This document shows positions 1 to 61,395 of a stretch of DNA of 61,395 nucleotides, piece by piece (the stretch's first letter is position 1; every line of letters starts with the position of its first letter). The notes under the pieces were generated by a model. The model ran no database searches. It was not told the DNA's origin and saw only the letters and a list, made by a program, of their open reading frames with translations. Position numbers and translations under genes: made by a program. This DNA is from an uncultured Prevotellaceae bacterium (GTDB lineage: Bacteria > Bacteroidota > Bacteroidia > Bacteroidales > Bacteroidaceae): NCBI GenBank assembly GCA_902782305.1, contig CACZMV010000012.1, positions 1 to 61,395 of the forward strand, given 5' to 3'.

Positions 1-741
1 TGCAAAACGGTTGTCAACCCTGTCGATGATGAACGGGAAGTATTCGCCACAATGGCCGAGAATCATTCTCAGCTTGGGGAACTTGTCGAAGGTGCCGTTC
101 AGAATCAGTCGCAACGACGTCTTCATGGCATCCAGTCCGAAGCCGAGACCGGGCGAAGAATATACGTAGCCCATCTCCTTCATATCCTTGTCGTCGGAAG
201 CCTGCGGATGAACATAGACGGCGCAGCCCAGCTCTTCAGCCTTAGCCAGCAGAGGAAGGTATTTCTCTTCATACAGGTGCTCGTGCATGTAATTGGAATG
301 TGTGTGCCAGTATTTGAAGCCTAATTCTTTGACGCAACGCTCCAGCTCCTTGATGGCCTCATCGACGTATGGCGTCGGCAACACGGCAGCACCATAGAAA
401 CGACCGGGGAATTTCTTGATGAGTTCTGCAACAGCGTCGTTGGATTTCTTAGCGAAATACACGCACTCCTTTTCGGGCAGTTCCTCCAATGCAGGCGAAC
501 TGGACATCACAGCGGCGTCAACGCCGCAACGGTCCATTTCCGCCACGCGCTCTGCTCCGAAGTTCATCAACTCGTCAATAACTGGGTAGGTGTTCGTTAC
601 GCCACTGAAATGGGCATAGATCTTATCCCTCACTTCTAGAACTTTTGTTTCTGGATAATACCTCATGGCCTTATCTCTCGTAGCGAGATAGTCCATCAAC
701 TCTGGTAAATAATAATGAAATTCGCAATCAATAATTTTCAT
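1..741 (-). CDS. Amidohydrolase-2 (ACMSD-like) family protein, 3' end cut by window
   Basis: A 247-codon fragment whose C-terminus lies beyond the window. It starts MKIIDCEFHYYLPELM at 741; an ATG six bases upstream is in a frame that stops at once. The short charged N-terminal block with CEFH, then WHTHSNY, YVHPQ and MILGHCGEYFPF, is the histidine pattern of the ACMSD/gamma-resorcylate decarboxylase branch of amidohydrolases: a metal-dependent TIM barrel acting on small acids or hydroxylated aromatics. No signal peptide, so cytoplasmic. Substrate cannot be read from the fragment. It is the first gene transcribed leftward here, and the next gene (848-2887) shares its strand. Family call is fairly secure; reaction (decarboxylase or hydrolase) is open. 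Confidence 0.75.
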   Translation of the reverse strand, partial: MKIIDCEFHYYLPELMDYLATRDKAMRYYPETKVLEVRDKIYAHFSGVTNTYPVIDELMNFGAERVAEMDRCGVDAAVMSSSPALEELPEKECVYFAKKSNDAVAELIKKFPGRFYGAAVLPTPYVDEAIKELERCVKELGFKYWHTHSNYMHEHLYEEKYLPLLAKAEELGCAVYVHPQASDDKDMKEMGYVYSSPGLGFGLDAMKTSLRLILNGTFDKFPKLRMILGHCGEYFPFIIDRVDNRFA

Positions 742-847
742 TTCGTCATGTACTTTTTTAGTTGTTAATAATTATGTTTACGCATTTTCCTGCTCCCCTA
801 TGGCCGATTATGGATAAATATAAAGTAGTTAAGACATATCTTGTTAC

Positions 848-2887
848 TCATTCTTTTGCCTTAACATCAACTGTATATACGCTGTGCTTGTCATCGGTGG
901 TAAACCACTTGATGGTATATTGAGAGATGCCGAGGTCGAGAGCATACTCGCGCAGCGTCTGACCGCCATCAGTGTTGTGGAGCAAATAATCTGCCTGGTT
1001 CACCAATATCTTGATGGTGTTCTCGCTCTCAGCCGTCTTGTCGGCAAGCAACTGTTTTGTCTGATAGAGGTCTGGGAACTGTTCTTTCAAGTATTGGGTG
1101 AGCAGACCCTTCTGTCCCTCATGACCCTCCTGACCAATCTCAGGGAAGGTGACGTCCATGTGCCATGTCTGCTCAGCACGGTTAGGCACGATGAGCTTAT
1201 ATTTGTTATTCTCTTTAGATGGCGAGAGGCCTTTCCAAGTCTTCCAATCGCCATTGTCGTATATACTCCTCAAATATGAGTTGCTCGTCACCTCCAGGGT
1301 GTATTCCCCTTCTGGATTCTCTACTGACCAGCATGCCTGGTTGTCCATGTTTACGTCGGTGGTGATTGAGGTAGGAACCAGCGGGTGCTTGTCCTTTTTA
1401 GTATCCTCGTAGGTCTTCTGACCGTTCTCGTATTTCCATATCACCTTATTTGCCTCAGTGTTCTTCTGCACCGCTATCTCCTTGGTATTGGTGGTAGTGG
1501 TCATGGTGTAACTGGTGCCATTCGTCCATCCGTGTGAGTAATTGAGGCCGACTGAAGGGTTAAAACCTACCATGCCCATGGAGACTCCAACGGTGCTTGT
1601 CTCTGAGTGAGTCTCGCCTACAGCTATAGATGTGCTCATGGTGTTGTTGTCGGTAGTAGGAAGGGCATCCTCCAGTTTTATGGTGCCTGAACCAACAAGG
1701 TTCAGCGAGTATTCGCCCGACTGCCAAAATGCACCATAGTATCTTGTGTAATGTGTGTTTTCAGTGTCGTAATTTGCGTCTATCCATTCATCTTCTTTGT
1801 AAGGACCTGCATAAAGGGTCTTGTTGGGATCAAAGCGAGCATCGCCCTCTTGCTGACCTCCTACGGCTGACTGCGCTTTTTGCTCCACGAAGTAATAGTC
1901 CTTATTGGTCTTCATATTGTGGCTGCCCCACACGCGGATGGTTTCAGTAAAGCCGTTAGGCTTCTTGCGGTCTTGTGCGTTCCAATCAAAAGCCATCAGA
2001 CTCCTCTGATAGTAATGCTCTTCGCTGGCGCCCATCAGTTCGTTGATAGCCCCCTGACCGTCAGCGCGGTTGGTGACTTTGTTAGTAGGTGTCTGAGCAT
2101 TCTTGGTGTTAAGCCACATGGCAGCACCGTCGGCAAGGCAACCGCTGCTGCGCTTGGTGTAGTCGGGATTGTGTATCTCTTCTTTTACAACCTCGTTGCC
2201 ATCTTCATCTGTGTATGAGGAGCTGACCAAGACACCCTGGTGAGGGTCGCACTGGTAGTAACCCATGGGTGATAAGATGACCATCTCGGCAACAGCATCT
2301 GTTCCGCTGGCATCACCTCGTCTGCCTGCTATTGCAGCGATATTGGCAACGCGGGCGTTAATCCTCGCTGCATCAGAATTGATGGCATTGCCAGACTGCT
2401 GCTTGGGAGGAGTGATTGTTACATGTCCACTCTGTGTCATCAACTCGACGGTGGCCTGCTCTAATTTAGTAGATAACTGCTCTGCCACCTCTACCAAATG
2501 TGCATTATGAGGCTTCTCTATTGCGATATATCCTCCCTGGAGGTATATCTTTGCTGCCTGGAACCACTCAGTAACTGGGCGATTTTGGATGTCCTCACCC
2601 TTGATGAGTATCATCTTGGTATTGTCATTGACACTGGTGGTGGTATTAGACAAACGACGCACAAGGGCAGCACCCATAGAGTTCTCGTCAAACGAGCTCA
2701 GCACGGCTGTCGGCATGTCGGCAGTCACCTTCACACTCATCTCGTCAACATTCATATCGGTAGGATTAGTACCGCCGCCGTTATCATTGCTGGCTATGTC
2801 TTCTTTAGCACAGCCTGTCATCAGCATCGCAATTCCTATCAGGATTGCGGAAAACAGGTAATTACGTTTTTTAGTCTTCATATTCAT
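848..2887 (-). CDS. Exported lipoprotein, possible leukocidin-like beta-pore-forming family
   Basis: 679 residues. The N-terminus has basic residues, a hydrophobic run and a lipobox ending LMTGC, so this is a lipoprotein at the outer membrane or surface. An in-frame ATG two codons in could also be the start. The first third is Ala/Asn-rich and helical. The middle (roughly 370-500) alternates polar and small residues, with YYGAFWQSGEYSLNLVGSG, GLNYSHGWTNGTSYTMTTTTNT and VIWKYENGQ, which resembles the rim and stem strands of leukocidin/haemolysin-like beta-barrel toxins annotated in Bacteroidales. The C-terminal ~100 residues form a separate small domain. No operon partner is close. Toxin similarity is pattern recognition only; it may be a non-toxic surface protein. 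Lipoprotein call is firm, family call tentative. Confidence 0.6.
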   Translation of the reverse strand: MNMKTKKRNYLFSAILIGIAMLMTGCAKEDIASNDNGGGTNPTDMNVDEMSVKVTADMPTAVLSSFDENSMGAALVRRLSNTTTSVNDNTKMILIKGEDIQNRPVTEWFQAAKIYLQGGYIAIEKPHNAHLVEVAEQLSTKLEQATVELMTQSGHVTITPPKQQSGNAINSDAARINARVANIAAIAGRRGDASGTDAVAEMVILSPMGYYQCDPHQGVLVSSSYTDEDGNEVVKEEIHNPDYTKRSSGCLADGAAMWLNTKNAQTPTNKVTNRADGQGAINELMGASEEHYYQRSLMAFDWNAQDRKKPNGFTETIRVWGSHNMKTNKDYYFVEQKAQSAVGGQQEGDARFDPNKTLYAGPYKEDEWIDANYDTENTHYTRYYGAFWQSGEYSLNLVGSGTIKLEDALPTTDNNTMSTSIAVGETHSETSTVGVSMGMVGFNPSVGLNYSHGWTNGTSYTMTTTTNTKEIAVQKNTEANKVIWKYENGQKTYEDTKKDKHPLVPTSITTDVNMDNQACWSVENPEGEYTLEVTSNSYLRSIYDNGDWKTWKGLSPSKENNKYKLIVPNRAEQTWHMDVTFPEIGQEGHEGQKGLLTQYLKEQFPDLYQTKQLLADKTAESENTIKILVNQADYLLHNTDGGQTLREYALDLGISQYTIKWFTTDDKHSVYTVDVKAKE

Positions 2888-2918
2888 TTCAATTTTAGAT
2901 TTTTATCAATAGATGTTG

Positions 2919-2954
2919 CAAATTTACAATTTTTTTTTTGATATGACAACCAAA
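2919..2954 (-). promoter_or_regulatory. Promoter for the 848-2887 lipoprotein gene
   Basis: On the minus strand TAAATTTG (2926-2919) matches the TAnnTTTG -7 box. GTTG (2950-2947) lies 20 nt upstream, one mismatch from TTTG, and a perfect TTTG (2954-2951) is at 24 nt. The box is about 30 nt before the start codon. Confidence 0.5.
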
Positions 2955-3063
2955 TCATGACGAATTATTGGTTCCAGGACAAGATTTATAGGTTTTCAGA
3001 CAAGAATTATAACAAATCTCAAAAATCTTTGGCTTTCCTCCACGCTTAACAGAAAATTTGCAT

Positions 3064-3071
3064 TACCTTTG
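3064..3071 (+). promoter_or_regulatory. -7 promoter box of queC
   Basis: TACCTTTG fits TAnnTTTG and lies 24 nt before the queC start. No -33 TTTG at standard spacing was found. Confidence 0.45.
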
Positions 3072-3095
3072 TAACCCCAAACGTATAGAAGTGAT

Positions 3096-3752
3096 ATGAA
3101 AAAGGATTCAGTACTGATATTAAGTGGTGGCGTTGACTCTGTCACCTTATTATATGATGAGCAGGAGCGCATAGCGCTGGCCATCTCGTTTGACTATGGT
3201 TCGAAGCACAATGCCCGGGAGATTCCTTTTGCCCGTATGCATTGTGAACGGTTGGGCATCAGGCACATCACGATACCCTTGGACTTTATGACGAAGTATT
3301 TCGTGAGTTCGCTGTTGGAAGGTGGCGAGGATATTCCTGAGGGTCATTATGCCGACGAGAACATGAAATCGACCGTAGTGCCTTTCCGCAATGGCATTAT
3401 GCTTTCCATTGCTGTGGGCATAGCTGAGTCGAACGGATTGAAATATGTGATGATGGCTAATCACGGGGGCGACCATACCATTTATCCTGATTGTACGCCT
3501 GAGTTTGTGAAGGCGTTCGATGAGGCTGCTTCGGCAGGAACTTATGTGAAGGTACAACTGCGCTCGCCCTATACCAACATCACCAAGGCTGATATTGCTG
3601 CCAAGGGCAAGGCACTCGGCATCAACTACAGCGAGACGTGGTCGTGCTATAAAGGTGGCGAAAAGCATTGCGGTAAGTGTGGTACCTGCGTAGAACGTCG
3701 CGAGGCCTTTGCACTTGCCGGTGTGGAGGATACAACGGAATACGAGGATTAA
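3096..3752 (+). CDS. queC: 7-cyano-7-deazaguanine synthase QueC
   Basis: 218 residues, normal length for the family. QueC converts 7-carboxy-7-deazaguanine to preQ0 with ATP and ammonia, in the cytoplasm, on the path to queuosine. The PP-loop SGGVDS is at residues 10-15; four C-terminal cysteines (C184, C192, C195, C198, around HCGKCGTC) form the zinc site. The FDYGSKH and PFRNG segments are also typical. It is monocistronic: other queuosine genes (queD, queE, queF) are not in the window. Its stop is only 7 nt from the stop of the convergent patatin gene, leaving no room for a separate terminator. Confidence 0.96.
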   Translation: MKKDSVLILSGGVDSVTLLYDEQERIALAISFDYGSKHNAREIPFARMHCERLGIRHITIPLDFMTKYFVSSLLEGGEDIPEGHYADENMKSTVVPFRNGIMLSIAVGIAESNGLKYVMMANHGGDHTIYPDCTPEFVKAFDEAASAGTYVKVQLRSPYTNITKADIAAKGKALGINYSETWSCYKGGEKHCGKCGTCVERREAFALAGVEDTTEYED

Positions 3753-3759
3753 CGGCCCA

Positions 3760-5832
3760 TCAGAACACGAAGCCCAGATTGATGTAATAATAGAACTTCT
3801 TCGTCACATTGCTGTAGCCGATGGAACCTCCCAACGGACCTAACATCGTGGTGTAGTAGTAGCTGAGGGTGCCGCCCAGCATCGTTCTGTGACTGAACAT
3901 GTCCTTGAGTTTCTCTGCGTCTTGTCCAGCAGCTACCCTTAGCAGAATGTTATTGTTGGTGGTGGGATTGAACTGCACTTGCAATTGTGCCGCAGCCAAG
4001 TTCTGCCAAGCCATCTCCAGATTGCCTGCACCCGCAAAGGGCACTTGTCCATCCGTATACTGATTGAACCATTCGCTACCCATGAAGTTGCTCATCACCA
4101 AAGGAATGTCGGTTCCCTCAACAAAACGTCCGTAAATCATGGGTTGGAAGGACAACTTGCTGCTCAGTGAGAAGTTGGAACGGAACATGGCAGCATATTC
4201 GGTGATACCCACCTTGTCGTTCAGCTTAATGAAATTGTCGGTAATGTAAGAAAACCTAGCCTGGAACCTCACACCGCTGGTGGGGAAGTACCACTTGTTC
4301 TCGCTGTTATACCACACCCTGCCTTGATAGCTGATGTAGCCCTTGTTCTTGACATTTTCATCGTTCAAGTGCTGTTGAACCTCCTTGTTTCCCAACAGCG
4401 AACGGTATTTGTAATAGTCCCAATTGGCTCCGATGCTGACATTGAAGTTGCGCACGTTGAAGTTGAAGAGCGACATCTTCACCGTATGCTGATCGTAGGT
4501 TAGGGTATAGACCTTATCGCCATATTCGTAGAAATCCATATCGTTGTTGCGATAGATATACGAAATGGTGGGTTGGATGAAGTGGGTGGGGTGCAGCGTC
4601 CAGTCAACCTGTGCCTTGATTCGCTTACCTAGACGCAGGGTCAGTTCCAGGTCCATAGGCATCTTGGTTTGAATGGGCATCTGCGCATTAGCCTGCAATG
4701 CCACAGCTTCCTCGTTGTCGAAGCGCACACCCAGATTGAATTGCGGGTCCTTCCTCATTTTGGGCTTGGCATTCTGTTCCTCGTCCGAAAGTGTTGTCAA
4801 CGGTATGGAGTGTGTGATTCGCTTCTGACTGACATATCTCAGTTTTTGGCGCAAAGCCACCAACTCGTCCCAATGGGCCATTGCAGCCTCCTCGCCTCGA
4901 CGTATCAGGGTGTCGATGGCTGCTTCAGTAAAGCTGGCTGCGCTGTATCCATCGGTATTCACACGAATCACGATGTCAGTCTTTTTCTTGTTCTCCTCGT
5001 ATTTATTCATGCAGAGCCAATTGGTTATCTGTCCTAAGATCTGCGTACCTGTTTGCAATTGGTCAGCACCCTTAGGAAGATCCTGCACATCCACGCCAAT
5101 CACGTAGTCGGCACCCATCTCACGAGCAATGTCAGCAGGGAAGTTGTTGCGCATTCCTCCATCAATCAGCACCATGCCGTCCATTCTTACAGGGGCAAAA
5201 ACGCCAGGAATAGCCATACTGGCACGCATGGCACGACTCAATATGCCGCTATGAAATACGTATTCCGTGTTGTCAACAATATTGGTTGCTACACAAGCAA
5301 AGCGGATGGGAAGTGTGTTGAAGTCGATGGAGTCGTTGTAAGGAGCCGTAATCCTATTGAAAAGGGGCGTGATGTTCTTGCCTCTGAGGAATCCGCCACC
5401 TTCTGCGTTGCCCACTTTTTTCTTCTTGCCCAGCGTGAGTGCTTTGGTCAGGATATAGGTGTTTTGCTTTTCGCGTAACTGCAAGTCCTGATCGCTTGAA
5501 CTTTCGCGGTCGGAAAGTAGCATGTTCCAGTCTTGCGAACGGACTACTGAGTCGAGTACTTCCGAGGAATGGCCGCAGGCATAGGCTCCGCCCACGATAC
5601 TACCCATACTCGTGCTGGTAATGATGTCGATGGGGAATCCTGCACGCTCCAGCACTTTCAGCACACCAATGTGGGCTACGCCCTTGGCGCCTCCACCACC
5701 CAGCACCAGTCCTATTTTGGGCGTCTTGCGCTGTTGCTGTGCCTTCTCGCTATTCTCTCCACTGACCGTTTGCAGACATACGAACAGCAGTAATATCGGT
5801 AGGTATCGTCTCATGTCTTTTTGCTTTTTCAT
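3760..5832 (-). CDS. Patatin-like phospholipase fused to an outer-membrane beta-barrel
   Basis: 690 residues with an N-terminal signal peptide. Residues ~38-240 are a patatin domain: oxyanion loop GGGGAKG, nucleophile segment TSTSMGS (the usual first Gly of GxSxG is Ser here) and the catalytic Asp in IDGGMRNNFP. A linker is followed by a C-terminal half rich in aromatic alternating strands that ends in YYYINLGFVF, like bacterial-surface-antigen (Omp85-type) barrels. The layout is that of secreted patatins with a barrel (PlpD/FplA-like): phospholipase displayed at or beyond the outer membrane. It follows radA with no gap (radA stop at 5835-5833, this ATG at 5832-5830), so translation is probably coupled. 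Substrate lipid unknown. Confidence 0.88.
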   Translation of the reverse strand: MKKQKDMRRYLPILLLFVCLQTVSGENSEKAQQQRKTPKIGLVLGGGGAKGVAHIGVLKVLERAGFPIDIITSTSMGSIVGGAYACGHSSEVLDSVVRSQDWNMLLSDRESSSDQDLQLREKQNTYILTKALTLGKKKKVGNAEGGGFLRGKNITPLFNRITAPYNDSIDFNTLPIRFACVATNIVDNTEYVFHSGILSRAMRASMAIPGVFAPVRMDGMVLIDGGMRNNFPADIAREMGADYVIGVDVQDLPKGADQLQTGTQILGQITNWLCMNKYEENKKKTDIVIRVNTDGYSAASFTEAAIDTLIRRGEEAAMAHWDELVALRQKLRYVSQKRITHSIPLTTLSDEEQNAKPKMRKDPQFNLGVRFDNEEAVALQANAQMPIQTKMPMDLELTLRLGKRIKAQVDWTLHPTHFIQPTISYIYRNNDMDFYEYGDKVYTLTYDQHTVKMSLFNFNVRNFNVSIGANWDYYKYRSLLGNKEVQQHLNDENVKNKGYISYQGRVWYNSENKWYFPTSGVRFQARFSYITDNFIKLNDKVGITEYAAMFRSNFSLSSKLSFQPMIYGRFVEGTDIPLVMSNFMGSEWFNQYTDGQVPFAGAGNLEMAWQNLAAAQLQVQFNPTTNNNILLRVAAGQDAEKLKDMFSHRTMLGGTLSYYYTTMLGPLGGSIGYSNVTKKFYYYINLGFVF

Positions 5833-7245
5833 TTATCCAAAGAGTGCTCTCAGTGCTTCTTCCACCTTGCGCACAGGTACCAACTCAATATTGAATTTCT
5901 TGCGATTCAGTCCACCTATATTATATTTAGGTATAATCATGTGCTGGAATCCCAGCTTTTCAGCCTCCGCAATGCGCTGTTCGATACGGGCTATGGGGCG
6001 TACCTCGCCACTCAGTCCCACCTCGCCAGCCATACACCATCCGCTCTCAATCGGCGTGTCAACATTGGAGGAGAGTACAGCAGCGATTACACTCAGGTCC
6101 ATCGCCATATCTGTGACCCTCAGTCCACCTGCAATGTTCAGGAAAACATCTTTCTGCATCAACTTGAAACCCACACGCTTTTCCAGCACAGCCAACAGCA
6201 TGTTCAGCCTGCGCTGGTCGAAACCGGTGGCTGAGCGCTGAGGTGTTCCGTAGGCTGCTGATGACACCAGCGCCTGCGTTTCAACCAAGAACGGGCGAAC
6301 ACCCTCAATAGCCGAGCTGATGGCAACGCCTGATAGACCGTCGTGATCTTCCGTCAACAATAACTCCGAGGGGTTCGACACTTGTCTGAGCCCTGTCTGC
6401 TGCATCTCGTAGATACCCAACTCTGAGGTGCTTCCGAATCGGTTTTTGATGCTTCGAAGAATGCGATACATGTAATGCTGGTCGCCCTCAAACTGAATGA
6501 CCGTATCCACGATGTGTTCCAGAATCTTCGGACCCGCCAGTGTGCCTTCTTTCGTGATATGACCTATCAGGACGACGGGCACTCCAGAGGTCTTGGCAAA
6601 GCGGAGTAGGGCGGAGGCACACTCGCGAACCTGGGCTATTGAACCAGCACTCGACTCAACATCCTCCGTCGATATGGTTTGTATCGAGTCGATAATCACC
6701 AACTCGGGTTCCACCTCTTTAATATGGTCGAAGATGGCCTCCAGCGAATTTTCGCAAAGAATCATGAAGTTATCGTCAGCGACAGAACCGCTGGCAGCAG
6801 TAATGCGCTCAGCTCTCATCTTCAGCTGATGGGCGCTCTCCTCACCACTCACGTAGAGGATTCGCTTTTCAGGCATGTTCAGCATGGTCTGAAGCGACAG
6901 CGTTGATTTACCGATGCCTGGTTCACCACCCAACAGCACAATGCTTCCTGGTACCAAACCGCCACCCAGCACACGGTTCAACTCCGCATCGTGCATATCG
7001 ATACGAGGGTCGTCCTGTGCAGAGATGTCCTTCAACCTAAGCACCTTGCCTGTCGCTAATGCTGAGGACTGTGCAGAGGTGCCTTTGTTCAGACCCTTCC
7101 TAGCCTCCCCTAACTTAGGGGAGGAACTGGCTACCTTGATCTCCTTAAACGTGTTCCACTGGCCACATGAAGGGCATTTGCCTATCCATTTGGCCGATTC
7201 CTGTCCACAATTGTCGCAGACGTACATGATTTTATCCTTTGCCAT
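5833..7245 (-). CDS. radA: DNA repair protein RadA
   Basis: 470 residues from the ATG at 7245; a longer upstream start would add non-family residues. RadA is a RecA-like, DnaB-type ATPase that drives branch migration in recombinational repair. Seen: N-terminal C4 zinc finger (C10, C13, C24, C27), Walker A in GEPGIGKST, the RadA-specific KNRFGST motif, and a C-terminal Lon-protease-like domain. The linker between zinc finger and ATPase carries SSPKLGEARKG, which is the translation of an inserted palindrome (7104-7124). A -7 box lies 9 nt before the start, implying a very short leader. The patatin gene follows directly. Confidence 0.95.
   Translation of the reverse strand: MAKDKIMYVCDNCGQESAKWIGKCPSCGQWNTFKEIKVASSSPKLGEARKGLNKGTSAQSSALATGKVLRLKDISAQDDPRIDMHDAELNRVLGGGLVPGSIVLLGGEPGIGKSTLSLQTMLNMPEKRILYVSGEESAHQLKMRAERITAASGSVADDNFMILCENSLEAIFDHIKEVEPELVIIDSIQTISTEDVESSAGSIAQVRECASALLRFAKTSGVPVVLIGHITKEGTLAGPKILEHIVDTVIQFEGDQHYMYRILRSIKNRFGSTSELGIYEMQQTGLRQVSNPSELLLTEDHDGLSGVAISSAIEGVRPFLVETQALVSSAAYGTPQRSATGFDQRRLNMLLAVLEKRVGFKLMQKDVFLNIAGGLRVTDMAMDLSVIAAVLSSNVDTPIESGWCMAGEVGLSGEVRPIARIEQRIAEAEKLGFQHMIIPKYNIGGLNRKKFNIELVPVRKVEEALRALFG
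7104..7124. repeat. Perfect 21-bp palindrome inside radA (REP-like)
   Basis: Arms CCTCCCCTAA and TTAGGGGAGG around a single C. It is in frame and encodes part of SSPKLGEARKG in a variable linker. Its form resembles extragenic palindromes rather than RadA coding sequence. Confidence 0.7.
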
Positions 7246-7254
7246 AATCGAGGG

Positions 7255-7262
7255 CAAAAGTA
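7255..7262 (-). promoter_or_regulatory. -7 promoter box of radA
   Basis: Minus-strand TACTTTTG, ending 9 nt before the radA ATG. No matching -33 box was found at 19-21 nt. Confidence 0.4.
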
Positions 7263-7358
7263 CAAAAATAATTTGAAACCTAGACACTTGTGCAAACGAT
7301 TTTGCATCAATAGAAAAGAAAAATGTATGTTGCGCATCATCGTATAAAGAAAAATGTG

Positions 7359-7366
7359 TATCTTTG
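7359..7366 (+). promoter_or_regulatory. -7 promoter box of the GH13 gene
   Basis: TATCTTTG ends 26 nt before the preferred ATG at 7393. A further ATG at 7354 precedes this box and would not be transcribed from it, which supports the 7393 start. Confidence 0.55.
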
Positions 7367-7392
7367 CCCTTAGAATTTTAAAACCCAAAACA

Positions 7393-9282
7393 ATGCTTAA
7401 ACGATTCCTATTATTATTTGCCCTTACGGCACAGATGACGACTATGAGTGCAGCAAAGACAGTGATTGACCGTATTGACCCAACCAACTGGTTTGTGGGG
7501 ATGAAGAACCCGCAGGTGCAGTTGATGGTGTATGGCAAGGACATTGCCACAGTGAAGGACGTTACAACCGACTATCCTGGTGTCAGGATTGACAGTGTGG
7601 TGCGCCTCGATTCGCCCAACTATCTGTTGGTTTACATGAACCTCAGCGATGCGAAGGCAGGCACCATGACTTTGAAGTTCGACAAAAAAAAGGTTGAGTA
7701 CACGTTGAAAGACCGCGAGATGAGTGGCAGCAAGCGCATGGGATTCACCAATGCCGATGTGCTTTATATGTTGATGCCTGACCGCTTTGCACAGGGTGCC
7801 AATCACAATCCTCAGGTAAAGGGTATGCGTCCTTATGTGGAAGACCGTACGAAACCCTCATTGCGTCATGGTGGCGACCTGAATGGTATTCGCGAACATC
7901 TGGATTATTTCAAGGACCTGGGCGTGACAGCCCTTTGGCTCACCCCAGTACTGGAGAACGATTCGCCTGATTCGCCCAACGGCTTCTCTACTTATCATGG
8001 TTATGCTACAACAGACTATTATCGTGTAGATCCTCGCTTTGGTACCAATGAAGACTATCGTCGCCTTTGCGATGAGGCTCATCAGAAGGGACTGAAGGTG
8101 GTGATGGATATGATTTTCAACCATTCTGGTTTTGAGCATCCCTGGACGAAGGATATGCCTACCAAGGATTGGCTTAACTTGCCCCAGTGGCTTGTTGAAT
8201 CGAATGGTACTTCTGAAGCTCGAGGCACCTCGTTCCTGCAGACCAGCTACAAACTCACACCCGTGAAAGACCCTTATGCTTCTAAGGTAGATTTACAGGA
8301 AACAGTAGACGGATGGTTTGTTCCCACTATGCCCGACCTGAACCAGCGCAATCAGCACCTCATGACTTATCTAATCCAGAATTCTAAGTGGTGGATTGAG
8401 ACCGTAGGTATTGATGGCATTCGCATGGACACTTATCCTTACGCTGACGCGAAGGGAATGGCTCGTTGGATGAAGGAACTGGACGATGAATATCCTAACT
8501 TCAACACTGTGGGTGAGACGTGGGTTACTGAGCCTGCCTATACGGCTGCTTGGCAGAAAAACTCCAAACTCTCTGATACAAATTCGTATCTGAAGACGGT
8601 GATGGACTTCTCGTTCTTCGAAAAGCTCTCGATGGCCAAAAACGAAGAAACGGATGCTTGGTGGCAAGGCATGAACCGACTGTATAACTCGTTTGTTTAT
8701 GATTATCTCTATGAAGACCCAGACCATGTGATGGCTTTCGTCGATAACCATGATACTGACCGATTCCTGGGTAATGGTCGCGACTCACTGATGCTCAAGC
8801 AGGCACTGGCTTTGCTTATGACCGTGCGTCGTATACCACAACTTTATTATGGTACGGAGATTCTGATGAATGGCACCAAAGAGATAACGGATGGCTATGT
8901 GCGCAAGGACTTCCCTGGTGGATTCCCTGGCGATGACCATAACGCCTTTACAGCTGAGGGACGCACCAAGGCCGAGAATGATATGTTCCGTTGGACCAGT
9001 AGACTGCTTCACTGGCGCCAGGGCAACGAGTGCATTACCAAGGGTAAGCAGACTCAGTTCATTCCCTTCAATGGCATTTACGTGATTGCCCGTCAGTATA
9101 AGGGACGTACCGTGATGACCATTCTTAACGGTACTACCAAGCCCGCCACACTCAAAGTGTCGCGCTATGCTGAAATCATTGGTAACACCAAGCGTGCCAA
9201 GGATATTCTTACCAATCGTTATTATGACCTTTCAAAGGATTTTGAAATGAAAGGTCGTCAGTCGTTGATACTTGACTTCTAA
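7393..9282 (+). CDS. GH13 alpha-glucan hydrolase, SusA-like neopullulanase/cyclomaltodextrinase
   Basis: 629 residues from ATG 7393, which gives a proper signal peptide (MLKRFLLLFALTAQM...); an in-frame ATG at 7354 would spoil it and lies upstream of the -7 box. After the signal comes a ~100-residue CMD-type N-terminal domain (NWFVGMKNPQVQLMVYG), then the GH13 barrel with nucleophile D346 (GIRMDTYPYA), acid/base E375 (VGETWV) and transition-state D454 (FVDNHD), then a beta C-domain. All three catalytic residues are intact. Family members cleave maltooligosaccharides, pullulan or cyclodextrins in the periplasm. No susC/susD pair is in the window, so it stands alone here. Exact substrate unknown. 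Confidence 0.9.
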   Translation: MLKRFLLLFALTAQMTTMSAAKTVIDRIDPTNWFVGMKNPQVQLMVYGKDIATVKDVTTDYPGVRIDSVVRLDSPNYLLVYMNLSDAKAGTMTLKFDKKKVEYTLKDREMSGSKRMGFTNADVLYMLMPDRFAQGANHNPQVKGMRPYVEDRTKPSLRHGGDLNGIREHLDYFKDLGVTALWLTPVLENDSPDSPNGFSTYHGYATTDYYRVDPRFGTNEDYRRLCDEAHQKGLKVVMDMIFNHSGFEHPWTKDMPTKDWLNLPQWLVESNGTSEARGTSFLQTSYKLTPVKDPYASKVDLQETVDGWFVPTMPDLNQRNQHLMTYLIQNSKWWIETVGIDGIRMDTYPYADAKGMARWMKELDDEYPNFNTVGETWVTEPAYTAAWQKNSKLSDTNSYLKTVMDFSFFEKLSMAKNEETDAWWQGMNRLYNSFVYDYLYEDPDHVMAFVDNHDTDRFLGNGRDSLMLKQALALLMTVRRIPQLYYGTEILMNGTKEITDGYVRKDFPGGFPGDDHNAFTAEGRTKAENDMFRWTSRLLHWRQGNECITKGKQTQFIPFNGIYVIARQYKGRTVMTILNGTTKPATLKVSRYAEIIGNTKRAKDILTNRYYDLSKDFEMKGRQSLILDF

Positions 9283-9327
9283 ACCTATCCGGTAGTGTAT
9301 CGACTTCTAAAACCGATAGCGTAGTCC

Positions 9328-9801
9328 TCAGGACTGCTGAATGCTTTCAATGCGTAGCTTCAGCAGTCCTGCAGGAACGCGAACTTCCACTTCGTCGCCT
9401 ACCTTCTTGTTGAGCAGTGCTTCTGCGATGGGCGACTTGATAGAAATCTTTCCTTCTCTTAGATTAGCTTCGTGTGGACTTGCTATCGTGTAAGTCATGC
9501 GGGCGTTGTTTGCCAGATTGGTCATCTCCACCTTGCTCAGCAAACCGATAGTGTCACCTTTCAGACGCTCGGCAGGAATCACTCTGGCATTCTCCAGTAT
9601 GCGCTGCTTGAAGCGTATTCTTCCCAGCAGTCGTGATTGTTCACGCTTGGCAGCATGATACTCAAAGTTCTCACTCAGGTCACCCTTGTCACGAGCCTCG
9701 GCAATGGCATCCCTTACCTGAGGCAGTTCCACACTTTCCATGTGACGAAGTTCAGCTACGAGCTTGTCGTAGCCTTCTTGCGACATATATTCTATACTCA
9801 T
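9328..9801 (-). CDS. greA: Transcription elongation factor GreA
   Basis: 157 residues, standard length. GreA enters the RNA polymerase secondary channel and stimulates cleavage of backtracked transcripts. The N-terminal coiled coil carries the acidic tip in EARDKGDLSENFEYHAAKREQ; the C-terminal domain is FKBP-like, with SPIAEALLNKKVGDEVEVRVP. It lies downstream of rpsA with a terminator-like hairpin between them. The stop codon sits in the loop of a small hairpin (AGTCC-TGA-GGACT on the minus strand). Confidence 0.96.
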   Translation of the reverse strand: MSIEYMSQEGYDKLVAELRHMESVELPQVRDAIAEARDKGDLSENFEYHAAKREQSRLLGRIRFKQRILENARVIPAERLKGDTIGLLSKVEMTNLANNARMTYTIASPHEANLREGKISIKSPIAEALLNKKVGDEVEVRVPAGLLKLRIESIQQS

Positions 9802-9817
9802 AATTAATATCTTCTAA

Positions 9818-9851
9818 GGAAAAGGCTGCCCTTGTGAAAAAGGACAGCCTT
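9818..9851 (-). terminator. Intrinsic terminator after rpsA
   Basis: Read leftward: AAGGCTG...CAGCCTT with an inner CC-run/AAGG pairing and one mismatch, then TTTTCC. It lies 27 nt past the rpsA stop, before greA. Confidence 0.65.
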
Positions 9852-9877
9852 GTTATTGTGAAGTGTGGAGTAGGGGA

Positions 9878-11656
9878 TTACTCGCCCTTCTCCATCTTAG
9901 CCTTCAGCTCAGCGAGTACGTCGATGTCGCCCAGTGTGGTGCTGGCAGCAACGTTCTCAATCTTTGGAGCATCGCTCTTTGGAGCGCGAGCCTTCTTAGC
10001 AGCGGCCTTCTTCTCCTCACGCTGAGGATCCTCGAAGGTACGGCTGTGAGAGAGGATGATGCGCTTAGAGTCCTTGTTGAACTCGATAACCTTGAAGGGC
10101 AGAGTCTCACCAGCCTGAGCCTGTGAACCATCTTCCTTTTGCAGGTGCTTAGGAGTAGCGAAGCCCTCTACGTTCTCAGCGAGTGATACAACGGCACCCT
10201 TCTCCAGGAGCTCAGTGATCTTACCCTCGTGGATAGAACCAACGGTGTACTTATCCTCGAATACATCCCAAGGATTCTCCTCGAGCTGCTTGTGACCGAG
10301 GCTGAGACGACGGTTCTCCTTGTCGATGTCGAGAACGACAACGTCGATCTGTGCACCAACCTGAGTGAACTCAGAAGGATGCTTAACCTTCTTGGTCCAA
10401 GAGAGGTCGCTGATGTGAATCAGGCCGTCAACACCCTCTTCGAGCTCAACAAATACACCGAAGTTGGTGAAGTTGCGAACCTTAGCGGTGTGCTTAGAAC
10501 CAACAGGATACTTAACCTCGATAGCCTCCCAGGGATCTTCCTTGAGCTGCTTGATACCGAGTGACATCTTGCGCTCGTCGCGGTCGAGGGTCAGGATAAC
10601 AGCCTCAATCTCGTCGCCAACCTTCAGGAACTCCTGAGCTGAGCGGAGGTGCTGGCTCCATGACATCTCTGATACGTGGATGAGACCCTCAACACCAGGC
10701 TGAATCTCAACGAATGCACCGTAGTCAGCGATAACGACTACCTTACCCTTTACGTGGTCGCCCACCTTGAGGTTAGCATCCAGAGCATCCCAAGGATGAG
10801 GAGTGAGCTGCTTCAGACCGAGAGCAATGCGCTTCTTCTCATCGTCGAAGTCGAGGATAACAACATTGATCTTCTGGTCGAGCTCAACAACCTTATGAGG
10901 ATCGTCTACGCGGCCCCAAGAGAGATCGGTGATGTGGATGAGTCCGTCAACACCGCCCAGGTCAACGAATACACCGTAAGAAGTGATGTTCTTAACGATA
11001 CCTTCGAGGATCTGACCCTTCTCAAGCTTGCCAATGATTTCCTTCTTCTGAGCCTCGATTTCCTGCTCGATGAGAGCCTTGTGAGATACAACAACGTTGC
11101 GGAACTCCTGGTTGATCTTAACAACCTTGAACTCCATAGTCTTGCCTACGAACTGGTCGTAGTCGCGTATGGGATGAACGTCGATTTGTGAACCGGGCAG
11201 GAAGGCCTCGATACCAAATACGTCTACAATCATACCACCCTTTGTGCGGCACTTGATGTAACCTGTGATCACTTCCTGAGCCTCGAGTGCAGCGTTCACA
11301 CGCTCCCAGCTCTTAGACATGCGGGCCTTCTTGTGGCTCAATACGAGCTGACCCTTCTTGTCCTCAGCATTCTCAACATACACCTCAACGGTGTCACCTG
11401 CCTTCAGGTCGGGGTTGTAACGGAACTCAGAAGCGGGGATGATACCGTCGCTCTTGTAACCGATGTTTACAACAACCTCTTTCTTGTCCACGCTGATGAC
11501 TGTTCCGTCAACAACCTGATGCTCGCTTACTTTGTTCAGCGTCTCATCATACGCCTTGTCAAGCTCTTCCTTGCTGACGTTAGCCACTGTGCCATTCTCA
11601 AACTCATCCCAATTGAAGTCCTGTAATGGCTGGACGTTCTTAGTTAATTCTGACAT
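9878..11656 (-). CDS. rpsA: 30S ribosomal protein S1
   Basis: 592 residues with six S1 (OB-fold) repeats, at roughly 45-115, 130-195, 215-285, 300-370, 385-455 and 470-540. Repeats 3-5 are the most typical (YGVFVDLGGVDGLIHITDLSW and relatives). S1 binds mRNA and helps load it on the 30S subunit. The C-terminal tail after repeat 6 is Ala/Lys-rich and variable, ending in an acidic helix. It is preceded by a ~145-nt leader with several hairpins, which suggests autoregulation as known for S1 in other bacteria (inference). Preferred codons and strong conservation fit a highly expressed gene. Confidence 0.97.
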   Translation of the reverse strand: MSELTKNVQPLQDFNWDEFENGTVANVSKEELDKAYDETLNKVSEHQVVDGTVISVDKKEVVVNIGYKSDGIIPASEFRYNPDLKAGDTVEVYVENAEDKKGQLVLSHKKARMSKSWERVNAALEAQEVITGYIKCRTKGGMIVDVFGIEAFLPGSQIDVHPIRDYDQFVGKTMEFKVVKINQEFRNVVVSHKALIEQEIEAQKKEIIGKLEKGQILEGIVKNITSYGVFVDLGGVDGLIHITDLSWGRVDDPHKVVELDQKINVVILDFDDEKKRIALGLKQLTPHPWDALDANLKVGDHVKGKVVVIADYGAFVEIQPGVEGLIHVSEMSWSQHLRSAQEFLKVGDEIEAVILTLDRDERKMSLGIKQLKEDPWEAIEVKYPVGSKHTAKVRNFTNFGVFVELEEGVDGLIHISDLSWTKKVKHPSEFTQVGAQIDVVVLDIDKENRRLSLGHKQLEENPWDVFEDKYTVGSIHEGKITELLEKGAVVSLAENVEGFATPKHLQKEDGSQAQAGETLPFKVIEFNKDSKRIILSHSRTFEDPQREEKKAAAKKARAPKSDAPKIENVAASTTLGDIDVLAELKAKMEKGE

Positions 11657-11810
11657 AATAATAAATTTGTTTGTGCCCCTCGTTTGTTTGTCGGGGCGGG
11701 GTCTGAACAGACGTTTGCCAGACCATCTTTAAAGGGTTAATTGTTGATAGGAGTCAGCGCCTGTTCCAGCTCCTATTTCCCCGTTCGGGGACAAAGCGGG
11801 TGCAAAGGTA
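11657..11810 (-). promoter_or_regulatory. rpsA promoter and structured 5' leader
   Basis: Minus-strand TACCTTTG (11810-11803) is the -7 box, leaving a ~145-nt leader. The leader holds perfect hairpins at 11779-11790 (CCCC stem, loop GAAC), 11701-11712 (GTCT stem, loop GTTC) and 11675-11697 (GCCCC/GGGGC, close to the start codon), plus a TAGGAG/CTCCTA stem at about 11747-11775. The GAAC and GTTC loops are complementary and could kiss. Confidence 0.6.
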
Positions 11811-11885
11811 CTATTATTATATGAGAAATGAGGAATTGAAAATGAGAAATGAATGTCTAGTTTGGATTATTTAACATTTTTAGAC

Positions 11886-14800
11886 TTATTTGGCTTCTTG
11901 TTTATTTGCTTTTCTGTCTTTTTTGATGCCAAAAAGGTCGCGTATGCCATCAAAGTCCTTTTTCATAATAATGCCAAGTCCTTGTGTGTTCAATGACGAC
12001 TTGGTGAAATAGCGGTCGTTGGTCTGGTTGTATATCTTCAGTGCCAGATTGCCATTGGGGAAGAGCAGGTAACGAATGTCGAAATCGCCGATAAACGAGG
12101 GATTGGCTGTCTTTGTGTTATCGCGATAGCCAAACTGACCGTTGATGAGCAGTCGGTTGTTAAACAGTCGTCCGCTTACCAGTCCTTCATATTCTGCATT
12201 GTTCCAGCCCTCATCGCCAGTAGAGATGTTGGCGCCAAAACTCCAGTTGTTGCTCTTGATAACTTGTCCTAACACACTGTTAATCTGTCCACTGAGGGTT
12301 CCTGATAGTAAGCTTTGCATAGCCAGCGATGTCTTGCTGGGACCATTCTCTTTGCCTGTGTCTGCATTGTTGGCGCCCTGCGGATAGAAACGTCCTACTG
12401 CCAATAGGTAAACTACTTGCTGGTTCATTTCCTCCTGGCCATTGATGATGGAGCGTACCATCTGATTTTCGTCAGCATTTACGTTGAGAATCTCTAAGTC
12501 AAAGTCAATGATGGGAGCTCGGGGTTGTCCGGTAATGTTCATCAGACAGTTTACGCGAACCGTATTAGAGAAACTGCGTCCTACATTCAGATCGGACAGA
12601 CTGACGCCATTCACTGTATGCTGGGCCTGCAGGTTCAGTTGGGCATCGTAAGGATCGCCACCAAAGACGATGGTGCCTCCCTCATTGAAGATAAAGTTCT
12701 TCTTGATGACGTTCTGTACGGTCAGACCATAGGCTCCCTCAGTTACTCGGTAGGTGCCGAACATCTGGAAACCACCTTTGTTAAAGTAAGTGGCGTGCAG
12801 TTCGCCTTCGCCCCTTAATGTGATGTAATCGTTGGTGGTTTGATCCATTAACAATCGGATGGCAGCCTGTGGTGTTGCATTCACCTTTAGTCGCAGGGTC
12901 ATGTCAGAGCGATAGTCAGTGTTCAATCGAGATAGGTCTTCGTCAGAATCCAGTATATCCTTTGGTGCGTTCCATCGGATAAACTCCTGGTTGCCGATAG
13001 TTTCAGGTGAGGCGGCGTTATACACGAACACAGAATTGCGGAGTGGGGTAACATCGGCTTCTATTACCACGCTACCATCTCGTCCGTGAATGGCTACATT
13101 TCCATTCGCGTAAACAGTTCCGTAGAAAGTCTCATCGCCAAAATCCTTGAAGTTGTAGGCTAGCAACTCTTTGGCATCGACATAGATGTCGTATGTCATA
13201 TCTGTCAGTTCCTTGTGATGGATGCCTCCTGTCAGGATGGCCTCGTGGTTGTTGACATCATAGATGGAACAATTGACGAACTCAATCTCGTTGGGCACCA
13301 TGCGAATAGTGTCATTGCGCAACTCATAGTCTGTACCTAATGTGGTGACGTGTACATTTCCGTTTACTGTCAATTCACCCGTCAGGTTGATAGCATCCAA
13401 CGGACCAGCCAGTCTTACAGCACCATGTCCATGACCCTTTACACTGCTTAGGAAACTTCTGGTAAACGATTGGGCAAAATCCAAATGTGTACCTTCTGCG
13501 CGTATCCCTAAATCAATATAGTTTTTATCTGGAGAAACATAGCCGTCGATATATGTCATCGCATCCTTTCCGTCATCAGCAATAGCTTGAATATCAATTT
13601 GTTTTTCTTCTTTATTCCAGTTGACATTAGCGTCCAGCGTGCCCATTCGACCATTCTCGAATTTGAAGTTTCTCACCTTCAGTTTTCCGTTGGCTTCCAA
13701 GTCTCCAAAGACACCCCTTACGTTACCTCCACCTGTGGCATATCCGTCAAATTCTACTGCATGGAAATTCACCAAGTCCAGCACATATTCTAAGTCGACA
13801 TCCTGCATCTTTATACTTAGCGAATCAGCTGGGTTCTCTGATGCCGTACCATTCAGCGTCAGGAACTGTTTCTCGTTGCGGATAGAGAAATTGCTAATAC
13901 CTACATGGTTCTTTGAATAACTGATAAATGATGGTTCAATGTTCCATTGCTGGTTGTGGACACTCATCTGCGAAGGCTCCACACTGATATACACCATTTG
14001 CTTGTTGTCTATAGAGGTGTCGAAACTGATGGTCGCATTCAACTGTCCCTTCATAGGTGCAGGCTCATGATTGTCCCATGTAAAGGCTGTAAACAGGTTG
14101 TTGTTCACGGCATTGCCCACAGCCTTTAGGTCAAAGTTCTCTCCATTGTCCATCAGTTTTGTAACGCTGATGTCGTATTTTAGAGAATCGCCTGGCGATG
14201 TCAGGTTTATCAAAACATCGGTGTATTGACTCTCCTTATAGTAAATCTGTGGAATCTGACATTCCAGTTCAATACTCTGCAACGGGTCGTTCACCATACC
14301 TTGTAGGTATAGTGGCTGAGGCAGTTTTACAGGTACTTGCAACAATTTCTCCAACCAGTCGGACTTGTGGATGTTGGCAGAGATAACGAAGTTGTTGTTG
14401 GTGTTCGGATTTACCTTTGGAATACCAGGCAGGGTAGGCAATTTGGCGGCTAGGAAGTTGGTGAAGCTCTGGGGCAGAGTCTCATAATCGAAATCGCCTG
14501 TTATTTCCACATTACCGAAATCGCTTTCCAGTGTCATGTGGTGGATTTCCTCAGTATAGCCCGACTCAATGTGCAGTGCCTGCAGAGCATAATTGCCAGT
14601 GGGCGAAATCATTGTGAAGTCGTTCAAGTCAATGCTACCCACAGCATCGTTCACGTTGCTGGCTGTGAAGTGGGCGCTCATTTTTCCAGAGAAAAGTGCT
14701 TCGTCCCATTTATCCGTCAGGTTGATGTTCTTTGGCAATAGGTGATCGACCAGTGCCGTAATCTCCACATTATGCTGACGTCCTTGTCTTTCTATGATTC

Positions 14801-16310
14801 CTTCAAGCTCAAAGCCCACGTTCGGGTCGTCAATACTTGCCGTACCATGAATATCATTTTTACTGTATAGACCATTTATCTTGATATTCTTATATTGGTA
14901 TCCGTTGTAATCAAACGAGTTTACCATTCCGTCAGCCTCCACCCTGATATCGCCATCCTTGGGCAGTTGTCCACTTAATGCAATTTTGGTGGCTATTTTT
15001 CCGAAGTGGGGGTTGTCGAGTAGCCGCTTCAAGTCTACACCTTGGGTGTTGATGTCACCACTCAGCCAGCGTTGCTCGTCCACATTCAGGTTTACAACGA
15101 TGTTTCCTGCATCCGTATTCAACTGGTTATGCGTCGTGATGTTTTGTAACCCCTGTCCTGTAGTCATGCCCTTCAGCGTCATTCTTCCTATGCGGTTTAC
15201 GATGGGTGGCAGTTCTGTCTTTCTGCCTTTCAGGTTCTCCGAAATGAAATTGATGGTCTTTGCCGAAAGGTCTAACTGCTCGATATTCGCTTGCCACTTG
15301 GGTTGGGCTTGTTTGATACCGCTTATCCATGCTGTTAAGTTCAGTCCTATATCGCCCGTAGTTGAACCTACGGCCAACTTTTCTACAGCTACGTTTTCAC
15401 CCTTGCCCTTGAATGCCGATTCTATTGTCAGCGTGCTGTTAAACGTCTTTAGTGAAGGAAGAAAACAAGCCAAGTCGGACAAGGTGATGGTTGAAGGCTT
15501 GATACTTCCTGTGTATTTTAACGAGGAAATGTCAATGCTGTCGTTCTTGAACTGATAAGAAGCACGTAAGTCCCCTAACTGGACATCTGTTCCTGGCATT
15601 CTCAAGATAAATTTCCTCAGCAAGCAGTTCGTTCTTCCTCCCCTCAGACGGAAAGATAATCGGTTCAGTTGCAGGCCAGATTGTTCTTTCAGTGCTAATC
15701 GCTTCACGTTCAAGTTGATGGAGTCTTCTCTCAGTGCCTTCAACGTGATGTGTGCTGTGATGTTCTTTACCCATAGATGTTTTGGATTAAACTGCTTGGG
15801 TGTCTTGGGAGCATCCCAACAATCGTAGCTTACGCTGGTATGGCGCATAATCAGCGAGTTGATGCGTAAGTCGAGTGGAGTAGTGCTAGTTGTATCCTTT
15901 GATGCCAATGAGTCCAGCATAAACTGTATGTTCAGCGGGTCTTTCTCTGTTTTCTGATAGAGCCTTGCATAGCTACTGAACACTTGTGCCTTGGTGATGA
16001 CTATCTTGCCATCTATGAGTGGTAATAGTTCTACTCTGGCCGACAAGTGGCCGAACCACAGCATTTCCTTGTCTTTCTGGTCCTTTATCTGTACCTCGTT
16101 CAGTGTCAGTTCGTTCAAGATTAACCCAAAGCTTACGCTTCCAATGCTCACACTGGTTCCAAGCTTTTCTTCCAGCAGATTAGCCACCTTGTTGCCCAGA
16201 GATTCCTGTACTATGGGCAAACTGGTTACTATCAATAACAATAGATATAGACCTAATAGGGTCCATACTGTAGTGGTCAATATGCGTTTAATAATCTTCA
16301 AAACTGGCAA
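11886..16310 (-). CDS. tamB: TamB-like translocation/assembly module protein (DUF490 family)
   Basis: 1474 residues. One N-terminal membrane segment (about residues 14-36) anchors a very long periplasmic region made almost entirely of repeating beta strands (AsmA/TamB-type), ending in the conserved DUF490 C-terminal domain with GTIVFGGDPYDAQLNLQAQHTVNGVSLSDL and the FGANISTGDEGW block. TamB-family proteins span the periplasm and are implicated in outer-membrane protein assembly and lipid transport. No TamA/BamA partner is adjacent. It is divergent from the nqr operon, separated by 164 nt. Size is typical of Bacteroidota homologues. Confidence 0.9.
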   Translation of the reverse strand: MPVLKIIKRILTTTVWTLLGLYLLLLIVTSLPIVQESLGNKVANLLEEKLGTSVSIGSVSFGLILNELTLNEVQIKDQKDKEMLWFGHLSARVELLPLIDGKIVITKAQVFSSYARLYQKTEKDPLNIQFMLDSLASKDTTSTTPLDLRINSLIMRHTSVSYDCWDAPKTPKQFNPKHLWVKNITAHITLKALREDSINLNVKRLALKEQSGLQLNRLSFRLRGGRTNCLLRKFILRMPGTDVQLGDLRASYQFKNDSIDISSLKYTGSIKPSTITLSDLACFLPSLKTFNSTLTIESAFKGKGENVAVEKLAVGSTTGDIGLNLTAWISGIKQAQPKWQANIEQLDLSAKTINFISENLKGRKTELPPIVNRIGRMTLKGMTTGQGLQNITTHNQLNTDAGNIVVNLNVDEQRWLSGDINTQGVDLKRLLDNPHFGKIATKIALSGQLPKDGDIRVEADGMVNSFDYNGYQYKNIKINGLYSKNDIHGTASIDDPNVGFELEGIIERQGRQHNVEITALVDHLLPKNINLTDKWDEALFSGKMSAHFTASNVNDAVGSIDLNDFTMISPTGNYALQALHIESGYTEEIHHMTLESDFGNVEITGDFDYETLPQSFTNFLAAKLPTLPGIPKVNPNTNNNFVISANIHKSDWLEKLLQVPVKLPQPLYLQGMVNDPLQSIELECQIPQIYYKESQYTDVLINLTSPGDSLKYDISVTKLMDNGENFDLKAVGNAVNNNLFTAFTWDNHEPAPMKGQLNATISFDTSIDNKQMVYISVEPSQMSVHNQQWNIEPSFISYSKNHVGISNFSIRNEKQFLTLNGTASENPADSLSIKMQDVDLEYVLDLVNFHAVEFDGYATGGGNVRGVFGDLEANGKLKVRNFKFENGRMGTLDANVNWNKEEKQIDIQAIADDGKDAMTYIDGYVSPDKNYIDLGIRAEGTHLDFAQSFTRSFLSSVKGHGHGAVRLAGPLDAINLTGELTVNGNVHVTTLGTDYELRNDTIRMVPNEIEFVNCSIYDVNNHEAILTGGIHHKELTDMTYDIYVDAKELLAYNFKDFGDETFYGTVYANGNVAIHGRDGSVVIEADVTPLRNSVFVYNAASPETIGNQEFIRWNAPKDILDSDEDLSRLNTDYRSDMTLRLKVNATPQAAIRLLMDQTTNDYITLRGEGELHATYFNKGGFQMFGTYRVTEGAYGLTVQNVIKKNFIFNEGGTIVFGGDPYDAQLNLQAQHTVNGVSLSDLNVGRSFSNTVRVNCLMNITGQPRAPIIDFDLEILNVNADENQMVRSIINGQEEMNQQVVYLLAVGRFYPQGANNADTGKENGPSKTSLAMQSLLSGTLSGQINSVLGQVIKSNNWSFGANISTGDEGWNNAEYEGLVSGRLFNNRLLINGQFGYRDNTKTANPSFIGDFDIRYLLFPNGNLALKIYNQTNDRYFTKSSLNTQGLGIIMKKDFDGIRDLFGIKKDRKANKQEAK

Positions 16311-16396
16311 TTAGAGATAGCAAATTTTTTATTTCATCTCAATTTTGGTACAAAATTACACTAAAAAGTTGGGAAAGATGAATATTTAGTTGTTTT

Positions 16397-16431
16397 TTTG
16401 AAACAATTATGCCTATTTTTTATTAATTTTG
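16397..16431 (+). promoter_or_regulatory. Promoter of the nqr operon
   Basis: TTTG (16397-16400), 23 nt, then TAATTTTG (16424-16431), 43 nt before the nqrA ATG. The spacing is slightly long. On the other strand TAATTTTG (16358-16351) may serve tamB. Confidence 0.55.
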
Positions 16432-16474
16432 CAGCATTCTTATAGAGAAACTATTCAAATTCATCAGTTTTATA

Positions 16475-17857
16475 ATGGCAAATGTAATCAAGTTACACAA
16501 AGGCTTGGACATTCATCTCCAAGGCAAAGCCGAAGAGCAATTGATCAAACTCCAGTCGAAGGGACTGTATGCATTGGTTCCCGACGATTTCGAGGGCGTC
16601 ACTCCCAAGGTGGTTGTCAAGGAAGGTGATAAGGTCAAGGCCGGGGATGCTTTGTTCGTTAACAAACAATATCCCGAAGTGAAGTTTGCCTCACCCGTCA
16701 GTGGAACAGTCCGCGAAGTGGTGCGTGGCGAACGAAGAAAAGTGCTTTGCGTAAAGGTGGAAGCCGACGCTCAGCAAGTGCAGGTTGATTTTGGCAAGAA
16801 GGATGTAGCCAAGATGAATGGCCAGCAGGTTATCGATGCTCTGCTCGAAGCTGGTATCTTCGGTTATATCAATCAGTTGCCTTATGCTGTTTCAACCAAT
16901 CCTACTATTCAGCCTAAGGCGATTTTTGTGTCTGCCTTGCGCGACAAGCCACTGGCTGCTGACTTCCAGTTTGAGGCAAAAGGTCAGGAGCAGGACTTTG
17001 TGACAGGTATCATGGCATTGTCGAAGATAGCCAAGACGCATGTGGGTCTGGGTATTCAGCCTGACTTCCAGACGGAAATCCGCAAGTTAGGTATTGACCA
17101 GTATGCAGAGTTGACCATTTTCGACGGCAAGTGTCCTGCAGGCAATGTGGGTGTACAGGTGAACCACATTGACCCTGTGAATAAAGGTGAGGTGGTTTGG
17201 ACCATTGGCGATCCTACGGTTGTGCTGTTCATCGGTCGTCTGTTCAATACGGGCAAGGTTGATTTGCGTCGTCGTGTTGCTCTTTGCGGCAGCGAGGTGA
17301 AATCACCCGCTTATGTTGATATGCTGGTGGGCGAAGAACTCTCTACCTTGCTTTCTAACAGTTATGATGCCGACCATCATGTTCGTATTATTAATGGTAA
17401 TGTGCTGACTGGACGTCCCACAACGAAGGAGGGTTTCCTGGGCGCACATACCTCTGAGATTACCGTTATTCCCGAAGGCGATCAGGCAGACGAGATGTTG
17501 GGCTGGATTCTTCCACGTTTCAAGCAGTTCTCCGTCAACCGCAGCTATTTCTCTTGGTTGCAGAATCCCTGGTTCTGTAGCAAGAAGAAGGCCTATGCGC
17601 TTGATGCCCGTATCAAAGGTGGCGAGCGCCATATGATTATGAGTGGCGAGTATGATAAAGTGCTGCCAATGGATATTTACGGTGAATACCTCATCAAGGC
17701 AATCATCACTGGCGACATTGACCGTCAGGAGGCACTTGGCATCTACGAAGTAAGTCCTGAGGACTTTGCTCTGGCTGAGTTTGTCGATTCCTCTAAACTG
17801 GAGTTGCAGCGCATTGTTCGTGAAGGTCTGAACATATTACGTAAAGAAAACGCATAA
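16475..17857 (+). CDS. nqrA: Na+-translocating NADH:quinone reductase subunit A
   Basis: 460 residues. Peripheral cytoplasmic subunit of the Na+-NQR complex, which oxidises NADH, reduces quinone and pumps sodium out. No membrane segment. The N-terminus (KLHKGLDIHLQGKAE) and the RnfC-like fold with KVKAGDALFVNKQYPEVKFASPVSGTV are diagnostic. First gene of six, 4 nt before nqrB; a promoter lies upstream. The complete set A-F is present in canonical order. Confidence 0.97.
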   Translation: MANVIKLHKGLDIHLQGKAEEQLIKLQSKGLYALVPDDFEGVTPKVVVKEGDKVKAGDALFVNKQYPEVKFASPVSGTVREVVRGERRKVLCVKVEADAQQVQVDFGKKDVAKMNGQQVIDALLEAGIFGYINQLPYAVSTNPTIQPKAIFVSALRDKPLAADFQFEAKGQEQDFVTGIMALSKIAKTHVGLGIQPDFQTEIRKLGIDQYAELTIFDGKCPAGNVGVQVNHIDPVNKGEVVWTIGDPTVVLFIGRLFNTGKVDLRRRVALCGSEVKSPAYVDMLVGEELSTLLSNSYDADHHVRIINGNVLTGRPTTKEGFLGAHTSEITVIPEGDQADEMLGWILPRFKQFSVNRSYFSWLQNPWFCSKKKAYALDARIKGGERHMIMSGEYDKVLPMDIYGEYLIKAIITGDIDRQEALGIYEVSPEDFALAEFVDSSKLELQRIVREGLNILRKENA

Positions 17858-17861
17858 GACT

Positions 17862-19022
17862 ATGAGCGCATTAAGAAATTATCTCAATAAGATCAAGCCG
17901 AACTTCGAAGAGGGTGGCAAGTTGCATGCTTTCCGTTCGGTTTTCGACGGCTTTGAGACTTTCCTTTACGTGCCTAACGACACGGCAAAGACGGGTGTGA
18001 ACATTCACGACTCGATAGACTCGAAGCGTATTATGAGTATGGTGGTTATCGCCCTGATGCCTGCCATGCTGTTTGGTATGTATAACATCGGCTACCAGAA
18101 CTACCTTGCTGCAGGCACACTGGCTACAGCTTCTTTTTTTGAGGTGTTCTTCTATGGATTCCTGGCTGTACTGCCAAAGATTCTGGTTAGCTACATCGTA
18201 GGTCTGGGCATTGAGTTCGCCTGGGCTCAGTGGAAAGGCGAGGAAATCCAGGAAGGCTACTTGGTTTCTGGTATCATCATCCCGCTGATTGTTCCTATTG
18301 GTTGTCCGCTGTGGATGCTGGCTTTGGCCTGTGCCTTCAGTGTTATTTTCGTGAAGGAGATTTTCGGTGGCACGGGCATGAACATGTTCAACCCCGCCAT
18401 TGCCGCTCGTATGTTCCTGTTCTTCGCTTATCCTTCTGTGATGACTGGCGATCAGGTTTGGGTGGCTCAGGAAAGCATCTTCGGACTTGGCAACAACTTG
18501 CCCGACGGATTCACTGCTGCTACTCCTTTAGGTCAGATTGCTCAGGGCATCAGTCCTGATGCATCTATGATGGATATGGTAATCGGACTCATTCCAGGTT
18601 CTATTGGTGAGACCAGTGTTATCGCTATCGCCATTGGTGCTGTCATCCTGTTGTGGACGGGCATTGCCTCTTGGCGTACAATGGTAAGTGTCTTCGTAGG
18701 TGGTGCCCTGTTGGCATATCTCTTTAATACAACAGGTAAGTCTGACCTTTCTGTTTGTCAGCATTTCGTAATGGGTGGTTTTGCTTTCGGTGCCGTTTTC
18801 ATGGCTACCGACCCTGTTACCTCTTGTCGTACGACTACGGGTCAGTACATCTACGGATTTATCATCGGTGCTATGGCAGTTATCATCCGTGTCATGAATG
18901 CAGGTTATCCTGAGGGTATGATGCTTGCCATCTTCTTTGGTAACATGATTGCTCCTACCATCGATCACTTCGTGGTAGAGCACAACATTTCTAAACGTTT
19001 GAAGAGAGGAGGTACCAAATGA
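17862..19022 (+). CDS. nqrB: Na+-translocating NADH:quinone reductase subunit B
   Basis: 386 residues, multi-spanning membrane subunit with a covalently bound FMN and part of the sodium path. The flavinylation segment reads DGFTAATPLGQ, where the Thr before PL is the expected FMN-linked residue. The GGTGMNMFNPAIAARMFLFFAYP block is highly conserved. The N-terminal 55 residues precede the first membrane helix. Its stop overlaps the nqrC start (ATGA), indicating coupled translation. Confidence 0.97.
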   Translation: MSALRNYLNKIKPNFEEGGKLHAFRSVFDGFETFLYVPNDTAKTGVNIHDSIDSKRIMSMVVIALMPAMLFGMYNIGYQNYLAAGTLATASFFEVFFYGFLAVLPKILVSYIVGLGIEFAWAQWKGEEIQEGYLVSGIIIPLIVPIGCPLWMLALACAFSVIFVKEIFGGTGMNMFNPAIAARMFLFFAYPSVMTGDQVWVAQESIFGLGNNLPDGFTAATPLGQIAQGISPDASMMDMVIGLIPGSIGETSVIAIAIGAVILLWTGIASWRTMVSVFVGGALLAYLFNTTGKSDLSVCQHFVMGGFAFGAVFMATDPVTSCRTTTGQYIYGFIIGAMAVIIRVMNAGYPEGMMLAIFFGNMIAPTIDHFVVEHNISKRLKRGGTK

Positions 19023-19624
19023 AACTGAATACTAATTCTAACGCGTACATTATTATATATAGTAGCGTTCTGGTTATCATCGTTGCCTTCCTGCTGGCTT
19101 TTGTCTATCAGGCCTTGAAGCCTATGCAGGATGCGAACGTGGCCCTCGATATGAAGAAACAGATTCTCTATTCACTTAACATTCGCAATCTGGATGGTGC
19201 TGAGGCTGAGGCCAAGTACAAGGAAGTGGTGAAAGAGGAGAAGGTAATCAACGGACAGAAGTTGTATGCCTGTCAGATGGGCGACCAGCTGGTGGTTGTT
19301 GTAGCCCTGAAAGGTATGGGTCTTTGGGGAGGCATCAGTGGTTATCTTGCCATCGATGAGAATGATAAGGTCTATGGCGCCTACTTCAATCATGAGAGCG
19401 AGACTGCTGGTCTGGGTGCCGAGATTAAGGACTCTCAAGAGTGGCAGGAGAAGTTTATTGGCAAGAGTATTTTCGATGCCAATGGCAATGTGGCTCTCTC
19501 TGTTGTGAAGAAGGTAGAAGATCCTAACACGCAGGTAGACTGTGTGACGGGTGCTACACTGACCTCTAACGGTGTTGATGCTATGATTAAAGATTGTCTG
19601 AAAAAAATTAAGGAGGAGAAGTAA
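19019..19624 (+). CDS. nqrC: Na+-translocating NADH:quinone reductase subunit C
   Basis: 201 residues. One N-terminal membrane anchor (about 10-30), then a periplasmic FMN-binding domain. Covalent FMN attaches at Thr in DCVTGATLTSNGV, near residue 180; GLWGGISGYLAID and the ETAGLGAEI stretch are typical. Four-base overlap with nqrB; 3 nt to nqrD. Confidence 0.97.
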   Translation: MKLNTNSNAYIIIYSSVLVIIVAFLLAFVYQALKPMQDANVALDMKKQILYSLNIRNLDGAEAEAKYKEVVKEEKVINGQKLYACQMGDQLVVVVALKGMGLWGGISGYLAIDENDKVYGAYFNHESETAGLGAEIKDSQEWQEKFIGKSIFDANGNVALSVVKKVEDPNTQVDCVTGATLTSNGVDAMIKDCLKKIKEEK

Positions 19625-19627
19625 GTT

Positions 19628-20251
19628 ATGGCATTATTCAGTAAACAAAATAAGGAGGTTTTCACCAATCCGTTGAACCTCGACCATCCCATCTTGGGTC
19701 AGGTACTTGGTATCTGCTCTGCCCTAGCTGTTACTTCGCAACTGAAGCCAGCCATTGTGATGGGTCTCGCTGTGACGGTCATCACCGCCTTTGCGAATGT
19801 GATTATCTCAATCATCCGCAACACCATTCCTAACCGCATCCGTATTGTGGTTCAGCTGGTAGTGGTTGCTGCGTTGGTAACTATCGTTTCTCAGATTCTG
19901 AAAGCTTTCGCCTACGACGTCAGTGTTCAGCTCTCTGTGTATGTCGGTCTGATTATCACCAACTGTATCCTGATGGGTCGCCTCGAGGCGTTCGCCATGC
20001 AGAACAAGCCTTGGCCTTCGTTCCTCGATGGTGTTGGTAACGGTCTGGGCTACGCTATGATTCTGGTCATCGTGGGTGCCGTTCGTGAACTCCTCGGACG
20101 TGGTTCACTCTTAGGTTTCCAGATTATCCCTGATGCCTGCTACGACTTCGGCTATGTGAACAACGGTATGATGACGATGCCTGCTATGGCGCTGATTCTC
20201 GTGGGATGTGTGATTTGGGTTCATCGTGCGTACTTTTATAAGGAGAAATAA
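19628..20251 (+). CDS. nqrD: Na+-translocating NADH:quinone reductase subunit D
   Basis: 207 residues, about six membrane helices, of the NqrDE/RnfAE family. NqrD and NqrE are inverted homologues that together hold a membrane-embedded iron centre in the sodium path. NPLNLDHPILGQVLGICSALAVT and NCILMGRLEAFAM are characteristic, the Cys of NCILMGR being the conserved ligand. Spaced 3 nt from both neighbours. Confidence 0.96.
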   Translation: MALFSKQNKEVFTNPLNLDHPILGQVLGICSALAVTSQLKPAIVMGLAVTVITAFANVIISIIRNTIPNRIRIVVQLVVVAALVTIVSQILKAFAYDVSVQLSVYVGLIITNCILMGRLEAFAMQNKPWPSFLDGVGNGLGYAMILVIVGAVRELLGRGSLLGFQIIPDACYDFGYVNNGMMTMPAMALILVGCVIWVHRAYFYKEK

Positions 20252-20254
20252 GAT

Positions 20255-20881
20255 ATGGAACACGCAATATCATTACTATTCAGGTCGATCTTTGTCGACA
20301 ATATGATCTTCGCCTTCTTCCTCGGCATGTGCTCTTATCTGGCTGTGTCGAAGACCGTGAAGACTTCGTTAGGACTGGGATGTGCTGTGACCTTTGTGCT
20401 CACCGTTACCGTTCCTGTTAACTATCTGTTGCAAACCAAGGTGCTGGGTGATGGATGCTTGGTAGAAGGTGTAGACCTCTCATACCTCTCGTTCATCCTC
20501 TTCATTGCTGTGATTGCCGGTATGGTGCAGTTGGTTGAGATGACGGTCGAGAAGTACTCTCCCTCGCTCTATGCAGCGCTGGGTATCTTCCTGCCGCTGA
20601 TTGCCGTAAACTGCGCTATCATGGGTGCTTCGCTGTTCATGCAACAGCGCATCCTCATGGAGCCAACCAATTCGCAGGCTATCACCTCAGTGTGGGACGC
20701 TATCGTCTATGGCTTCGGTTCTGGTATCGGTTGGACACTGGCTATTGTTGCCTTAGGTGCCATCCGTGAGAAGATGCAGTACTCAGATGTTCCCAAACCC
20801 CTGCAGGGACTTGGCATTGTGTTTATCACCGTAGGCCTTATGGCTATGGCGATGATGTGTTTCTCTGGACTGAACATATAA
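20255..20881 (+). CDS. nqrE: Na+-translocating NADH:quinone reductase subunit E
   Basis: 208 residues, six membrane helices. Partner of NqrD in the intramembrane Fe site: [13 protein letters not shown] supplies one conserved Cys and [14 protein letters not shown] the other. Ends with the family's hydrophobic terminal helix. It is 33 nt from nqrF, a spacer that is extremely A-rich with a loose 7-nt period. Confidence 0.96.
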
Positions 20882-20914
20882 TAATTAAAGAATAAAAAAT
20901 AAAAGATTAAAAAT

Positions 20915-22183
20915 ATGGCTCAGTTTATAGCATATAGTATAGGGGTTTTCCTCCTGGTCATCATCCTTGTGGTGATTGTGCTGCTCGTGGCTAAGAAGTA
21001 TCTTTCGCCCAGTGGCAATGTGAATATTGAAATCAACGGCGACCGTACCATCTCTGTAGCTCAGGGTTCATCGCTGATGGCTACATTGAACGAGAACGGT
21101 GTATTCCTGCCCTCTGCTTGTGGTGGTAAGGCTTCGTGCGGTCAGTGTAAAGTACAAGTTCTTGAGGGTGGTGGCGAGATTCTCGACTCAGAGAAACCTC
21201 ACTTCTCTCGCAAAGAGATTAAGGCTGGCTGGCGTCTTGGATGTCAGTGTAAGGTGAAGGGCGACCTGAAGATTCACGTCGATGAGTCTATTCTGGGCGT
21301 TAAAGAGTACGAGTGCACCGTTATCTCCAACAAGAATGTGGCTACCTTCATCAAGGAGTTCAAAGTACAGCTTCCTGCTGGTGCCCACATGGACTTCCTG
21401 CCTGGTTCTTATGCTCAGATTAAGATTCCTGCTTTCGATTGCATCGACTACGATAAGGACTTCGATAAGAGTCTGATTGGCGATGAGTATCTGCCTTCAT
21501 GGGAGAAGTTCGGTTTGTTCCCCTTGAAGTGTAAGAACCCCGAGCCCACCATCCGTGCATACTCTATGGCAAACTATCCTGCCGAAGGTGATGTGTTCAT
21601 GTTGACCGTTCGTATCGCTACACCTCCGTTCAAGGCCGACAAGAGTGGCTTCATGGAGGTGAACCCAGGTATCGCATCGTCGTACATCTTCTCTTTGAAG
21701 CCTGGCGATAAGGTGATTATGAGTGGTCCTTATGGCGACTTCCACCCACACTTCGACTCGAAGAAGGAGATGATTTGGGTTGGTGGTGGTGCTGGTATGG
21801 CTCCTCTGCGCGCTCAGATCATGCACATGACCAAGACGCTGCATACCACCGATCGTGAGATGCACTATTTCTATGGTGCTCGTGCACTGAACGAGGTATT
21901 CTATCTCGACGACTTCCTGGGCTTGGAAAAAGAGTATCCTAACTTCCACTTCCACTTGGCTCTGGACCGTCCTGATCCTGCAGCCGATGCAGCTGGAGTC
22001 AAGTACACTCCGGGCTTCGTCCATCAGGTCATGCTGAACACCTATCTGAAGGACCACGAGGCTCCCGAGGATATCGAGTACTACATGTGCGGCCCTGGCC
22101 CCATGTCGAAGGCCGTGGTTTCCATGCTCGACTCTTTGGGCGTAGAACCCGAAAGCATCATGTACGATAACTTCGGAGGCTAA
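20915..22183 (+). CDS. nqrF: Na+-translocating NADH:quinone reductase subunit F
   Basis: 422 residues. Electron entry subunit: oxidises NADH and passes electrons through FAD and a [2Fe-2S] cluster. Membrane anchor at residues ~5-26; cluster ligands C69, C75, C78 and C110; FAD-binding RAYSMANYP; NADH-binding VGGGAGMAPLR; C-terminal YYMCGPGPM. All expected residues are present. Last subunit of the operon, with deoD following after a 69-nt spacer that holds a dispersed repeat. Confidence 0.97.
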   Translation: MAQFIAYSIGVFLLVIILVVIVLLVAKKYLSPSGNVNIEINGDRTISVAQGSSLMATLNENGVFLPSACGGKASCGQCKVQVLEGGGEILDSEKPHFSRKEIKAGWRLGCQCKVKGDLKIHVDESILGVKEYECTVISNKNVATFIKEFKVQLPAGAHMDFLPGSYAQIKIPAFDCIDYDKDFDKSLIGDEYLPSWEKFGLFPLKCKNPEPTIRAYSMANYPAEGDVFMLTVRIATPPFKADKSGFMEVNPGIASSYIFSLKPGDKVIMSGPYGDFHPHFDSKKEMIWVGGGAGMAPLRAQIMHMTKTLHTTDREMHYFYGARALNEVFYLDDFLGLEKEYPNFHFHLALDRPDPAADAAGVKYTPGFVHQVMLNTYLKDHEAPEDIEYYMCGPGPMSKAVVSMLDSLGVEPESIMYDNFGG

Positions 22184-22189
22184 TTATTA

Positions 22190-22251
22190 AGTTCTTAGAC
22201 CTAAAGGTCAAAGTGACCAAGGTCGATTAAAAAGTTTAAAGTTCAATGTTC
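22190..22251 (+). repeat. Intergenic repeat, copy 1, plus three heptads before deoD
   Basis: Bases 22190-22246 match the reverse complement of 28646-28702 at about 52 of 57 positions. The core has alternating GACC/GGTC half-sites able to form small hairpins. It runs into three 7-nt units, AAAGTTT, AAAGTTC and AATGTTC (22231-22251), one base from the deoD ATG. Confidence 0.8.
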
Positions 22252-22252
22252 T

Positions 22253-22960
22253 ATGGCTAAGACTCCAACTCCCCATATCGGGGCTCAGTACGGCGAAATT
22301 GCCGAGACTGTCATCATGGCGGGCGACCCGCTGCGTGTGAAACTCATGGCCGAGAAATATCTCGACGATGCAGTATGTTTTAATCAAGTGCGTGGCATGC
22401 TGGGCTTCACCGGCACCTACAAGGGCAAGCGCGTCAGCGTGATGGGTCACGGCATGGGCATGGCCTCTATCGGCATCTACACCTACGAGCTGTATAACTT
22501 CTACGATGTCAAGACCATCATCCGCGTGGGTTCTGCCGGTTCTATCAACAACGACTTGCACATCGGTGATTTGGCCATTGCCATGGGCGCCTGCACCAAC
22601 AGCAACTATGCTGCACAGTACGAGTTACCAGGCGACTTTGCACCCATCGGTGACTTCGACCTCATTCGCAAGGCTGTCGAGTCGTGTGAGAAGTTCGGCT
22701 ACCACTACAAGGTGGGCAACGTCCTGTCGTCATCCATGTTCTACCACGAGAATCCACACACCGATAAGTGGATTAACATGAATGTCATGGCCGTCGAGAT
22801 GGAGATTGCCGCCCTCTACATGAACGCCGCCCGTTCGGGCAAGCGCGCCCTAGGCATCTGCACCATCTCCGACCACATCCTGACAGGTGAGGAGACGACT
22901 GCCGAGGAGCGTCAGAACAACTTTACGCACATGATGGACGTCGCATTCTCGCTCGTCTGA
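22253..22960 (+). CDS. deoD: Purine nucleoside phosphorylase, DeoD type
   Basis: 235 residues. Phosphorolysis of purine (deoxy)nucleosides to base and (deoxy)ribose-1-phosphate, normally a cytoplasmic hexamer. N-terminal [23 protein letters not shown] is the DeoD signature; VGSAGSI holds phosphate-binding residues, [14 protein letters not shown] binds ribose, and the catalytic Asp lies in CTISDHI. It is the last gene before a strong terminator and probably read through from nqrF, as no separate promoter was found. Confidence 0.95.
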
Positions 22961-22978
22961 GAATGCCTCCTATAACCC

Positions 22979-23021
22979 AACCGCCCCACTGTCCCTTTCG
23001 AAAAGGCAATGGGGTGGTTTT
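22979..23021. terminator. Terminator between convergent deoD and recQ
   Basis: Ten-pair stem AACCGCCCCA (22979-22988) with TGGGGTGGTT (23010-23019), including one G-T wobble, an inner CCTTT/AAAGG pairing, and a T-run on the plus strand. The opposite strand has AACC/GGTT ends without a clean T-run, so it serves mainly the nqr-deoD operon. Confidence 0.8.
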
Positions 23022-23034
23022 CATTTGTAACGAC

Positions 23035-24996
23035 CTAAGTAGTGGCTCGCTGCAGATAGCCGTCTTGCTGGAACACATATTCCTCACGTATCAAGAGGGC
23101 GAGAGTAGCGTTAATATCTTGTGAAGGATAAGGCAGGCGAGCCAATTCAGTAATGTGATGAGGCTTGTCGTCAGCAAGAATACTAAGAATCTGTTGACGC
23201 AGGGAATCATCGTTTTTAGCAGAAGACAGGCAGACATCACACTGTCCACAGTCATGAGATGTGGTCTCGCCAAAGTAAGCCAACAATTGGCGCGAACGGC
23301 ACTTATCGTCACTTTGGGCATAATGGAGCATGGCATGAATGCGCTCACGATATTGTGTGAGACGGTCTTCATACACATCACGATGCAACTGGATATGCTC
23401 TGCATCCTCACGTCGCTGTATGTATCGGATGGAAGGCACATTACGACGAGGAATGAAGTGGAGCAAATGGCGCTGGGAGAGTGCTTTCAGCACATCGTAG
23501 GTCTTAGGCTGGGTAAGTCCGGCTTGTTGAGCTACAATGCTCTCGTCAATATAACCATAGTCGGCAAAAAGGCCTCCGTAATTACGTAATAGAGATATGA
23601 TGACACGTTCCTCGTCAGGAGATACTTGTTCCAGGCGGTATAGATCTTCACGACCTACAAGGAAACGCACACGAGCCTGATTGTCAGCTTCTTCGTCATA
23701 TTCCAGATAACCAGCACGCTGAAGCAACTGCAGGGCGGAATGAACCTGGATGGGGAAATGGTGGAAACGACGACAGAACTCCTCGATGTTGAACTCGCGA
23801 GCCACACCATAACCATCGCCCGTAGCTATCTGATAATAGTAGGCCAAGTGCTCGTATACTTTTCGGATATAGTCCTTGTCAGGGAAGGTATCTACAATGC
23901 GCTTCTCCAGTTTGGCATGATCGCTATTGTTATACAGCAAGATGGCACGTGCGGGCTTCCCGTCACGACCAGCACGACCAGCTTCCTGGAAATAAGCCTC
24001 AATGGAATCAGGGCATTCGTAGTGTACAACCAAGCGGACGTCAGGTTTGTCAATACCCATGCCAAAAGCATTGGTAGCTACCATGATACGTGTTCGGTCG
24101 TGTTGCCAGTCGCGCTGTCTTTCGTCTTTCTGGGCATGGTCCAGTCCTGCGTGGTAGAAAGTAGCGCTAAAACCTGCATCCGTCAGGTGCTCGGCTATCT
24201 CACGAGCATGGCGACGACTGCGAACGTAGATAATGGCAGAACCCTCGTAGATTTCAAACAGATGAATCAGTTCGTTCAGCTTGTCGTCCGAATGGCTGAC
24301 GAGGTAGGCAAGATTCTTGCGCTCGAAGGACATGCGGAAGACGTTGAACTTTCTTGCGTCCCGTTGGTAGCAAGCGTCCTTCGGCCGAGCGGAACTTTGA
24401 GGTTTTGATTTTGAACTATCATCTTTGGGGGATGAAAGCTTATCGCAGATATCACTGACTACTGCAGGAGTAGCAGTGGCTGTAAGTGCCAATACTGGTA
24501 CATGAGGGTGAAGGGTTCTGATATTGGCAATCTCCAGATAAGAGGGACGGAAATCATAACCCCACTGCGAAATGCAATGTGCCTCATCGACCGTGATGAA
24601 CGACACATTCATGTGGCGCAACTTGGTCTGAAAGAGTTGGGAAGAGAGTCGCTCAGGCGATACATAGAGCAACTTCACGCCTCCAAAGACACAATTCTCA
24701 AGGATGCGCAATATCTCTTCGTGCTGTTGTCCGCTATAGATAGCTTCTGCCCGAATACCCAACTGATGGAGGTGGTGAACCTGGTCTTTCATCAAGGCGA
24801 TGAGGGGAGTGACTACAATGCAAACGCCCTCCATGGCCAGTGCTGGCACCTGAAAGGTAATGGACTTACCACCACCCGTAGGCATCAGTCCCATGGTGTC
24901 GTGACCACTTCCTATGGACTCGATGATTTCACGCTGAATACCACGGAAATCATCATAGCCCCAGTATTGTTTAAGTATCTGCCTATAATTACTCAT
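23035..24996 (-). CDS. recQ: ATP-dependent DNA helicase RecQ
   Basis: 653 residues. 3'-5' superfamily-2 helicase. Seen: Walker A MPTGGGKS, DEAH in VDEAHCISQWGYDF, TATATP, motif VI QEAGRAGRDG, and the RQC zinc site with C...CGQCDVC near residues 575-590. The C-terminal part is short, without a recognisable HRDC domain. Between the two helicase lobes is a low-complexity insert (SSPKDDSSKSKPQSSARPKD) encoded by heptad-repeat DNA (24396-24430). It overlaps the end of recJ by 8 nt, forming a recJ-recQ pair. Confidence 0.95.
   Translation of the reverse strand: MSNYRQILKQYWGYDDFRGIQREIIESIGSGHDTMGLMPTGGGKSITFQVPALAMEGVCIVVTPLIALMKDQVHHLHQLGIRAEAIYSGQQHEEILRILENCVFGGVKLLYVSPERLSSQLFQTKLRHMNVSFITVDEAHCISQWGYDFRPSYLEIANIRTLHPHVPVLALTATATPAVVSDICDKLSSPKDDSSKSKPQSSARPKDACYQRDARKFNVFRMSFERKNLAYLVSHSDDKLNELIHLFEIYEGSAIIYVRSRRHAREIAEHLTDAGFSATFYHAGLDHAQKDERQRDWQHDRTRIMVATNAFGMGIDKPDVRLVVHYECPDSIEAYFQEAGRAGRDGKPARAILLYNNSDHAKLEKRIVDTFPDKDYIRKVYEHLAYYYQIATGDGYGVAREFNIEEFCRRFHHFPIQVHSALQLLQRAGYLEYDEEADNQARVRFLVGREDLYRLEQVSPDEERVIISLLRNYGGLFADYGYIDESIVAQQAGLTQPKTYDVLKALSQRHLLHFIPRRNVPSIRYIQRREDAEHIQLHRDVYEDRLTQYRERIHAMLHYAQSDDKCRSRQLLAYFGETTSHDCGQCDVCLSSAKNDDSLRQQILSILADDKPHHITELARLPYPSQDINATLALLIREEYVFQQDGYLQRATT
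24396..24430. repeat. Heptanucleotide array inside recQ
   Basis: Five consecutive 7-nt units on the plus strand: TTTGAGG, TTTTGAT, TTTGAAC, TATCATC, TTTGGGG. They resemble the AAAGTTC heptads seen between genes. They encode part of a non-conserved linker of RecQ. Confidence 0.6.
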
Positions 24997-26713
24997 CCTC
25001 AGAAGGTCGGATGTCCTCTATCTGCAACTGCACCTCGCCACGCTTGTAGGTATTCTCCTCAATGGTATAGACAATGTCGAACGAGCGCTTGCTCTTGATA
25101 TATCGAGCTGCAGCAGACTGTCCGAAGGCAATACCGTTCATGACCACTGCCGATTTAGAATCAACCAGTTCCAATTTGATATGCTCTTGGTGGCGACCTA
25201 CTACCTTTGAGGTACCATAGTCATAGACATTACGGGTAATGAACAATGGCTTGGCATTGCCTGGTCCATGAGGAGCCAGACGCTTCAACTCGTTCAACAG
25301 CCGTTTGTTGATATCGTGGAAATCCAGTTCAAGATCAATGTCGAGCGTCTGTTGCGTCTGTTCAGGCAGGATGTGACTATTGACATATTCCTGGAAACGA
25401 CGACGGAACTCAGGGATATTCTCCTGACGAAGGGTCAGTCCTACGGCATAGGTGTGACCACCAAAGTTTTCCAACAAATCACGACACGACTTGACGGCAT
25501 CGTATACGTCGAAGCCAGCTACAGAACGCGCAGAGCCAGAGGCCATACCATCAATGACAGTCAGCACAACGGTAGGACGGAAATATAGTTCGGTTAAGCG
25601 TGAAGCCACAATACCTACCACACCTTTTTTCCAACCTTCGTCGTAAAGCACGATGCTCTGCATGTGACGCTGACTCTCCAAGCGAGCTACAATCTCGTTG
25701 GCCTCTTCCGTCATCTGCTTGTCCACATCCTTGCGCTGTTCGTTGTATTCATTGATGCGGGTGGCTTCTGTCAATGCTTTCTGCAAGTCACGCTCCACCA
25801 ACAGCTCCACAGCTTCCTTACCATTCTGCATACGTCCTGAAGCATTGATGCGTGGCCCAATCTTAAACACGATATCACTCATGGTAAGCTCGCGATTGGT
25901 AAGCCCGCAGATTTCAATGATAGCCTTTAGACCAATGCTGGGACTTTGGTTCAACTGCTTCAGACCATGGAAGGCCAGAATGCGGTTTTCGCCCTCTACA
26001 GGCACCAGGTCGGCAGCAATGGACACTGCACAGAAGTCGAGTAGGGGAATGAGACGAGAGAAAGGAATGCCATTGTTCTTGGCAAATGCCTGCATCAATT
26101 TGAAACCGACACCACAACCACAAAGCTGTTTGAAAGGATAGGTCGAGTCTCTGCGCTTGGGGTTCAGAATGGCCACGGCAGGTGGCAATTCATCGTCAGG
26201 CTCGTGATGATCGCAGATAATGAAATCAATGCCACGCTGTTTGGCATAGGCTATCTCTTCGATTGCCTTGATGCCACAGTCGAGCACGATAATGAGTTTA
26301 ACACCTGTTTCTGCTGCAAAGTCTATACCCTGACGACTTACTCCGTAACCCTCGCCTTCGCGATTGGGAATGTAATAGTCGATGTTGGAATAGAACTGTT
26401 GCAGAAACTTGTAGACCAATGCTACCGCCGTACACCCGTCCACGTCGTAGTCGCCATATACCATGATGCGCTCTTTGCGCCCCATCGCATCGTTCAGGCG
26501 ATCTACGGCTACGTCCATGTCATTCATCAGGAAGGGGTCAATCAGCTCGTTTAACATCGGACGGAAGAATCGCTTTGCTGCGCTCTCCGTCTTAATGCCA
26601 CGCTGAATGAGTAGGCCTGCCAGAACGGGACTCATCCCGATCTTTTCGGCCAATTCCTTAGCCGCCTGTTGTTTCTCTGGTGTAGGTGGTTCGTAATTCC
26701 ATTTAAATTGCAT
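24989..26713 (-). CDS. recJ: Single-stranded-DNA-specific exonuclease RecJ
   Basis: 574 residues. 5'-3' exonuclease acting with RecQ in the RecF pathway and mismatch repair. DHH-family motifs: YGDYDVDGCTA, LDCGIKAIEE, DHHEPDDELPPA, GCGVGFKLMQAF; DHHA1 motif near FGGHTYAVGLTL; C-terminal OB-like domain. The 8-nt overlap with recQ suggests translational coupling. A perfect palindrome directly downstream of the predicted transcription start may regulate it. Confidence 0.96.
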   Translation of the reverse strand: MQFKWNYEPPTPEKQQAAKELAEKIGMSPVLAGLLIQRGIKTESAAKRFFRPMLNELIDPFLMNDMDVAVDRLNDAMGRKERIMVYGDYDVDGCTAVALVYKFLQQFYSNIDYYIPNREGEGYGVSRQGIDFAAETGVKLIIVLDCGIKAIEEIAYAKQRGIDFIICDHHEPDDELPPAVAILNPKRRDSTYPFKQLCGCGVGFKLMQAFAKNNGIPFSRLIPLLDFCAVSIAADLVPVEGENRILAFHGLKQLNQSPSIGLKAIIEICGLTNRELTMSDIVFKIGPRINASGRMQNGKEAVELLVERDLQKALTEATRINEYNEQRKDVDKQMTEEANEIVARLESQRHMQSIVLYDEGWKKGVVGIVASRLTELYFRPTVVLTVIDGMASGSARSVAGFDVYDAVKSCRDLLENFGGHTYAVGLTLRQENIPEFRRRFQEYVNSHILPEQTQQTLDIDLELDFHDINKRLLNELKRLAPHGPGNAKPLFITRNVYDYGTSKVVGRHQEHIKLELVDSKSAVVMNGIAFGQSAAARYIKSKRSFDIVYTIEENTYKRGEVQLQIEDIRPSEDE

Positions 26714-26747
26714 TTATATTTGTTTTTATTTTCTTTCGTCTCAGGGG

Positions 26748-26771
26748 TATTGTGTACTTAAGTACATAATA
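26748..26771. promoter_or_regulatory. Palindromic operator candidate upstream of recJ
   Basis: TGTACTTAAGTACA is a perfect 14-bp palindrome (26753-26766), extended to TATT/AATA arms with one mismatch on each side. It starts just after the -7 box TAACTTTG (minus strand, 26785-26778), so it covers about +1 to +24 of recJ mRNA. Confidence 0.55.
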
Positions 26772-26799
26772 CGAGGTCAAAGTTACGAAGAAAAAACAG

Positions 26800-26846
26800 A
26801 AAAACGGAACATACTGTAGATTTTTTAACAGTTATATTCCGTTTTT
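26800..26846 (-). terminator. Terminator of the sugar-acid operon
   Basis: The far arms AAAAACGGAA (26800-26809) and TTCCGTTTTT (26837-26846) form a 10-bp stem with a smaller inner CTGT/ACAG pairing. Read leftward the stem is followed by further T-rich sequence (26796-26791). It lies 26 nt past the yhcH-like stop and may act in both directions. Confidence 0.65.
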
Positions 26847-26871
26847 ATCATTTATAATGGATTGCGAACAT

Positions 26872-27477
26872 TTACTCCACGTAGTCCATCTTAACCACGA
26901 TGACCCTGATTTTCTGGTCTTTCTTCTTGGTTTGAACCTTGGCGATATGCCAGTCGGAGGGGAAGAAAATGACAAACTGACCCGCTTTGACATTGAAGAA
27001 GTTGGTCTTCTCCTTCACATAGTTATAGCGCATCACATCCTTCTTTTCGTCATATGGAACACTGATAGTACTGGTGTTGTGATCGAGTAGGGCAAAGCCT
27101 TCCGTGCCTTTTACGACTATCATAAAGTCAATTTTCTTCTTGTGACTTTCTGTGTTGCGCTTCTCCAAAGGACTGTTCTCTGAGTCTTCCACACTTGCCA
27201 TCAGGGTTGAGTTGGGAATGGGTTGCTTGCCCTTTGGTATATTCTCTAAATCGGTATCTTGAAGCCATTGGAATAGTGTGTTCCATTGTTTTGTATTCTT
27301 CTGATACTGAGAATAAAACTCTTCTATGCTCAATGATTTATGAGGCTTTGCTTTCGTGAAGCCATTGCGCCATTCTCCCTTCTTCATCCATTGACAAGCT
27401 TCTTTGTTGGTTTGTGCTGAAACGACAAGCGCCAGCATAATCAAGATAAGGATGTTGATAACTTTTTTCATATACAT
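26872..27477 (-). CDS. YhcH/YjgK/YiaL family protein with signal peptide
   Basis: 201 residues: a clear signal peptide (hydrophobic ILILIMLALVV, then SAQ) and a cupin-like YhcH domain. Family motifs: FMIVVKGTEGFALLDH, the PYDEKKDVMRYN block and FVIFFPSDWHIAKV, whose His is probably a metal ligand. Cytoplasmic homologues (NanQ, EbgC) act as sugar anomerases or epimerases; here the protein is exported, which is less usual. Last gene of the sugar-acid operon, its start overlapping the UxaA-like gene by 10 nt. Substrate unknown. Confidence 0.82.
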   Translation of the reverse strand: MYMKKVINILILIMLALVVSAQTNKEACQWMKKGEWRNGFTKAKPHKSLSIEEFYSQYQKNTKQWNTLFQWLQDTDLENIPKGKQPIPNSTLMASVEDSENSPLEKRNTESHKKKIDFMIVVKGTEGFALLDHNTSTISVPYDEKKDVMRYNYVKEKTNFFNVKAGQFVIFFPSDWHIAKVQTKKKDQKIRVIVVKMDYVE

Positions 27478-28640
27478 GTTTTTTGAAATGATTTATATAC
27501 TAAACTATATTCACGATGTCCCAACTGCTCAGACTTCGTAGGATTACCAGAGGCCGTCTGCTCGATGCAACGTAATAGTTGGTTACGAACTTCTTCAAAC
27601 GTAAGACCCTCCGTCACGATGGCTCCAGCATTGATATCCATGTCTTCTGTCATGTGCTGATAGGTAATGGGGTTGGAGCAAACCTTTACGACAGGGGATA
27701 TGGCTGAGCCTGCCACAGACCCTCGTCCTGTTGTATAGAGCACCAAGTGACAACCACACGCTATCATCTCCATAATTTCAGCGTTGTCGTTGATATTGGG
27801 AAATCCCCAACGAGCCTCTCCGTCGGGCACTACATCCATCATCCATAGTCCTGGCGTATTGGGCACCAGACCCGGGTAGGTGAGTCCTTGTATGGGGCGC
27901 GAACCACTCTTGCAATACGACCCTAACGATTTCTCCTCGATGGTAGTCAGTCCCCCCGTGGCGTTACCTGCCGAGAAACTGTCATGTCCCATCTGCTTGT
28001 AGTATTTATCCGCCTTGACAATACAATTGTATAGTTGTACTCCTATTTCTGGCGTAATGGCTCGTTCTTGCAACAATTGTTCGCAACCGATCAGTTCGCC
28101 TGGTTCCTCAAAGATACAGGTGGCTCCTTGGTCTACAAGATAATCGAACGTACAACCCACTGAAGGATTGGCAGTGATACCACTATATCCATCAGACCCC
28201 CCACAGACAGTGCCTATCACAAGGTCAGACCATTGCATATCAACGGTGGGCACGTCAACGATGGCTTGCTGCATCCTGCTTACCTCACTGATGCCTTTTT
28301 GAATAGATGCCTGTGTGCCCCCTTCTTCCTGGATAACAATCAGGGAGGCCGGTCGTCCACTCTCTTGAATATCATGCAAAAGACGATGGCGCTGGAAATT
28401 CTCACAGCCTAATGACACCAGCAATACAGCCCCCACATTCGGATGGGTGCATAACTGGCGCATCATCAGCTCTGCATAGTCGTTAGGAGCACATCCGCTA
28501 AAACCTATCAGGTGAACGTCCTCGTCCTGAAAGTGCTGGGCGATGCGTGCTGCCACATGGTGTGCACACTCCACCAGATAGGTTACCACAACGACATTGC
28601 GAATACCTTTGCGACCGTCTTTTCGCAAGAATCCACGCAT
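27468..28640 (-). CDS. UxaA/GarD-type dehydratase, large domain only
   Basis: 390 residues matching the C-terminal domain of altronate/galactarate dehydratases: GFLRKDGRKGIRNVVVVTYLVECAHHVA, GCSGCAPNDY-like Cys segment, GGSDGYSGITANPS, and TGRGSVAGSAISPVVKVCSN. The N-terminal SAF domain (about 90 residues) of full-length UxaA is absent and no separate small subunit is encoded nearby. Known relatives dehydrate aldonates or aldarates to 2-keto-3-deoxy acids using iron. The start is placed at 28640, directly after three AAAGTTC-type heptads. Exact sugar acid unknown. Confidence 0.82.
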   Translation of the reverse strand: MRGFLRKDGRKGIRNVVVVTYLVECAHHVAARIAQHFQDEDVHLIGFSGCAPNDYAELMMRQLCTHPNVGAVLLVSLGCENFQRHRLLHDIQESGRPASLIVIQEEGGTQASIQKGISEVSRMQQAIVDVPTVDMQWSDLVIGTVCGGSDGYSGITANPSVGCTFDYLVDQGATCIFEEPGELIGCEQLLQERAITPEIGVQLYNCIVKADKYYKQMGHDSFSAGNATGGLTTIEEKSLGSYCKSGSRPIQGLTYPGLVPNTPGLWMMDVVPDGEARWGFPNINDNAEIMEMIACGCHLVLYTTGRGSVAGSAISPVVKVCSNPITYQHMTEDMDINAGAIVTEGLTFEEVRNQLLRCIEQTASGNPTKSEQLGHREYSLVYKSFQKTCI

Positions 28641-28711
28641 AGACTTTGAACTTTGAAGTTTATAATCGACCTTGGTCGCTTTGACCTTCAGGTCTAAGAA
28701 CTTTGAACTTT
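28641..28711 (-). repeat. Intergenic repeat, copy 2, flanked by heptads
   Basis: Reverse-oriented partner of 22190-22246. On the minus strand it is preceded by two AAAGTTC units (28711-28698) and followed by AAACTTC, AAAGTTC and AAAGTCT (28661-28641), the last abutting the ATG at 28640. It lies between two genes of one operon. Confidence 0.8.
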
Positions 28712-28715
28712 ATGA

Positions 28716-29840
28716 TTACTGGTCGAGACTCAATTCTTTATAAGACACACAATTGTTGTGTATCAGGTCCCAATCGAGTTCTACACCAATGCCTGGCTCT
28801 TTAGGTACGGTAATCATGCCGTGCTCGTCAATGGGCAACAGTCCCTTCATGGGGAACTGGAAATCTTCCTCTGGCACGAAATACTCGAACCACTTACAGT
28901 TGCGGATGGCACACGACACATGCAGGTTCACGATATCCATATAGTTCATCGTGGTGGTATGTATCTCACAGTTCATGCCAAAGCTCTCGGCCAGATGACA
29001 AATCTTCAGTGTTCCTGTAATACCACACTTCCAGGAAACGTCTGCACGAACAATGTCAGCAGCCTTCTGGTTAATCACCTGGGCTACACCCCAATGACAG
29101 CCACGTGTGGTTTCTGTAGCTGCAATGGGAATGTCCAATGCTTCGCAGAGCTGACTATACTTATACAGTTCAAAGTCGCGGAAGGGTTCTTCCAGCCAGA
29201 TATAGTTCAGACGCTCCAGTTGACGACCCACACGAATAGCTTCGTCAAGGGTGTATTCTGCTACAGGGTCACTCATTAGTCCGAAGTCATCACCTACGGC
29301 CTTTCGCAGATTCTCATGAATGCGCATATCCGTCTCTACAGGTCCACAGGGATGAACCTTATAACACTTGATGCCTCGCTTCTGATAATAGAGCGCCTCG
29401 TCAATGTATTCCTGTTCCGTGTTGTGGAAAAGTCCACTGGCATAGACGGGCAACTGCTCTCGATAAGCTCCCAGATACTGATAGAGAGGCAGTCCGGCAG
29501 CCTTGGCGCAGATGTCCCATAAGGCAACATCAATAGGTCCAGGCAGATAAACGGGGAAGAACGTCAGGTGACGGTCAATGTTCCACAACTCATGCCATAT
29601 CTTCTCATGGTCATAAGGTGAACGTCCCAACACCACAGGAGCTATGTTGTCATGGATATACGCCTCGGTCACATTACCAGAACGGGCAGCCAGTGCGGTG
29701 GCAATGCCCTCAATACCTGTATCGGTGGTTAGTTTCAGTACCATTACGTCCCAGTCCATCGCACTCTTTCCCTTGCGCTTGTCGTCGAAGAGGCACTTGT
29801 TGCGACGCACCCACCATGTTTCAATTTTCTGTATAATCAT
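28716..29840 (-). CDS. Enolase-superfamily sugar-acid dehydratase (mandelate racemase subgroup)
   Basis: 374 residues. Capping N-terminal domain, then the barrel with K161-V-H163 on the second strand, metal ligands D191 (SDP), E217 (WLEEPF) and E243 (ATET), and H294 (EIHTTT) as the expected general base. This pattern belongs to acid-sugar dehydratases, which turn aldonates into 2-keto-3-deoxyaldonates. A K-x-H rather than K-x-K motif argues against mandelate racemase itself. Six nt follow to it from the MFS gene. Substrate could be an L- or D-aldonate; not assignable by eye. Confidence 0.85.
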   Translation of the reverse strand: MIIQKIETWWVRRNKCLFDDKRKGKSAMDWDVMVLKLTTDTGIEGIATALAARSGNVTEAYIHDNIAPVVLGRSPYDHEKIWHELWNIDRHLTFFPVYLPGPIDVALWDICAKAAGLPLYQYLGAYREQLPVYASGLFHNTEQEYIDEALYYQKRGIKCYKVHPCGPVETDMRIHENLRKAVGDDFGLMSDPVAEYTLDEAIRVGRQLERLNYIWLEEPFRDFELYKYSQLCEALDIPIAATETTRGCHWGVAQVINQKAADIVRADVSWKCGITGTLKICHLAESFGMNCEIHTTTMNYMDIVNLHVSCAIRNCKWFEYFVPEEDFQFPMKGLLPIDEHGMITVPKEPGIGVELDWDLIHNNCVSYKELSLDQ

Positions 29841-29846
29841 ATTGCT

Positions 29847-31151
29847 TTAGAATTTAATTTGTCTAATAGGAACGAAAAGCCTTAATATCAACCATGCCAG
29901 CAGATACATACAACTGGCTATCATGAAGATGGAGGCGTAGTTACCCGTCCACTCCAGAATGAGTCCGACAAACGATGAGGCCAGCGCTCCACCTACAGCA
30001 CCGCCCACACTGCTAATGCCCGTCATCGAACCCACCACCTGCTTGGGATAGACATCCGATACGATGGTGAAGATGTTGGAAGCCCATGCCTGATGCGTAC
30101 TGGTTGCCAATCCGATAATCAATACCACGATCCACATGTTCTCGATATAAGGTACCGCATTCAAGGGCAATACCAACAGCGCAAACAACAGGATGGTGGT
30201 CTTGCGGGCAAAATCGATGGAACGTCCGAACTTGATAAACTGCGAGGAAACATGTCCTCCATAGATGCCACCGATACTCGACATCGTATAGATGATGATG
30301 AGTGGCAATACGGTTGCTTTCAAATCTACTCCATGTGTCTTGTTCAGGAAGTCTGGTGTCCAGAACAGGAAGAACCACCATACCCAGTCTGTTACGAAAC
30401 GCGAGAACAAGATGGCATAGGTCTGCCGATGCTGGAACAATTGGCGCCAAGTGATTTTAGATTCTGGATTCTCTTGATTGTCTTGATTATCTTGATTTTC
30501 TAGATCTTCTTGATCATCATCCGAATGGATATACGCCAATTCCTCTTCATTCACCTGAGGATGTCTCTTGGGAGAATGATATAGAATCCACCAGATCACT
30601 ACCCAGATGAATCCCAACATACCGGTTACAATGAAAGCCCAGCGCCATCCCCATTGCAGTGTAATGGCTGTTACAATGATGGGGGCGATAATGGCTCCAA
30701 TCGTGGTTCCTGAGTTGAAGAGTCCGGTGGCATAGGCACGGTCTCGCTTGGGGAACCACTCCGCAATGACCTTTACAGCAGCAGGAAAGTTTCCTGCCTC
30801 GCCCAATCCTAAGATGGCACGAGCCGCACCAAAACCAGTCACTGAACGAACGGTGGCGTGCAACACGGCACCGATGCTCCATACCACAATGGCGATGGAA
30901 TAGCCCAGTTTACTGCCAAAACGGTCCAACATCCTACCTCCTAACAGCATACCGATGCCATAGGCTACCTGGAAAGCGGTGACGATATAGCCATAGTCAG
31001 CCTCCGTCCATCCCAGGTCTTCCTGGATATATGGCTTCAGCAATCCAATGACCTGACGGTCGATGTAATTGATGGTGGTGGCAAAGAATATAAGTGCCAC
31101 CACCGTCCATCTGACGTTGGTCATCTTCTTTTTGACGCTCGATAGTTTCAT
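29847..31151 (-). CDS. MFS transporter, ExuT/anion:cation symporter type
   Basis: 434 residues, twelve predicted membrane helices. The N-terminus RWTVVALIFFATTINYIDRQVIGLLKPYIQ is typical of hexuronate/aldonate symporters, and the operon supports sugar-acid uptake at the inner membrane. The cytoplasmic loop between helices 6 and 7 has an unusual acidic Gln/Asn/Asp run (DDDQEDLENQDNQDNQENPE) encoded by five 9-bp tandem units (30473-30517). Three nt separate it from the SDR gene. Confidence 0.88.
   Translation of the reverse strand: MKLSSVKKKMTNVRWTVVALIFFATTINYIDRQVIGLLKPYIQEDLGWTEADYGYIVTAFQVAYGIGMLLGGRMLDRFGSKLGYSIAIVVWSIGAVLHATVRSVTGFGAARAILGLGEAGNFPAAVKVIAEWFPKRDRAYATGLFNSGTTIGAIIAPIIVTAITLQWGWRWAFIVTGMLGFIWVVIWWILYHSPKRHPQVNEEELAYIHSDDDQEDLENQDNQDNQENPESKITWRQLFQHRQTYAILFSRFVTDWVWWFFLFWTPDFLNKTHGVDLKATVLPLIIIYTMSSIGGIYGGHVSSQFIKFGRSIDFARKTTILLFALLVLPLNAVPYIENMWIVVLIIGLATSTHQAWASNIFTIVSDVYPKQVVGSMTGISSVGGAVGGALASSFVGLILEWTGNYASIFMIASCMYLLAWLILRLFVPIRQIKF
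30473..30517. repeat. Nonamer tandem repeat in the MFS gene
   Basis: Plus strand units: CTTGATTGT, CTTGATTAT, CTTGATTTT, CTAGATCTT, CTTGATCAT. Being 9 nt each, copy changes keep frame and alter only the length of the cytoplasmic loop. Confidence 0.75.
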
Positions 31152-31154
31152 GGC

Positions 31155-31898
31155 TTAGAATGCTTCTGACGCACCTGCATCTACAGGGAGGAATACACCA
31201 TCTACATAGCTGCCTGCTGGCGATGAGAGATAGAGTGCTGCATAACCGATATCCTCTGGTTGTCCGAAGGTCTTCATAGGGATACGACGCAGGATGTTTG
31301 CCTTGCGTTGTGGGTCATTGTCCGTTGCTTTGTGGAACATCGGGGTGTCAATCCAACCCGGTGCAATGGTATTGATGCGAATGCCCTTGGGTGACAGCTC
31401 TGCCACCAGACTGCGTTGCAATCCTAAGATAGCGGTCTTGGCGGTGGTATAGGCCACAATCTGCTCCATACCCATGATGGCCGACATCGAACTGATCAGG
31501 ATGATATGTCCCTTGCCACGTTCCACCATCAATTTGGCAAACTCGCGGCTCAGGGCAAATACACTCATCACGTGGACGTTCAGCACATCCAGAAACTCTT
31601 TGTCGCTGACATCCAATGCCCATTTCTTCAGGTGCGTACCAGCACAGTTTACTAAGATGTCCACAGCGCCAATCTCCTTCACCAAGGCAGGAATCTCGTC
31701 TATCTTGGTCACATCGAAGGCACGATAGCTGCACTTCTCGCCCAACTGCTGCTGAGCCTGGCGCAATTTCTCCTCATTACGTCCTACGATGATCACTTCG
31801 GCTCCAGCCTCTATAAATACCTTGGCAATGCCCAGACCCAGTCCACTGCCACCACCTGTCACTACGGCTTTCTGTCCGTCAATTCTAAATGCGTTCAT
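31155..31898 (-). CDS. Short-chain dehydrogenase/reductase
   Basis: 247 residues, classical SDR. Cofactor motif TGGGSGLGLG near residues 14-23, NAG-equivalent NCAGTH, catalytic Ser in ISSMSA, YxxxK as YTTAK, and the PG motif in IAPGWIDTP. C-terminal PVDAG is typical of sugar-related SDRs such as gluconate 5-dehydrogenase-like enzymes. In the operon it probably oxidises or reduces a keto-deoxy or keto-aldonate with NAD(P). Substrate unassigned. Confidence 0.88.
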   Translation of the reverse strand: MNAFRIDGQKAVVTGGGSGLGLGIAKVFIEAGAEVIIVGRNEEKLRQAQQQLGEKCSYRAFDVTKIDEIPALVKEIGAVDILVNCAGTHLKKWALDVSDKEFLDVLNVHVMSVFALSREFAKLMVERGKGHIILISSMSAIMGMEQIVAYTTAKTAILGLQRSLVAELSPKGIRINTIAPGWIDTPMFHKATDNDPQRKANILRRIPMKTFGQPEDIGYAALYLSSPAGSYVDGVFLPVDAGASEAF

Positions 31899-31913
31899 AT
31901 TTTCTGATTTGTT

Positions 31914-32609
31914 TTACATTATTTCAAACTTTGCAAAGGCTTCCACAGTGCTCATGCCCTGTTCCAAAGCCTGCTTCACCTGTTTCTCTCCACGTGCCTT
32001 CTCGATAGCACCTGCAAAGGCTTCTTCCTCGGCCTCACGGGGCACGATGATAACACCGTCCAAATCGCCGAAGACAATGTCGCCGGGACGTACGTTGATA
32101 CCCCCGAACTCAATGGGTACACGATAGTCTATCACCTTGCCACGAGGTCCTTGGTCTTGTGCATAGGTACCTTGTGAGAAGGTAGGGAAGTTCAGGCGCA
32201 ATATCTCATTGGTGTCTCGTGAGAAACCATCTACCACAGCACCCGCAGCACCAATGGCAATAGCACGTGTGCTCATCAGTCCTCCCCACAGTGCATAACG
32301 GGGCGACGAGCCACTACAGATATACACCTCGCCAGCCTTCAACTGGTCCAGTGCTTCAAACATGATACCGAAGGGTTTGCGCATCACTTCCAACTGCGTG
32401 TCTTGTTGGCGCTCGGCAAATACATCAGCCTCCAGCACAGGCATGGCACGTCCAATGACCACCATGTCACGTCTAAGGGGTTTGATATGTGGGGGCAGGA
32501 ATTGGTGCAGATAACCCATCTTGTCAAGCACATCGCCTACCAAAGCGGTAAACAGTTCCTTACGGGCTATGCCGAACAGTTCCTCATCGTTTTTCCAAAG
32601 GTTAGTCAT
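31914..32609 (-). CDS. RraA-like protein, probable keto-acid aldolase
   Basis: 231 residues from the ATG at 32609 (MTNLWKNDEELFGIARKELF); an in-frame ATG at 32660 lies in the preceding terminator stem and is unlikely. RraA/HMG-aldolase fold: GAAGAVVDGFSRDTNEI and RVPIEFGGINVRPGDIVFGDLDGVIIVP carry the conserved Arg/Asp of the divalent-metal aldolase site. Homologues cleave 4-hydroxy-2-oxo acids to pyruvate or act as RNase E regulators; the operon points to the aldolase role. First gene of the operon, right after the terminator of the peptidase gene. Confidence 0.82.
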   Translation of the reverse strand: MTNLWKNDEELFGIARKELFTALVGDVLDKMGYLHQFLPPHIKPLRRDMVVIGRAMPVLEADVFAERQQDTQLEVMRKPFGIMFEALDQLKAGEVYICSGSSPRYALWGGLMSTRAIAIGAAGAVVDGFSRDTNEILRLNFPTFSQGTYAQDQGPRGKVIDYRVPIEFGGINVRPGDIVFGDLDGVIIVPREAEEEAFAGAIEKARGEKQVKQALEQGMSTVEAFAKFEIM

Positions 32610-32637
32610 AAGTAGGTTTGTTTTTGGTGAAATAATA

Positions 32638-32669
32638 GAAAGGGATGCGCACTGAGGCACATCCCTTTC
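32638..32669 (-). terminator. Terminator after the C1B peptidase gene
   Basis: Ten-bp perfect stem GAAAGGGATG/CATCCCTTTC around a 12-nt loop, 6 nt past the peptidase stop, followed leftward by a broken T-rich tail. It separates the peptidase from the sugar-acid operon. Confidence 0.6.
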
Positions 32670-32675
32670 ATATGA

Positions 32676-33884
32676 TTACAATCCCAGCTTCTTGCGAATC
32701 TCGGCAGGGATAGCGTTTTTGTTGATCAGGAAGTCCATGGTGTTGGCAGCGATAAAGGCCTTGGTCATATACCAGATGCCCTTGTAGTCGCCAGTTTTAC
32801 CCCATGAGTTCTGTACCATATAATACTCCTTGCCGTTCTGGTCCTTGGCCACACCGAAGATGTGCATGCCGTGATCGTCGGTCAGTTCCCAGTTGTCGAA
32901 ACGCTCCTGACGCATCTCCTGAGTAGGAACGATCTCAGGCACTTTGCAACCCAGTGAGTCAATGATGTCGCGCTTCTTGGTAGCGGTCATCTTCAGCCAC
33001 TTGGCCATGTCGCTGCCCTGCAGGCTCTGAGTCTTCTTGTCGTCTACGGCATAGGCCAGACCCTTGCGTGTAAATCCAGGCTCGCTCACGTCGCCACCCC
33101 ATGCTACGGTATAGCCCTGCTCAATGGCGTTGTCGATAATCTGCATCATCTCGTCCATGGGCACGTTGTAGGAAAGTGGGAAGCGCCAGTTATCCTGCAC
33201 CTCTACGGCAAACGCTGTGTAGAAAGGATGGTGGGTATAGCTGGTAATGCTTACATAGTCGTCGAGGTTGATGCCCAGAGAGGCCATAAAGCTCTTTGGG
33301 GTATATTCCTTACCCTCGTAGGTGAACTTCTCAGGACATTTGCCCAGATAAGCGTCGAGAATGCCCTGCATACCTGTCTTCCATGCTTTGCTCAGCTTCT
33401 TGGCGTCGCTCTTGGCTACTGCTTCTACGTAAGGTGACAGTACTCTGAAGAACTCGTTGAAGTTGTTCAGTGAGTCACCGTAGAGTGAGCCGGGGAAAGG
33501 CATAGCGTCAATGGGACAGATGCCGTGGGTCTTCAAGGTGTGAAGCACGTCCTCGGCACTTCCACCCTGTGCAAACTGGCAGTCACCGTGGTAGCGAACC
33601 ACCTGGATGGCGCGCTCCATATAGGTCTTGTTGGCTACGAAAGCCTCACAGAGAGTGTACTGCTTGCCGGTAGCTTTCAGAATCTCTGCCTCAAAGAAGG
33701 AGAGGGTAGAGTAGTCCCAGCACGTACCCGAACGGTTCTGGTCCTTGATGGTAGTGATAGGATTCTCCTTGATGACCGTAAATACGGGCTTGTTGTCAAC
33801 TTTGGCGGGAGCCTTTTTCTTGGCTGCCTGTGCGCCTACTGCCACTAAGGCCAGCAGGGCGAATGTCATTAGTTTCTTCATCAT
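32676..33884 (-). CDS. Secreted C1B (bleomycin hydrolase-type) cysteine aminopeptidase
   Basis: 402 residues with a signal peptide (MTFALLALVAVGAQA). Papain-like PepC fold: oxyanion Gln and nucleophile in DQNRSGTCWDYSTLSFFE, catalytic His in DDHGMHIFGVA, Asn in VQNSWG. Cytoplasmic PepC enzymes are aminopeptidases; an exported form suggests periplasmic or surface peptide trimming. The C-terminus ends KKLGL, so the self-capping tail typical of PepC may be modified. Own promoter upstream, own terminator downstream. Confidence 0.9.
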   Translation of the reverse strand: MMKKLMTFALLALVAVGAQAAKKKAPAKVDNKPVFTVIKENPITTIKDQNRSGTCWDYSTLSFFEAEILKATGKQYTLCEAFVANKTYMERAIQVVRYHGDCQFAQGGSAEDVLHTLKTHGICPIDAMPFPGSLYGDSLNNFNEFFRVLSPYVEAVAKSDAKKLSKAWKTGMQGILDAYLGKCPEKFTYEGKEYTPKSFMASLGINLDDYVSITSYTHHPFYTAFAVEVQDNWRFPLSYNVPMDEMMQIIDNAIEQGYTVAWGGDVSEPGFTRKGLAYAVDDKKTQSLQGSDMAKWLKMTATKKRDIIDSLGCKVPEIVPTQEMRQERFDNWELTDDHGMHIFGVAKDQNGKEYYMVQNSWGKTGDYKGIWYMTKAFIAANTMDFLINKNAIPAEIRKKLGL

Positions 33885-33911
33885 ATTCTTATTTTAATTC
33901 AATTATAGCTG

Positions 33912-33943
33912 CAAAGTTACACACTTATTTTGTGGTTTCCAAT
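33912..33943 (-). promoter_or_regulatory. Promoter of the C1B peptidase gene
   Basis: Minus strand: ATTG (33943-33940), 20 nt, TAACTTTG (33919-33912), 27 nt before the ATG. One mismatch in the -33 box. Confidence 0.6.
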
Positions 33944-33961
33944 TTTTTTAGTGAGTTTTTA

Positions 33962-35350
33962 TCAATTTCTCGCCATGAATTCTTCCAATTCCTTTGGATG
34001 ATAAGGAATGCGCTTCTGTCCCAGGAATCGGCAACCGTCCTTGGTAATCAGCACATCGTCCTCAATGCGGATGCCGCCAAAGTCCTTGTAGGTCTCCAAC
34101 TTGTCGAAGTTCAGGAACTCCTTGCAGTGGCCTGAGGCCTTCCACTCGTCAATCAGCTGAGGAATGAAGTAGATGCCGGGCTCGTCGGTTACCACGAAAC
34201 CTTCCTGCAGTCTGCGACCCATGCGCAGGCAGTTGGTACCAAACTGTTCCAGGTTGGGGCGTGTCTCCTCGTCGAAACCTACGTATATCTGTCCCAGTCC
34301 TTCCATGTCGTGAACGTCCATACCCATCATGTGTCCCAGTCCGTGAGGCAGGAACATGGCATGAGCACCAGCCTTTACGGCTTCTTCGGTGTCGCCCTTC
34401 ATCAGTCCCAGCTCCTTCAAGCGGTCTGTCATCATACGACAAACGGCCATGTGTACGTCAAAATATTTCACGCCAGGCTTGGCCACTTCCAACACATAGT
34501 CGTGACAAGCTTCCACAATGCTGTATATCTCCAACTGACGCTGGGTGAACTTTCCGTTCACGGGCATCGTGCGGGTATGGTCTGAACAATAGTCGTCCAG
34601 TTCGCAACCGGCATCACACAACACCAGTCTGCCATCCTCCAACTTTGCCTCCGACGGATTACCATGCATAATCTCTCCATGCTGACTGAAGATGGTGGCG
34701 AAGCTCACCTGGTTGGCCAACGAACGGGCAATGCCGTCAACCTGACCTCCAATGAAGCGTTCTGTCACCCCGGGCTTGATCAATAGCTGGGCGGTGGTGT
34801 GCATGGCATAGCCCACGTCGCAAGCACGGTCGATGGCTTCGATTTCCTGTGCTTCTTTGGTAGAGCGCATCTTTACAACTGCCTGGATTAGAGCGAGTGA
34901 CGCTTTCTCCTTTTGTTGAGAAGGATGGATGCCCAGCAGGTCCATGATCTGTATTTTTGTGTCGAAACGATAGGGAGGAAGATAATGGATTTTTGATGTC
35001 TGATGTTTGATGTAAGAGGTAAGTTGCGCCATCGGAGCCGTCTTGCTCACACCCACCTCAGCAGCCAAATCTGCCACCGATGGTGTGAAGCCCATCCATA
35101 CAATATCCTCTACATCAATGTCGTCGCCAAACAATATTTCCTCATCATGGTCGATGTCAATCACACCCACCAATCCGTCACGATGCTGACCAAAGTAGTA
35201 CAGGAATGATGAATCCTGACGCATGGGAGCGTAGCAGTTGGCGGGGTAGTTACAAGGTGCGTCATTGTTTCCGAAGAGCACAATCACCCCTTCACCCACC
35301 AATTTTTTCAGCTCGGCACGACGCCGTATATAAGTTTCTTTTGTAAACAT
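33962..35350 (-). CDS. pepP: Xaa-Pro aminopeptidase (PepP-type, M24B)
   Basis: 462 residues. Removes N-terminal residues before proline with two metal ions. N-terminal creatinase-like domain, then the pita-bread domain with ligands in CDAGCELDDYCSDHTRTMPV (two Asp), HGLGHMMGMDVHD (His), VTDEPGIYF (Glu) and GGIRIEDDVLI (Glu). No signal peptide, so cytoplasmic. It is downstream of trmD with a 32-nt spacer and probably shares its transcript. Confidence 0.94.
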   Translation of the reverse strand: MFTKETYIRRRAELKKLVGEGVIVLFGNNDAPCNYPANCYAPMRQDSSFLYYFGQHRDGLVGVIDIDHDEEILFGDDIDVEDIVWMGFTPSVADLAAEVGVSKTAPMAQLTSYIKHQTSKIHYLPPYRFDTKIQIMDLLGIHPSQQKEKASLALIQAVVKMRSTKEAQEIEAIDRACDVGYAMHTTAQLLIKPGVTERFIGGQVDGIARSLANQVSFATIFSQHGEIMHGNPSEAKLEDGRLVLCDAGCELDDYCSDHTRTMPVNGKFTQRQLEIYSIVEACHDYVLEVAKPGVKYFDVHMAVCRMMTDRLKELGLMKGDTEEAVKAGAHAMFLPHGLGHMMGMDVHDMEGLGQIYVGFDEETRPNLEQFGTNCLRMGRRLQEGFVVTDEPGIYFIPQLIDEWKASGHCKEFLNFDKLETYKDFGGIRIEDDVLITKDGCRFLGQKRIPYHPKELEEFMARN

Positions 35351-35382
35351 AGTTTATTGTTATTAATAGTGTTAAATAGATG

Positions 35383-36060
35383 TCAGTCTTTCAAAAGGTC
35401 GGGTCTCAGTTTCCTCGTACGCTCCATGGCCTGTTCCAATTCCCACTCCCTCACTTTCGCCTCGTTGCCACTGAGCAGGATCTCGGGCACCTTCCATCCT
35501 TTATAGTCGGCAGGACGCGTATAGATAGGTGCTGCCAGCAGGTCGTCCTGGAAACAGTCCGACAGGGCACTCTGCTCATCGCCAATCACCCCTGGCACCA
35601 CGCGCACAATGGCATCGGCTATCATGGCAGCCACCAGCTCACCACCCGTCAATACAAAGTCACCTATCGATATCTCCTTCGTAATCAGATGGTCTCTCAC
35701 GCGCTGGTCAATACCCTTATAGTGACCAGCCAGGATAATCAGGTTACCCTTCATCGACAGCTCGTTGGCCATGTGCTGGTCAAAGCGCTCACCGTCGGGC
35801 GATGTGAATATCACCTCGTCATAGTCGCGCTCCGCTTTCAGGGCTGTGATACAACGGTCTATGGGCTCACACTGCATCACCATACCTGCACTGCCTCCGT
35901 AAGGGTAGTCGTCCACCCTGCGCCATTTGTCCAGCGTGTAGTCACGCAGGTTGTGCAGGCGTATTTCCGCCAATCCTTTCTTCTCGGCACGTGCCAGTAT
36001 CGATTCGTGTACAAAGCCCTCCAGCATTTCGGGCAATACGGTGATGATGTCTATTCTCAT
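35383..36060 (-). CDS. trmD: tRNA (guanine37-N1)-methyltransferase TrmD
   Basis: 225 residues. Methylates G37 of tRNAs with SAM, in the cytoplasm, using a trefoil-knot (SPOUT) fold as a dimer. N-terminal [24 protein letters not shown] (usually GGGPGMV), and the SAM-binding [25 protein letters not shown]. Here it is not in the usual rpsP-rimM-trmD-rplS arrangement. The start is fixed by the ATG directly following four 7-nt repeats that fill the whole gap to the patatin stop. Confidence 0.96.
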
Positions 36061-36088
36061 TGAACTTTGAACTTTGATCTTTGATCTT
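36061..36088 (-). repeat. Four heptads filling the patatin-trmD gap
   Basis: Minus strand: AAGATCA twice then AAGTTCA twice, ending directly at the trmD ATG. The array reaches the patatin stop codon (36090-36088). Confidence 0.85.
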
Positions 36089-36945
36089 TATGATTTGTAG
36101 AATTCGATGATGCGGTCTATATATTCTAGGCCTTTCTTGCGCCCCAGTAGATAGACCTTTTGCATCTGCATCGGGTCGTGCGATATGTGGCCGATGGGTA
36201 TCTTCTCGTCCGGACGAATCACCAGACAGCGGCCCAGTCGCTCGGCGTTGGCCACATATTCCAGCTGATAGTTATACATCTGGTGCCGTTCGTCCAGGGC
36301 TTTCAGGAAGTGTGGGTATTTCCACAAGGCCATGCGCATCAGCGCCATCAGTCGGTTGTGCTCTTTCTGATACCCCAGCGGTTGCGTCAGTATCACCACG
36401 TTACGCTTGTATCCGATGCTCTCGAAATACTGCAGCGGAATCGAGTCGCTCACGCCTCCGTCCAGTAGTTTGTGCCCCTGCACCTTCACCACCTTCGATG
36501 CCAGTGGCATGGATGCAGAGGCTCTGAGCCATTCCAGCTCATCATAGTCTACATGGTCCATCTTGTGATACACCGCCTCTCCCGTCGTCACGTCCGTACA
36601 TACAATGATGAACTCCAGGGGATTCTCTTCAAAGGCCTTGATGTCAAAGATGTCGTATTTGTAGGGCACCACGTGATAGCCGAACTTCGCGTTGAAGTAA
36701 TCGCCGCTCAGCAGTAGCGACTTCATACCGCTATACCGCGAGTCCTTGGCAAAACGGGTGTTGTATCGGATGGCGCGACCTATCTGGCGCGATTTGTAGT
36801 TACAGCCAAATGCAGCACCTGCCGACACACCAATGAGTCCGTCAGGTTCCACATTGTGCTCCATCATCACGTCAGTAATGCCAGCGGTCCACAAACCGCG
36901 CATGGCACCACCCTCTAGTACCAGACCCTTCTTTCCGTTAACCAT
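36088..36945 (-). CDS. Patatin-like phospholipase (YjjU/RssA type, cytoplasmic)
   Basis: 285 residues, no signal peptide. Oxyanion loop LEGGAMRGLW, nucleophile elbow GVSAGA, and LLDGGVSDSIP with the catalytic Asp: a full Ser-Asp dyad. C-terminal half contains the family-typical YHKMDHVDYDELEWLRASASMP. Predicted acyl hydrolase on phospholipids or lysophospholipids; role unknown. The ATG lies inside a TTAAGGG-type heptad array running from carB, so copy changes would move or remove the start. Confidence 0.88.
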   Translation of the reverse strand: MVNGKKGLVLEGGAMRGLWTAGITDVMMEHNVEPDGLIGVSAGAAFGCNYKSRQIGRAIRYNTRFAKDSRYSGMKSLLLSGDYFNAKFGYHVVPYKYDIFDIKAFEENPLEFIIVCTDVTTGEAVYHKMDHVDYDELEWLRASASMPLASKVVKVQGHKLLDGGVSDSIPLQYFESIGYKRNVVILTQPLGYQKEHNRLMALMRMALWKYPHFLKALDERHQMYNYQLEYVANAERLGRCLVIRPDEKIPIGHISHDPMQMQKVYLLGRKKGLEYIDRIIEFYKS

Positions 36946-36962
36946 TAACCCTTAACCCTTAA
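36935..36962 (-). repeat. TTAAGGG-type heptad array containing the patatin start codon
   Basis: Plus strand units CCGTTAA, CCATTAA, CCCTTAA, CCCTTAA (7 nt each). On the minus strand the variant unit TTAATGG supplies the ATG at 36945. The array begins 6 nt from the carB stop. Confidence 0.85.
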
Positions 36963-36968
36963 CCGTCT

Positions 36969-39900
36969 TTACGCATTATATTCCTGCCAAGACTTGATCT
37001 TGATGTCGTTCTCGCCCAGTGCGGTGAACGCCTCGATGAAGGCTTTGGCCAGACGAACGTTGGTCATCAATGGAATGTTGTGGTCAATGGCACCACGACG
37101 AATGCGGTAACCATTAGTCAGCTCGCGCTTCGTATGGTTCTTCGGCACGTTGATAATCAGGTCGAACGCATGGTTGGCAATCATGTCCATCACATTGTTC
37201 TCACCCTCTTCGTCAGGCCATGCTACGGGCGTAGCCTTCACGCCGTTATCGTTCAGGAAACGGGCTGTACCGCCTGTAGCGTAAATCTTATAGCCCTTCT
37301 TCACCAATTCCTGGGCAGGCTCCAGCAAGCTTACCTTGCCCTTGGCACCACCACTCGAAATCAGGATGTTCGCACCCTGCTTCGGCAGACGGTAGCCCGT
37401 GGCAATCAGCGAGTTCAGCATAGCCTCGTTCAGGTCGTCGCCCAGACAGCCTACCTCACCCGTAGAGCTCATGTCCACGCCCAATACAGGGTCAGCGTTC
37501 TGCAGACGGGCAAACGAGAACTGGCTGGCCTTCACGCCGATGCGGTCAATGTCAAACTCGCTCTTGTCTGGGCGAGAGTAGGGGGCATCGAGCATGATCT
37601 TCGTAGCCGTCTCGATGAAGTTACGCTTCAGAATCTTGCTGACGAAGGGGAATGAACGGCTGGCACGCAGGTTACACTCAATCACCTTCACCTCGCGGTT
37701 CTTGGCAAGGAACTGGATGTTGAACGGACCTGAGATGTTCAGCTCCTTGGCTATCTTATAAGCTATCTTCTTAATCTGACGAACCGTCGAGAAGTAGATG
37801 TTCTGGGCAGGGAATACCATCGTGGCGTCACCCGAGTGTACACCGGCATACTCCACGTGCTCAGAGATGGCATATTCTACCACCTCGCCCTTGTCGGCCA
37901 CAGCGTCAAACTCTATCTCCTTGGTCTCAGTCATGAACTTCGAAACCACTACGGGGAATTCCTTCGAAACCTCGGTAGCCATGCTGAGGAAGCGGTGCAG
38001 CTCCTCGTCGTCATAACATACGTTCATGGCAGCACCCGACAGCACGTACGAAGGACGAACCAGTACGGGATAGCCCACCTCGTCCACAAACTGCTTCACG
38101 TCGTCGAACGAAGTCAGCGCACGCCATGCAGGCTGGTCAATGCCCAGCTTGTCGAGCATGGCTGAGAACTTGTCGCGGTTCTCGGCACGGTCAATGTTCA
38201 CTGGCGATGTGCCCAGTACGGGAACACCCTGGCGATACAGCTTCATGGCCAGGTTGTTAGGAATCTGTCCACCCACTGATACGATCACGCCACGGGGCTG
38301 TTCCAGGTCTATCACGTCCAGTACGCGCTCCAACGACAACTCGTCGAAGTACAGACGGTCACACATGTCATAGTCGGTCGAAACGGTCTCAGGGTTATAG
38401 TTAATCATGATCGACTTATAGCCCAGTTTTCTGGCCGTGTTGATGGCATTCACCGAACACCAGTCGAACTCTACGCTCGAACCGATGCGATAAGCACCCG
38501 AACCCAGTACCACTACCGACTTCTCGTTCTGGTAGTAGTTGATGTCGTGCTTTGCCTTATACTGTTCACCCTCAGGATTTCCAAACGCGGGCGTGTGCGT
38601 GTATGTGAAATAGAGGTAGTTGGTCAGCTCCGGATGCTCCGATGCCACCGTCGGTATGCGCTTTACTGATGGCATGATGCCACGCTCCTTACGATAGCGG
38701 CGCACGGCCAGGTTCTCCTTCTCCATGTTGCCACCCTCGGGCTTCAGCACGAAACGGGCTATCTGGAAGTCAGAGAATCCGCAACGCTTCACCTCCAGCA
38801 GCAGTGCGTCGGGCAATTCCTCCAACTTATTATACTTCTGCAACTCATGCTTCAGGTCAACGATGTGCTTCAGTCGCTCCAGGAACCACACGTCAATCTT
38901 GGTCAGCTCCTCAATGCGCTCTACGCTGTAACCCTCCTCCAGCGCCTGTGCAATGGCAAAGATACGCAGGTCGGTGGGGTTAGCCAGCTCCTCGTCCAGA
39001 TTCTCAAACTTGGTATGGTCGTTGCCCACGAAACCGTGCATGCCCTGACCAATCATGCGCAGACCCTTCTGGATCATCTCCTCGAAGCTACGGCCGATGC
39101 TCATGATTTCGCCTACCGACTTCATCGACGAACCAATCAGACGGCTCACGCCTGCAAACTTCGTCAAGTCCCAGCGAGGAATCTTACAGATCATATAGTC
39201 AAGACTTGGAGCCACATAGGCACTCGATGTCGTACCCATCTCACCAATCTGGTCGAGCGTGTAGCCCAGTGCAATCTTCGCAGCCACGAAGGCCAGAGGA
39301 TAACCCGTAGCCTTTGATGCCAATGCCGACGAACGACTCAGTCGGGCGTTGATTTCGATGATACGGTAGTCGTTGGTCTGTGCGTTGAAGGCAAACTGGA
39401 TGTTACACTCACCCACAATGTTCAAGTGACGCACGCACTTGATGGTGATTTCCTGCAACATCTTCACCTGCTCAGGAGTCAATGAACAAGTGGGAGCCAC
39501 CACGATCGATTCACCCGTGTGGATACCCAGCGGGTCGAAGTTCTCCATCGAAGCCACCGTGAAGCAGTGGTCGTTAGCATCGCGGATGCACTCAAACTCA
39601 ATCTCCTTCCATCCCTTCAGGCTCTCTTCCACCAGAATCTGGGGAGCAAATGTAAAGGCACTCTCAGCCAATTCCTTGAAAGCCTTCTCGTCAGGACAGA
39701 TACCACTGCCCAGTCCGCCCAGTGCATAGGCCGAACGAATCATGATGGGGAAGCCAATCTCGTGGGCAGCCTTCAGCGCATCGTCCATGTTCTCCACAGC
39801 GTGGCTTACGGGAGTCTTCAGGCTAATCTCATCCAACTTCTTCACAAACAGGTCGCGGTCCTCTGTATTCATAATGGCCTCTACCGAAGTGCCCAGCACC

Positions 39901-40235
39901 TCTACGCCATACTCCTTCAGCACGCCTGTCTGATACAGTTCAGTACCGCAGTTCAGCGCGGTCTGTCCGCCAAAAGCCAGCAGAATGCCGTCGGGGCGCT
40001 CCTTCTTGATGATTTCCGTCACGAAGTGGGTGGTTACAGGCTGGAAGTACACCTTGTCGGCAATACCTTCAGACGTCTGAATGGTCGCAATGTTGGGGTT
40101 TACTAACACCGAGGAGATACCCTCCTCGCGCAATGCTTTCAGCGCCTGCGAGCCCGAGTAGTCAAACTCGCCTGCCTGTCCGATTTTCAGGGCACCCGAT
40201 CCGAGTACGAGCACCTTCTTGAGTTTCTTGTTCAT
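36969..40235 (-). CDS. carB: Carbamoyl-phosphate synthase large subunit
   Basis: 1088 residues from ATG 40235 (MNKKLKKVLVLGSGALKIGQAGEFDYSG); an upstream in-frame ATG at 40325 lies in the previous terminator. Makes carbamoyl phosphate from bicarbonate, ATP and ammonia for pyrimidine and arginine synthesis. Two ATP-grasp halves are visible (GSGALKIGQ and GSGAYRIGSSVEFDW), with the C-terminal MGS-like allosteric domain from about 950. carA is not adjacent on either side, unlike the common carAB arrangement. Promoter and terminator lie directly upstream. Confidence 0.97.
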   Translation of the reverse strand: MNKKLKKVLVLGSGALKIGQAGEFDYSGSQALKALREEGISSVLVNPNIATIQTSEGIADKVYFQPVTTHFVTEIIKKERPDGILLAFGGQTALNCGTELYQTGVLKEYGVEVLGTSVEAIMNTEDRDLFVKKLDEISLKTPVSHAVENMDDALKAAHEIGFPIMIRSAYALGGLGSGICPDEKAFKELAESAFTFAPQILVEESLKGWKEIEFECIRDANDHCFTVASMENFDPLGIHTGESIVVAPTCSLTPEQVKMLQEITIKCVRHLNIVGECNIQFAFNAQTNDYRIIEINARLSRSSALASKATGYPLAFVAAKIALGYTLDQIGEMGTTSSAYVAPSLDYMICKIPRWDLTKFAGVSRLIGSSMKSVGEIMSIGRSFEEMIQKGLRMIGQGMHGFVGNDHTKFENLDEELANPTDLRIFAIAQALEEGYSVERIEELTKIDVWFLERLKHIVDLKHELQKYNKLEELPDALLLEVKRCGFSDFQIARFVLKPEGGNMEKENLAVRRYRKERGIMPSVKRIPTVASEHPELTNYLYFTYTHTPAFGNPEGEQYKAKHDINYYQNEKSVVVLGSGAYRIGSSVEFDWCSVNAINTARKLGYKSIMINYNPETVSTDYDMCDRLYFDELSLERVLDVIDLEQPRGVIVSVGGQIPNNLAMKLYRQGVPVLGTSPVNIDRAENRDKFSAMLDKLGIDQPAWRALTSFDDVKQFVDEVGYPVLVRPSYVLSGAAMNVCYDDEELHRFLSMATEVSKEFPVVVSKFMTETKEIEFDAVADKGEVVEYAISEHVEYAGVHSGDATMVFPAQNIYFSTVRQIKKIAYKIAKELNISGPFNIQFLAKNREVKVIECNLRASRSFPFVSKILKRNFIETATKIMLDAPYSRPDKSEFDIDRIGVKASQFSFARLQNADPVLGVDMSSTGEVGCLGDDLNEAMLNSLIATGYRLPKQGANILISSGGAKGKVSLLEPAQELVKKGYKIYATGGTARFLNDNGVKATPVAWPDEEGENNVMDMIANHAFDLIINVPKNHTKRELTNGYRIRRGAIDHNIPLMTNVRLAKAFIEAFTALGENDIKIKSWQEYNA

Positions 40236-40270
40236 ATAATCTGTTGTAAATTTGGTTGCATACTGACCTG

Positions 40271-40302
40271 CAAAGGTATGAAGAAAAAAGGAGATACCCA
40301 AG
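40271..40302 (-). promoter_or_regulatory. Promoter of carB
   Basis: Minus strand: CTTG (40302-40299), 20 nt, TACCTTTG (40278-40271), 35 nt before the ATG. The -33 box overlaps the terminator stem of the upstream gene. Confidence 0.65.
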
Positions 40303-40311
40303 CATCTCCTA
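40284..40311 (-). terminator. Terminator after the 40352-40927 gene
   Basis: Read leftward: AGGAGAT, loop GCTTGGGT, ATCTCCT, then TTTTTT. It is 40 nt beyond the stop codon of the ftsZ operon. Confidence 0.85.
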
Positions 40312-40351
40312 TTTAAAAAATGCAAACGTGCATCATTCCTGCATTTTTATA

Positions 40352-40927
40352 TTATATCACCAACTCTCTGGGCAGGGTAATCACCTTCAGGCGTTCATAC
40401 CAAATACGGTTGGACCCCTCAAAGCGCTTCTGCGTATGTCCACTGATAATATAGTAGCTTGCGGTGTATTCATCCATCATGTCCAAGAATACCTTCTTGA
40501 TGCGCGAGCATTTCTCATTGATGGCATTGTCCAGCGGATTCACTAGGTGGTCCACGCCTTCTATGATTTTTTCTTTGTCCATCAGCTTTGCTGTTGCCAT
40601 GTAGTATCTTGTCAGTTCCTCACGATAATTCCCCAGCCTCTTGAATTCTATACCCTCAGGATGAGCCAGAAACAACAGATACACCGCCTTATGTACGGGC
40701 TGCAACTCCACCTCTTTATTATTATAGTCCACCAAGAAGAATCGGTAGTCCTTCGTTATTTGCAATCTGCTCAGCTTAGCCCTAGCCGCTTCGATGCGCA
40801 GTTCTTCCAGCAGAGGTGCACCAATAGCCCTCAATAGCAAGTCTTTTCTACCTGCCATTTTCAGCTGTTCAGTCAGTTTTCTGATCTGCTCAGCTATCTC
40901 TTCCGGGCTATGCTGCTTCACATCCAT
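40352..40927 (-). CDS. Uncharacterised protein, paralogue of 43451-43981, possible winged-helix domain
   Basis: 191 residues, soluble. The central block DYRFFLVDYNNKEVELQPVHKAVYLLFLAHPEGIEFKRL and the later NPLDNAINEKCSRIKKVFLD align with NYRIFLGDEQKEIHMQPLVKSVYILFLKHPEGIIFKDL and NPLLNSINEKCARIRGAFVG in 43451-43981. The order 'vYlLFLaHPEGi..., regular helix, then a helix with basic residues' recalls OmpR-type winged helices, but this is inference. Its ATG overlaps the ftsZ stop by 1 nt (TAATG), so it is translated with ftsZ. No function known to me. Confidence 0.8.
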   Translation of the reverse strand: MDVKQHSPEEIAEQIRKLTEQLKMAGRKDLLLRAIGAPLLEELRIEAARAKLSRLQITKDYRFFLVDYNNKEVELQPVHKAVYLLFLAHPEGIEFKRLGNYREELTRYYMATAKLMDKEKIIEGVDHLVNPLDNAINEKCSRIKKVFLDMMDEYTASYYIISGHTQKRFEGSNRIWYERLKVITLPRELVI

Positions 40928-42183
40928 TATTCAGCTACATTCTTCGCCAACTTGCCCAGCCAAATCTTCCATTTCTCAATAATGGTCTGCTCTTTGGACT
41001 CTTCCACCACTACAGGCTCAGGTTTAGGCGCAGGTTCTGGCTCAGGTGCCTTCTCCACCTCGAAACTCAGTTCCTGCTCTTTCGCCAAAACCTCCTTCAT
41101 CGTGGATGGCTCCTTCTTCGCAGGCTTATACAACCTTGGTATCAAGTCCTCGTAGAAGTCGTCCTCGTTGCTGTGAGCATCTTTCTGCACCTCACTACGC
41201 AGGTCGTCCTCCAGACCCGTTGCCAGTATTGTCACCTTCGCATCCTCGCCCAGCGAGTCATCTGTTGCCGTACCCCATATCACATCGATATTCGGGTCCA
41301 ACTGCTCAAAGAACTCGTCTATCTCCTGCAGTTCACGCACAAAGATAGAATGCTCATCGCTGGAATAGATGTTAAACAGTATGCGCTTCGCCTTGCCGAT
41401 ATCGTTGCCATAGAGTAGGGGCGAGTCCAGTGCGTTTAGGATGGCCTTTTCCACACGATGATCACCACTCGCTCTGCCCATCGCCATGATGGCACCGCCA
41501 CCGTCCTTCATCGTCGTCTCCACGTCTTTGAAGTCACTCTTGATGCCCCCATCACTGGGTAGTGTAATCAGTTCCGAGATACCCTTCACTGCATCCATCA
41601 ATATGTTGTCAGCCCGTTTGAAAGCCTCCTTCACAGACAATTCTGAGTCCGAATAGATGTCGCACAGCCTTTCGTTGTTCACTATCAGCAGCGCGTCCAC
41701 GTTCTTGCGCATCTCGTCCACACCCTTCAGCGCCTTGATAATCTTCTTTTTCTTCTCAAAGTAGAATGGTATCGTCACCACGCCCACTGTCAGCAATCCC
41801 ATCTCCTTAGCGATGCCAGCCACCAGTGGAGCAGCACCAGTACCAGTGCCACCACCCATGCCCGCTGTCACGAACACCATCTTCGTGCCATCGCTCAGCA
41901 ACTTCCTGATATCCTCAAAGCTCTCCTCGCACTCGCGTTTTCCCTGTTCAGGATTACCACCAGCGCCAAGACCAGCACCCAGCTGAATCTTGTAAGGCAC
42001 TGGAGAACGCGACAACGACTGACTGTCCGTATTCATCACCGCATACGTCACACCACCCACCTTGTCCAGATACATGTTGCGCACGGCGTTACATCCGCCA
42101 CCACCAACACCCACCACTTTGATGATGCCCTGCATCTGGTCCTTGATCTCTCTGTCAAAAAAAGGAAGTATATCTTCTGCCAT
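40927..42183 (-). CDS. ftsZ: Cell division protein FtsZ
   Basis: 418 residues. Tubulin-like GTPase forming the Z ring. GTPase core intact: VGVGGGGCNAV, NTDSQSL, signature GGGTGTGAAP, T7-loop region following. Residues ~315-395 are a variable linker, then a C-terminal tail KIWLGKLAKNVAE, which lacks the obvious D-x-P-x-F/Y-R-like peptide that binds FtsA in many bacteria. ftsA, ftsQ and mur genes are absent nearby, so this is not the dcw cluster. Strong promoter at 42210-42241. It could be the only FtsZ moved away, or a second one. Confidence 0.93.
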   Translation of the reverse strand: MAEDILPFFDREIKDQMQGIIKVVGVGGGGCNAVRNMYLDKVGGVTYAVMNTDSQSLSRSPVPYKIQLGAGLGAGGNPEQGKRECEESFEDIRKLLSDGTKMVFVTAGMGGGTGTGAAPLVAGIAKEMGLLTVGVVTIPFYFEKKKKIIKALKGVDEMRKNVDALLIVNNERLCDIYSDSELSVKEAFKRADNILMDAVKGISELITLPSDGGIKSDFKDVETTMKDGGGAIMAMGRASGDHRVEKAILNALDSPLLYGNDIGKAKRILFNIYSSDEHSIFVRELQEIDEFFEQLDPNIDVIWGTATDDSLGEDAKVTILATGLEDDLRSEVQKDAHSNEDDFYEDLIPRLYKPAKKEPSTMKEVLAKEQELSFEVEKAPEPEPAPKPEPVVVEESKEQTIIEKWKIWLGKLAKNVAE

Positions 42184-42209
42184 CTTCTATGTTGTTTTTG
42201 TTCCGTTTG

Positions 42210-42241
42210 CAAAGTTAGCAAACAAATCCCATTCTTACAAA
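42210..42241 (-). promoter_or_regulatory. Promoter of ftsZ
   Basis: Minus strand: perfect TTTG (42241-42238), 20 nt, TAACTTTG (42217-42210), 26 nt before the ATG. The -33 box overlaps the last codons of the upstream gene. Confidence 0.8.
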
Positions 42242-42687
42242 TCTTCGCAAGGCTTGCGAAAATTAGTATTCGTAGTGTCATTCTTTCTGAATATGTCAAG
42301 TGAGCCCCATTTGTATTTACAGTCTCTACATACAAATTGCTTGGAGTCTTCTGTAACGACACATCCACCATGAACAACCCTTTTCTCTTCTATTTCTTCC
42401 TTCGACATTTGAGGACTATATCCATACGCAATCCTTACTATGTTTGTTCCATCACACGCAGGACAGAAGTCTCCACCTCTGGTGTCATGCCTTAAACCCT
42501 TGCGTTCAAGTTTCAATTGTTCACTTAATCGCCTTATATATTCACGTTCATAATTTTCATGCGCTTCTTTCTCCTCTTTATCTTTTTTTATTATTGTGTG
42601 TTGGCTATAAATCACGAATCCTTCAGCGATGATAATCAATACCAACGCTATCATCACAATGATATATACTTTCTTTTTCATATTCAT
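42235..42687 (-). CDS. Membrane-anchored zinc-ribbon protein of unknown function
   Basis: 150 residues. One N-terminal membrane helix (about 7-26), a charged coiled-coil-like stretch (30-70), then paired cysteines CPACDGTN and CRDCKYKWG, about 45 residues apart, forming a likely zinc ribbon. A Met two codons in is an equally good start. Topology would place the ribbon in the cytoplasm if the N-terminal Lys cluster is retained inside; the opposite is possible. Preceded by a -7-like TAAATTTG at 42703-42696. Function unknown. Confidence 0.72.
   Translation of the reverse strand: MNMKKKVYIIVMIALVLIIIAEGFVIYSQHTIIKKDKEEKEAHENYEREYIRRLSEQLKLERKGLRHDTRGGDFCPACDGTNIVRIAYGYSPQMSKEEIEEKRVVHGGCVVTEDSKQFVCRDCKYKWGSLDIFRKNDTTNTNFRKPCEDL
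42244..42260. promoter_or_regulatory. Palindrome upstream of the ftsZ promoter
   Basis: TTCGCAAG, G, CTTGCGAA: 8-bp arms, centre 11 nt from the -33 box. Its core CGCAAGGCTTGCGAAAAT recurs as CACAAGGCTTGTGAAAAT at 43427. It lies in the last codons of the upstream gene. Confidence 0.5.
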
Positions 42688-42763
42688 ATTTTTGGCAAAT
42701 TTACAAAAATATTCTCAATCATACCATTTTGTCAATCTTTACTTTTTCCATAGTTGTATTTTT

Positions 42764-43363
42764 TTATTGTTGTTCTGCAGTTACCTTACACTTTTCAATC
42801 TCTATCAAAACATCACGCCGAATATTATAGAAGTCATTAAGTACACTAACCAAATAATCTTTTAAACCTGGAATCTGACGGACAAACAACATGTTCTTTT
42901 TCGAATGCACACCAAATTCCTCTGCCTCTAGGTTAATGGTATATAACACCGTACAACTGGCCTTCGCATTGATTTGGTTAATCGTCTTCTGCATTGCAGA
43001 AAACTCTTCTACATCACAATACGTTGACATATGGTGCCACCATAAATCATAGATATTGATAAAATAGCACTCGTTGTCAGCTTCTATCATGAATCGTTCA
43101 CCCTGATAGGTGAAGAAAATCCTGATATCATTCTCTCCTTCCGTTCCTTCCTCATACTCACACCCCATTTTCCTCAATGTTTCCAATACAAGATCTCTAG
43201 TCTCGTGTACAATCGTGTCCATGTCTGCATTTGTTTCAACATCTACAGGTACATCTACCGACATATTCATTTTCACACTCGCCTCTTGGTCATTCTTGTA
43301 CATCTTATAAAACATGTACACCCCAAGAAATGTTGCCATTACAATAAATCCTTCCATATTCAC
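42764..43363 (-). CDS. Uncharacterised protein, N-terminal membrane helix, YbjN-like fold suspected
   Basis: 199 residues. A short N-terminal hydrophobic helix (about 5-20) is followed by a soluble domain: ETLRKMGCEYEEGTEGENDIRIFFTYQGERFMIEADNE resembles YbjN/type-III-chaperone-like alpha-beta folds, but the match is weak. C-terminal third is helical (FLVRQIPG..., LVSVLNDFYNIRRDVLIEIEKC). Good promoter directly upstream, so expressed on its own. No neighbour explains it. Confidence 0.7.
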   Translation of the reverse strand: MNMEGFIVMATFLGVYMFYKMYKNDQEASVKMNMSVDVPVDVETNADMDTIVHETRDLVLETLRKMGCEYEEGTEGENDIRIFFTYQGERFMIEADNECYFINIYDLWWHHMSTYCDVEEFSAMQKTINQINAKASCTVLYTINLEAEEFGVHSKKNMLFVRQIPGLKDYLVSVLNDFYNIRRDVLIEIEKCKVTAEQQ

Positions 43364-43383
43364 TACACAATTAAGTTTGATTG

Positions 43384-43415
43384 CAAAGTTAGAAGATTCT
43401 AACTATGTTTCCAAA
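43384..43415 (-). promoter_or_regulatory. Promoter of the 42764-43363 gene
   Basis: Minus strand: perfect TTTG (43415-43412), 20 nt, TAACTTTG (43391-43384), 20 nt before the ATG. Confidence 0.8.
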
Positions 43416-43426
43416 CGATTTTGCCC

Positions 43427-43439
43427 CACAAGGCTTGTG
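43427..43439. promoter_or_regulatory. Palindrome sharing its core with 42244-42260
   Basis: CACAAG, G, CTTGTG, centre 18 nt upstream of the -33 box at 43412-43415. Relative to the ftsZ copy both arms change in a compensating way (A/T for G/C). Confidence 0.5.
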
Positions 43440-43450
43440 AAAATGTGATT

Positions 43451-43981
43451 TTATTCCCAGACCACTAAATCGCGGGGTAGGGCTATCTTCTTAGCTTCGC
43501 CTCGTAATCCATCTATATAATAATGTCTGGCCATGTGGTCATCAAATTGACCTACAAATGCACCACGAATTCTGGCGCACTTCTCGTTGATGGAGTTGAG
43601 TAGGGGATTGGTTACATCCTTGATGCTCTGTATGGCTCTTTCTGTCAGTCCCCATGGTCTGATATCTGAGTAGATTTTCATCAACTCTTGCCTATAAGCA
43701 GGTAAATCTTTGAATATGATTCCTTCTGGATGCTTTAAGAAGAGTATATACACAGACTTTACCAGTGGCTGCATGTGTATCTCTTTCTGCTCATCACCGA
43801 GGAATATCCTGTAGTTTCTGCTGATAGTCAATCTGAGCAGTGGCTGTTCTGTATGAAAGAGAGAAGATATCTCTTTCTCACTTATACCATACTCCTTGAG
43901 CTTCTGGAGTCTTTCTTTCACTTCTTCTACGAGAACGTTATAGAGATCCTGGTTTTCGTTGTTGATGCTTGTGTTTGCCAT
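43451..43981 (-). CDS. Uncharacterised protein, paralogue of 40352-40927
   Basis: 176 residues, soluble. Shares with 40352-40927 the blocks NYRIFL, MQPLVKSVYILFLKHPEGI, NPLLNSINEKCARI and a C-terminal ALPRDLV/TLPRELV. Identity is moderate, so the duplication is old. Begins after the helicase gene with a 59-nt gap and may be transcribed with it. The helix-rich middle suggests a winged-helix-like fold (inference). Function unknown. Confidence 0.8.
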   Translation of the reverse strand: MANTSINNENQDLYNVLVEEVKERLQKLKEYGISEKEISSLFHTEQPLLRLTISRNYRIFLGDEQKEIHMQPLVKSVYILFLKHPEGIIFKDLPAYRQELMKIYSDIRPWGLTERAIQSIKDVTNPLLNSINEKCARIRGAFVGQFDDHMARHYYIDGLRGEAKKIALPRDLVVWE

Positions 43982-44040
43982 AGTAGTTAAGTTTTTTGGT
44001 TGTTATCCTTGTTGAAACAATCTCTTAGTTGGTGCTTGGC

Positions 44041-46101
44041 TCATTCGAACACCTGCTTCCTAATGAGTCGAAGCAGGTATTCTACTGCCTTTGGGGCCTT
44101 TTCTCGTGCAGCCGTCAGCTTCTGCAAAAACTCTTCCTCTGTGATGTCTGAGTTGAAGTCATCCACCAACTCACGAGGCTCGTCAGAAGTCTTTGCAAGC
44201 ACCAACCCCTCCCGCTTCATCAGATATCGAAGCGAAAGAATACCCTTGTTGTATTTTGGCCTTGCTTTGATCAGCTGCTGCATCAGGTTCAGACCAGGGT
44301 CTCCGATATGGAGCTCATTGAGCATAGCAATCATATAGAGTACCTTGGTATCAGGAGTTGACATGTCAAACACATCACCCATCAGCACGTTCACAGCATC
44401 AGCCTCTTCATAGCGTTCGAGCTTAGCCAGACAGCGTGACTTTACATATAGCGCTTCCTGACACTGATGCTGAGCTAGCACGCTATCAGCATACACCAAT
44501 GCCTGCTCATACTCACCGGCATAGAGACTCAATAAGGCAACAAGGAACTTGGGCGCCCAATGGTCTGAAGTCATCAACTCTGCAGGTACTTCTTCTATGC
44601 TTCCAAAGAGTTCATCGTCACAGATTACTGTATCGAGAAATCTCTTTGCCTGTTGCATAGCTTCTTTGATGTCACTGGCCGCTGCTTTATTCTGTACCAG
44701 CATCAGATACTGCTTTGCAGCTTCATCGTAGTCGTTGTGTGCCAAGAAATGATAGACGGCTTTGCCACTTTCAATCTCGCTGTTGATGATCTTCTCATCG
44801 TTATAACTGCTGGCATACGCCAACACTTCACGACTAGTGTGGGCATACTGAGGAATGATGGGGCGTGAAAGATACAGACCTCCCAGCGAACGCACACGAC
44901 TCAGTGCCACATAGAGTTGGCCTGCAGCGAACATGCCTCTACTCAGGTCAAGGTAGAGCTTATCGAAAGTCATACCCTGACTTTTATGCACAGTGATAGC
45001 CCATGCCAGTCGAAGCGGATACTGGGTGAAGGTACCCATGAGTTCCTTCTTCATCTTGCGCTCCTCCTTGTCGTACTCATAACTGTATGACTCCCATGAG
45101 CAGTTAGGCACCACGTAGGTTTCACCACCCTCAATAGTCACCTTTATCTCGTCTTTCGACAACTTGGTCACTTTGCCAATGGTGCCATTCACCCAACGTT
45201 TATGCTGGTCATTGCGAGTAAACATCACCTGGGCACCCACTTTCAGTTTCATGGTCTTATCCACAGGGAAACGCTTCTCCTCGAACTTTCCCGTAACAGT
45301 ACCCTCGTAGATGTACTCTTCAGCTTCAATCTCTGCAAGACGCTTCTGATTGATGTCGTCAGCTGTCCTATTGAGAGAGGCCAGCGTAATCACAGCCCCA
45401 TCCTCCTTTGTAGGCTGGCATACACGCTCGTTCAAGTGCATCAGGATCTCTGGAGTCGTCTTGTTCAGACGAACGCTCTCAAGGATTTTGAGAAAAGCCT
45501 CATCTTCCTGACGATACACCTTCTGGAACTCGATCTTCACCAATCGCATGCGCTTGATGACATCTGCCTTGTAGAAGAAACAATCATCCGCATGATAGAG
45601 GTCGTGCATCAGATCGCTTTCTGCACCTTTCTTCAACACTGGTGGCAACTGGAACATATCACCCACGAAGATCACCTGCTTACCTCCGAATGGCAGTGAA
45701 GAGCGCAGCGTCTTGCGCATTGTATAGTCGATGGCATCAATGATGTCGCAACGCACCATCGACACCTCATCTATTATAATGGTGTCCGTATGGATCAGAG
45801 TCAGGATTCTCGCCTCGTTCATCTTGCCCATAGTGCCTGGTGTGCAGACATCCATTGGCAGTCCAAAGAAAGAGTGGATGGTATCTCCACCCGCAAGAAT
45901 AGCTGCCACACCCGTAGGTGCCAGTGTGATAAACTGCTTATCCACCATCTTCTGCACATTGCGGAGGAATGTGGTTTTACCTGTTCCTGCACGTCCTGTC
46001 AGGAAGAAACTACTGTTCGTGTTGGCAATCAGGTCGTATGCCTGCAACTGCTGCTTGTTCTCTTGGTCGATCATGTTCTCCATAGTCTTAGTGTTGTTCA
46101 A
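44041..46101 (-). CDS. Pif1/RecD-like superfamily-1 helicase with TPR-like tail
   Basis: 686 residues. Walker A GRAGTGKTT, Walker B IIIDEVSM, GDMFQLPPV and the 2B/motif V-VI block TVHKSQGMTFDKLYLDL..VALSRV place it with Pif1-type 5'-3' DNA helicases. Residues ~470-680 have repeating helices (YDEAAKQYLML, YEQALVYADSVL, YEEADAVNVLM), a TPR-like extension not found in plain Pif1. Its start overlaps the preceding small gene by 14 nt, so it is the third gene of an operon driven from the 47150 promoter. Likely DNA repair or defence-related; not assignable. Confidence 0.88.
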   Translation of the reverse strand: MNNTKTMENMIDQENKQQLQAYDLIANTNSSFFLTGRAGTGKTTFLRNVQKMVDKQFITLAPTGVAAILAGGDTIHSFFGLPMDVCTPGTMGKMNEARILTLIHTDTIIIDEVSMVRCDIIDAIDYTMRKTLRSSLPFGGKQVIFVGDMFQLPPVLKKGAESDLMHDLYHADDCFFYKADVIKRMRLVKIEFQKVYRQEDEAFLKILESVRLNKTTPEILMHLNERVCQPTKEDGAVITLASLNRTADDINQKRLAEIEAEEYIYEGTVTGKFEEKRFPVDKTMKLKVGAQVMFTRNDQHKRWVNGTIGKVTKLSKDEIKVTIEGGETYVVPNCSWESYSYEYDKEERKMKKELMGTFTQYPLRLAWAITVHKSQGMTFDKLYLDLSRGMFAAGQLYVALSRVRSLGGLYLSRPIIPQYAHTSREVLAYASSYNDEKIINSEIESGKAVYHFLAHNDYDEAAKQYLMLVQNKAAASDIKEAMQQAKRFLDTVICDDELFGSIEEVPAELMTSDHWAPKFLVALLSLYAGEYEQALVYADSVLAQHQCQEALYVKSRCLAKLERYEEADAVNVLMGDVFDMSTPDTKVLYMIAMLNELHIGDPGLNLMQQLIKARPKYNKGILSLRYLMKREGLVLAKTSDEPRELVDDFNSDITEEEFLQKLTAAREKAPKAVEYLLRLIRKQVFE

Positions 46102-46594
46102 GTTTTGGAAGTATTTGGGTTAAACGTGTGTTGAAGTCTGGATCAAGGAAACTCTTGTAGCATCCGTTAATCAGTTCAGAGGCCTGAGCTGCAATCTGCT
46201 CCACTGGGGTACAGATCCGCTGAGTTTTCATGACACCTGTCAGGTAGTCCTTAACCATCTGCTCCGACTCTTGGCGAATAAACGTCTCGTTGCGGAACAC
46301 TTTGTCGTAGTCACGCTTCTGGATGAGTTCCATCTTCTGCCCGTTGAAGGCATAGAGCTCGATACTATCGATGTACGTCCAACTGTGGTACAGTCCCACC
46401 TTTTCCAAGATGACAACGCGGTCGCAAAAACGAATACCGCGATAATAGCGGTGTCCATTGCCACTCTCGAACTCGTCGCAGATAAACATCTTCTGACTGT
46501 CATCCCAGACGGGAATATGAACACGCGGATTGCCAAAGGAAGGCAGAATGCTGTCAAACAGGTTCTTGTTGATAGCTTTGGTCAGTGTAGCCAT
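46088..46594 (-). CDS. Uncharacterised protein, paralogue of 46653-47102
   Basis: 168 residues, soluble. GHRYYRGIRFCDRVVILEKVGLYHSWTYIDSIELYAFNGQKMELIQKR aligns with NMYYKAVRFSEKLAVFYHIGQGTFRTFLNGITLFCWDGTKAKIIGQKF of the upstream gene: a small beta-rich module of unknown role. C-terminal helices differ. Fourteen-nt overlap with the helicase suggests a functional link. No known motif. Confidence 0.75.
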   Translation of the reverse strand: MATLTKAINKNLFDSILPSFGNPRVHIPVWDDSQKMFICDEFESGNGHRYYRGIRFCDRVVILEKVGLYHSWTYIDSIELYAFNGQKMELIQKRDYDKVFRNETFIRQESEQMVKDYLTGVMKTQRICTPVEQIAAQASELINGCYKSFLDPDFNTRLTQILPKLEQH

Positions 46595-46652
46595 GGTTTT
46601 GTTGATTTTGGTTGGTTAAACTTCTTGTTGTCTATATCGCGTGCAGTCGCCC

Positions 46653-47102
46653 TTAGGCTAGCTGCTTGCGCTGAGTCTCCTCAATGAGTGTGCGTGAGTA
46701 CGCCATCACGTCCTGGTCGTGGACGTGAGCACCCTGCAGTTTTGCCTGGGAGGTAAGGAAGTCTCTCAGCATCAGGATGCTCTGCTCCTTGGCAAAGTAT
46801 TCCGAGAAGTCTCGCCAGTTGTCGCAGCCTCCCCAGAACTTCTGGCCAATGATCTTGGCCTTGGTTCCGTCCCAGCAGAACAGCGTTATGCCGTTCAAGA
46901 AGGTACGGAAGGTTCCTTGCCCGATGTGGTAAAACACGGCCAGCTTCTCTGAGAAGCGGACGGCTTTGTAGTACATGTTGCCTGCGGCACTGGTGTAGCC
47001 GAGCGTGAGGTACACGTTCTTGGCAGCATTGTAGGTTAATGACTCGCCCGAGAGGGCAGGAAGGCTTTTCGCCACGATTGTCTGGAGAGCTGTATCTTTC
47101 AT
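46653..47102 (-). CDS. Uncharacterised protein, first gene of the helicase operon
   Basis: 149 residues, soluble, no signal. Shares the beta-rich module with 46088-46594 (see there). It has the operon promoter at 47150-47181 with the dyad 18 nt further upstream. N-terminal 25 residues and the C-terminal helix (VMAYSRTLIEETQRKQ) are unique. Function unknown. Confidence 0.75.
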   Translation of the reverse strand: MKDTALQTIVAKSLPALSGESLTYNAAKNVYLTLGYTSAAGNMYYKAVRFSEKLAVFYHIGQGTFRTFLNGITLFCWDGTKAKIIGQKFWGGCDNWRDFSEYFAKEQSILMLRDFLTSQAKLQGAHVHDQDVMAYSRTLIEETQRKQLA

Positions 47103-47149
47103 AGCAATCAGTTTTTAATGGTTAAACATTTAGTTTTTGAATCACGATG

Positions 47150-47220
47150 CAAAATTATAAACTTTTTGGTGGTTATTCAAGTTTTTTTTCTAATTTAATG
47201 GTTCCAAGTCGTTAGGAACC
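47150..47220 (-). promoter_or_regulatory. Promoter and upstream dyad of the helicase operon
   Basis: -7 TAATTTTG (47157-47150), 20 nt, -33 CTTG (47181-47178), 18 nt, dyad GGTTCC-N9-GGAACC (47200-47220). The dyad centre is near -67. Same layout as at 47858 and 49275. The dyad overlaps the end of the small ORF 47190-47405. Confidence 0.75.
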
Positions 47221-47405
47221 AATGCCTTGCTTCTTCTGTGATTTGTCTGAGCTAGGCGTTTCTCGAGAATTCTCCTAAGAATGCGATCTTGGACACTGGC
47301 AGGCTTTACTTGGTTCTTCGGGCTCAAGCTGACAAGGAGTATTTCACTCGTATCCGTGATAATAATTTTTGCTTTGGTTGTGGCTGTAGTTTGGTTGTTC
47401 TTCAT
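47190..47405 (-). CDS. Small basic protein of unknown function, possible
   Basis: 71 codons. Thr/Lys-rich N-terminus, hydrophobic IIITDTSEILLVSLS, then a basic C-terminal half (QDRILRRILEKRLAQTNHRRSK). No convincing -7 box upstream and the end overlaps the dyad of the next promoter. It could be real or an accidental ORF. An A-rich stretch precedes the ATG, as often in this phylum. Confidence 0.4.
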   Translation of the reverse strand: MKNNQTTATTKAKIIITDTSEILLVSLSPKNQVKPASVQDRILRRILEKRLAQTNHRRSKALVPNDLEPLN

Positions 47406-47451
47406 TGTTTATGTTGTCTTTTTTGTTTATCTGTACTAGTTCTTTTTTGCT

Positions 47452-47485
47452 GCACTCGTCTTGAAGTGGCATCAAAGACGAGTGC
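47452..47485. other. Strong 11-bp inverted repeat
   Basis: GCACTCGTCTT and AAGACGAGTGC around a 12-nt loop, between 47190-47405 and 47507-47782. There is no T-run on either exit, so it is not a standard terminator. Confidence 0.65.
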
Positions 47486-47506
47486 CAACAGTTGAGGGCT
47501 GCAAGG

Positions 47507-47782
47507 TCAGAAGATCGCTAGCCCTTCCTCATAAGCCAGTTCCTCAATGTACATGGCTTCGGCTATTGCCTCCTGTTCTGCCTCGTATGCCAGTTCTTCC
47601 AGCATCATCTGGTCAAGGATGGCATCCTGCTCAGCTTGATATTCGAGGTCTGCCAGAAGCATTTGCTCCTCAAAGGCCTCCTGCTCTAACTGAGCTTCAA
47701 GCTCTGCCTGCAACATGGCGTGTGAGAGGTTATTCACTCGGGTCTGTGCCCCTTCGTTTGTGTGGTTAATCTGATTTTTCAT
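47507..47782 (-). CDS. Glu-rich protein with three 18-residue repeats
   Basis: 91 residues. N-terminus MKNQINHTNEGAQTRVNN nearly equals that of the DUF3825 gene. The remainder is acidic and helical, with three 18-residue units beginning EQEAFEEQ, EQDAILDQ and EQEAIAEA; each ends in (L)EELAYE- or LEYQA-like residues. Likely a helical or coiled-coil acidic protein, perhaps a DNA mimic or binding partner (speculative). Own promoter and dyad at 47858-47928. Confidence 0.65.
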   Translation of the reverse strand: MKNQINHTNEGAQTRVNNLSHAMLQAELEAQLEQEAFEEQMLLADLEYQAEQDAILDQMMLEELAYEAEQEAIAEAMYIEELAYEEGLAIF

Positions 47783-47857
47783 GGTTTTGTCAGATTTAGG
47801 TTTCCGTCACTAAGTTTTGTAGTGTCTACCCTGGGACGGTTTCAGAGATTGACGCTG

Positions 47858-47928
47858 CAAAGATATAATTCTTATTCTGTTTTTGCAAGAGTATTTTCAT
47901 TTTTAATGGTTCCTTCTCTGGTGGAACC
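47858..47928 (-). promoter_or_regulatory. Promoter and upstream dyad of the Glu-rich gene
   Basis: -7 TATCTTTG (47865-47858), 20 nt, CTTG (47889-47886), 18 nt, dyad GGTTCC-N9-GGAACC (47908-47928). The dyad is enlarged to a 14-pair hairpin with CCTTCTCTGG (47912-47921) and CCAGAGAAGG (47935-47944). The -7 box and next 23 nt are identical to those of the DUF3825 promoter. Confidence 0.75.
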
Positions 47929-47957
47929 ATTCCTCCAGAGAAGGTCTCATTCCCTTT

Positions 47958-49199
47958 CTAAAGAATCGTATCCGGATTCAGCCACGTATCATCAGGCTTA
48001 GCGATGAGACGAGCATTCTGATAGACAGCATCCAACGGTAGGATTGTCTCTGGGGTGTAATACTCATTTTCCTTATCTGGAGTGAGTATTAGTGCAAAGT
48101 CCGGTTTACTGCTATAGGTGCCCTTCAGGTAGATGGGCATCAACAGTTGGATTTTACCCGTCTGAGGACGGTACATGGGTACAATGAACTTGTAGTTGCG
48201 CTGAGCTATGGCGACAGCAAAAGTGATGGCATCATCTAATTTGCGCCCAAGTTCATCAGAAGATGCGGACTGCATATCCACAGGGAAGCGTTGCCGGCGT
48301 TCCTCAATAATATGGGTGAACTTGTCGAAGTCCTTGTCTATTGCCCATGTAGGTTGATATATTACTTCTTCTACCTTCTCGAAGAAACGAGGCTGCTCTG
48401 GCTTTGTATCACGAGCGAAGCCAAGTTTGCGCAGCTCCAGTTCCTTTTTTACACGACGAGGATTCATCAGTAACTCACTGCTATCTTTCTGTTTGTGGAC
48501 CTCCACCACTATAAGAATTTCGTGGAAGTACTTATCCAACAGGTTAGTGTTGAAAAGGAGGTGCTTTCTATCCTGACTATACACGAGCTTGTTCTTCGCA
48601 CCTTTCTCTGCCTCCTTTTTAAGAACCTCGAAGGTGTTCTCAATGTACGATTTCAGAATAGGGTGGTTAACCGTAGAAGGCTTGTTCTTGAACGACCACG
48701 TCTCAGGAATAGTGCTGGCGGCAATGTCCTCAAGGAATGCAAGTCCATCTTCTTCGCTTTTGAAGTAGAGATCTCCCCAATGAAACATTCTCTCTGCTCG
48801 AATTTTAACATCAAGCGCCGCCTTTATCCCCCAATTAACGCCTCTGAAGGTTGCGTCTTTGCCCTTGCGCTCGAACCAACCGATGATGGGTTCTCCCGTT
48901 TGATTAGTCAAGCCTGTGTCAAAGTACAAATATGTGGCGTCTTTCTGTTTGACAGCCTCGCCCGAACGAGTCTTGTCGTAACCATACCTATTGAGGTAAA
49001 CGATGCATGCTCCATCAACGATAGTATTGAGTTCTGTTGTACTTACTTGCTTATCGTCGGCAAGCATCTTGTTGAGCTCAGCCTTGCAAGTACATAGGTT
49101 TGTCACATAGCCAAGTTTTAAAAGGCCTGCCTTGGGGCTTGACTGGTTATTTACTCGGGCCTGTGCCCCTCCGTTTGTGTTGATCATCTGATTTTTCAT
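47958..49199 (-). CDS. DUF3825 domain-containing protein
   Basis: 413 residues. An 18-residue N-terminus is shared with 47507-47782. Residues ~45-170 read as a nucleic-acid-binding-like alpha-beta region with DATYLYFDTGL, FHWGDLYFKSEEDGLAFLEDIA. The C-terminus (YKFIVPMYRPQTGKIQLLMPIYLKGT, PDFALILTPDKENEYYTPETILPLDAVYQNARLIAKPDDTWL) is the DUF3825 signature. Function of the family is unknown; it often occurs in accessory regions. Own promoter and dyad at 49275-49345. Confidence 0.78.
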   Translation of the reverse strand: MKNQMINTNGGAQARVNNQSSPKAGLLKLGYVTNLCTCKAELNKMLADDKQVSTTELNTIVDGACIVYLNRYGYDKTRSGEAVKQKDATYLYFDTGLTNQTGEPIIGWFERKGKDATFRGVNWGIKAALDVKIRAERMFHWGDLYFKSEEDGLAFLEDIAASTIPETWSFKNKPSTVNHPILKSYIENTFEVLKKEAEKGAKNKLVYSQDRKHLLFNTNLLDKYFHEILIVVEVHKQKDSSELLMNPRRVKKELELRKLGFARDTKPEQPRFFEKVEEVIYQPTWAIDKDFDKFTHIIEERRQRFPVDMQSASSDELGRKLDDAITFAVAIAQRNYKFIVPMYRPQTGKIQLLMPIYLKGTYSSKPDFALILTPDKENEYYTPETILPLDAVYQNARLIAKPDDTWLNPDTIL

Positions 49200-49274
49200 G
49201 GTTGTTCAGATTTAAGTCCCCGTCAATCAGCTTTTGCAGCATCAATCTCGAGACGGTTTCAGAGATTGACGCTG

Positions 49275-49345
49275 CAAAGATAAGACGTTTTTAGCAATAA
49301 AAGAAGAAATATTCTTATTTTATTTGTTCCAAACTCCAGGGAACA
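49275..49345 (-). promoter_or_regulatory. Promoter and upstream dyad of the DUF3825 gene
   Basis: -7 TATCTTTG (49282-49275), 20 nt, weak -33 CTTC (49306-49303), 18 nt, dyad TGTTCC-N9-GGAACA (49325-49345), a perfect inverted repeat. Third member of the dyad set. Confidence 0.7.
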
Positions 49346-49368
49346 ATTCAGCGACTCCAGAAATAGGC

Positions 49369-50457
49369 TTAATGATGGCTATTATATAATTCAGCCATTT
49401 TCTCAATCCTTTCTCTGAGGATGTCGCGGACTTCTTTTGGAGCAACGATTTCCAGTCCATCACCCATTTGCAATATGCGCCCAATGAATTCATTGTTAAC
49501 TTCAACATCAAAAGTAAACTCTCCATAAACTCCATCGGCATGTTCTCCGAAGGGAAAAACGGTTTCTTGGCTTTTATGGAGTTTCTTCGTCTCCATTAGC
49601 TTAAATATATACAATGAATGCGCGCGCACACGTATCATTCCATAATAATTGTCTTCCTGATGACTTACACCTACGATTTTCTCGAAAAATGCTTCATAGA
49701 ACCTATCTGGAGCACAGATAAACTCTTTATCATATACTTCTCTTGGCTTACCGACGATTCTATCTAAAGCCAGATCAATCCCTTCTTTGGGGGTTGTTTC
49801 TTCTACATACCCGAATAAATGCCATCGTCCATTATACTCCTTCAGGTAGTGAGGATGGAATATAAGAGTCACCTTTTCTTCTTCATATGGCTTGTAATCA
49901 ATGGAGAGAACTTGATGATTCTTGATAGACTCATACAGCATAGGAAGGTATTCAATGTTAGTCTGATGTCTGTCGATACTCGAACTAATGAGCTGCTCCC
50001 CTTTTTTCCTCTTTGTCTTGATAGACAACAAATCTTGGCAATCAGCAAAATAGTACTCAAGCCAAACGTCAGGAAAGAAACCTGCTGAATCCTGACAGAA
50101 CTCCCAGTATTTCTTCAAGTCCTTGACAACTCTCGAATTTATCATTGCTGAAAGAGGATTATCATTGGCGCCTACATATCGAAAACTCTTATTTCTATTA
50201 TTGCCTTGCTCTTCAATACAACTTTCTCCAACCTCTTTGACAATAGCACTAGACACGTCTCTAAAGGCCTTTCTTAGCTCTCCGTATTTTTCACAATCTG
50301 AGACATTACATGGTAATTCTTTAGATGAAGACAATCCCAAATGGTCTGCCATAACATCAGCGTAAGTGATCCACTTGCGACTCACAAATCTCTTATAGGT
50401 TCCCCTTGCGAATAATGCGTAAAAGCTATCGCCATCAAAGATATTATTACGTGCCAT
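49369..50457 (-). CDS. WYL-domain protein, probable transcriptional regulator
   Basis: 362 residues. N-terminal part (~20-60, RKWITYADVMADHLGLS) looks like a helix-turn-helix; residues ~180-290 are a WYL domain: VLSIDYKPYEEE, FHPHYLKEYNGRWHLFGYVEE, LALDRI. The eponymous tripeptide is W-H-L. C-terminal WCX-like extension (GEFTFDVEVNNEFIGRILQMGDGLEIVAPKEVRDILRERI). WYL regulators control several phage-defence operons and sense nucleic acid or nucleotides (established for CapW/BrxR types). Its ATG directly follows the stop of the ATPase gene, so it is the last gene of that operon and may control it. Confidence 0.85.
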   Translation of the reverse strand: MARNNIFDGDSFYALFARGTYKRFVSRKWITYADVMADHLGLSSSKELPCNVSDCEKYGELRKAFRDVSSAIVKEVGESCIEEQGNNRNKSFRYVGANDNPLSAMINSRVVKDLKKYWEFCQDSAGFFPDVWLEYYFADCQDLLSIKTKRKKGEQLISSSIDRHQTNIEYLPMLYESIKNHQVLSIDYKPYEEEKVTLIFHPHYLKEYNGRWHLFGYVEETTPKEGIDLALDRIVGKPREVYDKEFICAPDRFYEAFFEKIVGVSHQEDNYYGMIRVRAHSLYIFKLMETKKLHKSQETVFPFGEHADGVYGEFTFDVEVNNEFIGRILQMGDGLEIVAPKEVRDILRERIEKMAELYNSHH

Positions 50458-52089
50458 TTAAGTTCTATTACTAAGATATTGTTCTATTCTTTCGTTTACC
50501 TCATGACAATATTTTTTTGCGAGTTCAATACGTACTTGTGGAATGCCAGGATTGTTGTGTGCTTTAATATTACGTACTTCGTTAATTGTATAGAATTTTT
50601 TGCACCAATAATAATCCCACGTATTTCCAAAAATTTTCCCAAACCAATGCCATTCACGTTTAATAAAAATCTCTGGCAAGTCGGACGGCTCACTATAGTC
50701 AGTAAGAGAAGATGACATGTCAGGATATTTCTTTAAATTCTTTGTCATCTTTCTTCTCATTGCATCAAATCGTCCTTTAGCCGTATATCTTGTTTCTTCA
50801 TCCTTGTCAAAGCTGTTTATATTTTTTGTTTCAAGGTCTTTTATCATTTTGGCTTCATCTCCTTGATACACATCATCGCAGAAGCATTTGACTATTTTCC
50901 TCATATTACCTTCTGCTTTTGACCATTCATCGCCAAAAGGTAAAATGTATCGTTTGAGATTCATCCATTCTGTAAAATATCGAGAAATAACGATTCGTAT
51001 AGGTCCATTAGGTTCGGTTAGAATTTGATTTTTATTAATTACGCCATAGCGTTCCAATTCTGACATGTCTTCATTTGAAATTTCCTCATCAGGCCCCCAT
51101 GTAGATAGAATAAGAGAACGTAGTAACTGCCATTTTTCCATATCTCGCCATACGGCCCAATTAAAGGCATCATGCAATTTGTTAACTAATATTTCGCTCA
51201 AATTAAAGTCGGAAGTATTGTTGCAAATGTATTCAAAGGATTCTTGTTCTGACCAATAACATCCGTTTAGTAAATTTAGTAAGCAAGGATGGTTTCCGAC
51301 ATAGTACTGTACGTTTTGGATATATGACCCAGAGATTGTAACCCCAATTCTTTTACTGATAGACGCCCAATAATCATTCATGTCTTCCTCGTTGAACATT
51401 TTCAACTTGCAACCATTTACAAATATCGGTGCTAGTGTAGAGACATTCGCATTCACTGCGCCTTCAACTTCCCTTTCAATCCTTTCGACCATTCTCCTTG
51501 ATGCAATAACAGCCCTTATTCCATAGTCTGAGCTACTAAACAATGTTCTAAAGTTACCTACAGTCGCTTTGGTCGCAATCGTTGAAAAATTATCGAATTC
51601 ATCTATAAGAACTAATCCTAAAAAGCCTGCAACTTTCATGCATTTTGCAACCGAGCAAACATACTCATAGTCTATAATGTTGTCATCAATGCCTTCAAAT
51701 TCTAATTCTTCCTCAAAAGAAATATATTTTTGATTTGAGCCAAACTTCTTTTTAAGTTCTTTACGCAGTTCCTTTCCAATCATTCTCCACATTGATTTTG
51801 AGTCATCGCATTTATCCAAAGATATGTTGATAACTATTAAATCAAGATTATAATGATTTTCATGAACCATTCCTCTAAAAGCCTTCAGTAAAGATGACTT
51901 ACCTATTCTTGGAAGCCCTACAACATGATAGTTGCAAATTTTGTTAGGATAGACTACATCACGATGCATTTCTGCCAACACAGATTTACGGCCTACGAAA
52001 TATTCCCCTATAGCTTCTTCTGTTGGTGAAGCAAAAGGATTTCCTATAAATGTTTGATTTTGGCCATTTGTTAATTGTTCAGTATCCAT
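50458..52089 (-). CDS. STAND-like ATPase with C-terminal HEPN-type RX4H motif
   Basis: 543 residues. N-terminal GNPFASPTEEAIGEYFVGR box, Walker A GLPRIGKSS (58-66), Walker B GLVLIDEFDN (158-167), then helical and winged-helix-like segments to ~370. C-terminal region (~380-543) is helical and ends EVRNIKAHNNP with R506 and H511: RX4H, the catalytic signature of HEPN ribonucleases, placed as in Swt1/abortive-infection HEPN domains. I infer a sensor ATPase with a toxic RNase effector. It overlaps the end of the 1692-residue gene by 19 nt and abuts the WYL gene. AT-rich like its operon. Confidence 0.75.
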   Translation of the reverse strand: MDTEQLTNGQNQTFIGNPFASPTEEAIGEYFVGRKSVLAEMHRDVVYPNKICNYHVVGLPRIGKSSLLKAFRGMVHENHYNLDLIVINISLDKCDDSKSMWRMIGKELRKELKKKFGSNQKYISFEEELEFEGIDDNIIDYEYVCSVAKCMKVAGFLGLVLIDEFDNFSTIATKATVGNFRTLFSSSDYGIRAVIASRRMVERIEREVEGAVNANVSTLAPIFVNGCKLKMFNEEDMNDYWASISKRIGVTISGSYIQNVQYYVGNHPCLLNLLNGCYWSEQESFEYICNNTSDFNLSEILVNKLHDAFNWAVWRDMEKWQLLRSLILSTWGPDEEISNEDMSELERYGVINKNQILTEPNGPIRIVISRYFTEWMNLKRYILPFGDEWSKAEGNMRKIVKCFCDDVYQGDEAKMIKDLETKNINSFDKDEETRYTAKGRFDAMRRKMTKNLKKYPDMSSSLTDYSEPSDLPEIFIKREWHWFGKIFGNTWDYYWCKKFYTINEVRNIKAHNNPGIPQVRIELAKKYCHEVNERIEQYLSNRT

Positions 52090-55000
52090 TTTACAAATAA
52101 TTTAACATTAATTGAATAACCTTTATCTTGCTTTGAAATAACTCTGCGATCATATAAATTACCTAATACACTTTTTAGCTTTTCTGGGGCGAAGTCAATA
52201 TGCAAGTCATCCATGTTGACGTAACCTCCTGCACGAGTATGTTCTGCTATCGCCTTAAGAACTCTTATGTTATCTGCTTCATTAAAATCAGATCCGTCAG
52301 CCTCTTTTGTAAGGCATTCAAATGTTGATTTTTCAAGTCTGTGCGTTCCCGTACATAGACGCTCTGCTACGATTTCAATTTCTTCCTTACCAACTACATT
52401 GCTTTTCTCAGAATTCAAATAATCTACGAGCCTCGTACAGAAGATTTGTGTAAAGAAAGCACTTCCCGACGTGTAGTCGTATATGAGTTCGTCACTGTGA
52501 TTGTGAAATATAACGTCCTTAATCGGATTTTTAATCAGTTGAAGAGCTTCTTCTTTATTTAGATAAGAAAGAGGTTCTTTACTAAACTTATTGAAGCAAT
52601 TAGAGGCGTAACTTTCATTCATAAAATGTGGTAACGTATCTTGAGCAGCAACTATTGCTTGAAGATTAATTCCTGGCTTCTCTATAAGCGCAATCCATCT
52701 TCGCATGAAATCCTCATTGACTTTTTTGTTTTTAATTAGTTGGTATAGATATGTAAACTCATCAATAAATATAACGAAGTGGGAATCTTTTAGTTCGTCT
52801 ATAGTATTAATATGTTCAATAAAATCCCCTAAAGCAGTGAAAGCATCAGGTTCTTCGGTAAAGAAATTTGAAACAGTGGATTTGTTAAATCCATGCTTGC
52901 GAATGCCTGGTAATAAGGATTCTGCTATTGATTTAAGTATCCATCTTACGGGATTAAGTTCATTGTCAGGTAATCCTAGTAGATTGAACTTGCCACAAAT
53001 GACAGAATGAGAGTCGTCTAATTCCAGCTTTCCTTTTATTTGATTAAGCAAAGAACTTTTTCCTGAACGCTTTTGACCATAGATAGCTATTTGATTCTTT
53101 GTACCTTGCAAAATGGCTTCTTGGATGTCATTAATGAGTTTGTTTCTGCCATAAAACATTTCATCACCAGCCTCCAACTCTTCACCGCCAGAACATTGTC
53201 GGAATTTATTCTCAATTTCAACAAAAGGTTTGATTTCGAAATTAATAGTTTTACATATTATACTGCTCCTTGGAATCCTCTGTTCAGTGGCGATATAAAT
53301 ATCATCATAATCAATTTCAAATTCCACTTCTGCGATTTTTCCGTCCGCAGCATTATCACTCAAAGGAAGTTCAACGTTTATCACTTTATCGCCACCAGCA
53401 GGAAGTGTAACGTCTATATTTATATTATTATCCTCTGCTAAATCGTCACCATAGACATTCAAACTGTTAATATGAACACTACGAGCACTATCACCAGAAT
53501 TCCTAATTTCAACCTTTAATTCTACAGATTTGGTATCCTCCAATCCAACAGAACCCAAAATTCCAACCTGTATTGTTGGATTTGCTCTTTGCTCTAATTC
53601 TTCAAATTTAACACAGACATTCTTTTTCAGCAACCTAAGAGCGGGTAAGATAGTTTCATATCCAATTTCCGTTGGATGGTCAATTAGATTAGGAATAATA
53701 GCACCAATTTTTTGAATAATATTGTTATAAGCATCGCAAATAGCATTATACTTTTGCCCCGTATTAAAGTCTGTCAAATCAGAGACAATCTTAATAAAAT
53801 CGTTTTTAACAACAGTCATTTCGTTATCAAGCAGTATTGATGATGTCTGAAGATATGAAATGAAAGACATAAAGTTTTTTGCTGGATTTGCGGAATATTG
53901 GGTGTATCGCTTTTTTATTTCATTTAAAATAGTAGGGTATTCATTAAAACTATCTATATTTTTCCCGACCTTCTCGTATTCTCTGATAAGCAGATCCTTT
54001 ATGTCTGCATTTGACTCTGCAAGCAAAGATAGTTCCAAAGTATTATCGACTTCGTTCACAAGTATCTTTTTCAACAAATCATCGAATTTATAATCACTTT
54101 GACGCCCACTCATGTACATATCAATTTCTGATGATGTATAATCACCAAGTGTCATAAGATATAAGCCAACAGTATCATCAAACCCTTTCTCAAATGATTT
54201 GAGACGAAAGGCTAATCGGAGTAGGTATCTTACTTCATTGTATCTTTGCTCTTCTCCGGCAGCTATTATATTTTTAGCTCGGATAACAAGGTACTTTGCT
54301 ATATCATCCTTTGGATTATACTCTTTGGGATGGAACGCCAATTGAAGCTTCATCAATGTCAAATAGGTTTTATCATCGGCATTATTTAGTTTAATGGATT
54401 TGATATAATCCTCTTTATATAAACCTGTTCTTATAGTATCTTTATCGGGGGTAATACCATTAAATTCTTTATAAGCTAATATGGAATCTCGAACAAAAAC
54501 TGGAATAAACGGGAAAGCGTGCCTCGATATTTCAAGGTTTTGTGCTATGGTTTTTTCGTTTATTTCTATTCTATTAGATAATCTATCAGACAAGCTGTTT
54601 ATATTTTTGAGAAAAGTGCGGAAATAAGACACCTTCCCTTTCTCTCCTTTATACACTTCTAATGCCTTATTTATCAAGTGTTTTGCCGCATCATACATAT
54701 TATGAGATCTTGCATAACTTGAAGAACGCAAGAACAAATTATAACACTTTGCCGGATCCTTTTTAACTACCTCATCTATTAAATACTCAATTGCAATGAC
54801 ATATTCGTCTGGAGAAAGATTTTCTGCAAATCGTTTTTCCACATCATTTGGAGAAAATGATGCCCTGGGGTTGACTTCAACTTGTTCAAGATAATAAGCT
54901 AATCCACCTGTATTACCAGATGCTTCTGAGTAAAGTGTGTCAAAATCATCAATATGTTTCTTTAAATGGGAATATGTCTTTGTGTCGTAGCGGAATTTCT

Positions 55001-57149
55001 CTAACAAATCTTCAACAACATCCTTTGTGCATTGTTTGTGTATACAAAGACCGATTGGTCCTTGGCTGTTTTGCCCAATAGAATATACAACTTCATCTCC
55101 CACATTTGGTGATTCCAAAATCCCAGAATATGAAATCAATTCTGAAGTATAAAAATACAAATCTTTTTCTTGATTATAAGGTTTAATATATCCATAAGCA
55201 GCCCACATCTTCTTGATCTTACCCATTGAAGGAAGCAAGTCGCTGACATTATCGATGTAGATAGAATCATTAGGTTTTGCCGTAACTACATCATCAACAT
55301 CTCCCTCTTTTTTCTTTTTAGGCTTTAAAACCTCTGTCAAGTCGATTTTTCCAATAATCTTTGGACCTTGAATTGGCGTAACTTTGGGCTTGGATATTTC
55401 TTCTTCTTCAGATAAGGGCAAGTTAGAAGAATCTATTTGACTATTTTCATTGTCAGAGGGATTCACACCAATATTTACAACAGAAGAGTTGTCTTCAGGA
55501 ATATCATGCGATGATTCCATTTCGGTTTCATCATCGTTATTTATACCTTCATGTATACTATCATCTGTAAATAAAGCCGAAGAAGACAATAGATTTTTTA
55601 GTTGCTTTTTGAGTTCCCTTACCTTTTGAAGATTCTCAGTATGACTAATATTTTTCATAATAAAAGTCAACAAGCTCAATATTTGAGTTCTTTTATTATC
55701 TGAGACCCTATTTTGGTTGGACAAGAAACCTTCTAATGTTTCATAGAGTTCATAATATGACATCTCCATTATGACGCAATAAACTTTATCTTTTTTAAAT
55801 GGAAAAACAAAAACTCTTTGCCCTTTAACTAATTTTTCTTTGTTGTACCCGATAATTGAGCCTTTATAACAAGAGCCTGTATTACTGTCATCTGTGGTTA
55901 TCCATACCCTTCTGCTTTCCACCATGGTGATGGTAGCATTTGTATCGATTGTTGATGAGGAGTACAAACCTTCCGCTATCAAAATATCCTTTATGATGGC
56001 ACTAGCAAAAGAAAGGTCAATAGAGGTGACGCTATTGGAAGAGAACTTTGATTCAATACTTGAGATAGCATTACATCTGATTCTAATTGAATAATTATCT
56101 TTCAGCTCTAGCTGAACAAATTGCTTATTAAGAATTACGACTTTGCCACTCTTTAAAACTCCAAAAGTATTTATTTCCACATTATCACCAAGTTGAACTC
56201 CGTCTAAAATATCAAGAGGCTCCTGATTTCTTCCGACAATATTTGCAACATCGGAAGACTTTGATATATTATCCAAAGGGAATCGAAGATAAACCATAGT
56301 ATTTCCTACATTTCGTCTTTGCAAAGAATCACCAAATATTGCCTCTAAGAATAATATAAGTTTACGAAAACCATATTGAGAGTACTTTACCCCATTGGCT
56401 TTGAGTTTTGGAGCAATTTTTACGATATCTAACCATCCTTCTGAATCAGGAGTACAACTTTGAGTAATAATAGATAGTATTTTTTTAGCGACAGCATCCC
56501 TTTCTTCGTTTGGCAAAGTGATTATTTCGTTAGAATTGTCATCTTGGTAAGATGCTTCATCTTTATTAATATGCTCATCCTGGTCATCACTATCAAGGGA
56601 ATCCATTTTTTCAGATCCTGTGTTTATTTCATCTATAGCTGGTGTGGGCTTTTCTATGATTCCTTTCATCTCAATATCATTTTCAAATGATTTTATTGCC
56701 AAAGTCATTAAAGGTTGTGCGATTTTTTGGAGACGAATGCCTGGCCAACTGATTGGACTGGCATAACTAGCTTTAAGAATTTCACTTGTTAAAGGAACAT
56801 GATGAAAACTAAACACAACGTCACCATATTTTAAATACAAACAATATTCGTCTTTGTTGTAATAATATGACACATCATTGCTTTTAAGAACATCAATAAC
56901 TGTTACTAATTTTGCCGCATTAGCTTTTATTAAGTCATAAGACAAGTTGTCTTTGAACAATTCTGTCTTAATAGCCGCATTCAAAAGATTTAAAGCGCAT
57001 AGCATCAGAAACACCTCATCTTCATTCCTCGGATGAAGAAATAAGACAACATTAATAGCCTTCTTTACCATTTCCTCGTTTATGGGCATACTTTCTCCTT
57101 GGCCAAACTGATTGTATAATTCGATGGCGCTATTGCTAATCTCATTCAT
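52071..57149 (-). CDS. Giant multidomain protein: OST-HTH-like, cold-shock-like, helical, Ig-like and ATPase regions
   Basis: 1692 residues, no membrane segment. Regions: 1-160 unique; 215-292 OST-HTH/LOTUS-like (SEGWLDIVKIAPKLKANGV, YSQYGFRKLILFLEAIFG); 510-600 acidic disordered; 641-706 cold-shock-like (MGKIKKMWAAYGYIKPYN, LYFYTSELI, GDEVVYSIGQNSQGPIG); 750-1180 helical repeats (TPR-like); 1190-1310 Ig/CARDB-like; 1330-1600 P-loop ATPase with Walker A GQKRSGKSS (~1358) and Walker B HFVIFIDEF (~1457), then a C-terminal winged helix. OST-HTH and cold-shock folds bind RNA, so RNA sensing is likely (inference). First gene of the operon, preceded by TATATTTG. Confidence 0.75.
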   Translation of the reverse strand: MNEISNSAIELYNQFGQGESMPINEEMVKKAINVVLFLHPRNEDEVFLMLCALNLLNAAIKTELFKDNLSYDLIKANAAKLVTVIDVLKSNDVSYYYNKDEYCLYLKYGDVVFSFHHVPLTSEILKASYASPISWPGIRLQKIAQPLMTLAIKSFENDIEMKGIIEKPTPAIDEINTGSEKMDSLDSDDQDEHINKDEASYQDDNSNEIITLPNEERDAVAKKILSIITQSCTPDSEGWLDIVKIAPKLKANGVKYSQYGFRKLILFLEAIFGDSLQRRNVGNTMVYLRFPLDNISKSSDVANIVGRNQEPLDILDGVQLGDNVEINTFGVLKSGKVVILNKQFVQLELKDNYSIRIRCNAISSIESKFSSNSVTSIDLSFASAIIKDILIAEGLYSSSTIDTNATITMVESRRVWITTDDSNTGSCYKGSIIGYNKEKLVKGQRVFVFPFKKDKVYCVIMEMSYYELYETLEGFLSNQNRVSDNKRTQILSLLTFIMKNISHTENLQKVRELKKQLKNLLSSSALFTDDSIHEGINNDDETEMESSHDIPEDNSSVVNIGVNPSDNENSQIDSSNLPLSEEEEISKPKVTPIQGPKIIGKIDLTEVLKPKKKKEGDVDDVVTAKPNDSIYIDNVSDLLPSMGKIKKMWAAYGYIKPYNQEKDLYFYTSELISYSGILESPNVGDEVVYSIGQNSQGPIGLCIHKQCTKDVVEDLLEKFRYDTKTYSHLKKHIDDFDTLYSEASGNTGGLAYYLEQVEVNPRASFSPNDVEKRFAENLSPDEYVIAIEYLIDEVVKKDPAKCYNLFLRSSSYARSHNMYDAAKHLINKALEVYKGEKGKVSYFRTFLKNINSLSDRLSNRIEINEKTIAQNLEISRHAFPFIPVFVRDSILAYKEFNGITPDKDTIRTGLYKEDYIKSIKLNNADDKTYLTLMKLQLAFHPKEYNPKDDIAKYLVIRAKNIIAAGEEQRYNEVRYLLRLAFRLKSFEKGFDDTVGLYLMTLGDYTSSEIDMYMSGRQSDYKFDDLLKKILVNEVDNTLELSLLAESNADIKDLLIREYEKVGKNIDSFNEYPTILNEIKKRYTQYSANPAKNFMSFISYLQTSSILLDNEMTVVKNDFIKIVSDLTDFNTGQKYNAICDAYNNIIQKIGAIIPNLIDHPTEIGYETILPALRLLKKNVCVKFEELEQRANPTIQVGILGSVGLEDTKSVELKVEIRNSGDSARSVHINSLNVYGDDLAEDNNINIDVTLPAGGDKVINVELPLSDNAADGKIAEVEFEIDYDDIYIATEQRIPRSSIICKTINFEIKPFVEIENKFRQCSGGEELEAGDEMFYGRNKLINDIQEAILQGTKNQIAIYGQKRSGKSSLLNQIKGKLELDDSHSVICGKFNLLGLPDNELNPVRWILKSIAESLLPGIRKHGFNKSTVSNFFTEEPDAFTALGDFIEHINTIDELKDSHFVIFIDEFTYLYQLIKNKKVNEDFMRRWIALIEKPGINLQAIVAAQDTLPHFMNESYASNCFNKFSKEPLSYLNKEEALQLIKNPIKDVIFHNHSDELIYDYTSGSAFFTQIFCTRLVDYLNSEKSNVVGKEEIEIVAERLCTGTHRLEKSTFECLTKEADGSDFNEADNIRVLKAIAEHTRAGGYVNMDDLHIDFAPEKLKSVLGNLYDRRVISKQDKGYSINVKLFVKWILNN

Positions 57150-57182
57150 ATTCGTGTTTTATATTTAATCCGAATTTTAGCG

Positions 57183-57190
57183 CAAATATA
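57183..57190 (-). promoter_or_regulatory. -7 promoter box of the giant-protein operon
   Basis: Minus-strand TATATTTG, ending 33 nt before the ATG at 57149. No good -33 box. Confidence 0.5.
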
Positions 57191-57285
57191 CACATTATTT
57201 ATTAGAAAAGAGTTAGAAACGTAAATAAAAAGGCTTGATAATAATCATTTTTAATATTTCCTGCTCACATTTGGGGAATAATTGC

Positions 57286-57293
57286 TATCTTTG
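57286..57293 (+). promoter_or_regulatory. -7 box of the small transcription unit
   Basis: TATCTTTG, 80 nt before the first tiny ORF. The nearest TTTG (57270-57273) is only 12 nt upstream, so the -33 box is non-standard. Transcript predicted from ~57300 to 57589. Confidence 0.5.
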
Positions 57294-57372
57294 CACTGCT
57301 TTTGCAAGCTCATACTGGTCTGGAAGTAGGCACGACCTTAATATACCTACATAACTTAAATTGAAGCAGACG

Positions 57373-57432
57373 ATGGAAACAATAGTTTTAAGTAACTGCA
57401 GTTTTAACAACTGCGTTTTCAATGACTGTTAG
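57373..57432 (+). CDS. 19-residue Cys/Asn-rich peptide ORF
   Basis: Encodes METIVLSNCSFNNCVFNDC. The second half is built from N-C-x-F-N units, like a fragment of pentapeptide-type repeats, with three cysteines. The stop TAG lies at the start of an 11-bp inverted repeat (TTAGATTGAGG at 57429-57439, CCTCAATCTAA at 57454-57464). Too short for automatic callers. Translation is not proven; position within a promoter-terminator unit is the only support. Confidence 0.4.
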   Translation: METIVLSNCSFNNCVFNDC

Positions 57433-57468
57433 ATTGAGGTTGTAAACTAGAAGCCTCAATCTAACAAG

Positions 57469-57546
57469 ATGACAAGAGGTGAAAAGTGGAGCCTAGGCAT
57501 CACTATAATGAGTTTTATTGCTCAAGTCATCTCAATGATTCTTTGA
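57469..57546 (+). CDS. 25-residue hydrophobic peptide ORF
   Basis: Starts MTRGEKW and continues with a hydrophobic stretch (SLGITIMSFIAQVISMI) long enough to span or insert in a membrane. Charged N-terminus plus single helix is the shape of type I toxin peptides and of small membrane-acting effectors. It begins 4 nt after the inverted repeat and ends 14 nt before the terminator. Not proven; could also be chance. Confidence 0.4.
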   Translation: MTRGEKWSLGITIMSFIAQVISMIL

Positions 57547-57560
57547 TTGAGCAGATAGTT

Positions 57561-57589
57561 CTTGGAGGGCATCAAGCCCTCCAAGTTTT
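57561..57589 (+). terminator. Perfect intrinsic terminator
   Basis: CTTGGAGGGC, loop ATCAA, GCCCTCCAAG, then TTTT. Ten uninterrupted pairs, 14 nt past the 25-residue ORF. Confidence 0.9.
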
Positions 57590-57690
57590 GTATGCTCCAT
57601 ACATAAGCATACAAGCTAGCAACTAGCGAGCATCCATACTATAGCCTGCTTCTATACTTACCCATAAGTACGGCTACAGTATGCCTACAC
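57588..57690. other. Dense cluster of inverted repeats
   Basis: TTGTATGCT/AGCATACAA (57588-57614), GCTAG/CTAGC (57615-57627), TACTTA/TAAGTA (about 57654-57669) nested in TACT-TAGCC/GGCTA-AGTA with one mismatch. TGCCTAC (57682-57688) also complements GTAGGCA at 57326-57332, so the two ends of the 57.3-57.7 kb region can pair. No protein-coding signal. Confidence 0.5.
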
Positions 57691-57773
57691 CCTAAGTAAG
57701 ACTCACCAACTATTTAATTATGCCATGGGAAAATATGGGAATAGTGATTAGTATATGACAAAATTGGTAGACA

Positions 57774-57805
57774 TTTGGTTTTCTCCGAATTATTTATTAT
57801 CTTTG
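57774..57805 (+). promoter_or_regulatory. Promoter of the 57845 gene
   Basis: Perfect TTTG (57774-57777), 20 nt, TATCTTTG (57798-57805), 39 nt before the ATG. Confidence 0.85.
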
Positions 57806-57844
57806 CAGACGTAATTATGAAATAAAGAATCTTGAGAATAAATT

Positions 57845-58330
57845 ATGGAAACCAAAGTTATAATAAGACAATGTCACACACATGATGTGAGTATTAAAAT
57901 GCTTGCATATGTTGTTTATAATCACATAGAATTGTTTGGAAACGACGAAGGGGAAAATATATCAATTACACATGAATTTCCTAACACAATAGGCAAAACA
58001 ACCTGTATAGATACTGATTTAGTTGAAAATCCAGATATCTATTATACAACTCGTGGCAATCGTAAATACATGTCTAGAATGATCCGAGGCGTTGAAGCCC
58101 AGAATTGTTCTTGCATGACAATGGTTATTCGGAAATATAGGTGGGAACACAAAAGTGATGTAAATTTACTATTTGTATATGTAGTAACTTCATATATTGG
58201 CAAAAAGGCTCCAAAAGAATATACGGAAATACAATATAAGCGTTCCATAGGACATATTGACTTTACACAAGAAGAAGAGAAAGAGGCCGAAGTTTTTTGG
58301 AGTCACCATGCATTGTTAGAAGAATTATGA
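57845..58330 (+). CDS. Uncharacterised 161-residue protein
   Basis: Soluble, no signal peptide. Visible: METKVIIRQCHTHDVSIKMLAYVVYNHIELFG, a central TTRGNRKYMSRMIRG and CSCMTMVIRKYRWEH, hydrophobic NLLFVYVVTSYIGKKAPKEY, acidic C-terminus (QEEEKEAEVFWSHHALLEEL). No family recognised. Own strong promoter. Located between the predicted small transcription unit and the DUF3800 gene in an AT-rich accessory stretch. Confidence 0.7.
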   Translation: METKVIIRQCHTHDVSIKMLAYVVYNHIELFGNDEGENISITHEFPNTIGKTTCIDTDLVENPDIYYTTRGNRKYMSRMIRGVEAQNCSCMTMVIRKYRWEHKSDVNLLFVYVVTSYIGKKAPKEYTEIQYKRSIGHIDFTQEEEKEAEVFWSHHALLEEL

Positions 58331-58515
58331 TTAATTGTCTCCGAACCATACAGCTTCCCCCTCCCTTGCTACTCTCTTTCTAGCCCCTTGCTACGCCTAC
58401 GCTCTGTCTACGCTAGACCTATGCTACACAATTTCAAAGATAGCACAATAAATCCCCGAAAACATTACTATTTCTCGTAAAAGTTTTGTATCTTTGCAGG
58501 CATATTAAATAAACT
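58331..58515. other. Intergenic region with CTAC-rich stretch and DUF3800 promoter
   Basis: 58358-58425 is C/T-rich with TTGCTAC twice and several CTACGC-like words, including the small hairpin GTCTA-CGC-TAGAC; nothing recognisable. TATCTTTG at 58489-58496 is the -7 box for the DUF3800 gene, 19 nt before its ATG. Confidence 0.45.
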
Positions 58516-59376
58516 ATGTATTACATCTGGACAGACGAGAGTGATTCTACAGGTAAGTACTATGCCAATTTCTATGGTGGTATACTTATCCGGTCGGAGC
58601 ATTATGAAGAGGTGCTCCAAAGGCTTTCTGCTATAGTGAAAGAAGTCGGACTTGAGGGCGAAGAAATTAAATGGCAGAAGGTGAACGAGTACACAGAACA
58701 AAGATACAAGAGAATCATGGATGTCTTGTTTGAATTGCTGAGCGAAGGGAAAGCAAAGATTAGAATTTTCTTCCGGCATCGGCAATACAAGGCTTTTGAG
58801 TTGAATAATGAACAAAGGAGACATGAATATCAGATTCTTTATTATCATTTCATCAAGAATGATTTCGGACTAATTTATAGCAATCCGAAAGGAAAGGACG
58901 TTAGGGTAAGATTGCTTATTGATGACATGCCACTGAAAGGACCTGATAGGGATAGTTTCCTGAAGGCAATCTACCATTTAAATGATTTGGTCCAATTTCA
59001 AAAGGCACACATACATATTAAAGACGGTGATGTTGCAGAAGTCAATTCCAAGAAACATTTACCATTACAAGTGATGGACGTTGTGCTAGGGGCTATGTGT
59101 TTCCGTCTGAATGATAAACACAAAGAACGTGGTATTGACGGAAAGCGCGCCAAGCGGAACATAGTTAAGGAAAGGCTATATAAACACATCTCGAAAAGAA
59201 TCTTTGAACTACACCCAGGTTTTAATATCGGTATGACAACACCTATCACTAAGAAGTCTGACTTATGGGAAGAGCCATATTTACACTGGAACTTTGTCCC
59301 CAAACGTTTCACGAAGGATAAGAAATTTACGAAGCATCATAAAAAAGAAACAGCCCCGTACAACCTACACGAGTGA
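58516..59376 (+). CDS. DUF3800 domain-containing protein
   Basis: 286 residues. N-terminal YYIWTDESDSTGKYYANFYGGIL is the DUF3800 Asp-Glu-Ser motif; a second acidic strand is RLLIDDMPL, and the C-terminal LPLQVMDVVLGAM completes the RNase H-like pattern. Catalytic activity is not established for the family, though the acidic set suggests a nuclease. Often found in defence islands and mobile regions. The C-terminal tail is strongly basic (KDKKFTKHHKKE), suiting nucleic-acid contact. No partner gene is coupled. Confidence 0.85.
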   Translation: MYYIWTDESDSTGKYYANFYGGILIRSEHYEEVLQRLSAIVKEVGLEGEEIKWQKVNEYTEQRYKRIMDVLFELLSEGKAKIRIFFRHRQYKAFELNNEQRRHEYQILYYHFIKNDFGLIYSNPKGKDVRVRLLIDDMPLKGPDRDSFLKAIYHLNDLVQFQKAHIHIKDGDVAEVNSKKHLPLQVMDVVLGAMCFRLNDKHKERGIDGKRAKRNIVKERLYKHISKRIFELHPGFNIGMTTPITKKSDLWEEPYLHWNFVPKRFTKDKKFTKHHKKETAPYNLHE

Positions 59377-59423
59377 GCTACGTCAACGTAACCTTTCAGT
59401 TGCAAAGGACTTATTTCTGGTTG

Positions 59424-59454
59424 CAAAGTTACAACATTTTTTTGAATAACCAAA
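59424..59454 (-). promoter_or_regulatory. Orphan promoter antisense to the DUF3800 gene
   Basis: Minus strand: TTTG (59454-59451), 19 nt, TAACTTTG (59431-59424). No leftward gene follows, so it would give antisense RNA over the DUF3800 3' end, or it is a relic. Confidence 0.5.
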
Positions 59455-59616
59455 AGATTTCTGGAAAAACTTGCTATTATTTATCAAAATAGGTATCTAT
59501 TTGTTGTTTTATGATGTCTTTTATTTGCTTTCGTAATTTATTATCACCACTTGACCTTAAGTCGCTTTGCTAGTCAAAGAAACCTTGTGAAAGGGGAAGG
59601 AGAGGGTAGGGACAAG

Positions 59617-59643
59617 AAAAAAGGAAGCCTGGCGGGCTTCCTT
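59617..59643 (-). terminator. Terminator after the MNT gene
   Basis: Read leftward: AAGGAAGCC, loop CGCCA, GGCTTCCTT, then TTTTC. Nine perfect pairs, 30 nt past the stop. Confidence 0.85.
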
Positions 59644-59673
59644 ATATTAATTATTATTATGGTTAACTGATTA

Positions 59674-59967
59674 TCAGACATAAATCACATCACGATTAAT
59701 ATTTGATTTGAAAAGAGGACGCAGGGAGTCGCGAAGTCTTACCAAATCAACCTCGCAGCCAAAGAGTTGCTTCAAAGCTTCTTTCAACTCGTACATCAAT
59801 TGAAGTGTAGGCTTTTTAACCTCCACTACAATATCGATATCACTATCCTCAGTGTGTTCGTTTCTTGCAACAGAACCGAAAATTCCGAGTCTAGTTATTC
59901 CATACTTCTTAGCAAACATCTTCTTGAAGTCTGACAACTTATGAATACAGTCTTGAAGTACTAGCAT
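59674..59967 (-). CDS. MNT-type nucleotidyltransferase (MntA/MNT antitoxin family)
   Basis: 97 residues. Minimal nucleotidyltransferase with GIFGSVARNEHTEDSDIDIVVE (GSx10DxD) and a third acid in CEVDLVRLRD. Such proteins usually pair with a HEPN toxin gene of ~110-140 residues (type VII-like HEPN/MNT), modifying it by AMPylation. No HEPN partner is adjacent here, so it is orphan. Strong promoter upstream and terminator downstream make it monocistronic. Confidence 0.9.
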   Translation of the reverse strand: MLVLQDCIHKLSDFKKMFAKKYGITRLGIFGSVARNEHTEDSDIDIVVEVKKPTLQLMYELKEALKQLFGCEVDLVRLRDSLRPLFKSNINRDVIYV

Positions 59968-59992
59968 AACATCCTTTTATTATTTCTGCCTG

Positions 59993-60024
59993 CAAAGATA
60001 GCATATTTCTGCTTATCTTCCAAA
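59993..60024 (-). promoter_or_regulatory. Promoter of the MNT gene
   Basis: Minus strand: TTTG (60024-60021), 20 nt, TATCTTTG (60000-59993), 25 nt before the ATG. All bases match consensus. Confidence 0.85.
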
Positions 60025-60048
60025 CTTTATGGGATAAAAGAATAAAAA

Positions 60049-60819
60049 TTACTTGATAGCTCTTAGCCACAAATCGGCCATCTTCTGATGACCTGCTGCC
60101 GTTGGGTGAATACCGTCCCAAATCCAGTAGGAGGCATTTTTCGCGGTAAGTTCGTTGAACAGCTTTTCGTAATCAAGTAGCGTGGCATGATAGTCTGATG
60201 CTATACGGCGAACAACAGTAGCACATTCCGCTATAAGGGCTTTACGCTGCTGATAATTATCCTGCGAGCCAATCCGCCCGACCTGTGCTACAAAGGGCGT
60301 TCCGAGCGCAATCTTTACATCCGGATTTGCAGTACGAAGTTGGTCGAGTAGCTGACGATAATCCTTCTCCCACTGCTTCATGTCGAGCGTGGCCTTTCCA
60401 CTCAAAAATTTGTCAACATCGTTCGTTCCAACCAGTAGCGTAACCATATCAGGGTTGAGGTCGAGACAGTCTGCTTGCCAACGTCCCTGCAGGTCTAGCA
60501 GCGTATTGCCTGATATGCCACGATTGAAGAACTGAGTCTCCAGCTCTGGGTAGTCGCTCTGAATTCTGGCTGCACATAGCATCATGTAGCTGTGTCCGTA
60601 GATGTGGTTCAGGTCCTTCTTGTTCCGTTGTTCTGTGGGCATCATGTTGCCTCCGCTACGTCCCCAACCACCATCGGTAATAGAGTCGCCGATGAACAGA
60701 AAACGCATCCCTTTCTTAATCACACTGCAGATGTTTGCAATCGTATTGTTAGCCCCCATATTCATACCTATATGAGGCGATACAATAATCAATGTCAGTA
60801 ATAACAGTAGTTTCTTCAT
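60049..60819 (-). CDS. Secreted SGNH/GDSL hydrolase
   Basis: 256 residues from ATG 60819, which gives a signal peptide (MKKLLLLLTLIIVSPHIG); an earlier in-frame ATG at 60855 lies in the promoter. SGNH blocks: FIGDSITDGGWG (nucleophile S46), GISGNTLLDL (Gly), LVGTNDVDKF (Asn), WDGIHPTAAGHQ (Asp, His). Likely a periplasmic esterase removing acyl groups from polysaccharide or peptidoglycan; substrate unknown. The -7 box ends 5 nt before the ATG, so the mRNA may be leaderless. Confidence 0.9.
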   Translation of the reverse strand: MKKLLLLLTLIIVSPHIGMNMGANNTIANICSVIKKGMRFLFIGDSITDGGWGRSGGNMMPTEQRNKKDLNHIYGHSYMMLCAARIQSDYPELETQFFNRGISGNTLLDLQGRWQADCLDLNPDMVTLLVGTNDVDKFLSGKATLDMKQWEKDYRQLLDQLRTANPDVKIALGTPFVAQVGRIGSQDNYQQRKALIAECATVVRRIASDYHATLLDYEKLFNELTAKNASYWIWDGIHPTAAGHQKMADLWLRAIK

Positions 60820-60824
60820 GTTGG

Positions 60825-60856
60825 CAAAGATAGTACTTTTTTGTTTATCTTCCAAA
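60825..60856 (-). promoter_or_regulatory. Promoter of the SGNH gene
   Basis: Minus strand: TTTG (60856-60853), 20 nt, TATCTTTG (60832-60825), with the ATG only 5 nt further on. Consensus-perfect. Confidence 0.85.
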
Positions 60857-60865
60857 TTTTCGCAT

Positions 60866-60900
60866 AAAAAACCTCAGCGGGGGAGGGCGCTGAGGTTTTT
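60866..60900 (-). terminator. Terminator after the amidase gene
   Basis: ACCTCAGCG (60871-60879) pairs with CGCTGAGGT (60888-60896), flanked by A5 and T5; works leftward for the amidase gene and probably in both directions. Confidence 0.9.
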
Positions 60901-60903
60901 GAA

Positions 60904-61317
60904 TTAGAGAGATTTGTACTCTTTGCATGAGAAACAGGGGCAATCCTTGTGGACATTGGGCAGCTCGCGGTGGCCCAGAATCTTGGCGTCGGGGTAATCG
61001 ACCTTGAGGCTGCGCAGCAGGGCTACCAGGGCTGCCTTCTGCGCTGGGGTGCGCGTGTCGGCCGCGCGCCCATGCTCGTCTAAGCCACCTTCATAGCAGA
61101 TGCCGATGCTGTGGGCGTTGTAGCGGCGGGCATGCATGCCGACTTCGGCTTCACTGCGGGTCTGGTAGAGCTGGCCATCACGGGTGATGTAGTAGTGGTA
61201 GCCGATGCCCTTGCCGTGAAACTGGGCATTATGACACGCCCGGAGGTCTTCGACGGTGAAACACTGGTTGCTACGTGTTGCGGAGCAATGGATGACGATG
61301 AGGGAGATTTTACGCAT
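60904..61317 (-). CDS. N-acetylmuramoyl-L-alanine amidase (T7-lysozyme-like)
   Basis: 137 residues, no signal peptide. Amidase_2 fold: first zinc His in VIHCSAT, YHYYITRDGQLYQTR, VGMHARRYNAHSIGICYEGG, and GHRELPNVHKDCPCFSC with the remaining ligands. Cleaves the bond between muramic acid and L-Ala in peptidoglycan. The same small amidase is common in Bacteroidales beside a HU-like protein gene and a 'smalltalk' peptide; here such a peptide is encoded directly upstream (61314-61395). Prophage or mobile-element origin is possible. Confidence 0.93.
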   Translation of the reverse strand: MRKISLIVIHCSATRSNQCFTVEDLRACHNAQFHGKGIGYHYYITRDGQLYQTRSEAEVGMHARRYNAHSIGICYEGGLDEHGRAADTRTPAQKAALVALLRSLKVDYPDAKILGHRELPNVHKDCPCFSCKEYKSL

Positions 61318-61395
61318 GATTGTACAAATAAAGTGGAACTGATGGCAGTCAGGATGGTGACTACGATTTGAATGATCTGTTTAATGGTTTCTTTC
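61314..61395 (-). CDS. Smalltalk-like small membrane peptide, 5' end beyond window
   Basis: Reading from the window edge in frame: KETIKQIIQIVVTILT, then AISSTLFVQSC, a hydrophobic helix ending in Ser-Cys as in smalltalk peptides of Bacteroidales. The start codon lies outside. The frame does not stop after the Cys but runs on inside the amidase gene to about 61081, so the true C-terminus is uncertain. I mark only the helix part. The amidase ATG (61317) lies in the last shown codons. Confidence 0.5.

Follow-up and report, generated by a model that had tools for sequence, protein, structure and literature searches.

A rare operon of two STAND-type ATPases, one ending in a predicted HEPN RNase, and a WYL protein in an uncultured Prevotellaceae bacterium

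What could an operon do that joins a giant ATPase, a second ATPase with a putative nuclease domain, and a WYL protein? The question is raised by a locus in the window, by which we mean the whole 61,395-nucleotide stretch of DNA analysed here, from an uncultured Prevotellaceae bacterium. An initial annotation read the locus as a candidate defence operon, and we ask how far the genes, their domains and their relatives bear out such a role.

Gene layout and base composition

The operon occupies the minus strand from position 57149 to 49369 of the window, and all features given below lie on that strand. Its first gene (52071..57149) encodes a STAND-type ATPase of 1692 amino acids, hereafter the giant. 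The gene for its partner, a 543-residue HEPN-ATPase (50458..52089), overlaps the giant gene by 19 nt, and the gene for a 362-residue WYL-WCX regulator (49369..50457) follows with zero gap, a position that points to co-transcription. The open reading frame calls thus reproduce the junctions originally described. The AT-richness of the region was also confirmed: GC content is 35.0% in the operon vs 49.0% in positions 1-42000, and the AT-rich block is wider than the operon, with 36.4% GC in positions 57150-60000. GC content is low relative to the surroundings at the window locus and at two related loci, L002 and L005, and not at L006, L021 or L022.

Comparison with L002, from one Prevotellaceae genome that carries all three genes, shows that the genes are real, since dN is low (0.31, 0.19 and 0.36) while synonymous sites are near or at saturation (pS 0.74-0.82); such purifying selection rules out chance reading frames. 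Identity to L002 is 59, 71 and 57% for the operon genes and 70 and 74% for the flanking genes. Operon and flanks are about equally diverged, so recent transfer is not demonstrated.

Upstream of the giant gene, TATATTTG (57183..57190), whose first base lies 41 nt upstream of the ATG, is a putative -7 element that fits the Bacteroidota -7 consensus, TAnnTTTG; a scan for promoter sites gave no excess (39 sites vs 39.6 expected in shuffles). Searches of the region for Rfam families and for tRNAs returned no match. A DUF3800 gene at a distance of 1.4 kb matches the PADLOC candidate PDC-M04A, and a literature search on DUF3825 found nothing.

Domains of the three proteins

The giant begins with a region that is helical by inspection, followed by an OST-HTH/LOTUS segment (residues ~215-290; 56265..56522), which Pfam places at 220-271 (PF12872; E 0.0066, 16.7 bits, below the cut-off of 23.8). 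The L002 orthologue (P0004) scores exactly at the cut-off, at 23.8 bits. A profile of the segment (A9) had no convincing match in the PDB and none to a LOTUS structure. The N-terminal part with OST-HTH is found in L002 as well, and an N-terminal search (A5) found, among 198 genomes of the order, only the window's own; OST-HTH looks like a lineage addition to the giant. An Sm/SH3-like segment (residues ~312-372; 56034..56216) is a weak match (hhalign E 0.016, probability 2.8%), with the same domain order in the L005 and L006 proteins. A linker carrying a GKIDL..PKKK motif leads from there to a cold-shock domain (residues ~638-708; 55026..55238). Pfam detects this domain at 643-698 (E 3.2e-4, 21 bits, below the cut-off of 27) and lists it, each time below the cut-off, for two of the four giants, P0001 and P0006 (E 0.001), not for P0004 or P0005; a four-row profile (A7) matches CSDE1/UNR structures, with a best E of 3.8e-4. 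For the two RNA-binding regions that the initial annotation proposed, the signal in the window protein by itself is weak, and relatives lend support to both.

Between the cold-shock domain and the ATPase, inspection suggests a helical region and a beta-sandwich. The ATPase_2/nSTAND part itself (residues ~1329-1563) is above the Pfam cut-off (ATPase_2 at 1332-1563, E 1.3e-10). Pattern matching located Walker A at G1358QKRSGKS and Walker B, FVIFIDEF, at 1458, and both patterns are present in 4/4 giants. Judged by its domains, the giant looks able to touch RNA.

The partner is probably an ATPase of AAA/STAND type whose C-terminus forms a Swt1-like HEPN, a predicted RNA-cutting domain. Pattern matches place its Walker A at residues 58-65 (G58LPRIGKS) and its Walker B at 159-166 (LVLIDEFD), so that the locus does encode two different P-loop ATPases, as had been claimed; both patterns are intact in 8/8 members of the HEPN-ATPase family, and Pfam matches to the window protein's ATPase are sub-cut-off ones to AAA_22 and nSTAND1. 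The RX4H motif noted previously is likewise present near the C-terminus (R506NIKAH511), and RN-x3-HN is found in seven of the eight partners, that is, in 7/7 HEPN-bearing relatives. In the HEPN-ATPase alignment, 5/8 sequences match HEPN_Swt1 (best E 3.3e-5; 15.5 bits vs a cut-off of 27.5 for the member P0008). The window protein itself has no HEPN match in Pfam and no match in PADLOC, and a HEPN profile (A8) found, by sequence, no convincing match and no HEPN structure in the PDB. Moreover, the PADLOC candidate PDC-M34B, a model of 192 positions that covers only the HEPN part, matches four of the eight HEPN-ATPases (best E 1.9e-9), spanning residues 360-473, the HEPN region, on P0008; neither PDC-M34 nor PDC-M34B occurs by name in the literature searched.

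The third protein bears out the WYL assignment, with WYL and WCX domains above the Pfam cut-off and a match to a CRISPR-associated WYL model of PADLOC (E 6.7e-21); no convincing PDB match was found for it. Its relatives adjoin restriction- or toxin-type genes, families common in defence, in nine of ten neighbours scanned. This figure is not unbiased, since the scan took one neighbour per locus at ten loci chosen by eye from the 14 of L032-L045 (L038, L041, L044 and L045 were dropped) and further places without a locus exist.

Recurrence of the gene pair

The co-occurrence that the initial annotation proposed as support holds for all three genes in L002 and for the two ATPase genes at L005 and L006, in two further genomes of the window's order, but does not extend there to the WYL gene. 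At 4/4 loci with a full-length giant (the window, L002, L005 and L006) the giant gene lies next to the partner gene, the junctions being, in the order of the loci, overlaps of 19, 19 and 1 nt and a gap of 11 nt; the count leaves out L010, L011 and L012, where only the ATPase part matches. No WYL gene was seen adjoining the pair at L005 or at L006, whose contig stops ~400 bases past the pair, and a WYL relative is located on a different contig of the L006 genome. We therefore rejected a three-gene core that includes WYL, which is apparently a lineage-specific accessory. At L006 the partner stops before HEPN and is followed by a separate reading frame, hydrophobic by inspection (a label given by eye, as for all neighbouring genes so described), which may represent an effector swap.

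The giant is not obligatory to its partner, since the HEPN-ATPase is met without an adjoining giant in 4/8 loci: L022 and L024, and also L021 and L023, where absence was judged on 520 and ~790 bases before the contig end. (L025, with an interrupted frame, was omitted from the alignments.) In a poorly resolved tree, the paired forms of L005 and L006 group with the solo forms, apart from the window and L002. The solo gene of L024 is flanked by apparent phosphate-transport genes on one side and a gene for a nucleoside phosphorylase on the other, with no obvious defence island in this neighbourhood. The giant's ATPase part keeps company with other defence parts elsewhere, with PRTase_III-A in L010 (E 1.6e-40) and in L012 with a type I methyltransferase and then an AAA protein.

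The three-gene operon is rare, and its spread is patchy (3/295 genomes of the order and 1/395 genomes, own included). Phage records, plasmids and viral contigs held no relative, except the ATPase part of L012 in plasmids. The window and L002 have downstream genes in common; a search for empty sites by way of a flanking gene (0/4 genomes) was uninformative.

Proposed mechanism, alternatives and known systems

The reading that we prefer, and to which we give an even chance, is a two-NTPase, threshold-type RNase conflict system, probably anti-phage, in which the giant is sensor and switch and the partner's HEPN domain executes. The cold-shock domain, the helical region and, in this lineage, the LOTUS domain would engage a ligand tied to infection (RNA or an RNA-protein complex being the likeliest), upon which the giant's STAND ATPase would change state. 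The partner, encoded on the same transcript, would supply a HEPN RNase on a STAND-type ATPase of its own, whose motifs are intact. Within a hetero-oligomer, the activated giant may then bring about pairing of the HEPN domains, which would cut RNA and halt cell or phage, and the WYL protein, specific to the lineage, would regulate transcription of the operon. The gene order, the similarity of domains, the conserved ATPase sites and HEPN motif, the purifying selection and the recurring pair are shown; the ligand, the complex, RNase activity, regulation and the anti-phage outcome are inferred. The PADLOC candidate matches, the defence parts met with the giant's ATPase part, the neighbours of WYL relatives and the patchy spread also speak for this reading. 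Against it stand the solo loci and the metabolic setting at L024, the missing relatives in phage records and viral contigs, the missing HEPN match of the window protein, the HEPN and LOTUS profiles that found no such structure, the below-cut-off cold-shock matches in Pfam, the uneven GC contrast and the similar divergence of operon and flanks from L002. A bolder version, which we offer tentatively and rate well short of even, is a two-stage RNA-sensing relay: an NLR-like giant (LOTUS, Sm-like, cold-shock) would license an independently active STAND-HEPN executor, with effectors swapped between lineages.

If the preferred reading is true, this would be immunity set off by RNA, with sensing and killing assigned to different ATPases, both with intact ATP sites, and it would link LOTUS-type RNA binding to bacterial conflict. 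LOTUS domains have mostly been studied in animal germ cells and are most familiar from work on germ granules and piRNAs; the relay, if true, would place one on the sensing side of an antiviral switch of NLR-like type, in a sensor-NTPase to executor-NTPase design that matches no PADLOC system model here. The short list of motifs (two Walker sites, R506, H511 and the cold-shock surface) eases testing.

The same parts could be wired otherwise. The HEPN-ATPase might be a self-sufficient STAND-HEPN toxin or sensor, with the giant as its brake or antitoxin-like partner and not its activator. The solo loci indicate that the nuclease-bearing protein can exist alone, and the giant comes with its partner in 4/4 loci; however, the giant's intact ATPase motifs and RNA-binding-type domains exceed the needs of a simple antitoxin, and we regard a brake as unlikely. 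Improbable too is a host RNA-surveillance or stress-response module, one that clears aberrant RNA or RNP for instance. LOTUS and cold-shock domains have housekeeping roles in RNA metabolism, the L024 gene sits amid ordinary metabolic genes, and the divergence between the window and L002 looks vertical, with downstream genes shared; the very patchy distribution, the defence-type effector and neighbours, and the possible swap at L006 argue against such a role.

It is doubtful, finally, that the operon is a plain member of the published nSTAND2 system with its sensor merely enlarged, although this predicted two-gene system is the nearest known one. It is described as a STAND counter-invader system with HEPN or GT4 effectors, in which the effector-bearing STAND is eroded in its NTP-binding motifs and a hetero-multimer is proposed (Kaur et al., 2021; PMC8195603). 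Shared with it are the two adjacent genes, a STAND NTPase in each product and HEPN among the fused effectors; by that description it differs in the effector-bearing ATPase, intact here in 8/8, and a giant with a cold-shock domain, OST-HTH and repeats is absent from the GT4-domain section describing nSTAND2. Four of the eight HEPN-ATPases match nSTAND2 (PF20702) weakly at E up to 1 (best E 0.0024), yet P0008 scores 14.6 bits vs a cut-off of 24 and the window protein is unmatched up to E 1. A family search (0/148 genomes) shows nothing, since the controls were likewise silent.

Other published designs share parts of the architecture. The CoCoNuT type IV restriction systems combine a cold-shock domain, beta-sandwich, NTPase and HEPN RNase, with RNA proposed as target, and are built on a McrB-type GTPase and McrC core (PMC11090510), in place of which our operon has ATPase_2/STAND-type ATPases. 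None of the three window proteins has a Pfam match to McrB or McrC. The mad1-mad8 set of proteins that makes up MADS was rejected too, since the three proteins gave nothing beyond a short match to mad8 around the P-loop (E 0.0029). TERNS3 conflict systems also bring together OST-HTH and OB-fold RNA-binding domains, with OST-HTH fused to S1 domains, and belong to MoxR-vWA ternary systems (PMC8195603); a scan of the three operon genes and seven of their neighbours gave no match to MoxR or vWA. Swt1-like HEPN domains, mostly active, are fused to STAND-ATPase, TPR and S1 in Table 1 of Anantharaman et al. (2013; PMC3710099), for instance in Npun_F6454, MED222_16016 and Desac_1927. Compared by that description, these fusions have in common with the operon the Swt1-like HEPN, the STAND ATPase, helical repeats and an OB-fold RNA-binding domain, whereas here two genes share the parts, there are two ATPases, and OST-HTH and WYL are added.

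The initial interpretation is borne out in part: the domain calls and the co-occurrence support it, and the WYL gene not seen at L005 or L006 and the narrow range of the OST-HTH part weaken it. The initial annotation did not recognise the combination as a named system, and indeed no PADLOC system model fits it, nor were full-length matches to the components of any one system found. The idea is nonetheless less new than first stated, because Kaur et al. (2021) had already predicted their two-gene STAND system and Anantharaman et al. (2013) had listed the Swt1-like HEPN fusions. Set beside them, the operon resembles an immune switch of a style already known in bacteria, in a version that has no name.

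Organization and surroundings of the operon

All three genes run in the same direction, on the minus strand of the window, which is the entire contig C12 of a 2.94-Mb genome (68 contigs, 88% complete). The gene for the giant ATPase (57149-52071, 1692 aa) overlaps by 19 nt the HEPN-ATPase gene (52089-50458, 543 aa), and the WYL gene (50457-49369, 362 aa) follows the latter with zero gap. These ORF coordinates agree with the junctions described in the initial annotation, as does base composition with the AT-richness it reported: the operon has 35.0% GC vs 49.0% for window bases 1-42000, and the AT-rich stretch extends past the operon (36.4% GC in 57150-60000). A TAnnTTTG element, the Bacteroidota -7 consensus, lies 41 nt upstream of the giant gene, the first in the operon.

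The operon's nearest relative, locus L002 from Prevotellaceae bacterium UBA1710, has downstream genes in common with the window, and on this ground we assign the window's genome to the order Bacteroidales. Because dN against the L002 genes is 0.31 for the giant, 0.19 for the HEPN-ATPase and 0.36 for the WYL gene, with synonymous sites near or at saturation, the three frames are real genes under purifying selection.

Just downstream of the WYL gene lies a DUF3825 protein gene (47958-49199, minus strand; E 2.5e-60), which is not among the ORFs at the equivalent place in L002; a literature search found no publication naming this family. On the other side, a plus-strand DUF3800 gene (58516-59376) matches the PADLOC candidate PDC-M04A (E 1e-13), which suggests a small defence island. 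By eye, we also noted a 19-codon plus-strand ORF (57373-57432) that encodes many Asn, Cys and Phe residues, with an upstream TATCTTTG element and, nearby, a terminator-like hairpin at 57561-57585; ORF and hairpin could represent a leader peptide or a small RNA. A small nucleotidyltransferase gene with an NTP_transf_2 match occupies 59674-59967 (minus strand); we noticed no HEPN partner gene next to it.

Domains of the three proteins

The two adjacent proteins are different P-loop ATPases, as first proposed, and the motifs of both are intact. The giant matches ATPase_2 (residues 1332-1563, E 1.3e-10) as well as nSTAND1 (E 3.2e-7), in each case over the Pfam cut-off, and the 543-aa partner carries intact Walker A and Walker B patterns.

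Of the RNA-binding regions proposed for the giant, the cold-shock-like one is supported. In Pfam, CSD falls under the cut-off in the window giant (643-698, E 3.2e-4) and in that of the paired locus L006 (E 0.001), with no match listed for the giants of L002 or of L005, the remaining paired locus. A four-row profile of all these segments reaches UNR/CSDE1 cold-shock domains in a structure search (best E 3.8e-4). The OST-HTH region (220-271) is under the Pfam cut-off in the window giant (E 0.0066) and exactly at the gathering score in L002 (23.8 bits, E 4.2e-5), but the structure search with a two-row profile found no LOTUS structure; a search of 198 genomes detected this N-terminal part in the window's own alone. 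By hhalign, the CSD segments of the two giant groups (window and L002; L005 and L006) align at E 0.0014 (probability 17.6%), and the giants of L005 and L006 begin with a region similar to a small domain ahead of the linker in the window giant (E 0.016, probability 2.8%); mismatched domain pairs gave E values of 0.35, 0.46 and 0.49, plus a single nine-column match at 0.044. By inspection only, this small domain is Sm/SH3-like.

The partner's C-terminal domain is a predicted HEPN, and the case is carried by its relatives. What Pfam returns for the window protein by itself is weak AAA/STAND-type similarity plus some hits attributable to chance, and no HEPN match. The assignment follows because HEPN_Swt1 matches five of the eight family members (best E 3.3e-5) and the PADLOC candidate PDC-M34B four (best E 1.9e-9); nSTAND2 also weakly matches four of the eight (best E 0.0024). 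The C-terminal motif noted initially, R506-N-I-K-A-H511, is present, and the counterpart columns R, N, H and N, with three positions between the first N and the H, are among those invariant in the seven members bearing the domain, whose identity to the window protein is 73% for L002 and 26-30% for the others. A search of the PDB with the HEPN profile found no HEPN chain.

The WYL call at the end of the operon is likewise upheld, with WYL and WCX domains both over the Pfam cut-off. Relatives occur in 20 of 149 genomes of the order, own included. Among 10 neighbours of these relatives, chosen by eye out of 14 loci, nine matched N6_Mtase (four), AAA_15/AAA_21 (two), ResIII helicase, AbiEii or RhuM/Fic, families common in defence; the tenth was without any match. 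Another WYL relative in the window's genome (C9:68195-68791) is an open frame with one in-frame stop.

Distribution and pairing

The giant is rare, matching in 3 of 295 genomes of the order and 1 of 395 of the phylum, and the partner profile matches in 6 of 384 genomes of the order (own genome included throughout). The full-length giant occurs at four loci (window, L002, L005 and L006), and at all four the partner gene comes directly after it. Counted from the giant, co-occurrence is complete for the ATPase pair and partial for the trio: in L002 the WYL gene comes after both ATPase genes, as in the window, but at L005 none of the ORFs adjoining the pair is a WYL gene, and at L006 the 400 bases of contig beyond the pair hold none either; the latter genome carries a WYL relative elsewhere, on a different contig. 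The partner in turn has eight good loci, four of which (L021-L024) are without a giant beside it, a status judged for L021 and L023 on the 520 and ~790 bases, respectively, up to the contig end. Genome G016 holds three HEPN-ATPase paralogues (L016, L019 and L020, the same as L021-L023 in longer stretches), none with a giant beside it and two near contig ends.

In the phylogeny built from the ATPase region, the window and L002 are set apart (support 100/100), and the paired forms of L005 and L006 group with the solos, in a poorly resolved region where the L006 branch is long. The L006 partner stops short of the HEPN domain, and the next ORF, a short one that runs off the contig and looks hydrophobic by inspection, may mark an effector swap. 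At L025 (about 3980-7266), a further relative, a STAND frame interrupted in this assembly is joined to an ATPase and HNH gene pair that looks, by inspection, Septu-type. Elsewhere the giant's ATPase part has three more distant relatives: one gene with no other label (L011), one fused to PRTase_III-A (L010, 7500-10682; E 1.6e-40) and set among genes that by inspection resemble a type I restriction cluster, and one fused to a type I methyltransferase and followed by an AAA gene on an Acinetobacter plasmid (L012, 9268-14827). An annotated WYL gene lies further upstream of the latter fusion.

Possible mechanism and known systems

The observation of the three-gene operon is sound, and most domain calls are strengthened by relatives. 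The ATPase pair is intact and recurring, the giant has RNA-binding-type domains, the partner's HEPN motif is kept, and selection is purifying, spread patchy and a neighbour (DUF3800, PDC-M04A) a defence candidate. On this basis a plausible scheme, which exceeds the data on sensing and activation, is that the giant would sense RNA or RNP produced during infection, that sensing would switch its own ATPase, and that a mixed oligomer with the partner would turn on the HEPN RNase, with the WYL protein tuning expression. The solo loci indicate that the HEPN-ATPase can be maintained without the giant, so the giant may just as well restrain its partner, as a brake, as activate it. The operon may also be a host RNA-surveillance module.

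The layout has published counterparts. Kaur et al. (2021; PMC8195603) predicted a mobile two-gene nSTAND2 operon with a STAND NTPase in both products, the one with eroded NTP-binding motifs bearing HEPN or GT4. Our pair shares the style of adjacent STAND proteins with a HEPN effector, but fails the defining point of that system, since effector-side motifs are intact in 8/8 ATPases; nor does the nSTAND2 profile match the window 543-aa protein in Pfam. The individual associations are also on record: OST-HTH-S1 fusions in TERNS3 systems (PMC8195603), OST-HTH of bacteria as a fusion partner mostly of a DUF88 nuclease and in some cases found with S1/cold-shock folds (PMC2848206), fusions that link a Swt1-like HEPN with STAND-ATPase, TPR and S1 (PMC3710099, Table 1; Anantharaman et al., 2013), and CSD, beta-sandwich, NTPase and HEPN together on the McrBC core of CoCoNuTs (PMC11090510). 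DefensePredictor reports HEPN systems, none with the present layout in the part consulted (PMC13092281). The initial annotation did not recognise the combination as a named system, and our literature search, with most subscription papers outside its scope, found no publication naming it. Set beside the two-gene design of PMC8195603, it varies a scheme already published and is not a new kind.
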